Part shown: piece by piece, positions 1 to 64,000 of the stretch
Layout of the letters: each line of letters begins with the position of its first letter
How positions within the stretch are numbered: position 1 is the stretch's first letter
Assembly: GCA_030386875.1 (NCBI GenBank)
Contig: CM059557.1
Coordinates: 61,954,514 to 62,018,513, forward strand
DNA: 64,000 nt
Direction: 5' to 3'
From: Morinoia aosen
Taxonomy: Eukaryota > Arthropoda > Malacostraca > Amphipoda > Talitridae
Translations under genes and position numbers: made by a program
The notes under the pieces: model-generated
What the model saw: only the letters and a program-made list of their open reading frames with translations
Database searches by the model: none
Told to the model about the DNA's origin: nothing

Positions 1-35
1 TACACTCCTACATATTTTTTTATAGATGAAGACAT
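1..35 (-). CDS. Start of a DUF4806-type gene (partial, runs off window)
   Basis: An ATG at 35 opens a frame of 11 codons that leaves the window at base 1. The residues (MSSSIKKYVGV) match the start of the DUF4806-type gene at 61797 (MIELENAKKFIAVKF): two lysines, an aromatic residue, then a short hydrophobic strand. It begins only four bases after the stop codon of the tnp2-like gene at 40-2124, on the same strand. The same gene order occurs at 58965-63970, and that conserved order is the main support. On sequence alone 11 codons would be weak evidence. Confidence 0.6.
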   Translation of the reverse strand, partial: MSSSIKKYVGV

Positions 36-39
36 CTTC

Positions 40-2124
40 TCACCTGTAGAAGTCTGTATGAAGAAGCTCAATTACAACAAATTTTCTTTTGTAGGGGAGA
101 AGCATACACTTTTTCTTCACATCTTTCACTTTCCCTTTTTTTTCCATGTCTAAATATTGGAGCAAGTGTATGCCAACATCAGATGAAGAAATTGGATAAT
201 GGAATAAATTTTCCTTGGATTCAAACACTCTAAGTTTCAGTGTTTCATGAGATGCACTTGTAACAATTGCAACAGACTTGTCATTAAGCATTACACAGTT
301 GTCTTTGCTTGGGTTTTGACTTGGTTTAATAAGACTATTATTAATAATTACTCCTTTTTTAGAAAATTTCAATTCAGGTTGCTCTCTTTTTGAATGGAGG
401 TGACTTAATGTAGAAATTTGTTCATTTTTTACTGTAGCAAATTTTTCAATTTGTTTGAGTGGTTTATTACCTGATCTGATGCAGCTTTTTAGCTCACCTA
501 GAAAACTTTCATATGGGAAGCAGCTAATGTTTTCTAAGTTTCCATACCTTGCATAATCATCTGGTAAGTGAATAAGATTGTGCACGTTATATGTAATAAA
601 TTCAGTGCCATAATGTTGCTGACACTCTTCAACAAATTCAAGTAAGAGGGATTTAATGAAATTGAGCTTCTCTTGCTGCTCATCACTTAAGAGAAGTCGC
701 ATGCTGACACTAAATTTAAGAAAAGTTTTGTAATGATCATGTGACATTATAGCTTTGTTTCTTAAAACAACAGGTCCAACATATAGCAACATTAGTCTAA
801 ACTCAGTGGCTTTCCAGAACCGATGTTTAGAAAGTCCAACCTGAAAATGCCTAACAAATTCACGGCAAATGAATGGTTCAGCACCTTTTATTGAAAGCTC
901 AAGTGTTGCAACAGCAATGCGAGAAAATTGAGCTTTTCGGTTGGCTGCAGGTGACTTGAGCCATCTTTGCAGCAGGCGTTTCATAACACCTAAGCAGCAG
1001 AGATGCATATAATCAAGAACCATGGAACCGACTAAATCAATACCAATCGATTCTAAAATTAATGTTGAAGAATCATGATGATGCCTAGTGTCTTCACGTG
1101 ACAAAAATGATTCTTTAGTTCGCAAGGGAGCATCGGTCTTATTTAATGTTACATGCCCACCATGATAAGAACCATGAACATAACACCTCTCACAAGAATT
1201 ATACCCTGAATGGTATACAATGTTTTTTAGCTGAGCTCGACAAGGGGCATCACATATTATTGGTCCAGATATATCAAATTTTACTCTGCCATTCTGAGTT
1301 TGAATGCTTTCAGCCAATAAGTTTTTCAAATCATTTACTAACATTTGTAAAAAACGATTGCAATCAACTAACTTTTGATTTTCACTTCTATTAGTACAAA
1401 ATAATCCTGCTGTGAAAATTTTAGTTGGACACTCTTGAAATTTTATAAGAATAGGATACAGATGAAAGTTAGGAGATTTGTCAAAAAGAGGAATTCCGTC
1501 AATGTTGATGGCCAAGGTAAAATTACTCCCAAGATCAGTTGACCAGTTGACTTTCAAGTGTTCTTTCAGACATTTGATCCAGTTGTTAACATGAACATAT
1601 TCAGCTCCGCCTTCAAACAAGTCACTTTCATTGCCCTTAGTTATGCTATTGTGGTGAACCAAAGTTCGCACATCTATCGGAAACCCTGGAAAGACATTGG
1701 CTTCCACTAATTTTAGTAATCGATCAACTGCATCGTAAGGCACACTTTTTTCCTTTTGAAACCATTCTGCAATGGTAAATTTCAAAGAATTTTATTTTTG
1801 AAATAAAGTACTACTTTTAGGGTTTAATGAATAATTTTGACTAAAATTTTCTGTTTGAGAAGAACTTGTAAGCCTGGAAGAAAAAGAACCAGAGGATGAT
1901 TCCAGTAGAGTTTCATCATCATGATTAACTACTACTCCTGATGAGCAAGGCATAGAGTCCAACAGTGAATCACTCTCGACGTCGCTAGCTTCGCTGGTGC
2001 TCACTGGTGAACCTGGATCAATGCTTGACACACGAGCTTTTACATTCAAAGTGTCATATACTCTTCGTTTTTTCTGTTTTTTTGCCAGCACGTGGAGAGG
2101 TTTTTTCAAACGTTTTCTATCCAT
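40..2124 (-). CDS. Transposase_21 (tnp2)-like protein, copy A
   Basis: The main frame (40-1785, about 580 residues) is uninterrupted. It carries the signature of animal tnp2-like proteins related to CACTA/EnSpm transposases: NIDGIPLF, then CDAPCRAQLK with a CERC pair, DYMHLCCLGVMKRLL, and YNVHNLIHL followed by SCFPYESFLGELK. Upstream in the same frame a basic, nuclear-localisation-like N-terminus starts at the ATG at 2124 (MDRKRLKKP, then KKQKKRRV) and runs into a serine-rich acidic stretch. A TAA at 1792-1794 separates the two parts. A 48-nt phase-1 intron (1767-1814, GTAGTA...TTGCAG) would remove it, and copy B breaks at the equivalent place. Probable role: DNA-binding transposase, or a domesticated derivative. 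The family is confident; activity is not shown. Confidence 0.8.
1767..1814 (-). other. Candidate 48-nt phase-1 intron of tnp2-like copy A
   Basis: Donor A|GTAGTA and acceptor ATTGCAG|AA on the minus strand. Splicing removes the in-frame TAA at 1792-1794 and joins the basic N-terminal part to the conserved WFQKEKSVP block in frame. The size is near the lower limit for animal introns. Alternative donors further upstream are possible. Confidence 0.45.
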
Positions 2125-3759
2125 TTCTTTCAAATTAGTACACCTGCACTGACACACTCCAAAATCAGGGGCTTCTAAATAAACACTATGAACACAGACC
2201 TGAGGCAGCAGGCAAGGCTGACAATCAGATGTTAAGATTTCTGCAAAGGTAGGTAGCTATTATTTTTTCTTACTAGGCTATTATTATTCATATTAGCTAT
2301 TAACACATTTTGAGACATCTGTGCTGAATTTCCAACAATTTCAGTTTTCTTTGTGATTGTCCCATATTCTCATAGTCAGGTACAAGTTTAGTCAGCTACA
2401 AGTAGCTACTTCCAATAAAGAAATGTCTCCTGCAGCTTGTCCAATAGGTGTCATACTATATGTAGTACATTGCACATTTTGGTCAATTTTTTGAAGTGGA
2501 CAGTAGCTAATAGATTTTTACGCAAATTATCACCGTTTGGCAGGGTAGAATTATTGAATCATCGTAAGACAGTCGTACCCATTGCTTAACTGTCGCAAAC
2601 GCAGTTGTCAGATTAGCCTACGATGCTATTAATTTCCCGTAACAAAAATATTGTTCAATCAACTTAACAATGAAAAATGGACTACACAACTACAAAAAAG
2701 TGCTTAAAAACCTACCTTAGTATAATTAAATTCTTTTTGTAACACTTTTTAATCTCAATATGTACAAGCAGAAACAAGACAGGGCCGAGCACTCCTGCAT
2801 CTACCCTACTGGGGAGGATAACAGCTTTTTTGAAAAATGCGGTTTAAATATTTACAGTTGCACATAGGTACACTTCTTAATTCATGAACAATTACGAGTG
2901 CATAGGCTAACCCACTCTATGTACAAGTACAGTTACTACTGAAATCTTATTTAATACACAAAAAACTTAACAGAAATTCTTATCACAACTCAAAAAATAT
3001 TAGATTCTACCAATAAATTTCTACTTTACAAGAAAGAAGGTGGTAACAAGGTTTGTAGGGACAATTTTATTAAACTACTGTATAAATAATATATTTTTGC
3101 TTGGGGAAAACACTTTGTTGCTGACTAGTTAGGCCTATCCATAGAAGGATATGTATGATGGAAACTTCTTGAAACCTCTGAGAAAAAGATTAAAATCTAG
3201 CCTGGTTTCAGCAATAAAATACAAACACAAGTGTTGCCACGGAACAAATTTAATACAGTCTTTTGTGAGCGATTAAAACTTAAATGTAACTCATGGGCTG
3301 CATTCACATTTATTTACTGATTATGGGCAGCAATGTTTTTGGTAATACTTTAGCAGATGACCATATAAATATAAATTTATTTCTTTTTGTCAAATTTTAA
3401 ATCTGCTGCTTTTCTAGAAAACTGACTTAGGGAGAAACATTGATAAAATTCACTTTAATATCTGTTCCTTATCAAAAATTTGAGGGAGGAGAGCAAAAAA
3501 ATTGATTTTTCTTTTACTAAAATTATTGAAAACAGTAAAATAGACACACACAGACCAAGAATAGGTTAAAACAAGAAAGGTCAAGTTCTATTCCCCTAAT
3601 TTTTGTAAAATAAAAGGTCAAAAAAAGTGAAAAAAAATCCATTTTCACCCTCATATTTGTGAGAAGGAATAAATAGTATTGTGATTTCAATATTATATCA
3701 ATATTTTGCCTCAACTCTATTTTCTAGTTAGAGAAGTGGCAGTCACAAAAATTGCCCCA
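2125..3759. other. AT-rich flank upstream of tnp2-like copy A; no gene seen
   Basis: No supported coding region. The stretch contains scattered TAGGCTA/TAGCTA words that become dense after 3760. It may be the 5' part of the element carrying copy A, but I could not identify a terminal inverted repeat. Confidence 0.4.
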
Positions 3760-4135
3760 AAAGACTATAGCCTATTAAAAGGAGTTAGACACAGCTTAGG
3801 CTAGTTCTAACTAGGCCTAGATAGTTCAACACTGCTTAGCCGTATGTAGGCTAACTAGGTATAGTTAACTAGGCCTAACTTAGGTAGTTAGGGTAAAGGC
3901 AGGAACGACCGGCCCTGCAGTAATAACTGGCCTCCTTAACAAAAAGCAATTGGAGTAAAGAGCCTGCTCCTTTTCTCCATTGCTTTTTGTTAAGGAGGAG
4001 AGTTAGCTTATTAGTGCAGGGCCGGTCAGTCCTGCCTTTACCCTAGCTAGGTAGCCCTATTTTACACTGCCTGGGTCATACTTCAACACTGACTAGGCAT
4101 AGCCTAATCTAACTAAGCCTAGCTACTTCTCATTT
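3760..4135. repeat. Cluster of TAGGCCTA-like short repeats
   Basis: Many short variants of CTAGGCCTA / ACTAGGC / TAGCTAGG occur on both sides of the hairpin at 3889-4045, for example at 3799-3823, 3847-3882, 4043-4055 and 4092-4125. Dense short subterminal repeats are typical of CACTA-type elements, so this may mark the upstream end of the element carrying tnp2-like copy A. That link is inference. Confidence 0.45.
3889..4045. mobile_element. 157-bp hairpin (MITE-like) element
   Basis: Two near-perfect inverted arms. The left begins AGGGTAAAGGCAGGA and continues through CCGGCCCTGCA to CTCCTTAACAAAAAGCAAT. The right reads back as the complement, ending TGCCTTTACCCT. A loop of under 25 bp lies near 3960-3980. 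The right arm has a small insertion (TTAGCTTATTAG region). There is no coding capacity. Size and structure fit a foldback MITE. Confidence 0.75.
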
Positions 4136-7100
4136 TATGAGCACAAAAGAACAGAAATAGCTGCATGGTAAACTTAAACACCCTAATTTTAAGTTATGAA
4201 TATCCTAAAACAATGCACAATGCCTATACAGTTGATAACACGCATAAATACGCGCGAATTTTTTGCGCGCACACACACACACACAAACACCGGTCTGACA
4301 GGTTTAGGTTATTGCTTGTTTAAAAAAGCTGCGTAGTAATACCAACATTAACTTTATCAACACTTTTCCGCAAGTAATTCTGCAATCTATACGTTTATTA
4401 AATAAAAATATCGAACATAGCATAATTATTTACGAAAATTTCTACATTTTTTTATTTAGAATAATTCTATTCTAAATTCCTGCGCTGAAGAGTATAGTTC
4501 TACGCAAGAGTCTCTTCATTTTTCTTAACACGACCGCTTGTGCAGCTACATAAAACATGTAAGCCCGATGTGATAGATAAAAACTTATCACCAATAAAGT
4601 TGATACATGCAATGAAATATGGCCAATATTGGCTTCTACTAAACTATAATATTAGAGTCCTCAATTGGTATACGTGTCTTTATAGTGCATAATACCCGCT
4701 AGATATTAAAGGGGGCTAATTGGTGACAAAGCATGACATTTCAACAGACTTAAGCCCTGTATACAGATTTAAAATGCCCTGAAAACCAGAAAACGTACAA
4801 GCATTTGTTCTGAAATGCACTAACTTGATACTTTAAAATTTTCAAGTCTATTACTTCCCAATCGATATACGTATAGGCCTAGTGGAAGCGCAAATAAAAG
4901 AGTTTTCCTTATTAAGAAATGTCGGTTCTGCCCATAATTTTAAAACATTTAACTTAGGTAGTTATTCAAGTTTTCCATACATTTATGCACTTATTATCAA
5001 CTGCTTATATGTTAGTTCTTGTTAGTTACCAAAGTCCAAAATTTAAATGAACTTTGTTAATATATGTGTATTTTCTGTCAACGAAACTTAACGGCAAACT
5101 CAACATGCCATTTTTCCCGGCAAAGTACTATAGGCTCCTACACTTCATACAGGCTATAGATAAAAGTTGCTCTTTTGAAAGGACAACTTGCTGTAACCTA
5201 TAAGCTACATATGCAAGTTTGTCTTAACACCTATTCACAGCGATATTTTACTCGAACCAATGATTCAATTATTTATATAAGCCAAAAAGCCAAAATTATT
5301 ATTCATACAAGCCAAAATTAATTCAACTAAAATCCATCAAGCAAAGAGTTAAGAACTTCATTGATGAATAATTACTATTCGAGGTGATATAGGGCCTGTA
5401 ACTTGTAAAAAGTTTTTTATGTATGGACAGGAACAGTTTCATTAATTTATTACGACCATGGTGTATTGTCAATATTTTATTACCTTACTTTCTTCATATT
5501 AACTGATGTCAAATGTTTTTTTTCTTCGACCTATGTGTTCAACAGAGTTTGATGTATTATAGGTACTGTTCTGACTGCGTCATTAGAATTAGTATTTGCG
5601 TTCATAAATTATTAAGACCTTATTGTATTGTAAATGTTTTATTTTTTTTTCTAATTTCATTGCCGCGAAATGGTTCTTGAATGTATGTGTTTAATCGAGT
5701 TTTCTCAAATTTGATACATTAGAGTTACTATTTTGATGGCTATTGTTCGTAACAAACATAAATCGTCGTTTCCTATCTCTCTTTCCCCTTTTTCGATTGA
5801 TGTCGAGTACGATACACCGTGACCGGTTTTGAGATACATGATGAATAGACAATTTCTCTCAGTGAAGGATTTGCCTTGTAAGAAAAATCAAACAGTATGG
5901 GTGATTCGGTTCCCATAATTGGTGACTCTGTACCATGGTACCTACCCTAATTTTATTTTTTTTAGCAAATAACTATTGAACAATTTCGTATCTACAAAAT
6001 CCTTATGTTAATAGTAGTTTGTAAGGATTTAGTAATCAGGTATGGTTGCTGTAATGAATGATTCTTAGGTACTTAAACGTTTATTTAAATTTCTTGGCGT
6101 TACAAATTCATGAAACATACACTAACACACAACTTTTTTGCTCGTTGTATTTTTTTATATTTCACGATTAAATTCTTTCCCTTGTAGCGTAACACAAGGT
6201 GTTTATATAATTTAATTTAATTTAATTTATAACTACACAATATGCATTTTTAAGCATATTCTTACGCTTGGTTTCCAGTAATGTATTTGGTATAGTATTT
6301 TTCTTGGAGTGCCAGTACGGGCTTACAATCGGTTTTCCTTTTCAACTGAAATGAATATACCGGAACGAAACAGGCTTCCCACAATACTCTCGTTGAGAAT
6401 GGGAACCCATTACTGACCCAACTCGCCCGAGACGTAAATTTACTCTTTAAAGAGAAGCCAGAGTTAATCCCGTACTGAAATTACACTTTTCACGGGAATC
6501 CAGTACTGACCCTTCGTTTCCTACGTCACCCCATTGAACAGCCATTAATAAATGCTGACTGGGACGTTCTATATCATTATGTTACCGACAGAATTAAGTC
6601 TTACGAGTCTACGGCACTCTGTTTATTTCGATTATTCTTTTACTAATAGTGGAAAAGTTCTATTGGAGCGATGTTTGGCTTTAACATTATAAAAATCAAT
6701 AACAATAACATACGCGTATGATAACAATAACATTATCTAACTTCTATTTTTAAGTCTACGGTAACGCACACGATGTTTTGAATGTTTATTTTTGGTGAAA
6801 ACTTTATTGATTCTCTAATTTGATATCCGTCTAATTTCATTATCTTTTCTGAATTATTTTTCGTTACCTTCGAGGTAATAGCGTTGTTCATTATAAAATT
6901 TTCCGAAATTGCCTTGCCGATGAACTCGTGTTTTGCTCGGAGTTATTATAATCTTATAATCCCTAGGTTTATTTTGTTTGCTTTGTTTAGTTATAATTCT
7001 TATGTTTATGCGCGATTTTGCATACGTCAAGTAACGATGTTCAAGCAAAGTTGATGATGTTTGCTGTAAATGTATTTACTGTGGCCACGATTTCGAAATT

Positions 7101-7689
7101 ATCCTTGTGATTACTTGACGTCTAAATTGTTTGTCATTTACGAAATTGTTGCGACATTACACTTTTAATTGCGAGAGAAGCGAAATTATTCGTCGAAATT
7201 ATTCCTTTTGACCATTGTAGTTTATTGATGTGAATATTTAGCGTTTCATTTACTTCCCTTTATCGTGTTTTGCTGACGTTGTGGTAATTTGGTAAGTTTA
7301 ATGCTAATGCTGACCTTTTGTAGCAGCTAGTGTTTTATTTCTTTTTAACGTTGAGGATAAGGGCATTATGTTATATCGCTTCAGCGCCTTTATACTCCCA
7401 GCTTGTGTTGCGGCTTGTGTTGATACTTCTTGAGCTAAGTACTGTTACTATATATGACCAAATTTATTCGTATTGATCTTTTAAGGGTGAAGAACCACGG
7501 TTCAATTATGTACCTGTGTATTTCCGAGTTAATAGAATTACCTTTGAGTATTACACGCATGTGAGGCGGATTTGGTGTTTGAAATTAAAATCTTTGTTTT
7601 TATCCGCCCGAATATTATTTTTTATTTATTTATAATTGAATACCTATTCGGTTAAAGGGGGGAGGTAATGTGGGAGCGAGCACGCCCCC
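4046..7689. other. AT-rich region without recognisable genes
   Basis: No ORF with recognisable content. It holds a (CA)n microsatellite at about 4266-4284 and a short (TTTAA)n run near 6210-6230. A GC-poor stretch with many TTATT words occupies 6580-7640. I see no conserved element end. Confidence 0.4.
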
Positions 7690-8022
7690 CTACCCTAAGC
7701 ACCTCGGAGGTCTTATAAGCGTGAGCTCTTTAGGGCCCGCGCATTTGGTCCGCATCCCTACCTGTACAACATCGTACCAGTAAACGTCACAGTTCTCCAT
7801 TGTTATCTCTAACCTCTGCCCGTATATCAGGAATTTTCCGGATTCTTGGTAAGCGTTCCACTTGAGGCAGCACTCGCCATCCATCAGCGGTTCTATGTTC
7901 AAGCAGTTTTTCTTGTGCATCATCATTAACTTCCTCAGAGCCAATGCACGTGTGCCGTTGTGATTCAGTTGAGGCTGCTGCCTTATGTCGATTGCAAACC
8001 ATCCGCTAAGGTAACGTTTCAT
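7690..8022 (-). CDS. Hypothetical 110-residue ORF
   Basis: An ATG-initiated frame of 110 codons ends in TAG at 7690. The composition is balanced, with five cysteines, two of them paired (ECCLKW), and several aromatic residues in the second half (YWYDVVQVG). Base composition is richer in G+C than the flanks, which suggests real or former coding sequence. An AG before the ATG (ACTCTTAG) could be a splice acceptor, in which case this is an exon of a longer gene. I do not recognise the family and see no signal peptide. It could be a chance ORF. Confidence 0.3.
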   Translation of the reverse strand: MKRYLSGWFAIDIRQQPQLNHNGTRALALRKLMMMHKKNCLNIEPLMDGECCLKWNAYQESGKFLIYGQRLEITMENCDVYWYDVVQVGMRTKCAGPKELTLIRPPRCLG

Positions 8023-8620
8023 CCTAAGAGTATTTACAGCTCTAAAAAGGGATCACTCCTGCCCTCCAGAGAGAACCTAGCCCCTATTCACATTAACTCT
8101 TTAAACTACAATTGAGTGCTCGCCTATCCTAACAACAAAACACTCATGGCTTCATTTGGTGCTTCGGCATTTTGAATACAGTATTCAAGAAACTTTTTTC
8201 AAAAGGTTAACTATTAAAAAAATGTAGTAATGAAATTATGTATAGAATTTTTTTGAAGAGGTTATTTCAGCTAGTTTATTTTCATATAAAAAGAAATATA
8301 CTTCATATTCCTTGTAATACGTTAACCAAAGAGAAAACGATTTCACACACAGAAAAGATGCCTTTAAAGGATTGAAGAATGATGTTTGAAATCATTTTGT
8401 TGAATTTTCTATTTCTATTACCTTAGCATAAAATGTTATAATATAGTTAAGACAATCCTAACAATATCAGTAACACAATCTCAAAATAATTAAAAACTCA
8501 GATCTTTGAAATTAGAGTTGAAATTTAAGATTAAAATAAGCTTTAATTCCATTTGAGAAATGCTGTACTTTACCAATTTATATTTCCAATAGGGCGATTC
8601 TTCGAGAATCTTATTCATAG
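8023..8620. other. Intergenic; no gene seen
   Basis: AT-rich sequence with no supported ORF or repeat structure, between the hypothetical ORF and the foldback element. Confidence 0.4.
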
Positions 8621-8654
8621 ATTAAAAAGAAAAACCAGAGTAAAAACGAACATT

Positions 8655-8710
8655 ATATTCATCGCAAACGTTTCGGAATTAAAATTCCGTCATCAGTGCT
8701 GAAACAGGAG
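8655..8710 (-). ncRNA. Hammerhead-ribozyme-like motif (canonical core)
   Basis: On the minus strand the sequence has CTGATGA (8690-8696), a 6-bp stem II with a two-base loop (GGAATT TT AATTCC), then GAAAC (8670-8674). These are the conserved hammerhead core elements in the right order and spacing. A palindrome, AAACGTTT, follows in place of stem III, as in dimer-type minimal hammerheads. A short stem I can be drawn between TTCA..GC upstream and GC..TGAA downstream. Self-cleavage is inferred, not shown. Confidence 0.55.
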
Positions 8711-9659
8711 AAAAAAATTGTCTATTTGAAAAACAAAAATCATGTATATTCCACAAAATTTTCTAAATATCTAAAAAGCCTAATTTGCTCATTCGTACTC
8801 AAACAATAGCATACTCCTAATTCACACAAGCACACATATATACGCTAATTCATATACAACAGCGAAACACACTATGCAAACACACACACACATACAGAAT
8901 GACGTCAGTAGGTGGGGGCAATTGATAACTTTACAGCACTAATGTCTTTGTTGAGGTTAGGTTTATGAGTGAAAATGAAAAGGGACTCTAGAATTTTGAG
9001 GTCATGCTCACTATTCGTTCGACATAAAGTTGAAAAATTAGTATTTTTGAATGAATGGTTAAATTTTCAGAGTGATCCCTAATTGCTGATTGGGGTGGAA
9101 TGGTTAGTGCACGACCGGTTCTGTGGAGTGGCTGTGTCTATTTTTATAAGTGTGACTGCTGCATGCACTTTCACGTTGGTAGCACCAAACTCTAACAATA
9201 ATCATCAGACATAGCCAACACGCAGGAATATCTCATAGAACCGGTCGTGCACTAACTATTCCATCCCAATCAGCAATTAGGGATCACGGTGAAAATTTAA
9301 CCATTCATTCAAAAATATTAATTTTTCAACTTTATGCCGAGCTAATACTAGGCATGACCATAGAGTTCTAGAGTCCCTTTTCACATTCACTCATAAACCT
9401 AACATCACCAAAGACATTAGTGCCGTAAAGTTATCAATTGCTACTGACGTAATTCTGTATATCGGTGTGTGGGTATGTGTGTATGCATAGTGTGTTTCGC
9501 TGTTGTATCTGAATTAGCGTGTACATGTATGCTCGCGTGAATTAGGAGTATGTTATTGTTGAGTATGAATGAACAAATTAGGCTTTATAGACATTTAGAG
9601 AATTTTATGGAATATATATTTTTGTTCTTCAAAATAGAAAAAATATTTTTTTCTTTCTC

Positions 9660-9712
9660 CTGCTTCAGCACCGATGATGGAATTTTAATTCCGAAACGTT
9701 TGCAATAAATTC
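9660..9712 (+). ncRNA. Hammerhead-like motif, degenerate core
   Basis: The opposite arm of the foldback holds the same motif on the plus strand: CCGATGA (9671-9677), stem II, GAAAC (9693-9697), then the AAACGTTT palindrome. The second core base is C instead of U, which should inactivate a hammerhead. Confidence 0.5.
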
Positions 9713-9746
9713 AATGTTCGTTTTTACTCTGGTTCTTCTTTTTATT

Positions 9747-10374
9747 TGACCAATTTAAAGAGGAAAACATTTCGTACAAAACTTGCCAACCAGAAAAGTA
9801 TATAATGATAATCCTAGCTTCCGAAGGTTTTCACTACAATACTTTGTTGCACTTTCCTTGGCCAAAATTACATTGGCCATTTTCTCTTCGTTCTATTCAT
9901 GTGAATGTTTCAAAAGATTCTAGTTTTGAGTGGAAGTCTTTTTTAGGAAAATCCAACATTCCATGACATTTTCTGTGTATTTTTACAGAACTTCGAGTTC
10001 GGAGAAGGAGGAATAACTGAAAACATCAATCTACAACTACATATGATAATGACACCTCTGATAAAAGACCCTTGCTTATCTTCCAGGTTTTGTTTACCTC
10101 ATGTTACTGAAAACGTGAGAAATGTATAATAACAATAGCGTCATTTATTATCTTGTGTAGAGTTGTGAGTTGGCGCCCAGGATAATTTCTTGCAAGTCCT
10201 TCGTCATTTTGCTGCATTCGATCGTTTAATTGTTGAAGAAAACGCTGATGTATATTTTTTGGCTTTAGAGCACAAGCGTTGCAGAAGCATCTAATCCTAT
10301 CACAGATGATCCCGTTTTCATACACTAACAAAAAGTGGCGCAGTTCAGAAATTTATTAGTATACTGCATGTACG
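9747..10374. other. Intergenic; no gene seen
   Basis: No supported ORF or repeat between the foldback element and the Tc1-like pseudogene. Confidence 0.4.
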
Positions 10375-11165
10375 ATTGAAACGCCATTGGCTCAAATTAC
10401 AGCTCCCTTTCTGTCAACCGTTGATCCTGCAAAATTCTTGATTCTCTACTACTCTACTTTGGCAGAGAAATCTAGTCCCCAAAGTAGTTGAGTCAAGCAG
10501 GATTCTTTGAACTACATGTTATAAATTTTCAATGCAGTTCAAATCAAGAGATTGTAGTGGTCACTCTACGTGCTCGCTCAAATGTTGTCATATTTGCAAT
10601 AACCCTATTTAAACATTTTCAGGTCTGTGGATGCAATCATTGTCGTCCTTCAAGACTCTAAAGCCATCCAGAAAATAAAACTCAATGAAAGAATTTTTTT
10701 CTTCCTCTAAGTTTTTCATCCCCTGAAATACTTACAAAAAAAAATAGTTTAAAAAGTTTATTTGTTTCTTGCGAGGAGTGTTAAGTTATAATTCATGTCC
10801 CTCCCAGTAAAATCAGTCCCGATACATTTCACTGCATTCAGATGACAGAACAGTTAGGATGATGTAAAATGGATCCACCGCTTCACACGGCTGTCACCAC
10901 ACTCTAACACACCCATCGTTATGATTGGCGTTGGATCTGAGCTCATTGGACCACATTATATGTTTTCAATCCTCAACAGTTCAACCTCAGGGTGCTCGAG
11001 CAAAAAAAACGTTTTCTTGCGATTTACTGCCGACACTAATGGGTCCCTGGTGGGTTTGTCTTTGCCTTAATTTTTTTTCTATGACTCGTGACGCACAGTC
11101 CTTTTACTTATTGTCTTTAGGGCTTTCACAAAACTTGCTTATCATTGCTTGCGTTTATAAACGCC
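10375..11165 (-). pseudogene. Decayed Tc1-like transposase
   Basis: Read on the minus strand across several frames, the order matches Tc1 transposases. It runs: an HTH remnant (ISKRTVRHES), the pre-catalytic block (PLVSAVNRKK), the first catalytic region (IMWSNELRS, family consensus WSDES), a DGCVRVW-like block, a DDNDCIHRPENV block (family DNDPKH), and SLDLNCIENL (family SPDLNPIENLW). Multiple stops and frameshifts interrupt it. The 5' side stops just before the Harbinger-like terminus at 11209, which may have truncated it. Confidence 0.7.
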
Positions 11166-11494
11166 GAGATTTCTTCTACAATGACTTCAAAAAGCATTTG
11201 TCTCAGGTCGCCCGCCCACTGACGCGATGCTATTGGTGCGACGCCTTGCGAAATCGTACGGTTCATTTGTAGCACCGTAAGAATAGCACTGTGTTGCCTA
11301 GCTTCCCACCCACTAAGGCGATGCGACTCCTGCCTTCATTCCTTCTCATTTGTCTGTCGCACCAAAATGCTGCATGTTGCATTTTTCGTGCGACGAGGCG
11401 ATAGTCACTAGCTTCTGTGCAGGTTGTCATAACGTCAATTTGGTTCCATTGTGGAGGAATATAACAATAAATGATAGGGAACTATTTATGGGTA

Positions 11495-12060
11495 TGCAAA
11501 AAATTTAACGATGAATAAAAGAGCAAAGAAAATCACAAAAAAATATTCCAATGATAAAAAGAACGTTTCGACAAAATTTTTGGTCATTATCAACTATCTG
11601 AAAAATATAAAAACCGAGTTATAACAAAGTCAGAATACATTCATCAGTGGAATTTATGACATTAAAAAAGAGAGACAGAGACTACACTAATTGCAGAGGG
11701 AAGGCCGAATGCGTATTGTTCAAGGTAGGTTATCTTTTAAAATAAACAGGGATTCTAAAATGCGAAGGTTAATTGTACCGCATGTAGAAGAAATTATTTT
11801 AAAATCGTCTAGCCGAACTGGAAGGTCACAATTCTCTGCATGAGAGCAATCAGCAATTGGGGAGGGAAAGAGAGTAATTGTTTAGTTCGAAAACTCCTAC
11901 CGGCATGCTCTAGGAGTCGTAACGTTCTTTGGTCGGAACTTTCAACCAAATAATAAAAATTGGTCGATACGTTCTTTTTTATTATTGAAATATTTTTTAA
12001 AGAAATATGATTTCTATTAAAGTGATTTTCGTTGCTCTCTTATTCATCGTTGACTTTGCA
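11495..12060. mobile_element. Foldback insertion with hammerhead-related motif
   Basis: Inverted arms at 11495-11600 and about 11955-12060 share AACGATGAATAA(A/G)AGAGCAA, GAAAATCAC and ATTCCAATGATAAAAAGAACG. The left arm on the minus strand contains GATAATGACC...GTCGAAACGTTC. This has the same layout as the hammerhead-like motif of the 8.6-kb foldback but with two core mismatches. The centre (11600-11955) has no ORF. It lies inside the Harbinger-like element. Confidence 0.6.
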
Positions 12061-12456
12061 AAAAGCAAAACTTTTACTTACATGCAAGCAATTTTTCTCA
12101 TTTAAGAGATGCATGCTTGGGCGACAGCGTGAGGTAGACAATGTATAAAGTTGCTTTACTCGTATATTAGCGATAATTGGTACGAAACATATACCATTGT
12201 GCAAAAAGAATATTCATAAAAGTTTCAAAACCCACAAATAACTAAAATAAACATTAAATAGTCATTTTAAATGCCAATTGAAATGAGTAAGATTTTTCTA
12301 TGCAATGCTGCGGGGAATGAAACCAAAAATATGGCGCTCCTTTCTATCCATACCGCTTGCAGCTAGCACTGACCAACAACTTCGAGGCTTGAGCATGTCT
12401 GGGAGTTAGATATCACGTACGAGCTTAATTTTTCTGTGATGGACTCTCATCTGTAG

Positions 12457-12645
12457 ATGGACACAAGTGAAAAATTGCTATGCTTTATTCAGGAACGATT
12501 GGCGTTGTATGATTCAAGTGATGTGCTGTACAATGGCAGAAACTTCCAGGATATGTTATGCAAATGGGCATTACAGAGCAGAGCATTACGGTCACTAGAA
12601 TTTGTATACATAAAATTTCCCGCCACGCAGCTGATTAGCAGTTGA
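12457..12645 (+). CDS. MADF-domain protein fragment (62 residues)
   Basis: ATG at 12457. The frame reads EKLLCFIQERLALYDSSDV then LYNGRNFQDMLCKWALQS, the MADF pattern (E-x-LI-x2-V..P-LYD..D..Y..R......W). MADF is a Myb/SANT-like DNA-binding domain found in Adf-1 and in the accessory protein of PIF/Harbinger transposons. The frame stops before a complete domain, so this is an exon or a truncated copy. Its place inside the inverted-repeat-bounded element supports a transposon origin. Confidence 0.6.
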   Translation: MDTSEKLLCFIQERLALYDSSDVLYNGRNFQDMLCKWALQSRALRSLEFVYIKFPATQLISS

Positions 12646-12814
12646 GCGCTGCAAAGCGGGGCTCGAGATGTTGACTGATGCAATACGTTTTCTGGGTTCT
12701 CATGCGATACGAGTTGCTTCAGTGGGCGGTACTGATGCAACGCGTCGCATGCGATTTGATGAGCTCGGTTTTCGTGCGACGTCTCATCTATCGCATCGTC
12801 TCAGTGGGCGGGCG

Positions 12815-13762
12815 GCCTTGGGAACATATTCATATTCTTTATCTCACACCCTCAACTGTTCAACAAACTCATAGCGTGGCTAACGTGGCTAACAAAATAA
12901 TCCAGGGACCGCCATAATTGCAGCAACACGAATTTAAGGTCATTTCAACGATGTTTATATCCATACCGTGTCATTAGCCTTTGCTTCACTTTAAATATAC
13001 ATCCATCTCTTTAGATTACTGAAGAAATAATGTATTAGAACCCAATTACTCAACGGTTGTTGATAGCAGGACAATAAAAACGGTGAGAAAAGTTTGTGCT
13101 ATGCTAAGAATTTGTCTTGAAACTATTTACATAGATTTTAAATAGGTTGAATGGATATGGTAAAATACGTAATGGCTAAGGCCAGAATAAAAAACAAAAC
13201 ACCTCCTCAAAAACCCTCGAGAAAAACCAAAAAGAAATCCGAGCCCTCTCTGCGGCAGAATTAGCCACTAAAGCAGAAGCTAGTCAAACATCAGAGCATC
13301 GACGCCTGAAAGTAGACCTCAAGGTATATCATTACAAAATGCAGAAAAAGCACCAGCTCTCAAGAACTCATAAATGTATATATAAGAGTCGATAGAAGTC
13401 GACACAACGTCAGCCTCTCGGAATCTGGCATACTGCCTAATTTAGTTTTCGCGGCTGAAAAGACATTCGACGTTCATTAAACTCTAAACAATCAGAATGA
13501 GTTAAAGATAAATCAGTGAAGGGCAGAATACTGAAACGACACAAGAGTCCACTGTCTCTGATGGTCTGCGCTGCCATCACTGCCACTCGGGGGTCTCCTC
13601 TCGTTTTTGTTCGTTCAGGAGTCCAACTTAACAGCCAGTGTTATATTTCGGACACATTGAAGCAGAACTTTTCCTTGGGCACGTGAATTTTTCGGTGGGG
13701 CACCTTGGACTCATCAGCAAGAGTCTGTTCCACCAAATGGCTCCATAATGACTCAATGCCTA
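12815..13762. other. Intergenic; no gene seen
   Basis: AT-rich with short GC-richer patches (13560-13720). No recognisable ORF or element end. Confidence 0.4.
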
Positions 13763-13770
13763 GATTCAAG

Positions 13771-14932
13771 CGTGGAGGGAATATATATGGAGGGAGCATG
13801 GCCGTCTCTGAAGAGAACCAGATTTTGAGTTTTCTCGTACGGCTTTAGCAACCAATAGCGTTCTCCCCAGTGTGACGACAGCACGGAAGGCATGGAGCTA
13901 GAATTACTAGAAAGTATAAACGCTTTCAATCGGATTCAAATTGGTTGCAAAAGTTGAGAGCCTGGGGCATACCCAAGGCCCCACACGTGAGCCAACCACA
14001 GACGCTTGGCTGAAGTTTGCTCCTCCCACCTCCTCTACAACTCTGTCTCCTATTTTACAAAGCAAGATTAGTACCCCGCAACAACTCAACGAGTGAGCTG
14101 TCCGTGCAAGTCGTTCTGTAATTTTTTATATTCATGGGCCTATAATCTTTAGCGTTTTCAACTCTTAATTAATGTGTCTTTGCTATTAATTTTGTTATTA
14201 TTAAGAGTCCTCAAGTGAGGAAACTTTCTTTCGGAATCTAAGAATCCCAAATTAATGATTAACAATTGTGCAATTAACTCAACAGCTAGAAGAGCAATCA
14301 GCGAGCGTGTGCGCACTCCATCGTAGTTAGTAGGTTACTGACTTCCGTGCTGACGTCACACTAGCGAGAATGCTATTGGTTACTACAGACGTAAGAGAAA
14401 ACTCAAAATCTGGTTCTCTTCACAGACCACTATGCTCCCTCCATATATACTCCCTCCACGACGGAAGTTAGTTACCTACTGACTAAGATGGGGTGCGCAC
14501 ATGCTCGCTGAATGCTCTTCTAGCTGATGAGATTATCGCAAAATCGTTAATCATTAATTTGGGATTCCGAAAGATAATAAATTATGTTTCTTCACTTGAG
14601 GAAACCTAATTAATAATATCAAAATTACTAGCATGGATGCATTAAGAGTTGAAAACCATAAATTTTACAGGCCCTTGAATAAAACAAATTACAGAGCGAC
14701 CTGCTCGCACACCTTCCCCTTTGACTTGTGGTGGGTTACTAATCATGCTTTGGAAAATGGGAGGTGCAGTTGTAGAGGAGGTGGGAGGAGCCAACTTCTG
14801 CCAAGCATCTGTGGTTGGCTCAAAGGTGGTGACGTGTCGGGCCTTGCCAATGCCCGAGTCTCTCAACTTTTGCAGCTAATTTGAATCTGATCGAAGTCGG
14901 CTATGCTCCCTCCAGTATATTCTAGCATCATG
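13771..14932. mobile_element. Composite non-autonomous DNA element flanked by 8-bp duplication
   Basis: The direct repeat GATTCAAG occurs at 13763-13770 and 14933-14940. The left terminus is TGGAGGGAATATATATGGAG and the right ends with the complement-like ACTGGAGGGAGCAT motif read inward. Internally 13771-14460 and 14437-14932 are inverted copies of one family: both have the CTCCCTCCATATATAC motif, a CTCAAGTGAGGAAAC block and a CAACCACAGACGCTTGGC block. Thus two copies sit head to head inside one duplication. The 8-bp duplication fits hAT-type integration. A third family member is at 32335-33180. No ORF. Confidence 0.7.
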
Positions 14933-14940
14933 GATTCAAG

Positions 14941-17859
14941 CACTTATTCAAGCGTTCGTCAGCAAAGAAGATTGGCCCTCGAGGAACCAGGGTTTGAACC
15001 TAGCTAGACTCATTCTTGTTGGTCGTCTCGGAGTGTGAGGTTGGCAAAACTCATGATTCGCCTAACAGCTTGAAGCTCAATCTGCTTTAAAACTAGGCTT
15101 TGTTTCTGCAATAAATTCTTTCGCCTCCTGTTAAGTTGTCCCCAGTAAAGTTGATCTGCCCATAAAAATAGTGGAATGCATATTAAAAACATGCTTAGGA
15201 TCTTTGTTAAAAGTCTGTTAACTTCATCTTCATTTAATAATATATCTGAATATCTTTTCGTAAAAGTAAATTTGCAGAAATTTCAGTTGCGTCTTAAAAA
15301 GTTGTATATCAAAAAGTTGATTTTAGGCCAAAATGACTACAATCCTCATTCAAGGCTCATAATTAGAAAGTTTCAATTTCAGCAATTTATTTCATGGATG
15401 TAATTTAAAACATAAATAAATTTGTAAGGCCACTCGATGTTCCCGTTAGTTTTGTTCAGTTGCTACCGTGATGCTGTGAGGATAAGCTATTTGTTCTTTT
15501 CAAAAAGCATGTATCGACTGTACGAAAACGTCGACATACCAATGTTACATTCACCGTGATAAAATTAGTATATAATAAAATAATATATTTTCATTTGATG
15601 CATCGCTGACACCATTTTCATCGTTTTTTATAGTAAATTTCAATTGCCGAGGGTTCTGTAGTAAATTTGATAGTTCAAAATCAATATATTTGCGTACTGA
15701 ACAGAACTTAGTATTGAAAGTGGTGCATAGGTTTCCGTATAAGGAGAAATGTTATGCTTCACGTAGTTGAAGAATTTAAAATACTTTTGAAAACGTACTT
15801 ATGCATCGATTCCATAATTTTAAAAACTCTCTTTCTTCGGCAGCATTTGAAAACATAAGTTGTGCCACCGCAAGACGAGGTGCTGACAAAATCCTTGCCC
15901 TCAGGGCCGAATTTCTTGCCATCCTATTCTATTAGTAACTTGGGTCTCTTCAGTAGACTTTCATAGAGAAACTTGGGACGCGGGAAAAGATTTGGCGATC
16001 ATATAGTGTGGCAATTTTATTCTCATCGAGTGAGTTTTTTGAAGGCCAAAAAAGTCGGAGTCCTTAGATCCGTATTCCAAAGTTGAACCTCAATATGTTC
16101 ACACAAGAAGTGCGTCGTAAAATACGCTGTGATACTTAATGAACTTTATATTATCTTGTTACTAAAAGGGAAAAAAATTGTAGCTTGATCATGAGTACAT
16201 ATTTAAAATGCTTCATAATTGATCATAATTAAGGCCCATCGTAGGCAGTAACGCTAATGTTGTGTGTTCATTATACTGGTTTCTATTGTATATTTCTTAT
16301 GAAGATTTCCGTTCTAAGTTTCACGTATTTGCCCTACTGTTGCTAATGTTTTCGGCTTTGCCCAGTTTTTCCATTCTCTGTCTTTTCGGAATGTTCCGTG
16401 TGATTGGAACAAACTATACCGTGTATTACCTGTAGATAATTACAAGAGCAATGAAGATTACTAAAACTCCATAAGTAAGTTTTCCTGCTTATGTTTTTAA
16501 TTTTATGTGAACAATAGATTAACTTCAGCCAGAACCCGGTTGATAAAGAAAAATTATGGACCTGACAATTATATTGGTTCGCTCTGTTTGAAAACGTTTG
16601 TTTTTATAGACTTTAGACATGAGTGTGGGTTCATCACCATCATCATTTTAAACGAAAATTGCGATTATATTAACAACCGTTTTCTGATTAAAAATTTATT
16701 GCAAAAGCTTTTCAAATCTAAAGTTATGAGCTAATACATAATCATTTGGTCGAATGGGAGTAAATATCAGAGAAATAACTAATTATTTCGGCAATTCGTT
16801 TGAAAATTTTTGGCTGGATTACTTTGTTGAAAATTAGTGATTTAGTAAACATGCGCATGCTCACTGGTTGTATAAATCGTTGAAAAAACCTTCATTAAGA
16901 TACTACGAAATGTATTCTGATTTTTTGTAAATTAATTTCTTTGGCTGGGTAACCAACAATATTTTTTATGCAGAATAAGTACCGATTCAAAAACATTTCT
17001 TAATCTCTGTGTGAGTGAGAAAAATTGTACTGTGAAGTGAGGAAATCAGATACATGTATTCGAAAGTGAAACAATCAACTAATGTTTAAAATGGAAGAGT
17101 TTTTTAATGCTTCAGAATTCAAATTTAAAATGAATATAGATTCATTTTGAGTCTTGAAGATAACTGTACCTACATAAACAGGAATATTATTTCACTAACA
17201 CTTTATTCTAAACGGTTCGATTATGCAAAAACTATTACTGAAACGAATAGGTAAGCTTGGAATTTGCGCATTCTTCTGGAAATCACGAAACATTTCAAAA
17301 CATCTGAAAGGCAAGCTGCACTCAATACAATCGATGTTTTAAATGAACAGTTTCAACAGAAATATCGGAATTCTTCGATACTTTCTCAAACATGACGTGA
17401 AAATATTGCAATTTGAAGTCATGAAACATAAATATTAAAATTTGGAACGTCAATTTTCACACCCATTTTGATAAGATTGTAGAGATTTGGCTGCCCCCAA
17501 AAATGTAATTTCATGGAAATCTGTACAGCTTATTTCAATGTAGTTCCGGTAGTGGAACTAGATTTTGTTGACTGATAATTCAAGGCAAGTAAATGTGTGT
17601 TGAGAACTAACTCGAACAAGACGATGGCATTGATCCTAGAGAACAGAGAACGATACACCACCAATGGCATTCGAAATTTTGATACTGTGTATGGCCTTGA
17701 ATTAATATTCGCCCTATAAATTTGTTCTAGTTTACTGTCATGCTTTAAAGAATCAAAATTTTACATAAGACGTGAGATTAATGTAATGCATGCTTGGTTA
17801 ACATAATGTTCGCTTTGATAACATAATGTACGCTTTCTAACATTTTTCAGTGTCAGTAA
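14941..17859. other. AT-rich region without recognisable genes
   Basis: Several short frames exist but none has recognisable content. The best candidate, a minus frame at about 15010-15190, is too short to assign. No repeat structure was noted. Confidence 0.4.
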
Positions 17860-17872
17860 TACAATACCTCTA
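17860..17872. repeat. Left 13-bp target-site duplication of the Penelope complex
   Basis: TACAATACCTCTA, repeated exactly at 21959-21971 and flanking the inverted plus full-length Penelope-like copies. Confidence 0.75.
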
Positions 17873-19105
17873 TCACTAATGGGCACACTCTTTGGATATC
17901 GAATCTTTAAAAGAAATAAAACCACAAACGATGAAATAAAATTCATATTGATGGGCATTCAGACTAGCGCGCATAGTTTCGAATATTACAATTCATTTTC
18001 AATAAATGCCTGAAACAAAATAAGACAGCACATTAAAAAAGACTTACAATTTTGCATATTAATAATGAAATTGAAATTACATATTATGATTTCAGAGAAT
18101 GTTCAATGGATATGCAGATTGGTCAAAATTCAAATTAAATTGCAGTTTTCTTATATAAATGGATTCTAAAATTCTGATATCTATTTCATTACAAGTATCT
18201 ATAATTTTGAAATCAACACTGGAAAAACTATGGTTGGTCTGCTCACAATGGGTCCTGGCGGCAGACTGAGGTAGAGTTTGAAGTGGATTATTTGTTCTGA
18301 AAGAACGGCCTAAATGTTGCCAGAAACGAATTTCGACTGCTTTCGCGTACTCCCAATATAGGAACTCTTGCAAGTTCCGCACGTATATTGATAAATGACA
18401 TTCGCGAGAACAGCCGAAGGCAGTCGATCTTTATATTGAAAAAAATTTTGAATATTGATTGAATTTTTGAAGCTGAAGCGAATACTTCTGCATATCGTGT
18501 GAACACTCGCCAATGAAAGGTAAAGACACATAAAGTTTTTTCTTCGCAACAGTAGGTAGATCGGGATTATTAGACGTAAATTTAGTGCACAGAAAATTCT
18601 TCACGATATTCTCGAATAAATGGATGGGATAACAGTCGTCTGAAAAGAATTTACGGAGAAAGTCAAATTCTATGGCCATTAAATTATAATTGGATGATAA
18701 ATGATAACCTCTGTAAATAAGGGTACGAATTGCATTCAGTTTGTAAATAAAAGAGGAGAAACAATGAAAATTCATACCAAGTCCAGTGAACGTAGGTTTC
18801 CTATAAACACTTAGTTGAAGTTTGCCATTATGCTTGTGAATCAACATATCAAGAAATGGTAGTTTGTTATTGGTCTCCTTTTCCATGGTGAATTGAATGT
18901 TGCTATGGCGTTGATTAATGAAATTCAAAAATTCACCCGCCTGCACCGGATCTTCGAATATTACAAAAGTTTCGTCCAAATAACGTTTGTACAAAATAGG
19001 TTTAAAGTTTACAGGACAGTCTGATAGAAATTTCTCCTCCAATCACAAAGAAATATATTTGCTAGAGTAGGTGCCAACGGATTTCCCATAGCTAAACCAT
19101 TTGCT
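17873..19105 (-). pseudogene. Inverted, 5'-truncated Penelope-like copy
   Basis: A nearly identical, inverted copy of the 3' half of the element at 19106-21958. It begins in the RT domain (equivalent of about 20758) and runs through the GIY-YIG region into the terminal repeat. Damage includes a one-base deletion near 19040 that shifts frame, a 4-bp deletion near 19090, another frame break near 18380-18440, and YLDE in place of the RT catalytic YLDD. Its terminal repeat is about 45 bp longer than that at 21958. Inverted truncated partners are usual for Penelope insertions. Confidence 0.85.
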
Positions 19106-19383
19106 AAACTGCAACCTAATTTGAATTTTGACCAATCTGCATATCCATTGAACATTCTCTGAAATCATAATATGTAATTTCTATTTCATTAGTAATATGC
19201 AAAATTGTAAGTCTTTTTTAATATGCTGTCTTATTTTGTTTCAGGCATTTATTGAAAATGAATTGTAATATTCGAAACTATGCGCGCTAGTCTGAGTGCC
19301 CATCAATATGAATTTTATTTCATCGTTTGTGGTTTTATTTCTTTTGAAGATTCGATATCCAAAGAGTGTGCCCATTAGTGATA
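19106..19383 (+). repeat. 5' pseudo-LTR of the Penelope-like element
   Basis: Begins with the last coding bases of the element ORF (LNFDQSAYPLNIL and stop), continues through a 38-nt intron-like segment and ends within the first codons of the ORF. It matches 21718-21958 directly and 17873-18145 inverted. Confidence 0.8.
19207..19244 (+). other. Candidate 38-nt intron in the Penelope 5' pseudo-LTR
   Basis: Donor ATT|GTAAGT and a pyrimidine-rich acceptor TTTTGTTTCAG lie 38 nt apart, upstream of the ORF start at 19308. The same segment is kept in the 3' repeat (21821-21858) and the inverted copy (18010-18047). Retention of introns is a known feature of Penelope elements. The length is unusually short, so real splicing is uncertain. 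Confidence 0.4.
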
Positions 19384-21776
19384 AGATTAGAAGTAGGTAT
19401 GGGCAAGATGGACTTCTATATTTTCGCCGATATGAACAAATTTCATCGAAGTTCCGGAAAGCTGAAGAAGACCTGCATTTTCTACAATGTTGCAAGGCGT
19501 ATAAAGTAATTCCGAAGTTCAAGTGCTTCAAGCTTTACAAGAAATGCTTACACTCCTCTGAGCATTACAAGAGGTATCAACAGCTACTACTGGACCACGA
19601 AATCAAATTAAAAAAAACTAAAATTGGCCAATTGAAAACCAAACTTGCGTCGACTGCTTCAGAACTGTCAAGAAAGGTGTCCTCGTTTGATTTTATGTGC
19701 TTGCAAGTGTTCTGTAAACGTAATGTCAGTAGGTATATCCAAAGAGTAAGACTAATACACGAAAAGAAAATCAACGAGTTAGGTGCCAGGTTAAACTTAC
19801 ATTCATGTGATCCGTCCAAAGTGATCTTTAATTTTTCTGTCCGCATTTTGACTCAACGTGAGCAATTTTTATTATCATTTGGACTTCAATTCAATTTACC
19901 AGTGACTAAGTTGCACTTTGAACGTTATTTTCTATCCTTTGAAATGTTTATCAACAATCTTAAACCACAAAACCTAATTCCGACCATTAATTTTAATACA
20001 GTGATCGACATCATCAAAAAAAAGGCGTGTGAAAGCTACTATGGTTTTAAATCGGCAGGAATTTTTTCTCCTATTTTTACAGTTGACGATATCCAAATAC
20101 TCAAAAAATTAGGCAAGGAAACTAATCTAGTTGTTTGTAAACCTGATAAGGGCAATGGTGTGGTGTTAATGAATAGAGAGGACTATGAGGATAAAATGAA
20201 CGCAATATTATCTGATCCAACGAAATTTTCAAGATTGAACGATGCTGATCCTCTTATAACAACTGTTAGAATTGAAGACAAAATCAATAGGTTCTTGCTA
20301 AAGTTGAAGAATATGAACATTATTTCCAATGAAACTTATCACTCTGTTTACGCCACAGGCTCTGCTCCTGGTATATTGTATGGGATAGCTAAAGTTCATA
20401 AAAATGGTATACCCTTACGCCCAATTTTGGCAGCATTTAAAACGCCCATATTCAAATTATCAAAATTTCTTATACCTCTTCTCGATAAATTCTCCCTTAA
20501 TGAATACTCAATAAAGAATTCTTATGAATGCTTTAACTCAGTTAATGGTCTCAAAGTTAAACCTAACAATACTCTTGTCAGTTTTGATGTTACTTCCCTT
20601 TATACCAATGTACCTGTAATAGAAACCTTAGACATGTTATGTAGGAAAATCTTTTGGGTTAATGAGTCCTTTCACGGTTTGGACAGAAATAAATTGCTTG
20701 AACTTTCAAAATTAGCTGTTGTCGACACTATCTTTCTATTCAATAATGTGATGCATAAGCAAATGGATGGTTTAGCTATGGGAAATTCGTTGGCACCTAC
20801 TCTAGCAAATATATTTCTTTGTGATTTGGAGGAGAAATTTCTATCAGACTGTTCTGTAAACTTTAAGCCTATTTTGTACAAACGTTATTTGGACGATACT
20901 TTTGTAATATTCGAAGATCCGGTGCAGGCGGGTGAATTTTTGAATTTCATTAATCAACGCCATAGCAACATTCAATTCACCATGGAAAAGGAGACCAATA
21001 ACAAACTACCATTTCTTGATATGTTGATTCACAAGCATAATGGCAACCTTCAACTAAGTGTTTATAGGAAACCTACGTTCACTGGACTTGGTATGAATTT
21101 TCATTGTTTCTCCTCTTTTATTTACAAACTGAATGCAATTCGTACCCTTATTTACAGAGGTTATCATTTATCATCCAATTATAATTTAATGGCCATGAAA
21201 TTTGTCTTTCTCCGTAAATTTTTTTCAGACGACTGTTATCCCATCCATTTATTCGAGAATATCGTGAAGAATTTTCTGTGCACTAAATTTACGTCTAATA
21301 ATCCCGATCTACCTACTGTTGCGAAGAAAAAACTTTATGTGTCTTTACCTTTCATTGGCGAGTGTTCACACGATATGCAGAAGTATTCGCTTCAGCTTCA
21401 AAAATTCATTCAAAATTCAAAATTTTTTCAATATAAAGATCGACTGCCTTCGGCTGTTCTCGCGAATGTCATTTATCAATATACGTGCGGAACTTGCAAG
21501 AGTTCCTATATTGGGAGTACGCGAAAGCAGTCGAAAATTCGTTTCTGGCAACATTTAGGCCGTTCTTTCAGAACAAATAATCCACTTCAAACTCCACCTC
21601 AGTCTGCCCCCAGGACCCATTGTGAGCAGACCAACCATAGTTTCTCCAGTGCTGATTTCAAAATTATAGATACTTGTAATGAAATAGGTATCAGAATTTT
21701 AGAATCCATTTATATAAGAAAAGTGCAATTTAATTTGAATTTTGACCAATCTGCATATCCATTGAACATTCTCTGA
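19308..21776 (+). CDS. Penelope-like reverse transcriptase with GIY-YIG endonuclease
   Basis: Intact ORF of 822 codons from the ATG at 19308; an upstream in-frame GTG at 19296 is unlikely to be used. The N-terminal third is basic and linker-like. The RT core includes VCKPDKGNGVV, KVHKNGIPLRPI, SFDVTSLYTNVP, MDGLAMGNSLAPTLAN and the catalytic KRYLDDTFVIF. The C-terminal GIY-YIG domain has IYQYTCGTCKSSYIGSTRKQ followed by RFWQHLGRSF. This domain order is specific to Penelope-like elements. The protein copies element RNA at nicked or free DNA ends. All RT and endonuclease signatures are present and the frame is open, so it may be active. Confidence 0.93.
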   Translation: MNFISSFVVLFLLKIRYPKSVPISDKIRSRYGQDGLLYFRRYEQISSKFRKAEEDLHFLQCCKAYKVIPKFKCFKLYKKCLHSSEHYKRYQQLLLDHEIKLKKTKIGQLKTKLASTASELSRKVSSFDFMCLQVFCKRNVSRYIQRVRLIHEKKINELGARLNLHSCDPSKVIFNFSVRILTQREQFLLSFGLQFNLPVTKLHFERYFLSFEMFINNLKPQNLIPTINFNTVIDIIKKKACESYYGFKSAGIFSPIFTVDDIQILKKLGKETNLVVCKPDKGNGVVLMNREDYEDKMNAILSDPTKFSRLNDADPLITTVRIEDKINRFLLKLKNMNIISNETYHSVYATGSAPGILYGIAKVHKNGIPLRPILAAFKTPIFKLSKFLIPLLDKFSLNEYSIKNSYECFNSVNGLKVKPNNTLVSFDVTSLYTNVPVIETLDMLCRKIFWVNESFHGLDRNKLLELSKLAVVDTIFLFNNVMHKQMDGLAMGNSLAPTLANIFLCDLEEKFLSDCSVNFKPILYKRYLDDTFVIFEDPVQAGEFLNFINQRHSNIQFTMEKETNNKLPFLDMLIHKHNGNLQLSVYRKPTFTGLGMNFHCFSSFIYKLNAIRTLIYRGYHLSSNYNLMAMKFVFLRKFFSDDCYPIHLFENIVKNFLCTKFTSNNPDLPTVAKKKLYVSLPFIGECSHDMQKYSLQLQKFIQNSKFFQYKDRLPSAVLANVIYQYTCGTCKSSYIGSTRKQSKIRFWQHLGRSFRTNNPLQTPPQSAPRTHCEQTNHSFSSADFKIIDTCNEIGIRILESIYIRKVQFNLNFDQSAYPLNIL

Positions 21777-21958
21777 AATCATAATATGTAATTTCTATTT
21801 CATTAGTAATATGCAAAATTGTAAGTCTTTTTTAATGTGCTGTCTTATTTTGTTTCAGTCATTTATTGAAAATGAATTGTAATATTCGAAACTATGCGCG
21901 CTAGTCTGAATGCCCATCAATATGAATTTTATTTCATCGTTTGTGGTTTTATTTCTTT
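21718..21958 (+). repeat. 3' pseudo-LTR of the Penelope-like element
   Basis: Direct repeat of 19106-19350, ending at TTTATTTCTTTTA next to the duplication. It is about 45 bp shorter at its outer end than the inverted copy's repeat. Confidence 0.8.
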
Positions 21959-21971
21959 TACAATACCTCTA
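21959..21971. repeat. Right 13-bp target-site duplication of the Penelope complex
   Basis: TACAATACCTCTA, identical to 17860-17872. Confidence 0.75.
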
Positions 21972-24900
21972 ATTCCAGATCAGAAGCAAAGCAAGAAATA
22001 GAACTGTTCGGAGAAGTATTTACAAGGACAAGATTACTATCAAACATGCAGAGAGCTTTATTCACATGCTCTTCGGTTTGATTTCGATATTTATTTGCTG
22101 GTGGGAAAATTTTTGCAAATGATAAACGTAAGAATAATATCGCATTTCCCCAAAAAATAAAAATTCTTAAATTCAATTGCAGATAGAATTTGCAATAAGA
22201 AAAATAATTTCCTAGGTTTTAACAAAATTAAATTATGTACTCAATAACGAAAATGCTATCGGAAGCCAATTTCTTCATCCACTACAGCTTATAAATGAGT
22301 CAATTTGCCTTTGGCTTGAAGAAAAATGCATCTACAGACACTGAAGGACCAAAGACTTAGTAGACATTTCATTAACTCTGTCAAAATGATGTTTCATAAT
22401 CATCAATGTCCCTAATATTAATGAAATTTTGCGAAAGTTGTTTGACAATAAGAAACTGTTTGTTCATATAGGTCTCAATATATGAATTAGCAGCGATTAA
22501 AGAGAGTGGAAAGTTTTTTTTAAATAAATATTGAATGAAATTGACGATATCAGTTCAAAAACTATGATTCTCGATGACGTTACGTTCTACATTACATGAA
22601 TGAATTTTAGCACTGAGAGAAGTTAATTTGATCATCAGTAAAAATATTTTTGTAATTGGAAATATTTGACTACACAATGTAAGAACTATTTGAATAATAA
22701 TGGACAGAAAACAAAATTGTGTACTGAATAGTACAGCAGCATTATTTGACCTAACAAATATTTTTTTTGTTAAATTTTCAGCGCAATTCGAAAATGTATT
22801 CTCGAGCATTACATGGAAAATTAAAAGTCAACAAGTATTATCAGCATTGGTGCACACTTCTTTAGGGTAAGGATGGGAAAATGTTTTTCAATCATGGCTA
22901 AATATTGACTACATCAATTTTATTTGTACAAGTAAAAATTGAGGCCGATTCGCCCTCAGTTCAAACTTCAAAACTACATTAGAAAGTGTTTGGCCTGTAA
23001 AACATTACGAGGACAAATACCGGAAGCTCAGCAATGATCTTGTCCACTGTTTGGAAAAACCTTAATCGGCGAACAACACTGGTAAAAATACTGGCCTTCA
23101 CCATGCGGCCTGTGCCGACATTCGGAGCATCATTCACGTGGCTGGCAGCACTGGCGTTGAGCAGCAACAGCTTAAAAACGACCTCTTCATTAGAATATCC
23201 TGTTTTTTTTGCTGATTTACGTAACTCCTCGGCAGCTCGGTCGCAATCTTAAATGACGCGGTGACTTGCCCTCACTCGGCAGTCTCTGTGCTATGTTGAC
23301 CTTTCTGAGCTTATCTGCCCAAATTATTAACTGACCAGTAGTTTCAGTCTACTCCGGTAAGAACCTTCCAGCTTTTGAATAATTCACTTGTTAGATTTCG
23401 TCACTCTCGGTCCGTGAAAAAAATTGTAACTTAAAAATATTTGACTTTCAAAAATTGTTCTAGAAACCTATAAAAAATTGTGGCATAACTAAATTATATG
23501 CAAGAAAAATGAAAATAATGAATAATGAGTTTAAATTTTGCTGAGAGACCTTGTAATTTAAACCATAAACTCTGAAAAAGGAGTAAATTCATGACAATTA
23601 TTCTGCACCAATTGATAGCCCTTGTTACATATTTAGTACAATCTGGAAAGATTTGCAAGTGGATGAGTCAAAATCAACATCAAGTAACTCAAAAAGATGA
23701 TGAGGCATGAATATGTGTAACCCATTTTATTTTCATCTTCGAACAACATTTAAAGCTTTTCCTTTTATAATCAATAATTAGGAGAATCGCTAGAGAAACC
23801 TTAAGTTCTTATCCAAATTAATAAATTGACACCGCACTTTTCCCCCTTCCTCTTTCAGGTTTTTGAAACCTAAAAAATAAGGTTGATATTCTCACGACTG
23901 TACACATTCATATAAATATTTTGTTGAAGTTACAATTATCAGCTTCTCGTAGTAATTTAAGAATCAGTTTACCTAATCTAAACCAAATATCGATATCAGG
24001 TTTAATTGAATGCAGTTCCAGTAACTGATAAGCTAATCAGACTGAAAGGGTATATATTTGAAATTTAACGCTAAAAAAATCAGGTACACTACTTTCGTAA
24101 ATGAGAGAGAAGAAACACTAGTGGAAGCCCCATTTAGCTTTTTTTTCGGCATGGTATACGTTAGTACGCCTTTAGCAAACATGCGTGCTGCACAGAGGCA
24201 GGGGGTCCACAGAAACGAAATTGTGCGCAGTGGAAGGCTCGTGCAGCTCATACAAGAGCACAAAACGTAAAAACACTTCTACAGCGCGCATCTTGGTGCA
24301 GGCAGATTGGGACAAGAAAGAATGGGAGAGTTAAGGTTCTACGAATGTCTTTCAGTGAAAAAAACACTGTCACCCTGAATCGACGTAGATCGGTTAAAAA
24401 ATGTGAAAACATTGAATTTTTCAAGCAGTCACAAGTTGCAAGTCCAGGAATAAAAATTTGAATATATGATGAAATGAATGATTAGAATTACTCAATAATT
24501 TTCAGTTACAATTCTTCGTTGCTAAATTCACTTAGCTGACATTTTGGAATTTCATTGACGTCACTTCTTTAGCTATCCCTTTGTGTGAGGAGTGCGTGCT
24601 AGATTCATCTAGGACATCGGAGTAAAAGCTGAGTGAAATTTGTAAATAGTCTGAAAATTCATAAACCTCAACCGATTTCTATTCAGCCTCGGAAGGTTTT
24701 CAAAGGCTTTTTTCCAGTCAATTGATTGACCATTGATTATATCCCTGAAATTTTCAGCCTCCCTCAACCAATGCACTATTTTGTGGATGGTTCTCTCATT
24801 AATTTTTAGCTGCCTGACGAGATGCGATTTGCGCTGGCAAGCACAGAAGGCAATAATTATTCCCCATCATCTTGGGTACACAGTGAAAACAGGACTTTTG

Positions 24901-26289
24901 CAGACCCAGACAGGTAGCTAATATGTAAATAAACTTTGGCAGAAATCCCAACAAATTAATATTGTTTTAGTTCACTTTGGGATTTTTCAAAAAATTTGTA
25001 CCAGAAACCCTAGAAGTCCTTAATAGAAGTTTCAAACATAGTCAACTACGGCGGAAATTGTAACCGATTTTGATTTATCGAATGCCTAAGAAATTAGTGA
25101 AAAAAGAACTGCTTTTAGATATCGTTAAAAAATCGTTATTTTTTATCGTTGTTTATGGTTCTTTTTTTTTTAATTTCCTAAGTGTGGCTCAGTTTCTCAT
25201 AGAAAATTTCAAATCATTCCATTTTTTTATTTATGTTTATCATCAACAATCCAACTAAGAGTTGGTAAAACTTTCATTCGAAGCGTTATCGACTTACGTT
25301 TGGTAACTAGTGGTTGGTACGCATATATATAATTAATAAAGCAACAGCAACTCACGGCCCTGCGTTCGGGGAAAATGGCGGAAAGTTCATTGAAGGTACG
25401 CTCAAAGATGACGTTGTGTTTCAAACGAGAAACTTTTCGCAGTTGATCGAGGCATTCATCACACAGAATGATGAAGGGCTTCAAAATTCCTTTAACGATA
25501 TCTGAGTCTCCCGAGGGGCGCTTTTCAGACGTCAAAACTCTTATTCTGTCATTCAGTAATCTGTTATTTTGTAAACTCAGAACTCTCTTATTTTTTGTTC
25601 CGAAAGCTTCATGGTGAAAACAAATCAGAGTATGGAACGATTTTTTTCTCCTTGACGTTAGGAAATAGAAAAACATTTCAAAACAACAAAACAAAACAAC
25701 GCATACTCTCAGACGTCAAACTGGACACTACAGTAGTAGTCATAACCAGTTTAGAAGGTTTTAGAGCTTGAAAATGCAGCCACCTGAAAATAGAAATCAT
25801 TATTAACCATCAGCAAACTCTTTCGTCACTTCTCTTTACTCAGCAATCCGAGAAATTATTTCGATTTGATCAGGTGCTGAATTCGCATAACATAATGTAC
25901 TCCAGTTCGGCTGTCAAAACCAAGAGGTACAAACTTTAACCGAAAGCTGTCATCCGCGAAGTACACACTTTTCCCGAATATAAATCGCTTTAAAATTTCA
26001 AAGTTCTCGAGATTCTGAGGATTGGAGTTTTAACTCGTGGTTCCAGTTTTAATTTTTCGTGCCTCTAAAATTAAAATTTGAAATTAAGTACTACCCTTAA
26101 ATTTAGCACCACTCAAATATTTAGCGTATTTACATATTATTTCACGCTGCGATTTGATGATGGAACCATGAATCATTTTTTAAATGAAATATCAACACAT
26201 TGGCATTTGACTAACAGAACACCCAGCGGCAATGCTAAGGGCACCAGAGGTTGCACCACGGGCGCTTTCGCCACCGATATTGTTTTCCC
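21972..26289. other. AT-rich region, mostly without recognisable genes
   Basis: No known family. A GC-richer patch at about 23030-23250 has overlapping short frames on both strands. A minus frame at 25227-25694 (155 codons, no ATG at its 5' end) has a CDECLDQLRKV segment that recalls zinc-finger linker sequences but cannot be assigned. No repeats with clear boundaries. Confidence 0.35.
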
Positions 26290-26299
26290 CGAACGCTGA

Positions 26300-27151
26300 T
26301 TGTTTACAAACATATATGGAAGCTTCAACAAGAGTTGGAGAGGATATAGTCGGCCCAAGGAATTAAAAGATGCAGTTGAAGACGACATACAGCTATATTT
26401 TCGTGACATGCCTCCTACGAGCATTAAAGCTGCAGCAAGTAAATTAGAATACCAAACAAAATCTTCCTGGAGTACGTTCTCAATTTCAACAATGTACAAC
26501 TTAACCATTCTTAGAAAGTTCAGAATCTGCTCCCGGCCAACCACTACATCCCTGTGTACAGCTTGCCTGTTTGTACCTAAGGCATAAACAGGACGATGAA
26601 ACTGTCTTAAATCATGTTCTTTTAACCGAGAAAGCTACTTTTACTCGCAATAAAAAGTTAATGCACACAACTCCCACTACTGACGAGAAGATAATCCTCA
26701 TAAAGTGAATCGATTAAACTATTGTATCAACATCGGTCATGAGTCACTGTGTCGGCTGGTATTGTCAGTTGCTTTCTTTTTGTGCAATATCTGCTGCTTC
26801 TGTAATTGGAATAGTTCATTGAACGTTTCTAAAGGGCGTGTAACCTGAAATGCTCGAGGCTGGGCCGCTAGGTATTTACTGTCGAATGTGGTTTCAACAC
26901 ACTGGAGCTCCCCCCCAAGTCCGACAACAATGCTCTGCTCAGCAATATCTCAACGACGCCTATCCGGATTGATGGATATAGGGCTTGAAGTGGCATGGCC
27001 TCCGAAATCTCCACACAAGGCCCCTTTAGATTTCATTTTCAAGGGACACATGAAATGGTTGATTTACAACTTCAACTCTACTCGGAAGAGATTGCAGGCC
27101 TATATTGACACAGTGCGAGGATATGTTATTGGGAAGAGGAAGTTATTGTAA
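26300..27151 (+). pseudogene. Decayed Tc1/mariner-superfamily transposase
   Basis: Two conserved parts lie in order. At 26300-26480 an HTH-like stretch (SRPKELKDAVEDDIQLYF then SIKAAASKLEYQTKSS) resembles the second helix-turn-helix and GRP linker. At 26895-27060 is the end of the DDE domain: TGAPPQ in one frame, then AYPD-WI, then after a frameshift EVAWPPKSPHKAPLDFIF, corresponding to WPPRSPDLTPLDFFLWG in the family. Frameshifts and stops make it a pseudogene. No terminal repeats were located. Confidence 0.65.
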
Positions 27152-27576
27152 AGCTCGTTTAATAGACATCTGTTTGTCTGATGTTCGTTTCTTTTTTCTT
27201 CAAGGCAATTCTCAGAACCGGACTTGTCCTAAACTGGGCATGAAGTTCAAACTTTAAACTAGAGTCTCTTGAAATTTAATGAGTTTTGAAATATTTAGAA
27301 TTCAGAAAAAGTGTTTATTTCATGTGTCCCCGCCTATTTTCAAAGTTTAAACCGTTCGCTTCGTAACACCCTGCATACTCTGAATAACCATCAGAGTATG
27401 CAATTTTCACTGTTCCCTTTACCAAGTTTTACTGATTGTTTCAGAATTGTCGATGTGTAAAGGCTGGTCCCGTATTTGTGCTGTCACCTAAAACTGCACG
27501 TTCCTTTGCTTGTTTAAATGTAAATATAAACTCGGTAAGCGAGCGAATAAAAACAGTACAATAAATAAAATAAACT

Positions 27577-27640
27577 AAGCAGTGCAATAACTAAATAAGT
27601 GCAATAACTAAAGAGTGCAATAACTAAAGAGTGCAATAAT
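27577..27640 (+). repeat. Tandem AGTGCAATAACTAA repeat in LINE leader
   Basis: Four tandem units of about 15 bp (AGTGCAATAACTAAA/T) abut the ORF1 start codon at 27639. The last unit provides the AATAATG start context. Tandem 5' leader units are known in LINEs as promoter modules; that role here is inference. Confidence 0.7.
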
Positions 27641-28730
27641 GACCGTGAGTGCCGTGTGCCGGCTGGTCCCTGTGGGGGTGACGTGTGGCTGTGGGGACGC
27701 TGTGAGTGGCGTGGGGCTGAAGTGTGGCGAGTGCGGCGGCTTCACCCACCTGGACTGCTCTGACCTCCCAGCCTACCACCTGCTGCGCCTGGAGCTCACG
27801 AGGACATCCTTTGTCTGCCAGACCTGCGTGACGCCGGTGGTTCGTAAGACTTTTAAGGAGAAGTACGACGAGACGGCGGATAGACTGCAGGCTGACTTAG
27901 CCGCGCGGGCGGGGCAGGCCGGTCGCCCAACAGCGGTGGCTGCAGCTGTGCAGTCTACGCCCCCAGCTGGTGATGTGGGGGTGGATCCCAGTGATCCTGG
28001 CGACCCTGCAGAGGAGAGTGTGCGTACGGAGGCGCGGACAGACCCTGAAGAGGTGTCGGTTAGTGGTCCTGCGGAGGTACGTGCGCAGAGAGAGGTGTGT
28101 AAGCACTTCCTCAACAAAAAATGTAAGCACGGTCGAGGGGGTGAGAAGTGCCGCTTCGCCCACCCGAAACTCTGCTAGTTTCCCACCCGAAGTTTCTAAA
28201 ATTTGGTGGCAAAATGAGAGGGGGCTGCAAAAAGGGAGAGAACTGTAGATTCTACCACCCGGCTATGTGCCGTAAAGCTGAAGGCGGGGAGGAGTGTACC
28301 CGCAAAATATGCAAGTTCCTACATCCCTCCAGCCTGAGTGCTGAGGCTCTCTCAATCGGAGCAGGAGCCCGGAAGGCGTCCCCCTTGCCTACAAATAGAG
28401 AACGGCGACGCGAGGAGCAGCCGGCTTTGAGGCGCATCGCGTCTGCTCCTGATGAGGTAGATGCCAACCTTGACCCGCCGGAACCAGCTGGCGCAGTTGG
28501 TAACCGCAGCCGCGGTACCAGTGACGAGGAAGCAATGAACTTCTCGGCTTTTTTAGGGTTACGCCGGCAGGTGAGCGCCATAGAAGAGCAGTTGTCCCGG
28601 TTACTGAGCTGGAGGATAGAGCGACCTCCGCAGGCGACACGGCCCGGCCCGCAGCTTGCAGCTGTCAGGTCCACTGGTAGCGGGGGTGGACAACGCTGTG
28701 TTCTTGTTCTTGAATATTCAAGGTCTGAGG
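27639..28730 (+). pseudogene. LINE ORF1 protein with PHD-like and CCCH zinc fingers (frameshifted)
   Basis: Starts at ATG 27639. Residues 17-65 form a PHD-type finger (CGCGDAV...LKCGECGG then FTHLDC and VCQTC). Near residue 150 is a CCCH finger (CKHFLNKKC...CRFAH). A stop at 28176-28178 ends this frame. The protein continues in another frame from about 28170 with two more CCCH fingers (CKKGENCRFYH and CTRKICKFLH). The rest, to about 28730, is a polar tail with a short helical stretch (RQVSAIEEQLSRLL). It probably binds element RNA or nucleic acid. One frameshift near 28175 breaks it. Its end overlaps ORF2, which starts in another frame. Confidence 0.7.
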
Positions 28731-31664
28731 CCCTACAGGCAGAAGCGCAAGGTGGAAATGTTGAGGGAAAGGGCCTTGGCTGTTGGTGCGGGGCTGGTGG
28801 CCCTTGTTGAGACCCACCTTAACGAAGAAATCCTGGACGCTGAAGTTAAAATGGAGGGCTTCTGCCTGTTCAGAGCTGATCGAACGGCTGGAATAAAGAA
28901 GGGGGGAGTTGCATGCTATGTAAGGAACGACATATCTCGACATGCTACAGTCCTCTCTGCTGGCACAAACTCGGTGGTGGAGCACCTGGTCTTGTGGTTT
29001 GCCGGCCTGGGCTTGGCGGTGGTGATTGTTTACCGCCCTCCAACTTGTCAACAGGCTAACTTTGAGCAGGCAATTAGCCTCATATCCTCGGCGCTCGAAT
29101 CTCTGCCAGCTCCATTCCCCAGAATTGCTGTTATGGGAGACTTCAACTTTCCAACCATGTGCTGGGAGTCGGGTCATGCCTATGGGGGAACGAGAGAGTC
29201 AAGAGTGCAGAGCGAGTACCTCTGGAACTTTATGGAAAGCTTAGCCCTGGAGCAATACGTCCGCCTCCCAACTCGACTAGACAACGTCCTAGACCTGTTT
29301 TTAACAAACGACGACGAGTTGGTCAGACGGGTTGAGGTTGAGGAGACTATTATGTCCGACCACAGATGTATCCTCATATTTGGTGACCTTGGCCTGGAGC
29401 GGCAGAGTCTGGGACCGAGGAGCGTCGGGAGGGTCGCTTGACTCTCTCAATTTTATGAGTGATCGCGTAGACTGGACTGGCCTATCGGGAGCGCTGGGTG
29501 ACACTGACTGGGATGCACGTTTGGCTGGACGTACCCCCAACGAGATGTACGACGAGATCCTCGCTGTCTTGTCCGAGGTCTGTCCAAGATATGCCCCAAC
29601 ACGGAAGATTGGGGGGATAAACCCAATACCTAGGGACCGGAAGGCACTAATGAGAAAGCGCTCAAAGCTGCTTAAAAAAGTTGGGACGTTGGCGCGCTCG
29701 GGGACCGCCAGGGATGGCATCCTTGTTAGAGTAGCTGAGATCGAGAGGCAGCTCGAAGCGTCACATGATGAAGAGGAAAGATCCTGTGAAGATAGAGCCA
29801 TCGCCGCTATAAAAAATAACCCTAAATACTTCTACTCGTACGCCAGGAGGAAACTTCGCACAAAGTCGGTTGTGGGACCGTTTGAGTCGACGCACGGAAT
29901 GTGTGCACCCCTGAAGAGAAATGCGCTGTGATGCGCGCACAGTATGAGGCGGTATTTAGTCGGCCCAAGTTTGGGGAAGACGCTGGCGGCTGGGGCCCGA
30001 ATGAGTGGCCGAGTACCACACCGATAAACCTGGTGGACTTTGAATTCGGTGAGCGAGACGTTGAGGAAAACATTGGCGAGCTCTCACCCTCGTCGGCGCC
30101 GGGTCCAGACAGTGTTCCGGCTGTCTTCCGATGCAACTGTAGAGTTGCCATCAGCAGGCCTTTGTTCCTGCTCTGGAGGGCATCACTGAGTGCGGGGGTC
30201 CATACCTACCAAACTCAGGCTGGGAATTATTACCCCCACATATAAAAGGGCGAGAAACACCTACCCCGGAATTATAGGCCGATCACACTGACCTCCCACA
30301 TTATAAAGATCTTTGAGAAAATAGTAGTGAAAAGGCTGGTGGGATATATGGAGGATGATGAGTTGTTCAACCCGAGTCAGCACGGGTTTAGAAGAGGGAG
30401 GTCCTGCCTCTCACAGTTGCTTGAGCACCAACGGCACATCACGGAGGCCCTCGGTCGTGGTCATGCAGTGGACGCTGTATACCTAGATTTTGCTAAGGCA
30501 TTCGATAAGGTAGACCATGGGATCTTGCTTAGAAAGTTGAGGGTTGCTGGCGTTGGTGGCGACTTGTGGAATTGGATCAGGTGCTTCCTTACTGGCAGAA
30601 AACAAGTAGTGGCCGTTGACGGATGCCGGTCAGCCGAGTCGCGAGTGATAAGTGGAGTGCCCCAGGGCTCGGTGCTTGGGCCACTTTTTTTCTTGGTCCA
30701 TGTCAGTGATATTGACGTCGGATTACTCCACTCCTGCGCCTCATCATTTGCGGACGATACAAGAGTTTTTAAGGAAGTGGCCAGCAAGCAAGACTGCGAG
30801 GCCCTGCAGCAGCACCTAATCAAAATCAACGAAAGGGCCGAGGTGAGCAACATGTGCTTCAATGAGAGCAAATTCGAGCTCCTTCGTTGCGGTCACCATC
30901 CGGATGAAACCTTCCCCTACACAATTGCTGGTGGGGTGGTTGTAGAAAGGAGGTCATCAATCAGGGATTTGGGCGTGATCGTGGAGGACGGGGGAAGCTT
31001 CACAAAGCACATAGACTCGGTCTCAAAAAAGTGTCGAAGCCAACTCGGATGGATCCTCCGGACGTTTCGTGTCCGGGAAGCAGCGTCCATGATGACCTTG
31101 TATAGAGCGCTGATTTTGCCCCCGGCCGAATACTGCTGCCAGCTGTGGAGTCCGATTGCGACGGGGGGGATCCAGAAAGTGGAGGCAATTCAGAGAACGT
31201 TCACGTCAAAAATCGTCGGAATGCAGCGGTTCAACTACTGGGAGAGGCTCCAGAGGTTATCACTGTTCTCCCTGCAGCGACGACGAGAGCGGTACTTGAT
31301 AACTTACACCTGGAAGATGCTGGAGGGACTGGTACCAAACTTTGTTCACACGAGTCTGGCGTTGAGAATTAGACAGCATCCCCGATTAGGGAGGTTATGT
31401 GTCGTTCCGCCATTCAACAACAGGGCTCTAGCCAGCGTGAGGACGCGCCATGAAAGAACTTTTTCGGTCATTGGCCCAAAACTCTTCAACTGCCTCCCAA
31501 TCGAACTGAGGGAGTCCCGTGGGAAACTGGCTGCCTTCAAATCAAGGTTGGATAGGTTCTTGGCGTCGGTCCCGGATCGACCTCCGACTCCGCATTACTA
31601 CCAGCCTGCGGCGGGCAACAGCCTCCTACAGCAGGTGGCGCAGCTGAGAGTGGAGGAAATGTAG
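28656..31664 (+). pseudogene. LINE ORF2: EEP endonuclease plus reverse transcriptase (frameshifted)
   Basis: 28656-29441 encodes the EEP nuclease: FLNIQGLRP, VALVETHL, VYRPPT, GDFNFPTMCW and SDHRCILIF. A frame change near 29335-29440 leads to the linker domain (to about 29931). A second change follows near 29900 and further breaks near 30200-30250. The RT frame (30327-31664) has NYRPI (just upstream), GFRRGRSCLSQL, YLDFAKAFDKVDH, SGVPQGSVLGPLFF, catalytic SFADDTRVF, and the C-terminal YWERLQRLSLFSLQRRRERY and FSVIGPKLFNCLP blocks of CR1/jockey-type LINEs. The RT part is open, so only the linker region is damaged. Confidence 0.85.
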
Positions 31665-31770
31665 CGGCGAGTCGTCGTTGAGGGCGGTGCATCAGAATGG
31701 CCCGGGCCTGTCGGGCCCGAACTACATCCCAGGAATCCCAGGTATATGGGGTACCTAGGACGCTACTCAA

Positions 31771-32184
31771 ATACAGCTATGATCCTAATGCCATACGGAG
31801 AAATATTTTAAATTGCGTAATTTGAATAATGATTTTCAACACCGTTAAAGAGGTCTTAACGTTATTTCTAACCTGACGTCTTACTTGATTCCAACCTCCC
31901 GGAATCAAATGTCTGAAGGTATTTCCAAAGCGATGAGAATTGGATATTACTTTATCGGTAAATTGCATATTCGAGACCGTTTCTTAACAAGGATTAATTT
32001 ATCCAAATATATATTCGTTTTTGTTTTATAATCATGAAAAATTGAGTAATTACTTTTTCACTTCTCCCGAATCAAAAATTTATCCCTTACTCAGAACCGA
32101 AGAACGCAATAGCATTTACGCCAGAGCCGGTTTCCTTTCAATTAAAAGATATCGGCCATTTCTGCAAGACGGCGCAAGCAACTT
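31771..32184. other. Intergenic; no gene seen
   Basis: AT-rich sequence between the LINE and the nested element complex. Confidence 0.4.
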
Positions 32185-32334
32185 AAGCCCCGTCCAGACC
32201 TTGCGTTAGCATAGTGCTTGATGCCGCTTAGACGAACTGCAGATGGCTCTCCGACCGCTACGGAAGAAGATTTTTCATGCTCACCACGAAGTTGAGCGTA
32301 CCCGATTCATGCCCTATGCGTGACCAGTCAGTAT

Positions 32335-33180
32335 CATGGAGCTAGGATATACTGGAGGGAGCATAGCCGAGTCCAATCGGGTTCAAATTAGCTGCAAAAG
32401 TTGGGAGACTGGGGCATTGGCAAGGCCCCACACGTAAGCCAACCACAGACGCTTGGCTGAAGTTGGCTCCTCCTCGCCTCCTCACCTCCTCTACGACTCG
32501 CCCTTCCATTTAATGGAATTTAGGTTAAGTAAGACGAGACACTTGAAGTTTGTATAATCAGTACACACAGCAGGACACAAGTTTACATCACGAAGGGTAG
32601 TGGTGGAGTGGGCTCCAACCAAGCCCGAGAACCATGAGCTCAGTTCCACAAGAACCATGAGCTCAGTTCTCAACGCAGAGTACTGTCTAAACACATTCTA
32701 ACACAAGAGCACTGCAACATTATCAGTATTATACACATATACATTCAAGGTGCTACAATAAAGGTTTCAACACCATTTTCCAAAGCAAGATTAGTACCGC
32801 TCCACAAATCGAAGGATGAGGTGCGCGTGCAAGTCGCTCTCTAATTTATTATATTCAAGGGCCTGTAATCTTTATAGTTTTCAACTCTAAATGCATCTTT
32901 GCTAGTAATTTTGATATTATTAAGTGTCCTCAAGTGAGGAAACACAATTTATCATCTTCCGGAGTTTTAGAAACCCAAAATAATGATTGACGACTAACTC
33001 AACAGCTGGAAAAGCATTCAGCGAGCGTGTGTGCATCCCAGCGTAGTCAGGAGGTAACTGGCTTCCGTGCTGACGTCACACTTGCGAGACGGCTATTGGT
33101 TACCACAGGCATAGGAGAAATCTCAAAAAATGGTTCTCTTCACAGACGGCTATGCTCCCTCCATATATCCTAGCTCCATG
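32335..33180. mobile_element. Non-autonomous element with CATGGAGCTAGGATAT ends and 8-bp duplication
   Basis: The ends CATGGAGCTAGGATAT...GGAGGGAGCATAGCC are inverted at both termini. The direct repeat GTCAGTAT lies at 32327-32334 and 33181-33188. The interior shares the CCACAGACGCTTGGCTGAAG block and the CCTCAAGTGAGGAAAC block with the composite element at 13771-14932. No ORF. Removing it restores the left arm of the outer foldback, which independently confirms the boundaries. Confidence 0.85.
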
Positions 33181-33416
33181 GTCAGTATGATTGCGGAAGG
33201 CATTGAGGGAGGTTGTAGTGCTCCGCGATCTCTCCGCGCCTATAGTCTCCGCGGCTTCGCACAGCGCATCGTCGTTATTAAGCATCCTTCCCCTCTCATG
33301 TACTACGATAACCATGTATGGATAGCAATTAAGGATCTAAATCATTTTTTAGACTGCTGATAATGATAAATGATAACTGACTGCTAATGCAGTCAGTCAA
33401 GCCAGTCTGGTCAGGA

Positions 33417-33643
33417 GCGGTTCTTTTGCAACGCCACTGCGATGATCACAGGCACTATGGGAACGCAAGGTCTGTACGGGGCTTTAGAGTCAGCACAGGA
33501 CGAGCAAATGACCTCCCGCCTCAGCCGTACGGCGGCACATGCTGCGGCGTGAGTACTGCCACCGTGGTGAACTTGGAGCCTAGTGCAGACCTTGCGTTAC
33601 CATTGTGCCTGTGATCGTCGCAGTGGCGTTGCATAAGAACCGC
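33417..33643. repeat. 227-bp foldback with ~64-bp inverted arms
   Basis: Arms 33417-33480 and 33580-33643 are inverted copies with a few mismatches (GCGGTTCTTTTGCAACGCC; ACGCAAGGTCTGTAC). The inner ends contain the same CAGACCTTGCGTTACCAT motif as the outer foldback ends, so the two are related families. Confidence 0.75.
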
Positions 33644-33670
33644 TGCTTACCCAGTGTTTCCACGAGCAGG

Positions 33671-33772
33671 GTAATTACCCCAGCTTAGGGTAATCAGGGG
33701 TTCCCTAGGGTATGTTTAGGGGCAAATCTAGGGTAATCAAAATATGGGCAAATCTAGGGTAATCAGAGCTCC
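33671..33772. repeat. Subterminal GGGTAATCA repeats of the hAT-like element
   Basis: Five or more copies of (C/T)(A/T)AGGGTAAT(C/T)A lie within 100 bp of the left end. Three more lie at 35643-35695 near the right end. Short subterminal repeats are the known transposase-binding layout of hAT elements. Confidence 0.6.
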
Positions 33773-34723
33773 GTGAAAGAAGCGACCGCCTAATCTACGA
33801 AAAATAGAAAATTGAAAGCCAATATGCAAGCACCCTACTGGTTAACACTTGAACGAAATGTAATGAAGCGGGTCAGAATTTAGTGTTCACAAAACTGCAC
33901 TGCTGCTGTGGTTAGTGTCGCATATTTGAATGTCATCAGGTATCGCTCACGAAAGACGGCGTCAAGATACGAAACCATAATATCTCTTGTCTACTTCGTT
34001 TTGACAAATGATTCTGAGTTGCATTTTGCTAATAAAAACTCGATCGGTGTCAGCAACAGCCAGTCGACGAAAGTCACTGTCCTATTCTGATTGCGCTAGT
34101 GGTTATAAGCTTCAAGAGAATGTTGACAGGTTTGTTTGTTGTATTGTTAAATTCCACAGCTAATATATTTCATCGTAGAAATAATTAATAGGTTCATTCT
34201 TGTGATAGTCATTGAATTAGCAGCAGAGTTGCCTCACAGCGCCGGTATTTTGCCAGCTAATTAGATGGAAGGCGTCCTATTTCTTAGCCATGTTGCACGC
34301 CAAAAAAGCATGCTATTGTAGCGATGCAAACAAAAAAATTTAGACAGGGTTCTTTGACACTTCGAGTTACAAAAGGTGCTAAAAACGAAAGAAAGAAGCT
34401 ATAAAATTAGTTACAAAAATTCATATAAACAAAAGAGTACAGTTATCGACTTGAAACTTGCAATATATGTTTGTATTCTCCCTGTCTTTCTTAGGCGCAC
34501 TAGCACGGACGTAGAATTTGATATAGCTGCGATCATGCCTAGAATTCCGTCCACCAAAATTGAAGCACTAGGGGTTCTACAACTGAGTGTTGAGGAAAGT
34601 TTATGCATATTAATAAAGGCAAGGTAGTTTTTCAAAAACCTCTGAAAATCCTCACCCGCCCTTCAGGAAATGAAGAAATTTGATAACTTTACGATCAACT
34701 TTATGAGTTTATAGTCAATGTGA

Positions 34724-34890
34724 TTGCAACGAAGTGTCTGAGAAGCATATGTGGTGTAACAAGATTGGATAAAATCCGTTATGGAAAGGTATGACGAAGG
34801 TCATGTGTGAGGGAAGCCAGAAAGTCATCAGAGAGAGTGGATCAAAGTGTTAGGTTAGATTGAGCATGTGGAAAGAATGGCTGAAGTGCG
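34724..34890 (+). pseudogene. LINE reverse transcriptase C-terminal fragment
   Basis: The frame gives KCLRSICGVTRLDKIRYGKV, then after stops HVERMAEVREWME. This matches the C-terminal LRS(I/M)CGVTRxDRVRNEE...HVERM block common in arthropod LINE polymerases. Heavily damaged and short. A second fragment of the same block is at 57715. Confidence 0.6.
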
Positions 34891-34977
34891 TGAATGGATG
34901 GAAAATTAAATAAAAAAAAATAATTGTACTAGGGATAGGTACACATATTATTGCATTTCTTGCAGCAAAGCAGACGA

Positions 34978-35608
34978 TCGCGCACCAAGTGAGGAAGAGC
35001 CAACGACACCACCTCGAAAAAAGGAAGCTCGACTTGAAAGCTAGAAACAACCAGCAGATATTTAAAGATTCGTTGACATCGGAACCTGGGTTTGAGGGAT
35101 GGTTAGCCAAGTTCTCAAAATCAACTGAGCAAAAGGATGTGGAATATTTCAAGGTTTGTCGAACCTATAATACTTGTGGGAAATCGAAGATCAGGCATCG
35201 CATGCTCTCAGCGGCACAAACAACGATCCATGGTGGCCAAAAAACATCAATTGCCAGCTACGTGCTATCCAATGATCCTCTCGAAAATCGTGCTCGTAAA
35301 GTGGAACTGCAAGTTTATACATTTTTAGCTAAGCACCACCTATCTCATTGTGGGAGCCTCTTTTAGTTTGATGAAAACAATGTTCCCAGATCAGGAGTCG
35401 CAGAAAAAAATTGCGCCTTGGAAAACAGCGGGCATCAAAATTAATTCGACAGTTTTTTGGCAAACATCTTGTACGTGATATCGTCTGGATATCAAACCAG
35501 CATTCTAACGTCGTTCGACTGGATTTCCCTCTTGACGCCCATGCAGTATGTAACACAGGACTTATTCATACTGACAGAGCTCTGAAAACCAGTCCATTTA
35601 CCTTTTAG
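34978..35608 (+). pseudogene. hAT transposase N-terminal fragment (BED-like finger)
   Basis: One frame (34989-35366) has a degenerate BED-like zinc finger: GFEGWLAKFSKSTEQKDVEY, CRTYNTCGKSKIRHRMLSAA, then VELQVYTFLAKHHLSHCGSL. The last corresponds to the AELKLAAFxAEHNL motif that follows the finger in hAT proteins. A frameshift leads to 35399-35500 (RLGKQRASKLIRQFFGKHLV), the next hAT block. It stops before the catalytic RNase-H-like domain. The finger lacks one of the expected cysteines, so binding is doubtful. Confidence 0.6.
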
Positions 35609-35857
35609 TTAATTATTAGATCATAGGTCAATATTAGCTGTTTTAGGGTAATCTGGGGTAATCAACAGCCTTCAGCTAGGGTAATTAGAGTCGCCTCGCG
35701 TGGAAACCTTGTGCTCCAGAGCTGCAGTGGCAGTCAGTTGCTCATGAGCTCTGAGAGGGGAAGGATGTATAATAACGACAATGCGCTGTGCGAAGCCGCG
35801 GAGACTATAGCCGCGGAGAGATCGCGGAGCGCTGCACCTTCCTCAATCACACTGAGT

Positions 35858-37671
35858 AAGCTGGGTTTACACGGAGGGTGACTTCCCCAGGGTGACGCCC
35901 CCACCCTACCCCTCTCACCCGCTCAAGCTTCCCCACTTGCGTTTAGACGGAGGGTGAGATGCCCAGGGCTGCCGAAATTAGTGCGTTCAGCAAATATACG
36001 AGTTTCCCTTAGAAAAATGTATTTTAATTTCTCTGGAGTGAGAATTTCACTATGGGCAACTTCATAAAAAGGGATCTATTGATTTCGAATGACAATAATT
36101 GCAAAATAAATATAGGCCACCCCTCAACCTATGTCAATATAAATGAGATTTATTTTGGTGCTGCTGCAGAAAGCATTCTCCTGAGAAATGTCAACAAAAT
36201 ATGTACCAAAAAACTAGAAGAGTTTGGATTGAAAGATCTAAATAAATGTAATTCAATAATACCATATTCAATGCATTTCTCTAATTTTGCGAAAAAGGAG
36301 CAGCATGAAAAAATCAATATGAAATGGCGAGAACTGTTTGGTCAAGATGCTCCTTTCAAGACAAAAATTGTGTCTGAAAAATTCTGGTACGCAGCTTTGT
36401 TACTCGCTACTTCCCGAGTTCATGATGCAGCTTGTGTCAATACCGCAATATTTTGTAGCAGCTGGAAAGATTTTTGACCCTAACTACATAATAGCAAAAA
36501 ACAGGATTCTGTTAAAAAGATCAAGACTAAATGCATGAATGAGATCAAAATCTACGTTAGAGAACATAGACTGCAAAAATTGTAACCACCACTGTAGCTT
36601 AGTCAACAAATTAAATAAAAAACATTGGCAGATGAAGGAAGAAGAGGAGGAAAAAGTTTCATTCTAGCAGGAAAAGTAGGTAAAACCATAAAATTTTCGT
36701 TTTATTGCTAGTTAAATAGATTTGGTACGCTCTAACAATTTTTGGTACGTTTTCATGAAGGATCATCAGAAAAATACGATCATCAGAAAAAAATCGGCAA
36801 CCCTGGAGATAACAGTGACTGAGTGAAAATGTCGAAATGTAATTCAAGGTACGTGCAGAAAAGAAGATACTATTTTTAACCTGTAAACTATTTCACAGAG
36901 GCCGGCATAAGATCAACGTATTCGTGAAGAATTCAAGAATTACTTCTTAAACGAAGGCCAAGTGCCTTGGCAGAAACGAATGTGTCACTTAGATTAATAA
37001 GGGATGGAGGCGAATCATTAAAACTTAGCGCGTATATAGCTTCTTATATGAACTTAATGCCCAAACTAAGGAATAATAAAATATAGCTTGCCCAGCAAAT
37101 GTATATAGAGATAAAAATGAATGAAATATGCGCGATAAAGTCTGATTACAGGATATAGAAATAAGTAACAAAAATTATATCAGTCTAAATCCTATCACGA
37201 GCCATCTTGTGTTAATAATAGCATGATAGCGAACAATTTGTGCTACTATTTTTAGAGGTAATTACTTTTGAATTAGATCGAAAATCATTTCAGTGATAGT
37301 ACATGATAAAAAATATATTTACAGCCGCAATAAATACAATCAGACTGACGCTATGCTCTCAATAAATCTATCAATGTAAAAACTTTAGCCTTCAGCCACT
37401 TTTCCAGATCAGGAGAGACTTTTTGCATTAAGATTACGCATGAGAACATGACGACAGAGCTGCTAAGACATACTTCCTGCCTTCAAGACTGTCTGAAGCG
37501 CACTGTCGCTCTGGCGCTCTGAGGCAGTCCCAGCATGTGGGGCAGCAGCGTCGACACGCATGGGGTAGTAGTGGGAGGCGTTAGATAGGGGGATTGGGGG
37601 TTTTTTGAAGAGGCGGGGAGGGAGAGAGGGCGTTGCCCCGGGGAAGTCACCCTCCGTGTAAACCCAGCTTT
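35858..37671. mobile_element. Element with AAGCTGGGTTTACACGGAGG ends, inserted in the foldback arm
   Basis: Inverted termini of about 40 bp (AAGCTGGGTTTACACGGAGG then GTGACTTCCCC) lie at 35858-35900 and 37628-37671. They interrupt the outer foldback's right arm exactly. The bases outside are AGT on both sides, a possible 3-bp duplication. The interior has a hAT-like C-terminal remnant. A 3-bp duplication is unusual for hAT, so the superfamily is unsettled. Confidence 0.65.
36052..36538 (+). pseudogene. hAT-like transposase C-terminal remnant
   Basis: The frame from 36052 contains NINEIYFGAAAES, KINMKWRELFGQ and EKFWYAALLLA, in the order of the hAT C-terminal half (IYLG...EWRxL...FW). After a frameshift at about 36440 the DPNYIIAKNRILLKRSRL stretch fits the ERVFS...K..RNRL helix of the dimerisation domain, but the LPxSNAxxER core is missing. 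Non-functional. Confidence 0.5.
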
Positions 37672-37813
37672 AGTGACGCATATGACAGCAATCCAGCACA
37701 TTCGACTTCTTGGTCAGCATGAAAAATAGTCTTCCCAAGCGGTCGGAGAACCATCTTCAGCTCGTCAAAGCGGCATCAAGCACTATGGTAACGCAAGGTC
37801 TGTACTAGGCTTT

Positions 37814-39779
37814 ACAGTCGGCCGCTGTAGTTCGGCTGCAAGTTGGCCTCGGATGATTCATAGCAGCGCAACAGTTGGAAAAGATTTGACTAATCTCGCT
37901 TGTTATTTGATGTTTGAACGGGTGATTCATGCATGGGGTACAACTGTCAGCTCTCGGTCTACGCTCTGAGATTGGGGATGCAGGAAGTGACGTTCACTTT
38001 TGAGAACTCCTGACTTATATTATGATGCTATCTTCTTTGTTTGAAATAAGGTTAAAGAAAAAAGGAAAAACAGAAAAACTTTTTGTTTAAAATAAAGCTG
38101 ATGCATTAACTGTTCGACATTAGTAACTGTTCTCGCATTATTTAACTTTAAAATCAGTAGTTAAATATTAATCACTCGTTTAAAATCACACATGGATATC
38201 GTAATTGCCATGGGAAAATGATAGAACCAAAGATAAAAGTAAAAATATGAAAATATATTCCTTGGTCGAGTTAAATAAGTTCGAGAAGGCTGACATATCA
38301 AATGTGAAAAAGTTTCTTTAATTTGTGACCAATTGACGTAGAACGTTTTGGAGAACAGTCCCCGCTGATATTGACATGTGAGATTAGGCTTTCTCGATAT
38401 CCGGTGATATTGCTGCAAGTTTATCGGATAGAAATTAATGATTCTTCTTTCACAACTAAATGATCGACATCATAGAAATTTAGAAACATTTTTTCGTGTA
38501 CATATATCAACATGTCGGAGAACACGCTTTTCACCACAATATATTTATGACATTTCATTCATTATAGTGCTTGAAAAAAGATTCCCGACAGTCTGAATCT
38601 AGAAATCATTATTTTGCAAAAAACAAACATTTTAGACACGCTTTTTTTCAAGACACGCATACAATAAACTTTTATGCTTATAATCCAATTTCTCAATAAT
38701 CTTCACTATTTACATATGGAATCAATGTGCTATCTAATACGCGTCAATTGTATACCGTCGGGGATTGTAGTGGCCAGTATGTACGAAATTTTTACGCAAT
38801 GAAATAAAGGACTCATTTGTCAACATCAACTGGTCGGGAAAGGTTGCGGAAGGTCAGAATACACGAGTATTTCCTGCTCCTATTATTTCCGGATGAAATT
38901 GAGACGTAAACAAGCTGCGAAAGGCAGGGTTTTGCCGAAGTTCGGCCTAGGTCGACGAGTGCTGTCTGTATTGTCTAAATTCGAGATGATAGCGGTCGTT
39001 AGGGCAGTGGACGCCTATGTTACCGAAGAAGATGCGCTTACATGTCCAGTCAATCGCGAAAAGTTATTTCTCAAGAGTAAAATAGAGTTTCTTCTAGGTT
39101 TAAGGGAGTATGCAGCATTGGAATGAGTTTAAGTATTAAATGCATTGGTTGATGAGGCGTGTTGAGCATGAAAAGAGCAGCAAGCGCAGCAACCAAAGCT
39201 TCATGCTCAAATTGTGGCAAGATTCCGCAACTTTTTCAATTCCATGAAAGAACTTTGAAAATAAAGAGAACTACCTTATGTGTTGGACATAATTTTTTTT
39301 CGACACACCCATAGTTGTTGCTCAATGGCCACACATTCTCTGCTAGATATTTTTATTAATAACGAGATAGTATCACGTATATTAAAAATGCACGACTTTA
39401 AAATCTAATTGTATTCAAGGTTATCATTATTCTGAGGGTCGTGCAATGCATTTAAGATTAATTTTTTCATATCGAAGTGGCATGAGAAGCCCACTCAGCA
39501 ATGCCCTCTAACAAGGACATTGAGCCGCATAATGATTGGCATGCTTGTTGCCGAAGAAACTCGTTGTATCATACCCTCAACGAATATGATACATGGCAAG
39601 GACCAAACGAAAATCTCAGACAAAAATACATCTTAAAATGTTGTTGAGAGTAAGTGCATTTTACCACATTCAGTTATTGACACCTTATGCAGGAATAAGT
39701 TACGTTACACGTGATAAATGTTCTCAAGCAAATTAACTAATTGATTAAATACTGGAAAAGACGAAGAATTTGGTCTCCT
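37814..39779. other. Intergenic with one short unassigned ORF
   Basis: An ATG frame at 38893-39126 gives 77 residues, basic at the start (MKLRRKQAAKGR) then mixed helical. I do not recognise it. The rest shows no gene or repeat. Confidence 0.35.
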
Positions 39780-41880
39780 GATAATGAGAAATGTGGTGGT
39801 CTCAACCAGCTGTGCGCAAACACCACCACACATGCCTAGAAGCGTCACCTCGCTCAGCCCGAACATGCCTCGCAGCGCCCCTACTGGCCGACCAATCAGA
39901 GCGCAAGTTTGGCGCAAGGGTACCGGACCGGGCCTGTACAAGCTGCACGCTTCGAGCAACAAGGCGATATCTCAAGACACCCACGTAAGTTTAGCTCAGT
40001 CTCGACCGCTTCAAAAGCGCCACCGCGAGCCACCTAATCAGAGAGCTAGTTTGGTGAGGTGAGGCCGCACCAAGCACTACCTAAGGCGCTACGGGGCAAG
40101 CGCAGCTCAGTTCACTCGCAAGTCTGCTCACACAAGTCTTCTCCCAGCGACTCTCCTCGTAGCTCTCACATTGCCGCAGGTTATCCACAGCGACTCACTA
40201 CGGAGCAGTTCACTCACAGCAGCAACTCACACGAGTCTTCTCCAGCAAGCCTCTCTGCAGCAGCGGCTCACACGAGTTACACAAAAAGACTGATGGTGGA
40301 GTTAAAGAAAGTCCGGATTGAGATTTTTAATTCAATTTAACGAAAGATTAGTAACACCAGTAAACCACAGAGTCAAACGAATCAATAGGCGAGGAGTAGC
40401 ACTGATCGGGCCCGAGTGCACAACACGCAGCTCTTGCCGCACGCCAGCGCCCACCGCTTAACCCGAAAGACCTAGTCCCAACAGTCTGTAGGGAAAAACA
40501 AAGACTTGAGCCTATAAGGACATGAAATAACCCGAAAAACTTCAACCCCTACCGTGGCAGCTGATATATCGGCTGCGGAATTGCGTTCCAATTCTAGTTA
40601 TAAGTTATACGTTATAAGTTATAAGGTTTCAGTTATAAGTTATACGTTATACGTTACAAAGTTTCAATTATCAGTTATAAGTTATACGTTATACGTTATA
40701 AAGTTTCAGTTATCAGTTATAAGTTATACGTTATAAAGTTCCAGTTATAAGTTAATTATACGTTATAAAGTTCCAGCTATAAGTTATACGTTATAAAGTT
40801 TCAAGTTTTGAGTTGTAAGTTATTATTCGAATGCGTGTGTGGCGTTGCACCCTAGTTGACCAGAGCACGAAATTGATACGTTGACAGCAAATCCCAATGG
40901 CCAACCAACCCACATACCCCTCAGTGCTATCCAGTGCTTCGACGTAAGACGGAGAGGAGTAGCACGGCCCTCGGTGAGTTAGGCTTCCATGGTCAGGTCA
41001 CGCGTCAGGGGGCGAAGAGGCGAACTCTGCTCCCTTACGGAGTGACCAATTCGCTCCACACTCCACCACGGTCTTCCGGCGCCAAACTTCAGCAGTACTT
41101 ACAGGCACTCTTGCCGTCAACCAGAAAGCAACGCACAATACGCAGCCCTCGACGACGGCCACGCTGACCAGGATTGCAGGACAGCTGATCCACTGACACT
41201 GTGCGAGGCGAAATCTGGGGCGAGACTGAAGAGGGTTGCATGGCGGGTGATTTGAGTAGACATGTTTATGTCGTAGTCACCCGACCAGAGCAATTCACCG
41301 TTAACGCACAAATCGTGACTGGTCAACTCAACGAATAAAATTCCTTTGACAGGTTGCCTCAATAGTGAGGTGAGCTATATGGATTCCAGCACACGAGTCT
41401 TTTCCCAGCGAGCCTCGCAGCAGTGGATCACACAGAGTCTTCTGTCACCGAGCCACCTCACAGCAGCGGCTCACCCAAGCCTTCTCGCATCAGGCTACCC
41501 ACAGTGACTCGCCATGCAGCAGTTCTCTCCAAGCAACTCTGATCTTCACTACAAGTCTTGACGCTCCGCGAGCAGTAGCCTCACCACCTCGACAGCCAGG
41601 CGCGCTGCAACGCCACGTCCTTCACGCAACGACTCCCCGACAACCGTCGATCCTCCAGGCGTCATTGGGTGCTGTACTACCTGACTAATCATCGTTGGTG
41701 TGCCATTGCTGTCGGTGATATTCACGATAATACGGCATTTATTCCAGCTGTTTTCCTTACCCTGTCGAGTTCGTTTGTACCTCAGGCACTCGCTTATGGC
41801 ATATATATTCAAAGTGTATAGTTATTAAAAGTCTAAAGATATTCACAGTCTGCCCGGAGCGTAAAGCAGCCTGAGGGAGG
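39780..41880. repeat. GC-richer block of imperfect short repeats
   Basis: G+C rises over this 2.1-kb block. Variants of CACACGAGTCTTCTCCCAGC and GCAGCAGCGGCTCAC recur at 40090-40290 and 41385-41510. Several frames are open by composition only. A minisatellite (40595-40830) lies inside. It could be a decayed LTR or satellite-derived element, but no protein supports a class. Confidence 0.45.
40595..40830. repeat. Minisatellite of GTTATAAGTTATACGTTATAA-type units
   Basis: Variants of GTTATAAGTTATACGTTATA separated by AAGTTTCA / AAGTTCCA spacers repeat over about 235 bp, in roughly 28-40-bp higher-order units. Confidence 0.85.
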
Positions 41881-42117
41881 ACACTACAGTGAACTTTTTG
41901 TCATATACATGATCAACTGTAGCTCACTAAGACATCGTTTTTCGGAATTTACATTTTGATTCCTTATATTGGATGGTAGGAGTTTCACAATATTAGCTCT
42001 ACTTTGAAGATGGCATCTCATGTTGAGTCTGTTTTTTTACAATATAGCCCTTTCGTAGAGTTTTCCATGCCAAAAAATTGAATGTAGAACGAAGAAACTT
42101 ATTTAATAAAATAAATG

Positions 42118-42366
42118 AGAATTTGGCTGGGAAGTCATGCATCACCCACAATATTCTGCCGATTTTGCTCTAACCGATTTTCATCATTTCAGGAGCTTAC
42201 AGACTTACTTAATGGGATAAAATCTTACTTCGAAAGAAGAGGTCAAATGAAACAAGTTTCTTTTTTCGAGTCTAAACTGGCTAAATTCTATGAACAAAGA
42301 ATCATAAAGCTTATGGCAAGATGGGAAGATGAAATTAATAGAAATGGTGACCATGTTGAAGACTAA
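42118..42366 (+). pseudogene. mariner transposase C-terminal fragment
   Basis: One frame gives FGWEVMHHPQYSADFALTDF then HHFRSLQTYLMG. This is the mariner block around the third catalytic aspartate (GWEVLPHPPYSPDLAPSDYHLF). A frameshift near 42220 leads to the C-terminal block KFYEQRIIKLMARWEDEI then NGDHVED, ending at the stop 42364-42366. The upstream two thirds of the transposase are absent or unrecognisable. Confidence 0.8.
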
Positions 42367-42369
42367 ATA

Positions 42370-45060
42370 AGTATATTTTCGACAGGATTTTTACTTTATT
42401 TCAAGTTGAAAAAATGGACAGAACTACTGTTACAACCTGATATTTCAGCACCATTACACATCCGTTTACAAACTATGCGATGTGACATCTCAAAGTCGTT
42501 ATAAAACATAAAAAATATCAAAGTCAACCAGTGGTCAAAATAACATAAATGGTCAATTACGCACAACGTAAAGAACATTATACATAATCCAACGTGCGTC
42601 TCTCCAAACATGTGCAATTCCGTCATTCATGAAAGTGCCTGCAACATGGTGACATGGTGTTACAAGTCAAATTGGGAGAAACGCACGAATTTATCAGGAG
42701 GCGAAACTCTTGGTATTAAAATATGAATGAATATTGTAATACAATAAATTGCTGGCTGTAACTTCATGTGCTGAAGAGACAACAAAATTTTACATCAAAT
42801 CTCAGCAACATTCCAACCCAGCTCTACCGTAATTGTTGGTAGACTTCCGGGATTGCTTTCATGTTTCATGTTGCATGGAGAACGGTATGAGAAGAAAATA
42901 ATTCAATGCCAGTTTTTTTTCCAGCGTAACAAACATTTAAGTCACGTCCAGGTACTACTGTTGAACCGTCAATTATATTCACTGTAAGGTGTTAACGTAT
43001 TGGATTAAAAATTTTTATACCAGATAAAAATTTTCGTTTGTACAAATTTGCCTACTGTTGAAATTTCGACGCAAAACTCATCCCTTTTAAGCTCGTTGAT
43101 TCAAAATAGCAGAGTTTAACAACATGGGTGATTTTCGGATTCACCCGCGGGGTGACAAATCTTTCATAGGTGTGTAAAATTTTCCAGATGGTTCCCTGTA
43201 TCTCTATTAGCCAGTTGAGATTCTTCATATATGATAATGAGTCGCTGCACTCATGATACGTGCAGGGAAATCGTCTAGGCAGGAGACAACGATTGAAGCC
43301 TCACTCTCATCCAATTCACAGCAGTAGGAGTGGGGTCCATTGACTGTTTCTGCTCCACGATGTCCGAAGCGGTTGCATTTAAGTTTCAGTTCAAGTAAGA
43401 GCGTAATTAGGTATATAGGTAACACGAGTATGAGTATCATACCAAACAGAGTAACAGCTGGAATAAAAACATAAAATAAACGGTATTATTCCGGAATCAG
43501 CCAGGCTTGCGATCTGTCGTCCTGATAATTTATATTAATATATCAGTGCATCGAAAGCCGAGCTTTAGCACTTCGATCGTCAGTATCCAGTCATATCATG
43601 ATTTTGTTCTCTTAATTTATGTTTGAAAGACGTTTGTCTAACTATTTGAAATAAATTAAATTCTTGTATTTTTTTTCTTAATGGAACCCACTCAATAGTT
43701 TATCGAGCAAAGCTAGTAGTAGTCAAGCTGCGTTCTTTGATTAATACCTGGTGTAAAGAAAGCTATGCTCGAAACGTACTTTTCTAACACTAAACGTGGA
43801 ATCCTTTTGCATACCCTTCTGTACAAACTTCTCAATAGTGATAGAATATTTTGCTTATGTTGTCTGCTCTTATGTGAACGAAGTTTTACCTTTCCATCAC
43901 AACAACTGATAAAGATAAATTCATAAATCATTAAATGAATTCCTTTAAGTCAGCAAACTTTGACCTTAGTTGCAAACTCTTCGGGAAAATTTAGTTTCTT
44001 AAATATGCTCTCATGTTTCTGAATCTGTCATTTGAGCTTATGTCATTTTATTTGGTGATGACGCGGGTTGTAAGCACTGTTTCCTGGTGTTAGCACATCA
44101 ACAACCTAAATCATTCGTGACTGTTGGAGGTCCTTCAATAGCCCATACTATGACTGCAGAGCGGCTTCGCTGACAGTGAAATATTGGTCGGAGGAAATTA
44201 TTTTGTTTCACTGAATGTTGAGAAAATACTCTTCGTTTTACAATCCACAACGTTAGAAACAGTTAATCATGTAGGGCAACATGAGCCAAAACATCCCAAA
44301 CCCAACTCTTTGTGAAAGAAATGCTGTTGAAACAGCCTCGACATATTTCGTTTCTCAAAGGTATCATTTACAATTCGAGCGTCGAGCGTGAATAGGTGAA
44401 GTCTCAAAGCCCAGCCGCTGAGATGCCTTTGCTGACTGACAATGCGATAGACCGGAAGACGCTAGTTTGGCTAAAGTTGGCAGTTTCACTTCGAGCAGTT
44501 GCAAGCACTTGCGCGGAGGGTAATGCAATTTTTCATTCACAGTGACCCTGAATGCAACACCAGAGTAACATGGTATGTTATGTGGTCCATTAGCTCTTAA
44601 ACTTTGCTTTCTTCCTGCCTTACACTCCCTGTAATGTTTTCCTGATGCTGAATGAGGAAATTTTTTTAAATGATAAATTTTCAGTTACTGCTTCTTTCTG
44701 ATTGTAGAATGTGCGAAGATTGAAAATTACACAGCAATTGAACAGTCTAGTCGAAATCTCAGAAAAGAGATTTAGTCGAGTCTCAATAAATTATGACCAA
44801 ATTAATAACTTGTACAATTATTCTGAGGACGTTTACAATTATTCTGATAGCGCAAAGTCTACTATATAAAAGGTTCTTAAGCTTGAACAACTGAAAACAA
44901 TCACCCTGAAATGTTCCCAGAAGTTCCCTAAGTATATTTATAATACTTGAAACAAAGAATAAAATTGAGTTTATACTTTGATTTATCCGGGGAAAGGAAA
45001 AGGCTTTTGATCTAAAAGGCTTTCTACCTTTCACCGTATCGGCGTATGATGTATTAAATC
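42370..45060. other. AT-rich region; no gene seen
   Basis: A segment at about 42745-42815 (GCTGGCTGTAACTTC...GCTGAAGAGACAAC) is a diverged direct copy of 45763-45835, so an old dispersed repeat lies here. No coding region is supported. Confidence 0.4.
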
Positions 45061-45440
45061 ATGCAAGCAAAAATTGCAGTGCACCATAAAAACGACGAAG
45101 TGCATCCGGCACTGCAAAAAGCTTTATCAGGCGATGAGCGTGCTATTACCCCAGAGGGGGAGTGCATTAAGTACGTAGTGCCGCAAAAAACTATGCCCAA
45201 TCACTAAGCGCAGCCGACATCGCTGACGATGAGCACAATAACGTTTGCTATAGCACAAGTCTCAGAGGTATTTGAAAGACTGGCTAACTTTATCGTGTAG
45301 CGAGGTAAATCGCCATTCGCAGAGCGGACGCTACATACAGCCACAGAGCAGGCCGTATCCGTAAAACTGCTTCGTTTCGGAGGGATCAAAGTTATGAAGT
45401 TTTGCCAGCAAATCCAATTTTATGATTTCTAAGCTATTCA
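45061..45440 (+). other. Coding-like island of unknown origin
   Basis: From ATG 45061, 48 codons with protein-like composition (NDEVHPALQKALSGDERAIT, PEGECIKYVVPQK) end at a TAA at 45205-45207. Further protein-like runs follow in other frames (AIAQVSEVFERLANFIV; FAERTLHTATEQAVSVKLL). The G+C-richer composition and three short frames in succession suggest a decayed gene or transferred fragment. I cannot name the family. Confidence 0.3.
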
Positions 45441-45904
45441 TTTTCGAAAAGAGCACTTCATAACCTATCTGCATAACACGAGTTGCAAGGTGAACAAATT
45501 AAACAAAGGTAGAATAAATTTTGAGAGTGTTTTCCCTTTATTTGACGGATTTTAGAAAAGAATTAGCTTTCATATTATAGCTTTTTAGAATTGCAGAAAA
45601 TTCATGAAAATCGCCCTGCATATGCTCAAAGTTATGCTGATATTAGATAAAACAATGTTATAGTTATGATGTTGATTTAATAAGACAAACAGTGGAAAAT
45701 ACCACCATTTAATAGGAGAAGAAACGCTTAACATCAACAAAATGAACGCGCAGAACAATATGTGCCGGCTGTAATTTTCTGCACTGAAGAGACTACGAAA
45801 TATATGAGCAGATTTCAGCATTATTTCAGCACAGGTTTACTGGGAATGGGCATTACCTCCTGATGTTTTGAAACATTTATTCAACAATTTTTTGCACAGA
45901 CTAG

Positions 45905-46740
45905 TCATTTTTATACGAATTCAACTGCAGCATGCAACAGTTTTGACGATATTTTGGCCCATTGTTCCAAAGACATTTGAGGGTTTCAGTGATATATAGA
46001 ATTTTGCAAGTAATTCTCTCTGAACAGCCAGACCTAGATCTCCATGGGATTCAGATCAGGGCTTAAAGTGGGTCATTCATTTGTGGTTAGAAAGTAAAGA
46101 ACATTACCCTTGAGCCCGATTGAAGATTTGAACTGGTGCTCCATTTTGCTAATAAAGAAATGACCTTCCATGGGAAAGTATGTTATCAAAGTTTTCTACG
46201 AATGTTTTTATAATTTCCTCTTTACAATTTTCCTCATTTATTTAGACTCCCTCAGGAACGAATTCAAGAAAACGGTTCTTGTTTCACGACATTCCTCCCC
46301 AAATCATGATAGATACAGGGTTTTAGGTGGGTGACATTTCTGATGTTTTTCTTGAGATACTCAAATGCTTTAAACAAGAAATCGGTCATTTTGATGATTA
46401 CTGGCTTATTCACAAATGATCGTCGCCTCATTTTTCATTTTAACAAAGTAGAGACAATAAACTGCGAGCCGGTATTCTCGGATTTAACGCATCTGTGAGG
46501 CTAGAAGTATTTCTTTATTTCCCATAAAAAGTCAGAAGTCTCTTTCCAGAGCTCTAAGAACAGGTTTTTTTCTCGATATTTCAAGTTCCCAAATCATTTC
46601 CTCATGGGCCTCCAAGGATTTCTTGCAATCCTTGATGCAATCTTCTATCAAATTTTCAGCGTCTTCGAAGCTCTTGATAGGCCATTTTTTGTCCGATCTT
46701 GAACACTTTCAGTATCTCTACATCACTGCATAGCTACAGT
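45905..46740 (-). pseudogene. Decayed Tc1/mariner-superfamily transposase
   Basis: Read on the minus strand in several frames: ISRKKPVLRALERDF (HTH and linker), then an IYHDLGRN / RETRTVFLEFVPEG block. Next come a NEENYKEEIIKTF block and QQNGAPVHSSNRAQG (family FQQDGAPAHT; the catalytic aspartate is now N), then SPDLNPMEI at the third catalytic region, and a trailing EQWAKISSKLLHAAVEFV. The order matches the family throughout. Many frameshifts and stops. Confidence 0.72.
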
Positions 46741-48408
46741 ATGTGAAGAAAATTGCGGCACAAAATCAGAATTAGAGAATTTTTAAATATAAATTTGTGA
46801 CTTTTTCCAGATGAAGCTCCACAATAGCGTTCCTTCGACTGTCAATCGTGATATTGTGATACGACGAAAATTATAATCGATTTGTAATTTCAAAACGCAA
46901 CTATTAACAGATCCTAATCTTCGAGTCTAGTTTTACAGTACTTCCAGGAAAGGAACAATATCTGCAATCTCACAATTAACAGAATATTCATCATAGTCAT
47001 TTTGAATTTAGTGGTAGGCACTGAAAACAAATGATGGTATGATCTAAATCAATCGTATGAATATAATTCAATGCTTAACAGATTTCTAAATAAACTTAAT
47101 CATTACAAATTCAATGCATAACGGCATTCTAACATTAAATATAAAAAATGTTCTTACATTCTTTAGTGATTAGATTTCTCTTAGATTTTCATTTGAAGTT
47201 TTTATCAATCGAGCTATTACAAAATTGAGTAAGTTTATGGCATCATAAAATGAAGTTTGGTTTGAGTTATGTCATTTTGTCACACACTGGAGTATTTAAA
47301 TGAAGTGCAAACGTACTGAGAACCAGTGACGGAATACAGATGCGGGCTTCTATCCACTGAGTGTTTTCGTCGTTTTTTTCGTTCGCGGAAAGTTAAAACG
47401 AATTTTCATTGTGCAGTCCTTCTGCACCGAGATTAGTGAGCTACTCTCGAATTTACACGTAGATAACTTGCTTAGTAATGATTTTATTGCAATGAGATGG
47501 AACGTTAAAACGATATTAGGTTAGGATCTTGCCATGACGATGATTACCGTCATCGTACAGGTTTCAACACATAAATGATCATTAGTTTTACACAGCTCGG
47601 AGAGCAGAATGAATTCCTAACGTTAAGACCGTGAATGTTAGGAAGCAAAAAGTTTTGAATTCATAAATAGAAGAAAGGCATTAGTTCGATACGAGGATCA
47701 GTCTGCGGTAGCTATCGAGACTGTGCTCTTTACGAGTTCATTATTGTTAGCTCAACAGGAAAACGAAGAAAATACGACTACGGAGCACAGATTTGTACTG
47801 GTCGCGCAAATTTGTCCAGTGTCATATCTTGCTACAGCCCTGTTTTTTTTTTGCTGCACTTGTTTATTGCAATTTGTAAACGGGGATATAAGAAATTATA
47901 GGCCCTGGGCATATATCAATTAAAAATAAGATTCCAGGAAACTTCTATCTTTAGTAGCAAATATACCCCACAAATAAAATATCAATTACGTATATCATAT
48001 TTTGATGCTTGTAACGAGGGAGCTATACACACAAGTTTTTTAGACCTTTACTCCTTTCAAATGCAATTGATCTTCGAGTTTTACGCTTCAAGTGAGGTGA
48101 AATCCAACTGAAACAAATATAATCAGTCCTTTATTCATAACTCGATTGAAGCATGGTATCAGTGGAATAGTTAGGGTTAATTTTTATTTTGACAATGTGA
48201 AGTTCCCATATGATGAAGTCGAGAATCGATTATTCTGGTAATTAGTGAATATGTTCAAATTTACATATTAATAGGAAGTTCAAATTCCAGTTCACCATCA
48301 AGTTATCATTGTCTGAATTAATTGGTTAGTGGGTTTCTCAGTGCTGTCTTATGGCGGAGAAGTATCTAGTTTTATCTTTTCATCTGAAAGAAAATTTTGA
48401 ATGCCTAA
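46741..48408. other. Intergenic; no gene seen
   Basis: AT-rich. A short frame ends with DIRNYRPWAYIN at about 47885-47922, which recalls the NYRPI start of LINE RT domains but is too short to assign. Confidence 0.4.
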
Positions 48409-49128
48409 TTGCTGTATGAACAAAGTAAGATAGGTATGAAACAATACACGAAAAAAGTGTATTCTAATTTTGAACAAAAATCTTTTCCCTACGACAAACA
48501 ATACAGTTTTCGTTCTAAAAAATCGACGACACAGGCTGTATTAAATCATTTACCATACCTTAATTCAAATACAGATGAAGGGAAGCTTGTTTTTTTCGTA
48601 TTTCTTGACTTTCAAAAAGCATTCGATTGCGTGGACAATAACATGCATTTTCCTATCAAAACTACACTTTAATGGCATCAGGGGAGTTGCACATGATTGG
48701 TTCAAATCATTCTTAACAAATTGAAAGAAATAAGTTGGTGTTAACGATGCACAATCGGAACTGCTGACAATCAGCCGTGGAGTACCGCATGGGTCGGTTT
48801 TTAATTGGTTGGGCCTCTTCTCGTTTTGATCTTTATCGATGATATAGTCAAATCTACTTCATTCTTCAAATTCAAACTTTTTACCGACGACAGCACGCTC
48901 TCTCCGGCTCTTCCAAATGTAAGTCCAATTTTAATTGCTGAGAGTGTAAATTATGAGCTGCAAAATGTTTCAATAAAATTCAAAGCCAATAAAATATGCC
49001 TCAATATCGATAAGAGAAAAAACATTATATTCGCATACAAGAGAAATTTGTCCTTCCATGCATTAAAATTGCTGATGGTGAAATTAAAAAAATCAACTCC
49101 TGTACATTTCTGGGCATTATATTAGATC
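48409..49128 (+). pseudogene. Broken LINE reverse transcriptase
   Basis: 48409-48672 gives KQYSFRSKKSTTQAVLNHL and VFLDFQKAFDCVDNN (RT motifs around the first catalytic aspartate). A frameshift follows, then ISRGVPHGSV near 48770-48800. A second shift leads to GPLLVLIFIDDI, FKLFTDDSTLS (the FADD equivalent, damaged) and NSCTFLGIILDQ. Jockey/CR1-type layout. It ends exactly where a hAT-type terminus begins (49129), so an insertion cut it. Confidence 0.75.
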
Positions 49129-49200
49129 AGTGGATCTCAACCTTTCAAATATAGCGACCCATTTTAGAACAAGCAACCAGGAAGCGACCCCAATCTTTAA
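49129..49200 (+). mobile_element. hAT-type terminus (CAGTGGATCTCAACC)
   Basis: CAGTGGATCTCAACCTTTCAA followed by GCGACCC and a second GCGACCCC fits the widespread hAT terminus CAGTGGTTCTCAACC...GCGACCCC. It abuts broken LINE coding sequence. The matching right end was not found; the element may extend toward about 50.4 kb. Confidence 0.6.
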
Positions 49201-49482
49201 AATATCTCATATACATTTATTTTTCCCATAGCAAACTGCCGTTGCAATTTATTCGTGAAATAACTGTACACTTCGTAAATGTATGAATAATCTAAAATTT
49301 ATTCCAAAGAAAAATTTCCAAGTTTCTTTAAAACATTAATTAATTGCAAATCAATTTCAAATTATTCGAACCAAAAAATTTCACACCGTTATGTAGAGTA
49401 TGTTTATGAACTGACCTTGAAATGAGACGACTGGTATTGTAGTTTTTTAGCTAGCAATTTTAACCTGAGCTGTGTCCCAATT

Positions 49483-50300
49483 TGAGTTTGTTAGAAATGT
49501 TTCAAGGATTCTAAAACTGTTTTGTTTTTGTTCTAGCATCAAAACTGAATGAGGAGATACATCTTGAAATATCAATACCAGTGAAATAATAACTAAAAAA
49601 CAATATGTCAATTTTTTTCAAAAACTAAGGCCTAAATCAAAAAAATGAATGGAATCAATTGAGTTTCTTTTCAAAGGTTACATATCATAGTCAAATTTCA
49701 TAAGAATCAGACTGAAAAAAATAAATTTCATATATGAGAGCAAACTAATTTTTTTTTTCAATATGGAAATCACAATTTTCAGGATGAATATGAAGTTATG
49801 TATGGAACTTATCGAAATAAAAATTAAAACTGCATTCAATTACATAAATTGTTCATTATATTACACTTCAACAAAAAATTTCGTTTTTGCTTAAACCCAG
49901 CACTTCTAACTTTCAACATTCAACCTGAAACTAGTCCTTGAGTTTTGATGCTAGAACAAATCCAAAAACAGTTTTAGAATCCTTGAAACATTTCTAACAA
50001 ACTCAAATTAGAATTTTTTCAAATTCAAATTCTTGAAAAAATATATAGCTCTAAACCCAAAAATTGTTGCTGATTTATGAAATTTCCAAAAAATTAGAAA
50101 AAATAGAAAAAATTTGAATTTGAAAAAAAGTCGAATTTTAGTTTGTTAGAAATCTTTCAAGGATTCTAAAACTGTCTTTGTTTTTGTTCTAGCATCAAAA
50201 CTGAAGGAGGAGTTTCAGGTTGAAATATCACAAAAATATACCAAAAAACACATTTTTCGTCGAAAAAAAAGGCCTAAACCGAAAAAATGTCCCGGGTAAA
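49483..50300. repeat. Three copies of a ~90-150-bp repeat, two direct and one inverted
   Basis: Copies at 49483-49650 (+), 49921-50010 (-) and 50138-50300 (+) share TTTCAAGGATTCTAAAACTG and TGTTCTAGCATCAAAACT. The second and third face each other as a hairpin. The direct copies share a longer 3' part with AAGGCCTAAA. No ORF. Confidence 0.8.
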
Positions 50301-53300
50301 AAAAGTTTACTTTCACAAAAGACATATACTGGCCAATTTTCAGACGAATCGGACGAAAAAAGTTCTCCACCTGGGATGATCTCAAGATGCATTTGCTACA
50401 TTTTCATCTAGATTTTTCCCGATCCAATAAAGGTATCAGGGATGAACATGGTGAAAGGTTCCTACAAGATATTACGAAGATAAAAAATTGCTATCAGTCT
50501 CTTCAACGGAAACATGATTAGTGGCTTGTGCTGGTACCTAGTACCTTTAATATTTTTGCACTCTCAAGGGCAAGAGCAAGGGTGTCATTCTTGAAGACAT
50601 AGTTTGGTGAGAACTACTTTTCTGAAAAATGCGATAAATTGCAAACAATATACTTTTAATCTATGTGTGTATATATTTTAATCAGCGAAGTATACATATA
50701 TGAAAATGAGATTGGTGCGTGCATGCACAAGAAAGGTGGCCAGCATGGAGCCGCTGGAGCCGATATTAATTAGGTAAAGGATCGCATGGAACCACAGGAG
50801 GTGGTGAAGAGCCACTGAACGTAGTATACAGATATCTAATTTGTTCCATTATAAGGGGAAGATTTTTTTGCCGTTATTGGGACTTTTTTAACTGTGAGGA
50901 AAAATACGACACAAAGATCAAAACGACTACTTCTCTTATGACCAAAATCTGCGTACGATCTTTCATATCGTGGCCTGGGAACGACCTGATTTCAAAATTG
51001 GGAAAGAAACTCTCGGTCCTTTAACCGCTGATATATGACTTTTCATTGAATTGAAGTGTTACACCGTTCATTCGTGACATTCAGTTAAGATTGTGAAATT
51101 CATGTCATCAAACGAACGAACTCTGATGAGGTAAAAAACGCTGCTTTCAAATTTTTGAACGGAGAAGTAGTCTTGCATACATCACTCCATATTGCCACTA
51201 TCTCATCGCCCTCCCAACGTCTTTACTGATAAAAGCCGTGCAGATACACACTTTTTATCGGTAAAGGGTATTGTTTCGCACGATGTATGCCCATGCACGC
51301 AAAAATGAATGACAAAAGATCTGTTTGTCGATCGGATTGCGAGAGTAATTGATTTTCTCTCTGAAAAGATCGAAGAATTCGGACCTATCGGTCGAGGAAA
51401 TCGCAAGCCATGTCGCTCAAAACATGCGACGAGTATTCAAGAGCGACAGAAAAGACAGCGCTTGGGTCTGGTGCGAGTGAAGGCACAGCAGATGGAAATT
51501 CTGCTCTGCTTCCGAATAGAGAAATGACCGGCATTGCTACAGAAAGGGTATTTTGGCTATATGCGGGCTGGACTTCCCGAAAGCTTTCACAGTTTTTTTT
51601 TTCTTCCAAAATACTCGAGTAACTCCACGCTCAAATAAATTGCAAAGATCTAAGACACGGCATGAATAATAAAATTTTAGCCAAACTTATCCGATTTTTA
51701 TTAGAGAATCGCAGAACAAATTTATTTCTTAGATTCAAGCGATAACTATACTGTTTTGTTCTTTTTATGAGCAGATAAACATGATGGAGACGAGTTCCCG
51801 AAGAGCAATTCATTGAATGCCACAGTTAAATGGTTATTTACACAGACAATTGGTAACACTAAGAAACGGAACAAATTTTATGTGAACAAAACCCTCACCA
51901 ATAGACATATGTACAAAGTTTACTTGTCTACTAAATGAATGCTTTTAGTTTGAGTGTAAAAACGTATTTAAATAATGCATGTTTCTTTAACACTTGTAAC
52001 TATGAAAAAGTAATTTGCTGAACATAGTCACACAAATATTTCTATCACAAAATAATGGATATTCATTAGGTGCTCGTTCTTTTAGTAATTCTTGCCCTTT
52101 AGAAATCCTAACATCAACCGTATTATTTGTTAGTCATCCATAGAATAGATCCTCAAAGTCGAGATATATTTCGACCTGTTAGGTCAGTCGATTGTTCAAT
52201 GAAAACTTAAACAACTTTGTTTTCATGATCCATGCAACTTTATTTTAAAATACTGATTCGAGAATCAGCCCGTTTCAGAATATTCCAGTTCATGAATGAA
52301 TTATTTGCATAGGCGTTGACCCGAAGTTGAAGATAGTTATGATAGTTTTTTGTGCAATATAAACATTCTATCAGTTTTATTTTGTTTGAGCCACGCGAGG
52401 CTTAAAATAGGCTATGTTAAATATGCGGAAGGATCAATGCACTGTGTTAAGACCTTCCCGGTCTTACGTTCGTTTGGAGGATTCTAGCCTTAGTAAGGAT
52501 AATAAATTGAAAAAAAAACACGAAAAATTAAATAATAAAGCAGATTGGGTTTACAAAATAATCGCACTTAAAATGTGCAAAGTCATGCTTACTAGGTCAA
52601 AGGATTTAATTTCCAGAAACGTTTAAGATTAAATGAAACCATTAACATGAAATTAGGTCGTTTGGGCCCAGGGTTACAGGTAAGGGTAAGGAGGAGTCGT
52701 GCAAGTGTAATGATACCAAGAACAAGAAAAAAATACATTTAAAAACGGAACTAACCCTCGCACTGAACACCATCAATACAAATTAAAATTTGACACTTTA
52801 TATACTGAACACACAAATTTACACAAATTTATCTAGAAGCACAAAAAAATAAAGAAATAATCACATACAGTAATGCTTACCAGCAGCATGGACGTCACAG
52901 GCACAAAGGAAGAAACAGAGTGAACGTCACACGCCGCTCGGCTACAAACTAAGGTGACACTTACAGACCGAGGGATTTACCTTGAGATGTCAAAGGTATT
53001 TTGAAACTACCTTATTCTCGCCAAAGAATCCTAACACACTGTGATAAGCAGTTTTAGTGCTCCTCTTGGTAGAATATGCTTGATTTTGAGAACAATTCCG
53101 ATGGAGTTGAACAACTTTAGACGCATTATAATTGATATAATTTTGAAAATCGAATATTTTTCTACTACTATTCCCGGAAATTTGAAGGTTCCAACTGATT
53201 TTTCCCTGCTTTTCAAGCTGACTAGCAGTTACATTTTTCTCCTCGGAGAATTGTCTATACTTAGTCTTGCTGGCTTTTGAATTTATTTTATGAGCTGTAA

Positions 53301-53341
53301 GCATGAGTGAAACACTATTAATTCCTGATTTATTTGGTTAT
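50301..53341. other. Region without recognisable genes
   Basis: A GC-richer patch at 51210-51620 has overlapping frames on both strands; none is recognised. Short frames at 52414-52626 (+, lysine-rich) and 52990-53304 (-) are also unassigned. No bounded repeats were seen. Confidence 0.35.
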
Positions 53342-53342
53342 G

Positions 53343-53920
53343 CAGGTGAAGCTCCTATAACGGGAGGAATTCGTTCTAGAAAAACACCCGTTGTAGGCGA
53401 CAAGTCCCGTTATGCAAGCGGCACGTTTACTTTAGATTACGACACAAACAGCTTTTATGGTAGCCTTTAATAGAAAATGGTTTATTGAACTTTGACAACA
53501 GTCTGAACGTTGTTCAATGACGGTATTAATTTAAAGACATTTTTCATTGCTAATTGTACTACGACTATCTTGCTAAAAATATTTATTGTGGTTACTCATC
53601 ACAGAGCAATTAAAGAACTTGCTTATCGAAGAAAATGGTTAATGATAAATGAAATGAAATACAAATCAATACTTTAAAAAGCATATAAATACTTTTAAAC
53701 ATTAATAGTTCATACTGGGTTGATAATAATAGTATCTTTATCGTCACAAATAGTCATTCAGTATACTATAAGAACAGTAAAACTAAGTAATAAATATCAA
53801 ATTAAAATAGACGTTGTAGGAGTAAAACATACCCGTTATAACTACCAATAAAATGCGTCCTACCCGTTGTAGGAGAGTCCCGTTCTAAGATCGACCGTTA
53901 TAAGAGCTTTACCTGTACAT
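53343..53920. mobile_element. pogo-like (Tc1/mariner) MITE
   Basis: The left end GCAGGTGAAGCTCCTATAACGG and right end (complement ACAGGTAAAGCTCTTATAAC) continue into matching ACCCGTTGTAGGCG / CCTACAACGGGTAGGACG inner segments. The outer dinucleotides are TG (left) and TA (right), so a TA duplication may have decayed on one side. Interior about 450 bp, AT-rich, no ORF. Confidence 0.7.
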
Positions 53921-55282
53921 GTAGGGTAACCGACACTTCGTTGAACAAACTACAACATAAAGTTGGCACGGTTAAGTGCATACTTTTCACTGAATAACAG
54001 TGTGGTCGAAGGAGCTTCGATAAAAAGTTACGGGGTCTTAAAACTTGAAACGTCTGTATTGAGAAAAATTCGTGCTCGTGGAGTAGCACGCAAATGAAAT
54101 AAAAAATGATGTAAGCAATTTTATGGTGAACCGAACCAACAGAATAATTGCTTTGATTATTATGAGGACTGATACGGATTCGTGAAACTCTTGGTGTTTA
54201 GAATCGTGCCTAGGAAACGCAAAGGCGTTTGAACGCATGCATCGTAGTAAATGGGCGTATAATGTTGAACATCGTTTGTGAATATCTAACCTAATTTAGA
54301 AATCTGTAACACAGTTTTGTAAAAATGTATATTTATACATATATTTCACATGTAATAAATATACATGCATAATAAAAACAAATACATCAGGATTTGAACC
54401 ACTCGGGAGGAAAACTTATCGCTTAGTGTCATAGCTTACGCAGCAGTACGTTGTGGGGTACAATTCTTTTTAAAGGCAAGGAAAATAAACAGTAAAAGGC
54501 TTCCCTGATCACGAACACTTCAATAGGGAAGTTTAAAAGGATTTAGAATGGCTCGATTTGGTGATTTTGGAGCATCGGACACCAAATTGCTAGGTGTATA
54601 TAAAAGAATAACGCTTTAGATAAGGGTATACCGCATTATGCACTTTCTTAAAACGAAAATCTTCCTAAAGATCATCGGTGAGAGAAATGGTCTTTAGCTT
54701 TTGATATATGTTTTGTCGCCTCTCTTGAAGATCTGAGTTACCCACGCTGCATTAAATTAACTCAAAAAGGTTCAAGAAATTTGTTCATGATACCACATGA
54801 GTAGGTGAAAGTAGTATAGCTCAACATTCAAGAAGTTCATTTGCTAGTGCGTTTTCCCTTATGATTCATTCTTCTGTGCCTGCAATTGAGCGAAAGTAAA
54901 AGGAGTATAATTTTATTCGGGTATCTCTGATTTTTTTTTTAGATTTAAGGGAATAAATTATTGAATATATCGCCTACGTCTTCCTCATAGTGACGGGAAA
55001 CACATATACAGTGGTTTTTACAGTGTTGGAAAATATTTTTTGGTCTATTAAAAGAATTCACGGGATAATTTTGCCAATAATAATTGAACTTGGCAAAATT
55101 TCTGCAGAAAAAGATTCTTTCGATGCTCTAATTACAGTGGTAACATCCCAGTCGGAAATTATGGTATGCATCATCGATGATTATGGTCGAGATAATCGGT
55201 TTTTATCGGCGAAATATCTGCCATGTCCAACCTTTATGGGGTACATTATGGTGTGGTTATGTCCCGAATCTTCGACCATAAC
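53921..55282. other. Intergenic; no gene seen
   Basis: AT-rich, with no supported ORF or bounded repeat. Confidence 0.4.
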
Positions 55283-55492
55283 AACCATAATTTCATACCA
55301 TATTCGACCATATGTTACCAATTCAGAACCATAATATCACACCATATTATACCATGTGCGACCAATCACAACCATGTTATACCATATGCGACTAATTACA
55401 ACCCTAATTTCATACCATAATCTACCATATGAGACTAACTACAACCATAATTTCATACTACATTCAACCATATTCGACTAATTACAACCACA
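55283..55492. repeat. 43-bp tandem repeat, about five units
   Basis: Units begin AACCATAATTTCATACCATA and continue TTCGACCATATGCGACTAAT before TAC. Unit three has an internal deletion of about 13 bp; the others are about 43 bp with a few substitutions each. Confidence 0.9.
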
Positions 55493-55643
55493 TAGATTTC
55501 GAACGCGCAACCATGATCTACCATTACAACAGCCAAAATCAACTGTTCACAATTACTGATAGAACTCAACTACAAAAATCAAATATTTCCAATCTTTTTT
55601 TTCACTATGCATCACTCTGGAGGACTTGAAGAGCCAATATTAG

Positions 55644-55712
55644 AGGCCATACAGTAGCGTCAAGGGGTTGAAGAGACAAATTATCGACCGCTTGACGCTA
55701 TTGTATGGTCAG
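55644..55712. repeat. Short hairpin with 20-bp arms
   Basis: GCCATACAGTAGCGTCAAG and its near-complement CTTGACGCTATTGTATGGTC enclose about 24 bp. Isolated; it could be a tiny MITE or a structured RNA. No other support. Confidence 0.55.
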
Positions 55713-56439
55713 TGATATTAGCTTAAATCAAGTTCTTCAAAGTAATATAAAATAAAAAAAAAATGAAAAAGGTTGACCTTTGTAGTTCGTATAGTTCCAT
55801 CAGTAGTTGTAAATAGTTAAATGTGACTGTTTCAATGGTAAAGGTCGCACGTACGAAATCATTAAGATTGAAATTAGTTGCATATGCTATATATGGCATG
55901 AAATTATAGTTATTGTGAGATTATGGTTAGTATGTTTAGAAAGACAGACTATTGATTTTGCATGAATAATTTATTCTTTTAACCCCATGTTTATCTACAA
56001 GAAGTGTCAAAAAAAGACCGAATATTTTCAATATTGTAATAAGAAAATACTTTCATACGCGTTTCAACAAATAAATCCTTTAGCCAGATATGTAAGACTA
56101 GAAGAATATCAAGCGCCATAATTGCTCACAAAAAATAAACATCCCGGAGACATCCAACGAACGTCTTGAGCACGCCAGAGGATTCAAGATATAATTAATC
56201 TTGAACATCTTAAACATAAACCTAAAACATTCTACAACCTATCTTTTAACGTAAACAAAAAATTGACTTTGGTAATTAAATGAAATACCATGAGTTGAGG
56301 TTTTATGCAGATTATAAGATTAATTATTTATACGAAATAGGCTATCGTAGCTTCTAATTTCAAATTCAAGTCACAATGCATACACGAATTCCGCTGTAAC
56401 CGACCGTAATCTCCGGTAAACATTTTCAAACTAGTTGAC

Positions 56440-57155
56440 GCAAATGGCGAAACTCTGAACACAAAAATATGCGCTGGGGCGATGAACAAAAAAGTTGATT
56501 TCTCCAGACAAAGACCCCTTTCAACATTATGGAAAAGTACTTTGAGAAAAGGACACCACATATTCACTGATTATTATTACAGGTTTCCCAAACTGTACCA
56601 GTTCATCAAAGAACATAAAACAAATGCTACTGGAATAATCAGAAAAAATATAGTTGGCGTATCATCTGAAATATAAAATTAGCGAAAGAACAAAAAAAAG
56701 CATTCGAAAGCAGTGATCTTCTTCTTGCACTAGTTTACAGTGATAATCGAGATGTGTTTATGCCGTCTAATGTCCATTGGAATGCAGAAACCACAGTTAC
56801 TCGAAGATCGAAAGAAGTCCGTGTTTGTGTTCAAATTCTAAGTTGCATAGACGACTATAATTTGAACATGGGCTGTGTAGATAACACGGACCAAATGCTG
56901 CACTACCACACAATAAGTAGAAAAACTATCAAGTGGTACAAAAAACTAGCACCACATTTTATTCAAGTTCGTGTGTTAGATGCCTTTGGGATTTATAATT
57001 TTTTTTTTCAAAACTTAAATGACCTATCTTCAATTTTCCATGAAATTGATAAAAGAATTAACTTCCACTTCGAACAGAAGTACTTGACTGAGAAAACTAA
57101 GCTTTTGACTAGTTGGGATACATTTTCAGGGATACGTAACTTCTGCTACAAGTAA
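56440..57155 (+). pseudogene. piggyBac transposase remnant
   Basis: The first part holds ANGETLNTKICAGAMN, then GHHIFTDYYYRFPKLYQF (family DNYYTS..L, catalytic aspartate) and TGIIRKN (family GTIRxNR). A frameshift near 56675 leads to LLALVYSDNRDVFM and then NMGCVDNTDQMLHYHTISRK (family NMGGVDLSDQ, catalytic aspartate), followed by IKWYKKLAPHFIQVRV. It ends at 57153-57155. The N-terminal third is missing. Possible right terminus: GCAGTGAAAGGGTTAA at 57508-57523, matching piggyBac CCCTTT...TTAA ends. Confidence 0.8.
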
Positions 57156-57519
57156 AAATTCCAGAAAAAGATGCCATGTAAGTTATCAACATGGAATCAG
57201 AAAGCAATCACGATATCAGTACAAAACTTTCGAAAACCTTCTTGGACTCAGTGTTATACCCTGCTTTGGAATTGATCACAATGAACTAAACTTTTGAGTG
57301 TGAAAACTGATATTGTAATATATATATATAAAATATCTATTCTAATTATATTAAGTGTTTTACGCATTTTATGTTACATTATGTATTCCATAAAATATGC
57401 TTGGTGAGCTCTCGATATCAAGGGACATCACGGGTTGCGCAGCGCTGTCGTCACGTCGGTGCACAGTGGGCCTCAAAGCGCGCGCTCAGTACCACCGCAT
57501 TGCGCCCGCAGTGAAAGGG

Positions 57520-57523
57520 TTAA
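57520..57523. repeat. Candidate TTAA target site at piggyBac right end
   Basis: TTAA directly follows AGTGAAAGGG, the inverse of the CCCTTTCACT-type piggyBac terminus. A left partner was not firmly identified; TTAACCCC at about 55979 is a weak candidate. Confidence 0.4.
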
Positions 57524-57714
57524 GCTTCCTCCTCTTCCTGAAAGCTTGCCGAAGTAGCAGATGATGGACCCGCCAGTGCTGTTGCTGACCCAAGCACATC
57601 TCCGCTGAAAAAAATGTTACAACTAGAAGCCTGTGTTCCAGCTGTGCTGGCTATGCATGTGACACATGGAATTTTAGAGCAATAGAGAGCGAAATATTTA
57701 AAGGGTTTGAAATG

Positions 57715-58150
57715 TAAGGTCTGAGAAGCATGTTTGGTACGATTTTGATCAACCCAGAAATTAGATCAGACATAAAGCGGCAGTGGTTGGAATGTCGGTA
57801 GGGCGAGAGAAGAAAGTTGAATGTTGAGATGTTTCTGTCATGTGGTGAGAATGAAGGATCAGATGTTGGTGAAGAAACTTACATTATCAGAGTCAAGAAG
57901 AAACAGAAGTAGGAGACTTCCAACTGCTTGGATAGACTGTGTCGAAGGAACTTAGTGTGGGAAAGACGCGTGATGAAGCAAATAACTGTGTAATTGATTT
58001 GGTAAGGGGAAGAAAGATTTCTGATTTAAGTATGACTGTTACATTGACTAAAAGAGTAACATCACCTACTGGGACATGAGCTTATCAGAGTAGCTACCAA
58101 CGAATTACTTGCGTTCACCACGGGTTGGGCACGAATGTAAATGAAAGAAG
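57715..58150 (+). pseudogene. LINE 3' end (RT tail and 3' UTR)
   Basis: The frame GLRSMFGTILINPEIRSDIK matches the LRSMCGVTRxDxxRNE block of arthropod LINE polymerases. It is followed by damaged RSRRLPTAWIDCV-like sequence and a 3' part with GGGACATGAGCTTATCAGAG. Same block as at 34724. Several stops. Confidence 0.6.
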
Positions 58151-58964
58151 GTATTCACCTAATATTAATACCAGAGAATAACTACTTGCTTCATTAATTC
58201 ACAGGCCTCTTGAGTCAGTGCACTAATAACTGTTCCTCCATTAATTCATGAAATTATCTGAGGTCCAGCAATTGTATATAATATTTTATAGTATTGAAGA
58301 CTGCACAAAGTGAAATGTATTATGGCCAATATTCGTAAAACTTTATTCACATCAATATTCGATATAATTGCTATGTTCGCAACGCAAAATATTAAAACTT
58401 ACGTTATGTTCCTCATTGATGTGGAGCGCGATCGACCACCATCCCAGTCGGGGACAGATTTGAGTACAGCGACAACAGCACTGGAGAAGTTGTTGACAGC
58501 CAGACGCGGATGGATTACTTTCCAGGCATCTGATGAAATTAAAGAGATTATGAAAGTGCTGATCGGTTAGATCAAAACGAAACCAGTGTATTGATACCGT
58601 TAATGTTAATGCCGTCGTGTGCCAACATTAATGAAACTATTATCATGGCACACATCAACTTCGAAACAGATATGACAATATCCTGGACAATAACATTGAT
58701 AAAATTCGTGAATCTAGACTAAAATCTACATGGGGCTCATAGTTTACATTGTAGTGATAGATTGTCTGAAACCTGAGAACACTAAGACGGACCAAGAGAA
58801 TGGTTTTCTGGTTCTCCAACTCGAATAAAAGTTTTAAAATCGTTAAAAGTCATAAATAACCTATCATAATCATTTTCATCAACGACTGTTTGATCTGTTA
58901 CAATGCAAATTCCATGTTTTGTAAATGATAAAACTATATAAAATTATAAACCTGATGAGATTTT
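58151..58964. other. Downstream flank of the DUF4806-type gene; no gene seen
   Basis: One 86-codon plus frame (58310-58570) has no recognised content. No polyadenylation signal was assigned with confidence. Confidence 0.35.
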
Positions 58965-61797
58965 TCATACGGTCATACCATAACAACATTTTCCAGCTTG
59001 ATGTTCTCTGAAGCTTTTTTTTGTAGCCTTCCTGTGCGGTCCCAATCCGGTCCAGCTAAAGGAGGCTGCCAGTTTTTTAGTCATCAGCCTCCTAATGAGG
59101 CGCCGCACAGTGTCAACTGATGACCTGCCTTCGAGCGCGTTCAAAGCAGCAGGCTGAAATTAACATAAACAAATAAATTAGTGTCTATCATTTGTAATTC
59201 CTTTTGTGTAGTTTTCAATTAAATACGGTTGATGTTATCACTAAACTAGAAGATGTAGCATAATCAATGAGGAAATGGAATGAATACCACTACATAGCTA
59301 CTACTTTGGCTGAATATAAACGAGTAAATTGTTTACGAATTTATAGAACAAAATTGTACTGAGAATGACACAGAAACGAAATGTTTCATTATAATCCGTT
59401 GAAAAATTCTATTGGACAATAACTATATTAAATTAGCTTAAATGGTCTCATTACGCTATATTAGATCATCAATAAGTACACAGAAGACCAATATTTTTAC
59501 GTCAAAATGGCAACATTCACTCTACTTTGCTATTCTTGAGTAGGGATAAAATATGAATTTCACTTTTAATATATGCTGTTATAAACTGTTCTGCAGTTGA
59601 ATTAACTTACGAGTCCTGGATTCTGAAGTAAAACTTCTAGTTCTTCATCAGTATCAGCTGATGGAGGTATTCCACTCTCACGAGCCAACTGCTGCTGCTG
59701 AGTAGATTCTCGATTGATGCGTTCCTCCTGGAGCATGACGAGAGCCATGTCCACTTTTTTCGCAATCACTTGCAAACTTTTTTTAATGTTGACAATATCA
59801 CTTGTTGATTACGGAACTGAGGGAGCCAGTGAACTGCAATTAAAACACAATGGAATTAAAGGCAAATTACTTATAACGTATTTTTACTTCCCTGGAAGCA
59901 CACAAGGCAATAAAGGTCACGGCAGAAATGTAAAAAAAAAAACAATGTACCAAATTAACTTTGATGGAAAATTACATAGATTCAACAATGTTTGCTTTAA
60001 AAAGCAGAGAGTGGAACATATTTGACATTTATGAACTACTATTCTTTCATATAGTTTTTCCAATTCACCAGTCCACTGCCTAATTGATCAGTGTTGATTT
60101 ATATGTGGACAAGAGTTATGTACTACCTTCAGCATTAGAAAGCAGCTAGTCTGATGCATTTATTGAAATATATCTTATAAAATAGTCATACCAATGAGAC
60201 TATTACGGAACAGACCTATTAAAAGATTAGTCTTAACAATACACAAGCTAACAATGACTTGCTTCTGTGATGCAATAACTCAATGATGTAAAAAATTTTT
60301 TGCATGCTAACAAATCATAAGGTATTCAAATAGGAGCCTAATGCCAAATTCATTAGAACTCGAGAAATAATCTCATACGAGACTAAAAAATATGATAGCA
60401 TTGCAACCAGTGTGAATTGACACAAGCAAGGTAAATGATTATCAACTACCTACCTCTCCGAAGCAGACATGGCATTACAGCGAGGAAGAAGTGACGCAGT
60501 GATGTTGATACGTCTTGGGCATCCCTCCACATCCGTGCTCGTATAGCCATCCGTTTCTGAAGCTACGTAAAGTTTTTTCTCACAGCCTGAAAATGATTCT
60601 GAAAAAAGAAAAATCTTTAGCTGCATATGTTAGTTGGTGTAAATCACCATATTTATTATTATGATGCACCTAGTTTGAGCTTCCCTAACCCCCGCAAGGC
60701 TATCCTCAAGAAGAAATGGGACCATTACATAGGGAAGAAACAAATGTGGAACATATATATGTATATATATGTATATATATATACATAGCTATATATATGT
60801 AGCTATATATATAAATATCTGTGTCTGTGCACAAGATATGTTCCCATATAGTTTACTAGAACAAATCAACTTATTAAATAACCATTGAAATAGTGATACA
60901 CTGGCGATATAACCTTTAAATGCATGCTTAGTCTTTGTATATCAAGACTCAAAATAGTGGTGAGTCTCATTTTGCCCTCTAATTAGAAATAACTTTTATG
61001 TAGGTGAATTTTCAATGATATAGTTTTGAACTTTTTCAATTTGAAACGAGAAATTAAAACAAGATTATCTGAAAATGAACAAAAAGCAATAACTAAAGAA
61101 AAATGAAAAAAACACAACTTTTTTAACAGTAAAATTGTATGTTACTGGCACAGTTGCCTAGTATCTTAAAGTAAAACTCAGAATTTTTCCACATAAAAAG
61201 TCTGGATATCTGACAAAAAGTATGGGAATTTAATTGCAAGAAATCACTGCATAAATTTTGCTATTAGGCAGAAGAAATAAATTTTGCTATCAGGCACCAC
61301 GTATTGCTATTAGGCAGACAAAAATGTGCGCTGGTAGCCTAACTGATACATGACAGTAGATTAATTGTTGCATTTGCCTATCTCACAATGTTAAGCTAGT
61401 GTAGGTTTACTTGCTTATTATAGTTTGTACTCAACTGAATATTTTAAACAAATTTGAACTTCTAATGCAATTCTGGCAGCAAGCAGCAAAGACTCAGAAG
61501 TGGCAGTTATTGACATTGATCCATGATACTTATTTATGCGAAAAATTATACATAATAGCTAAATATAGAAGACTTACTTGAATGCGCCAGTAATTTAACT
61601 GAGACTGGTTTCCAGTCATCCGCAGCAGGCAGTCCTTTGGATGCCCGCTCTCGAACTTTATTGAAGTCATTATCAGCAGGCCACAAGCATTTTGTTTTGT
61701 TCTTGGTTTCTTGGAGCCAAATCTTTGGCACAACTTCATGATTCTTGTCACTAAATTTTACTGCAATAAATTTTTTTGCATTTTCAAGTTCAATCAT
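58965..61797 (-). CDS. DUF4806-type protein, four exons, one in-frame stop
   Basis: Exons on the minus strand: 61578-61797, 60454-60598, 59611-59833 and 58965-59153. All three introns have GT...AG ends and the phases (1, 2, 0) fit throughout, giving 258 residues. Exon 1: KKFIAVKFSDKN, EVVPKIWLQ, CLWPADND, the block that precedes DUF4806 in many animal proteins. Exon 3: glutamine-rich helical segment (IKKSLQVIAKKVDMALVMLQ). Exon 4: VDTVRRLIRRLMTKKLAASF then SWTG, the DUF4806 core. Exon 3 has TAA at 59809-59811; using an acceptor at 59801 (AACAAG) would skip it in frame. The gene starts 116 bp after the tnp2-like stop. Molecular function unknown. Confidence 0.75.
59154..61577 (-). other. Introns of the DUF4806-type gene
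   Basis: Three introns: 60599-61577 (donor GTAAGT, acceptor TTTTTTCAG), 59834-60453 (donor GTAGGT, acceptor TTAATTGCAG) and 59154-59610 (donor GTAAGT, acceptor TTAATTTCAG). AT-rich; the first contains a (TA)n microsatellite. No nested gene seen. Confidence 0.65.
60748..60815. repeat. (TA)n-type microsatellite
   Basis: Alternating TATATATG/TATATA and AGCTATATATA runs within the first intron of the DUF4806-type gene. Confidence 0.85.
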
Positions 61798-61913
61798 TGT
61801 AGCTACCTACCTATTTCAAGATGGAATAATGGCAATGACTAAATTTAGCTATCAGCTAACGATGAAGACAGCACCTGCTTAACATATGACTCTTTATAAG
61901 GGAAAATTATCAT
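61798..61913 (-). promoter_or_regulatory. Spacer between tnp2-like and DUF4806-type genes, with TATA-like box
   Basis: 116-bp spacer. A TATAAAG on the minus strand at 61892-61898 lies about 95 bp upstream of the ATG at 61797 and could serve the second gene. The equivalent spacer in the left cassette is only four bases, which argues against a required promoter here. Confidence 0.3.
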
Positions 61914-63970
61914 TTATGACACAACATCTTTGAAAGGCATCCAAGTTCTGAGATTTGTTAAATCAGACACTTTGTAAACCCCTACTTTTGATGATGGAAA
62001 AGGGTCCGTGAAGAAATCTGATTTTTGTAAGAAATGTGACACGAGTATTTCAATTTCACTGTCGCGCTCATGAATTTCAATAACCAATGCAATTTTTCCA
62101 TCTGCAAGCTGAACACAACTGTTCTTTTCAGAGTAAGACCTTATTTTCAGACAAGAATTATTTTTCATAAGCAATTTTCTGTAGCACCTTCTATTTTGTG
62201 TACTTTCACAGCACTCTTTGTTCACAATTTTGCATTTGGTTACAAATTTTTGCTTTGTCTCACTTTTCCAGTGTGCATTAGTATAGACCACGTGTTTACA
62301 GATTTGAATCAGGGGTTTATATCCAGACCTCACTGCAGCTTTAACATGGGTCCCTAAAAATGTTTCAAAGGGAAAGCAAGAGATGTTATCAAGATTTCCA
62401 TATTTAAGGTAATCTTGTGAAAGATGGGCCATAGAGTGAACGTTGTAGGAGACGAAGCCTTTTCCAAATAAGCCAGCTGATTTTTCAATAAATATGTGAA
62501 GAAGATTTTCAATTGTTTCCAAATTATTTTCTTGTTCTTTTGTTAGCAAAAGTTTCATTGCCAGTGAAAAATGCAAAAAGGTTATGTAGACATCCTTACT
62601 CACAACCTTAGAGCTGCACAAAACAAGTGTTCCAATGTATAATAAAAATGTACGAAATTCTGTAGCCTTCCAATGCACCATTTTTTCAATCCCACCTTCT
62701 AATTTTCTGGAAAACTCATCTGGCAAATACATAGAACACTGATCCAACTTCTTATTGAATTTGATTTTTGCTCGTGTATCCATATGCATTTTTTTCTGGT
62801 TGGCTCTGCTGATCTTAAGCCTGCTCAAAAATCTTTTCATTGTGCCCAAAAGGCAGCAGTGCATATAATCAATGATGAAGTCGCTAACCATGTTGCATCC
62901 AAATTCTTCTAATGGAGACTTTAGAGGCGACTTGTGATGATTTTCATCTATGCGCTGTAAAAAACTGTCATCTGTTCTTTCAACACAGTTGATTTCAGGG
63001 AAGACAACCGTTCGATCATGGTACTGGCCACGTTGAATGCAGCGCTCACAGCTGGAATAACCGCTGTGGCTGACTACTCCTTTTAGTGTTGCTCTTATTG
63101 GGGCGTCACATACAAATGGCCCCAGCTTTACTGTGAAACCTTTAGCTCCAAGAGATTGTTGTAGAGTAACAAAATCAAGCAAAAACTGCTCTAGATATTC
63201 TTTAGTTGGAGGCATGTGACACAGAGATATTTTATTTGTACAAAATATTGCTGCACAGAATATGTGGCTGGGAATTTCCAATACTTGCAGAAGGATAGGA
63301 TAAGAATTATACCTGATGGAACCATTACATAACGGCAATCCATCAATATTTATTTTTATGTGAATAGTTTTACATTGATTCACATCTTTGGGAGAGTTTA
63401 AGATATATTCTTCTAACTGTATCCGCCAGTTTGGAAAATAGGCAAACTCACCATCTCCCATATCTTTTGTAAGAAACTCATTTTCTTTTTGAACTAATGA
63501 TTTTGCTGAAGTAGGCAAGCCTAGATATCTAGGAGCTAGCATAGTTAATAATCTATCAACCGCTGCATGAGGAACTTGTTTTTCTGCGTTTAACCAGTTC
63601 TCTAAATTAGATCGCAGAAAATTGGTGCAAGCGATAGTGCACACATTGGCAGCTTGTTTAGGCCTTGTGCTTCCTGGATATTTTCAAATGAATCATTCGA
63701 TTCTTCACTTTCACTAGATGTGTTCACCTGGATGTTTGGTTTAGAGGGTTCACCGCAGGACGTTTCTGCTAATGAAATGAAGCTTTTCATACCACTCACT
63801 GCAGTGGCAGTACAATTGTTGTCATCTTTCCCAGACCTCTCACATTCACTAGAAGTTTGTACGTCGTCACTGTTCCTCCCAGTCCCTGATAGGGACATTT
63901 CTATGATTTTTTTCACACGTCGCCGCTTCTGTTTCTGAGATAAATCGAAGAAATTTTTTCTTTTTCCCAT
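61914..63970 (-). CDS. Transposase_21 (tnp2)-like protein, copy B
   Basis: The main frame (61914-63644) is open for 576 codons. It has NIDGLPLC, CDAPIRATLKGVVSHSGY with a CERC pair, DYMHCCLLGTMKRFL, HWKATEFRTFLLYIGT and SYNVHSMAHL then SCFPFETFLG, collinear with copy A. The N-terminal part starts at ATG 63970 in another frame: MGKRKNFFDL, then KQKRRRVKK, then a serine/acid-rich stretch. A 113-nt phase-1 intron (63602-63714, A|GTGAAA...TTTAG|AG) would join the two frames, and copy A has a phase-1 candidate at the homologous point. Probable nuclear DNA-binding transposase or derivative. The gene lies directly upstream of the DUF4806-type gene on the same strand. Confidence 0.82.
63602..63714 (-). 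other. Candidate 113-nt phase-1 intron of tnp2-like copy B
   Basis: Donor TCTA|GTGAAAG and acceptor AATTTAG|AGAACTGG. Splicing converts two different frames into one and places the junction just before the conserved W-x3-EK-x-VP motif, as in copy A. Other donors cannot be excluded. Confidence 0.4.
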
Positions 63971-64000
63971 TGTTTTGTTAAATTGAAAACAACTGTCTTC

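Follow-up and report, generated by a model that had tools for sequence, protein, structure and literature searches.

A recently mobile TRC-like transposon family of Morinoia aosen with a tnp2-like transposase gene followed by a DUF4806-type gene

Two elements at the locus

The window analyzed here is a stretch of 64,000 nucleotides from the amphipod Morinoia aosen (GCA_030386875.1, contig CM059557.1, forward strand, positions 61,954,514 to 62,018,513). Near its right end, a tnp2-like transposase gene and a DUF4806-type gene occupy 58965..63970. Together the two make up the coding part of a DNA transposon that is complete and belongs to a family that we call T1. The element is 10,492 bp long and runs 1.6 kb past the right window edge (L010 7638). 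Its ends are set by the sister copy X22 (L022+L029), by the terminal inverted repeat (TIR), and by a 2-bp target duplication, AT, that flanks it on both sides. The features of T1 are:

55147..65638, minus strand: whole element
55147..64000, minus strand: part inside the window
55147..55165, minus strand: 3' TIR, 19 bp and perfect, plus strand CCCAGTCGGAAATTATGGT
55147..55460: 3' subterminal repeat region, seven copies of ATTATGGT on either strand, one within the TIR
56159..57155, plus strand: captured piggyBac-like transposase fragment, opposite in strand to T1
59153-58965, minus strand: DUF4806-type exon 4, with the DUF4806 core and the stop codon (58965-58967)
59833 (or 59800)-59611, minus strand: DUF4806-type exon 3
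60598-60454, minus strand: DUF4806-type exon 2
61797-61578, minus strand: DUF4806-type exon 1, conserved N-terminal domain
61914..63970, minus strand: tnp2-like transposase gene, with D114, D193 and E440 of a 589-aa stretch, a C2H2 site and a predicted BAH-like C-terminus
65620-65638, outside the window: 5' TIR copy

The first gene had been read from the sequence alone as a complete Transposase_21-like gene. The window copy is frameshifted between about 63602 and 63683 and hence is not complete; an N-terminal ORF (63602-64000) and the remainder (61914-63683) lie in separate frames. A 728-aa frame is open and stop-free in 14 of 16 T1 transposase rows at 99% identity. The Pfam Transposase_21 model (PF02992) does not match the window protein at E<=0.1. 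It is matched by 3 of 50 aligned tnp2-like sequences at 0.01, and hence it misses nearly the whole group. Box I is kept in part (YP for WP). All 50 sequences retain D193, C212/C215, H416/H420, and D272 with H275, while D114 and E440 are each found in 49. The spacing of the DDE, C(2)C, and H(3)H residues is identical across all 10 aligned rows listed. The signature of CMC/CMCT (EnSpm-Mirage-Chapaev-Transib) transposases is present: a DDE triad in which C(2)C and H(3-4)H stand between the second D and the E. Box A of T1, IDYMHCCLLG, fits [LVI]-D-x-[LM]-H-x3-L-G, and CXXC is also present. The model of the window transposase matches RAG1, with a RAG1-like core and a C-terminal tail that models as a BAH fold. 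Judged by this model, gene 1 would be a cut-and-paste enzyme resembling the antibody-gene recombinase RAG1.

The proposal that a four-exon gene follows on the same strand after 116 bp is confirmed: its ATG lies 116 bp past the tnp2 stop, and its exons have GT-AG splice sites. The strong exon-3 acceptor at 59833 leads to an in-frame stop, and the weaker acceptor at 59800 alone keeps the frame open (247 aa). Exon 4 on its own gives a weak match to DUF4806 (PF16064), 17.1 bits at E=0.007, which is below the Pfam cut-off of 25 bits; the spliced protein matches at E=0.06. The window gene is tied to DUF4806 because exons at the corresponding position in families A (36.1 bits), B (33.6), and C (28.8) and in L011 (40.9) pass this cut-off. 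Placing the DUF4806 core in the last exon thus holds through these relatives and not through the score of the window exon itself.

The gene pair at the left edge lies in another, diverged element 15.5 kb long (family T2):

1..6563, minus strand: in-window part of T2, 15,493 bp in whole, to C2:61945584; TIR CCCAGTCAGCATTT..., target duplication GT
1..35, minus strand: start of the DUF4806-type gene, ATG at 35, continuing past the window edge
40..2256, minus strand: tnp2-like gene, interrupted in the window copy by one in-frame stop (1792-1794)

The tnp2-like frame of T2 is open for 738 aa in many sister copies. The four bases and the ATG that had been noticed after this gene are real. Past the window edge the reading continues as MSSSIKKYVGVYFEKSNDKAVVPSSWV..., and further DUF4806-type exons are found there, as had been expected. 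The last of them (L009 1667-1819) is 45% identical to exon 4 of the window and has no match to PF16064.

Ends, class and spread of the elements

TIRs and short duplications around the pairs were also anticipated, and both are present in all five elements in which the two ends could be read, the duplication being 2 bp. Termini in the tested elements are CCCAG or CCCTAG. CCC stands at both ends of T1, X22, A13, and A16, and the T2 ends come from two copies. A CCC 5' end is additionally found in ten family-A and four family-B copies. T1 and T2 have their first seven bases in common, CCCAGTC. No CACTA terminus is present in the elements with read ends, and no 3-bp duplication in the five with both ends read. 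Because of the CCC termini, the 2-bp duplications, and the DDE with C(2)C/H(3)H motifs, the element is TRC-like and belongs to the CACTA/EnSpm-Transib clade, a known kind. The sequence-only reading, a two-protein animal CACTA-like transposon, was right about the transposon and the conserved gene pair; a strict CACTA element is ruled out by the CCC termini and the 2-bp duplications. That the second gene of a TRC-like element is DUF4806 is a new finding.

The order of the two genes is conserved. The reading had proposed to look for DUF4806 up to 500 bp downstream of tnp2-like matches. At 71 of the 75 best-scored tnp2-like matches listed from the 2-Gb host genome, window copy included, DUF4806 exon 1 lies in this range on the same strand, and at none of these 75 does it lie within 500 bp on the opposite strand. 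Exon 4 follows within 15 kb downstream on the same strand in 61 of the same 75 (0.04 expected). In T2, the last DUF4806 exon is found within 20 kb downstream on the same strand in 74 of 76 rows. Five diverged families (T1, T2, A, B, and C) carry the DUF4806-type gene at the same position, and the order is kept though the transposases drop to about 29-37% identity. In a tunicate protein, DUF4806 is located after the transposase. Dozens of near-identical copies stand at scattered insertion sites, one of them in a minisatellite; the family has spread recently through the host genome.

Possible role of the DUF4806-type protein

DUF4806 had been described as lacking an assigned function. That it has none at all is rejected. 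The likeness of DUF4806 to BEN is already in print. The model of an insect relative shows a BEN DNA-binding domain, which suggests a BEN fold for the C-terminal domain. Papers naming DUF4806 in the literature searched give it no biological setting. Motif clustering at the ends is seen in two of three elements tested, with ATTATGGT in T1 (nine copies, eight of them within 500 bp of an end) and AGGATATCCT in family A. In plant En/Spm, TNPA binds repeated end motifs and helps pair or expose the ends for the transposase.

The reading that we favor, and consider rather probable as a whole, is the core of an animal TRC (transposon related to CACTA) element, with a RAG1/Transib-like transposase and a DUF4806/BEN partner that binds the ends. 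In it, the pair makes up the coding core of a cut-and-paste transposon of autonomous type. The element with its ends and duplications, the two-gene order, the recent spread, and the DDE residues are direct results, and the RAG1-like core, the BAH-like tail, and the BEN fold come from models. Gene 1 would encode a DDE transposase, the TNPD analogue, which acts on CCC-starting TIRs and leaves a 2-bp duplication. Gene 2 would encode a modular protein with a small conserved N-terminal domain, a coiled-coil-like helix, and the C-terminal DUF4806/BEN-type domain. It is probably a DNA-binding helper, most likely a TNPA-like partner that binds repeated motifs just internal to the ends and would help pair or expose them. 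The accessory-factor role proposed earlier for DUF4806 is plausible and stays putative; DNA binding, the target motif, and any part in transposition are presumed.

The second protein could instead regulate the element or counter its silencing, acting on chromatin or on the element promoter, outside the strand-transfer complex. We hold this to be a less likely reading, though one of some weight. A joint reaction would explain the strict adjacency to the transposase in diverged families just as well, motif clusters lie at the ends of two elements, and a Tudor match is too weak to count. Far less probable is that the DUF4806-type gene came from the host in one capture event and has since travelled with the element as a passenger that does nothing for it. 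Capture does happen, since T1 holds the truncated fragment that we take, by eye, to be piggyBac-like; it is open for 161 aa at 56670-57152 and forms up to four tandem units in sister copies. A passenger is nevertheless unlikely because the gene order is conserved across the five families, at their low transposase identity, and in the tunicate protein; in addition, pN is below pS, on small counts. A pair of ordinary host genes, or two neighboring genes in a segmental duplication, would agree with the tallying of DUF4806 proteins as gene families in other genomes and is refuted by the exact CCC...GGG ends and 2-bp duplications, next to the scattered insertions and many near-identical copies.

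The BEN-like DUF4806 thereby gains a definite home and a testable job, as second protein in an animal transposon family that moved recently, and DUF4806 genes tallied elsewhere as families of the host may belong to transposons. The many near-identical two-gene elements, whose ends are known, offer material to test in animals the old question of the role of the second CACTA-type protein. Provided that the BAH and BEN assignments are right, transposase and partner each have modules that recognize chromatin or DNA, and the design resembles that of RAG1-RAG2. We tentatively suggest, as a possibility with the odds somewhat against it, that TRC elements are two-protein chromatin-reading machines, in which a RAG1-like transposase with a BAH reader works with a BEN partner for family-specific end motifs. 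They would parallel RAG1-RAG2 independently and would be a source from which animal hosts obtained DUF4806/BEN proteins; in that case, many of the DUF4806 genes counted in Hydra, zebrafish, and beetles would belong to transposons.

Comparison with known systems

The BEN-domain proteins BEND6, Insensitive, Bsg25A, and BANP resemble the DUF4806-type protein in the C-terminal fold, as judged from the model of the insect relative, and differ in being host proteins. No link between BEN-domain proteins and CACTA/TRC elements was found in the literature searched.

Plant CACTA/En-Spm elements (TNPD and TNPA) likewise combine a transposase gene with a gene for a second protein, and their transposase has DDE with C(2)C and H(3-4)H. 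Subterminal repeats are described for them (PMC8978399); here such repeats are seen in two of three elements tested. They differ in the CACTA terminus and 3-bp duplication, compared with CCC and 2 bp here. TNPA and DUF4806 are likened by role, not by sequence.

Transib and RAG1 leave a 5-bp target duplication, whereas here it is 2 bp and a BAH-like tail appears fused to the transposase. The CMCT clade to which they belong likewise has C(2)C and H(3)H, with constant spacing to the second D and to the E, according to the portion of PMC12730594 used here. RAG1-RAG2 is also a two-protein system, and the RAG1-like core is seen in our model; the partner here is BEN-type and not RAG2-like.

Among animal TRC elements, those of Aedes (CCCAGTCAAC) and Tribolium (CCCTAGTAGC...) have CCC termini in the sections of DeMarco et al. 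(2006; PMC1636069) considered here. SmTRC1 and its animal relatives share with the present elements the CCC termini, the 2-bp duplications, two D residues separated by about 80 residues, the CXXC motif, box A, and a second ORF in tandem, which lies on one message in clone B4 (SmTRC-PrA2) (PMC1636069). SmTRC1 is 4.5 kb long with a 54-bp TIR, unlike T1 with its 10,492 bp and 19-bp TIR. The same sections describe the non-transposase proteins of SmTRC1 as having no detectable conservation and assign them no domain (PMC1636069), unlike the elements described here, in several families of which the second protein is DUF4806-type.

Two-gene elements with exact ends

The right-hand gene pair lies in an element of two genes whose ends are exact and which has recently spread in Morinoia aosen. 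The ends were fixed by setting the element beside its sister copy X22, whose pieces match it at 92-95% identity, and by reading the sequence at the break points. That the element and its two-gene unit are real is virtually certain.

Features of the right-hand (T1), left-edge (T2) and A families, in window coordinates where given
55147-65638: T1 element, 10,492 bp, 19-bp perfect terminal inverted repeat (TIR) CCCAGTCGGAAATTATGGT, flanks AT/AT
63970 to 61914, minus strand: T1 tnp2-like (transposase) gene, ATG to stop, in two frames (ORF 63602-64000 and ORF 61914-63683)
61797 (start), minus strand: T1 DUF4806-type gene, four exons (E1-E4) with GT-AG sites
1792-1794: single in-frame stop in the window copy of the T2 tnp2-like gene
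T2 element: 15,493 bp, end CCCAGTCAGCATTTATTAATGGCTGTTC with an imperfect partner, flanks GT
X22 element: flanks AA
Two family-A elements: 9,282 and 9,288 bp, ends CCCAGGCAGCATT, flanks AT and GA

The sequence-only reading had suggested looking for TIRs and short duplications around such pairs. Beside the T1 repeat, a 2-bp duplication is present in all five elements with both ends read. Ten family-A copies share the same 5' end with different flanks, and the first 120 bp of T1 gave 40 scored matches (of 249 candidates), every one at least 97%. A16, a family-A element (L016 with L031), is inserted in a 31-bp minisatellite that resumes at its far side. The 5' ends at L020 and L026 likewise adjoin tandem repeats, and a target preference is possible.

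The T1 tnp2-like gene had been read as complete. The window copy is instead frameshifted and incomplete, because its reading is split over two frames while 14 of 16 sister rows at 99% identity hold a stop-free 728-aa frame (in one more the frame is 769 aa long, and the last row contains two stops). The four exons claimed for the second gene were recovered. At its exon-3 acceptor, the strong site 59833 leads to an in-frame stop and the weaker 59800 gives 247 aa. Many sister copies of the T2 tnp2-like gene are open over 738 aa. The DUF4806 gene of family C (L028 7374-8267) is a single open frame of 298 codons, whereas that of the window family has four exons (58965-61797).

At the left edge, the tnp2 stop is followed after four bases by an ATG opening MSSSIKKYVGV, a frame that extends past the window edge as YFEKSNDKAVVPSSWVKTRKNGSHKSSWPS... 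DUF4806-type exons do lie beyond this edge, so that one of the refuting conditions set for the earlier claim fails: the reading carries the N-terminal pattern (V-x-F, P-x-x-W, W-P) common to T1, T2 and the further families A, B and C, and the T2 last exon (45% identity to window E4) was found 4.2 kb further on.

Pairing across the genome

We searched the assembly (1.99 Gb, 29 contigs), where the window occupies C2:61954514-62018513, and scored the best candidates only, so the rows favour well-kept copies and the counts are lower bounds. The T1 tnp2-like set holds 75 rows, window copy included (74 scored of 1674 first-look candidates), and was compared with 150 E1 rows (of 593 candidates) and 150 E4 rows (of 1230). 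The predicted close pairing was confirmed: of the 75 listed rows, 71 are followed on the same strand by an E1 no more than 500 bp away, and 45 of these have a spacing of 119-120 bp; none has an E1 so placed on the opposite strand. E4 alone follows 61 of the 75 on the same strand within 15 kb (chance expectation 0.04), with no case upstream and two nearby on the opposite strand. At least one of the two exons pairs with 74 of the 75; the remaining row is a 109-residue piece of a split copy. In the closer family, with tnp2-like identity of at least 79%, E4 is paired in 33 of 44 rows, 25 of them at 2.70-2.81 kb; in the 68-74% identity family it is paired in 28 of 31, with 11 at 4.39-4.51 kb and 13 at 7.32-7.42 kb.

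For T2, 76 tnp2-like rows (75 scored of 1766 candidates) were matched against the 73 E4 rows whose identity is at least 87%, leaving out 77 weaker rows of other families. E4 lies within 20 kb downstream in 74 of the 76 listed rows (at 4.14-4.25 kb in 54 of the 74) and on the opposite strand in none; this pairing uses 71 distinct E4 rows, certain tnp2 rows being pieces of one copy.

In the reverse direction, we read the DNA at 18 of 138 listed DUF4806 (PF16064) places, picked at even steps down the list. By blast and profile, tnp2 sequence lies upstream on the same strand at 12 of the 18, including L023-L025, where just its C-terminal tail directly precedes the DUF4806 frame. The other six (L014, L015, L017, L018, L022, L026) represent these same families in deleted or cut form.

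Selection, derivatives and neighbouring repeats

Between the window copy and X22, pN is 0.018 and pS 0.069 for DUF4806 exons E2-E4 (15 changes; E1 is missing in X22), and 0.040 and 0.072 for tnp2 (4 codons dropped for stops). The family C counts are too small for interpretation (DUF4806 pN 0.013, pS 0.023; tnp2 pN 0.018 above pS 0.005).

The family-B loci L023-L025 are mutually about 99% identical, share the 5' end CCCTAGTAGAAGACGG and keep the DUF4806 gene. Their tnp2 remnant, the last 60-70 codons, is one stop codon from that gene in the same frame (L024 5838-6527). They seem to be deletion derivatives that spread while retaining the second gene alone. Three DUF4806 matches of equal score, about 23 kb apart (C2:17799387, 17822489, 17845617), look as if a larger block with one element had been duplicated in tandem.

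T1-family elements also carry a piggyBac-like transposase fragment on the opposite strand (window 56159-57155; sister copies such as C20:8578851-8581771), in up to four tandem units about 815-900 bp apart in sister copies. Longer relatives elsewhere in the genome have open frames of 592-598 aa. This amounts to the capture of a gene and its tandem amplification close to the 3' end.

Elsewhere in the window, plus-strand 19296-21776 holds a reverse-transcriptase frame open over 826 aa (RVT_1, E 1.4e-6), which by eye we take to be Penelope-like, with a partial, similar copy immediately to its left on the minus strand (18092-19042). A non-LTR retrotransposon occupies 27624-31664 (plus; endonuclease frame E 1.7e-13, reverse transcriptase frame E 1e-28), and its preceding frames show, by eye, PHD-like and CCCH-like cysteine/histidine patterns.

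Possible roles and known relatives

Modelling predicts a RAG1-like core and a BAH-like tail in the transposase, and a BEN fold in a relative of the DUF4806 protein. The transposase would cut at the CCC ends. We think it probable that the DUF4806 protein is an end-binding partner; perhaps held together by its own long helix, it would bind repeated motifs inside the ends and help assemble the pair of ends. Candidate motifs exist. The word ATTATGGT (either strand) occurs nine times in T1, eight within 500 bp of an end (seven at the 3' end, and two of the eight within TIRs). The palindrome AGGATATCCT occurs four times in A16, never more than 500 bp from an end; three of the four lie in a 98-bp tandem repeat. 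In interior control windows of both elements the best count had its median at 2-3 and its 95th percentile at 3-4, with palindromes counted twice there. These clusters serve as a lead only, because the words were picked as best; no T2 subterminal word rose above interior controls. Alternatively, and less probably, the DUF4806 protein could regulate the element or act as an anti-silencing factor.

Named transposase relatives come from a tunicate, beetles, fish, a tick and a sea cucumber. A clear DUF4806-type stretch shares the predicted protein in 2 of 120 listed relatives (490 found): after the transposase, as here, in Clavelina P0027 (E 1.4e-9, N-terminal part only), and before it in Rhamnusium P0051. 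Both may be fused gene models. In the accessible portions of two reports, DUF4806 genes number 69 and 54 in two species of Hydra, in a table that also lists several transposase domains (PMC7642931), and a beetle is reported to show DUF4806 enrichment (PMC13270666).

The earlier proposal of a CACTA-like two-protein transposon holds for the two-gene element with exact ends and fails for two marks of plant CACTA, the terminus and the 3-bp duplication. The PF02992 (Transposase_21) profile does not decide the matter, since it misses nearly all transposases of this group. The nearest described elements, in the portion of the source available to us, are the animal CACTA-related TRCs, with CCC termini, 2-bp duplications and a box A (DeMarco et al., 2006, PMC1636069). 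That portion also describes a TRC message with two tandem ORFs, the second product without detectable conservation (DeMarco et al., 2006, PMC1636069). We file the present element as TRC-like, in the CMCT clade. A second gene of this kind is now given an identity, DUF4806-type, in several families of one genome.
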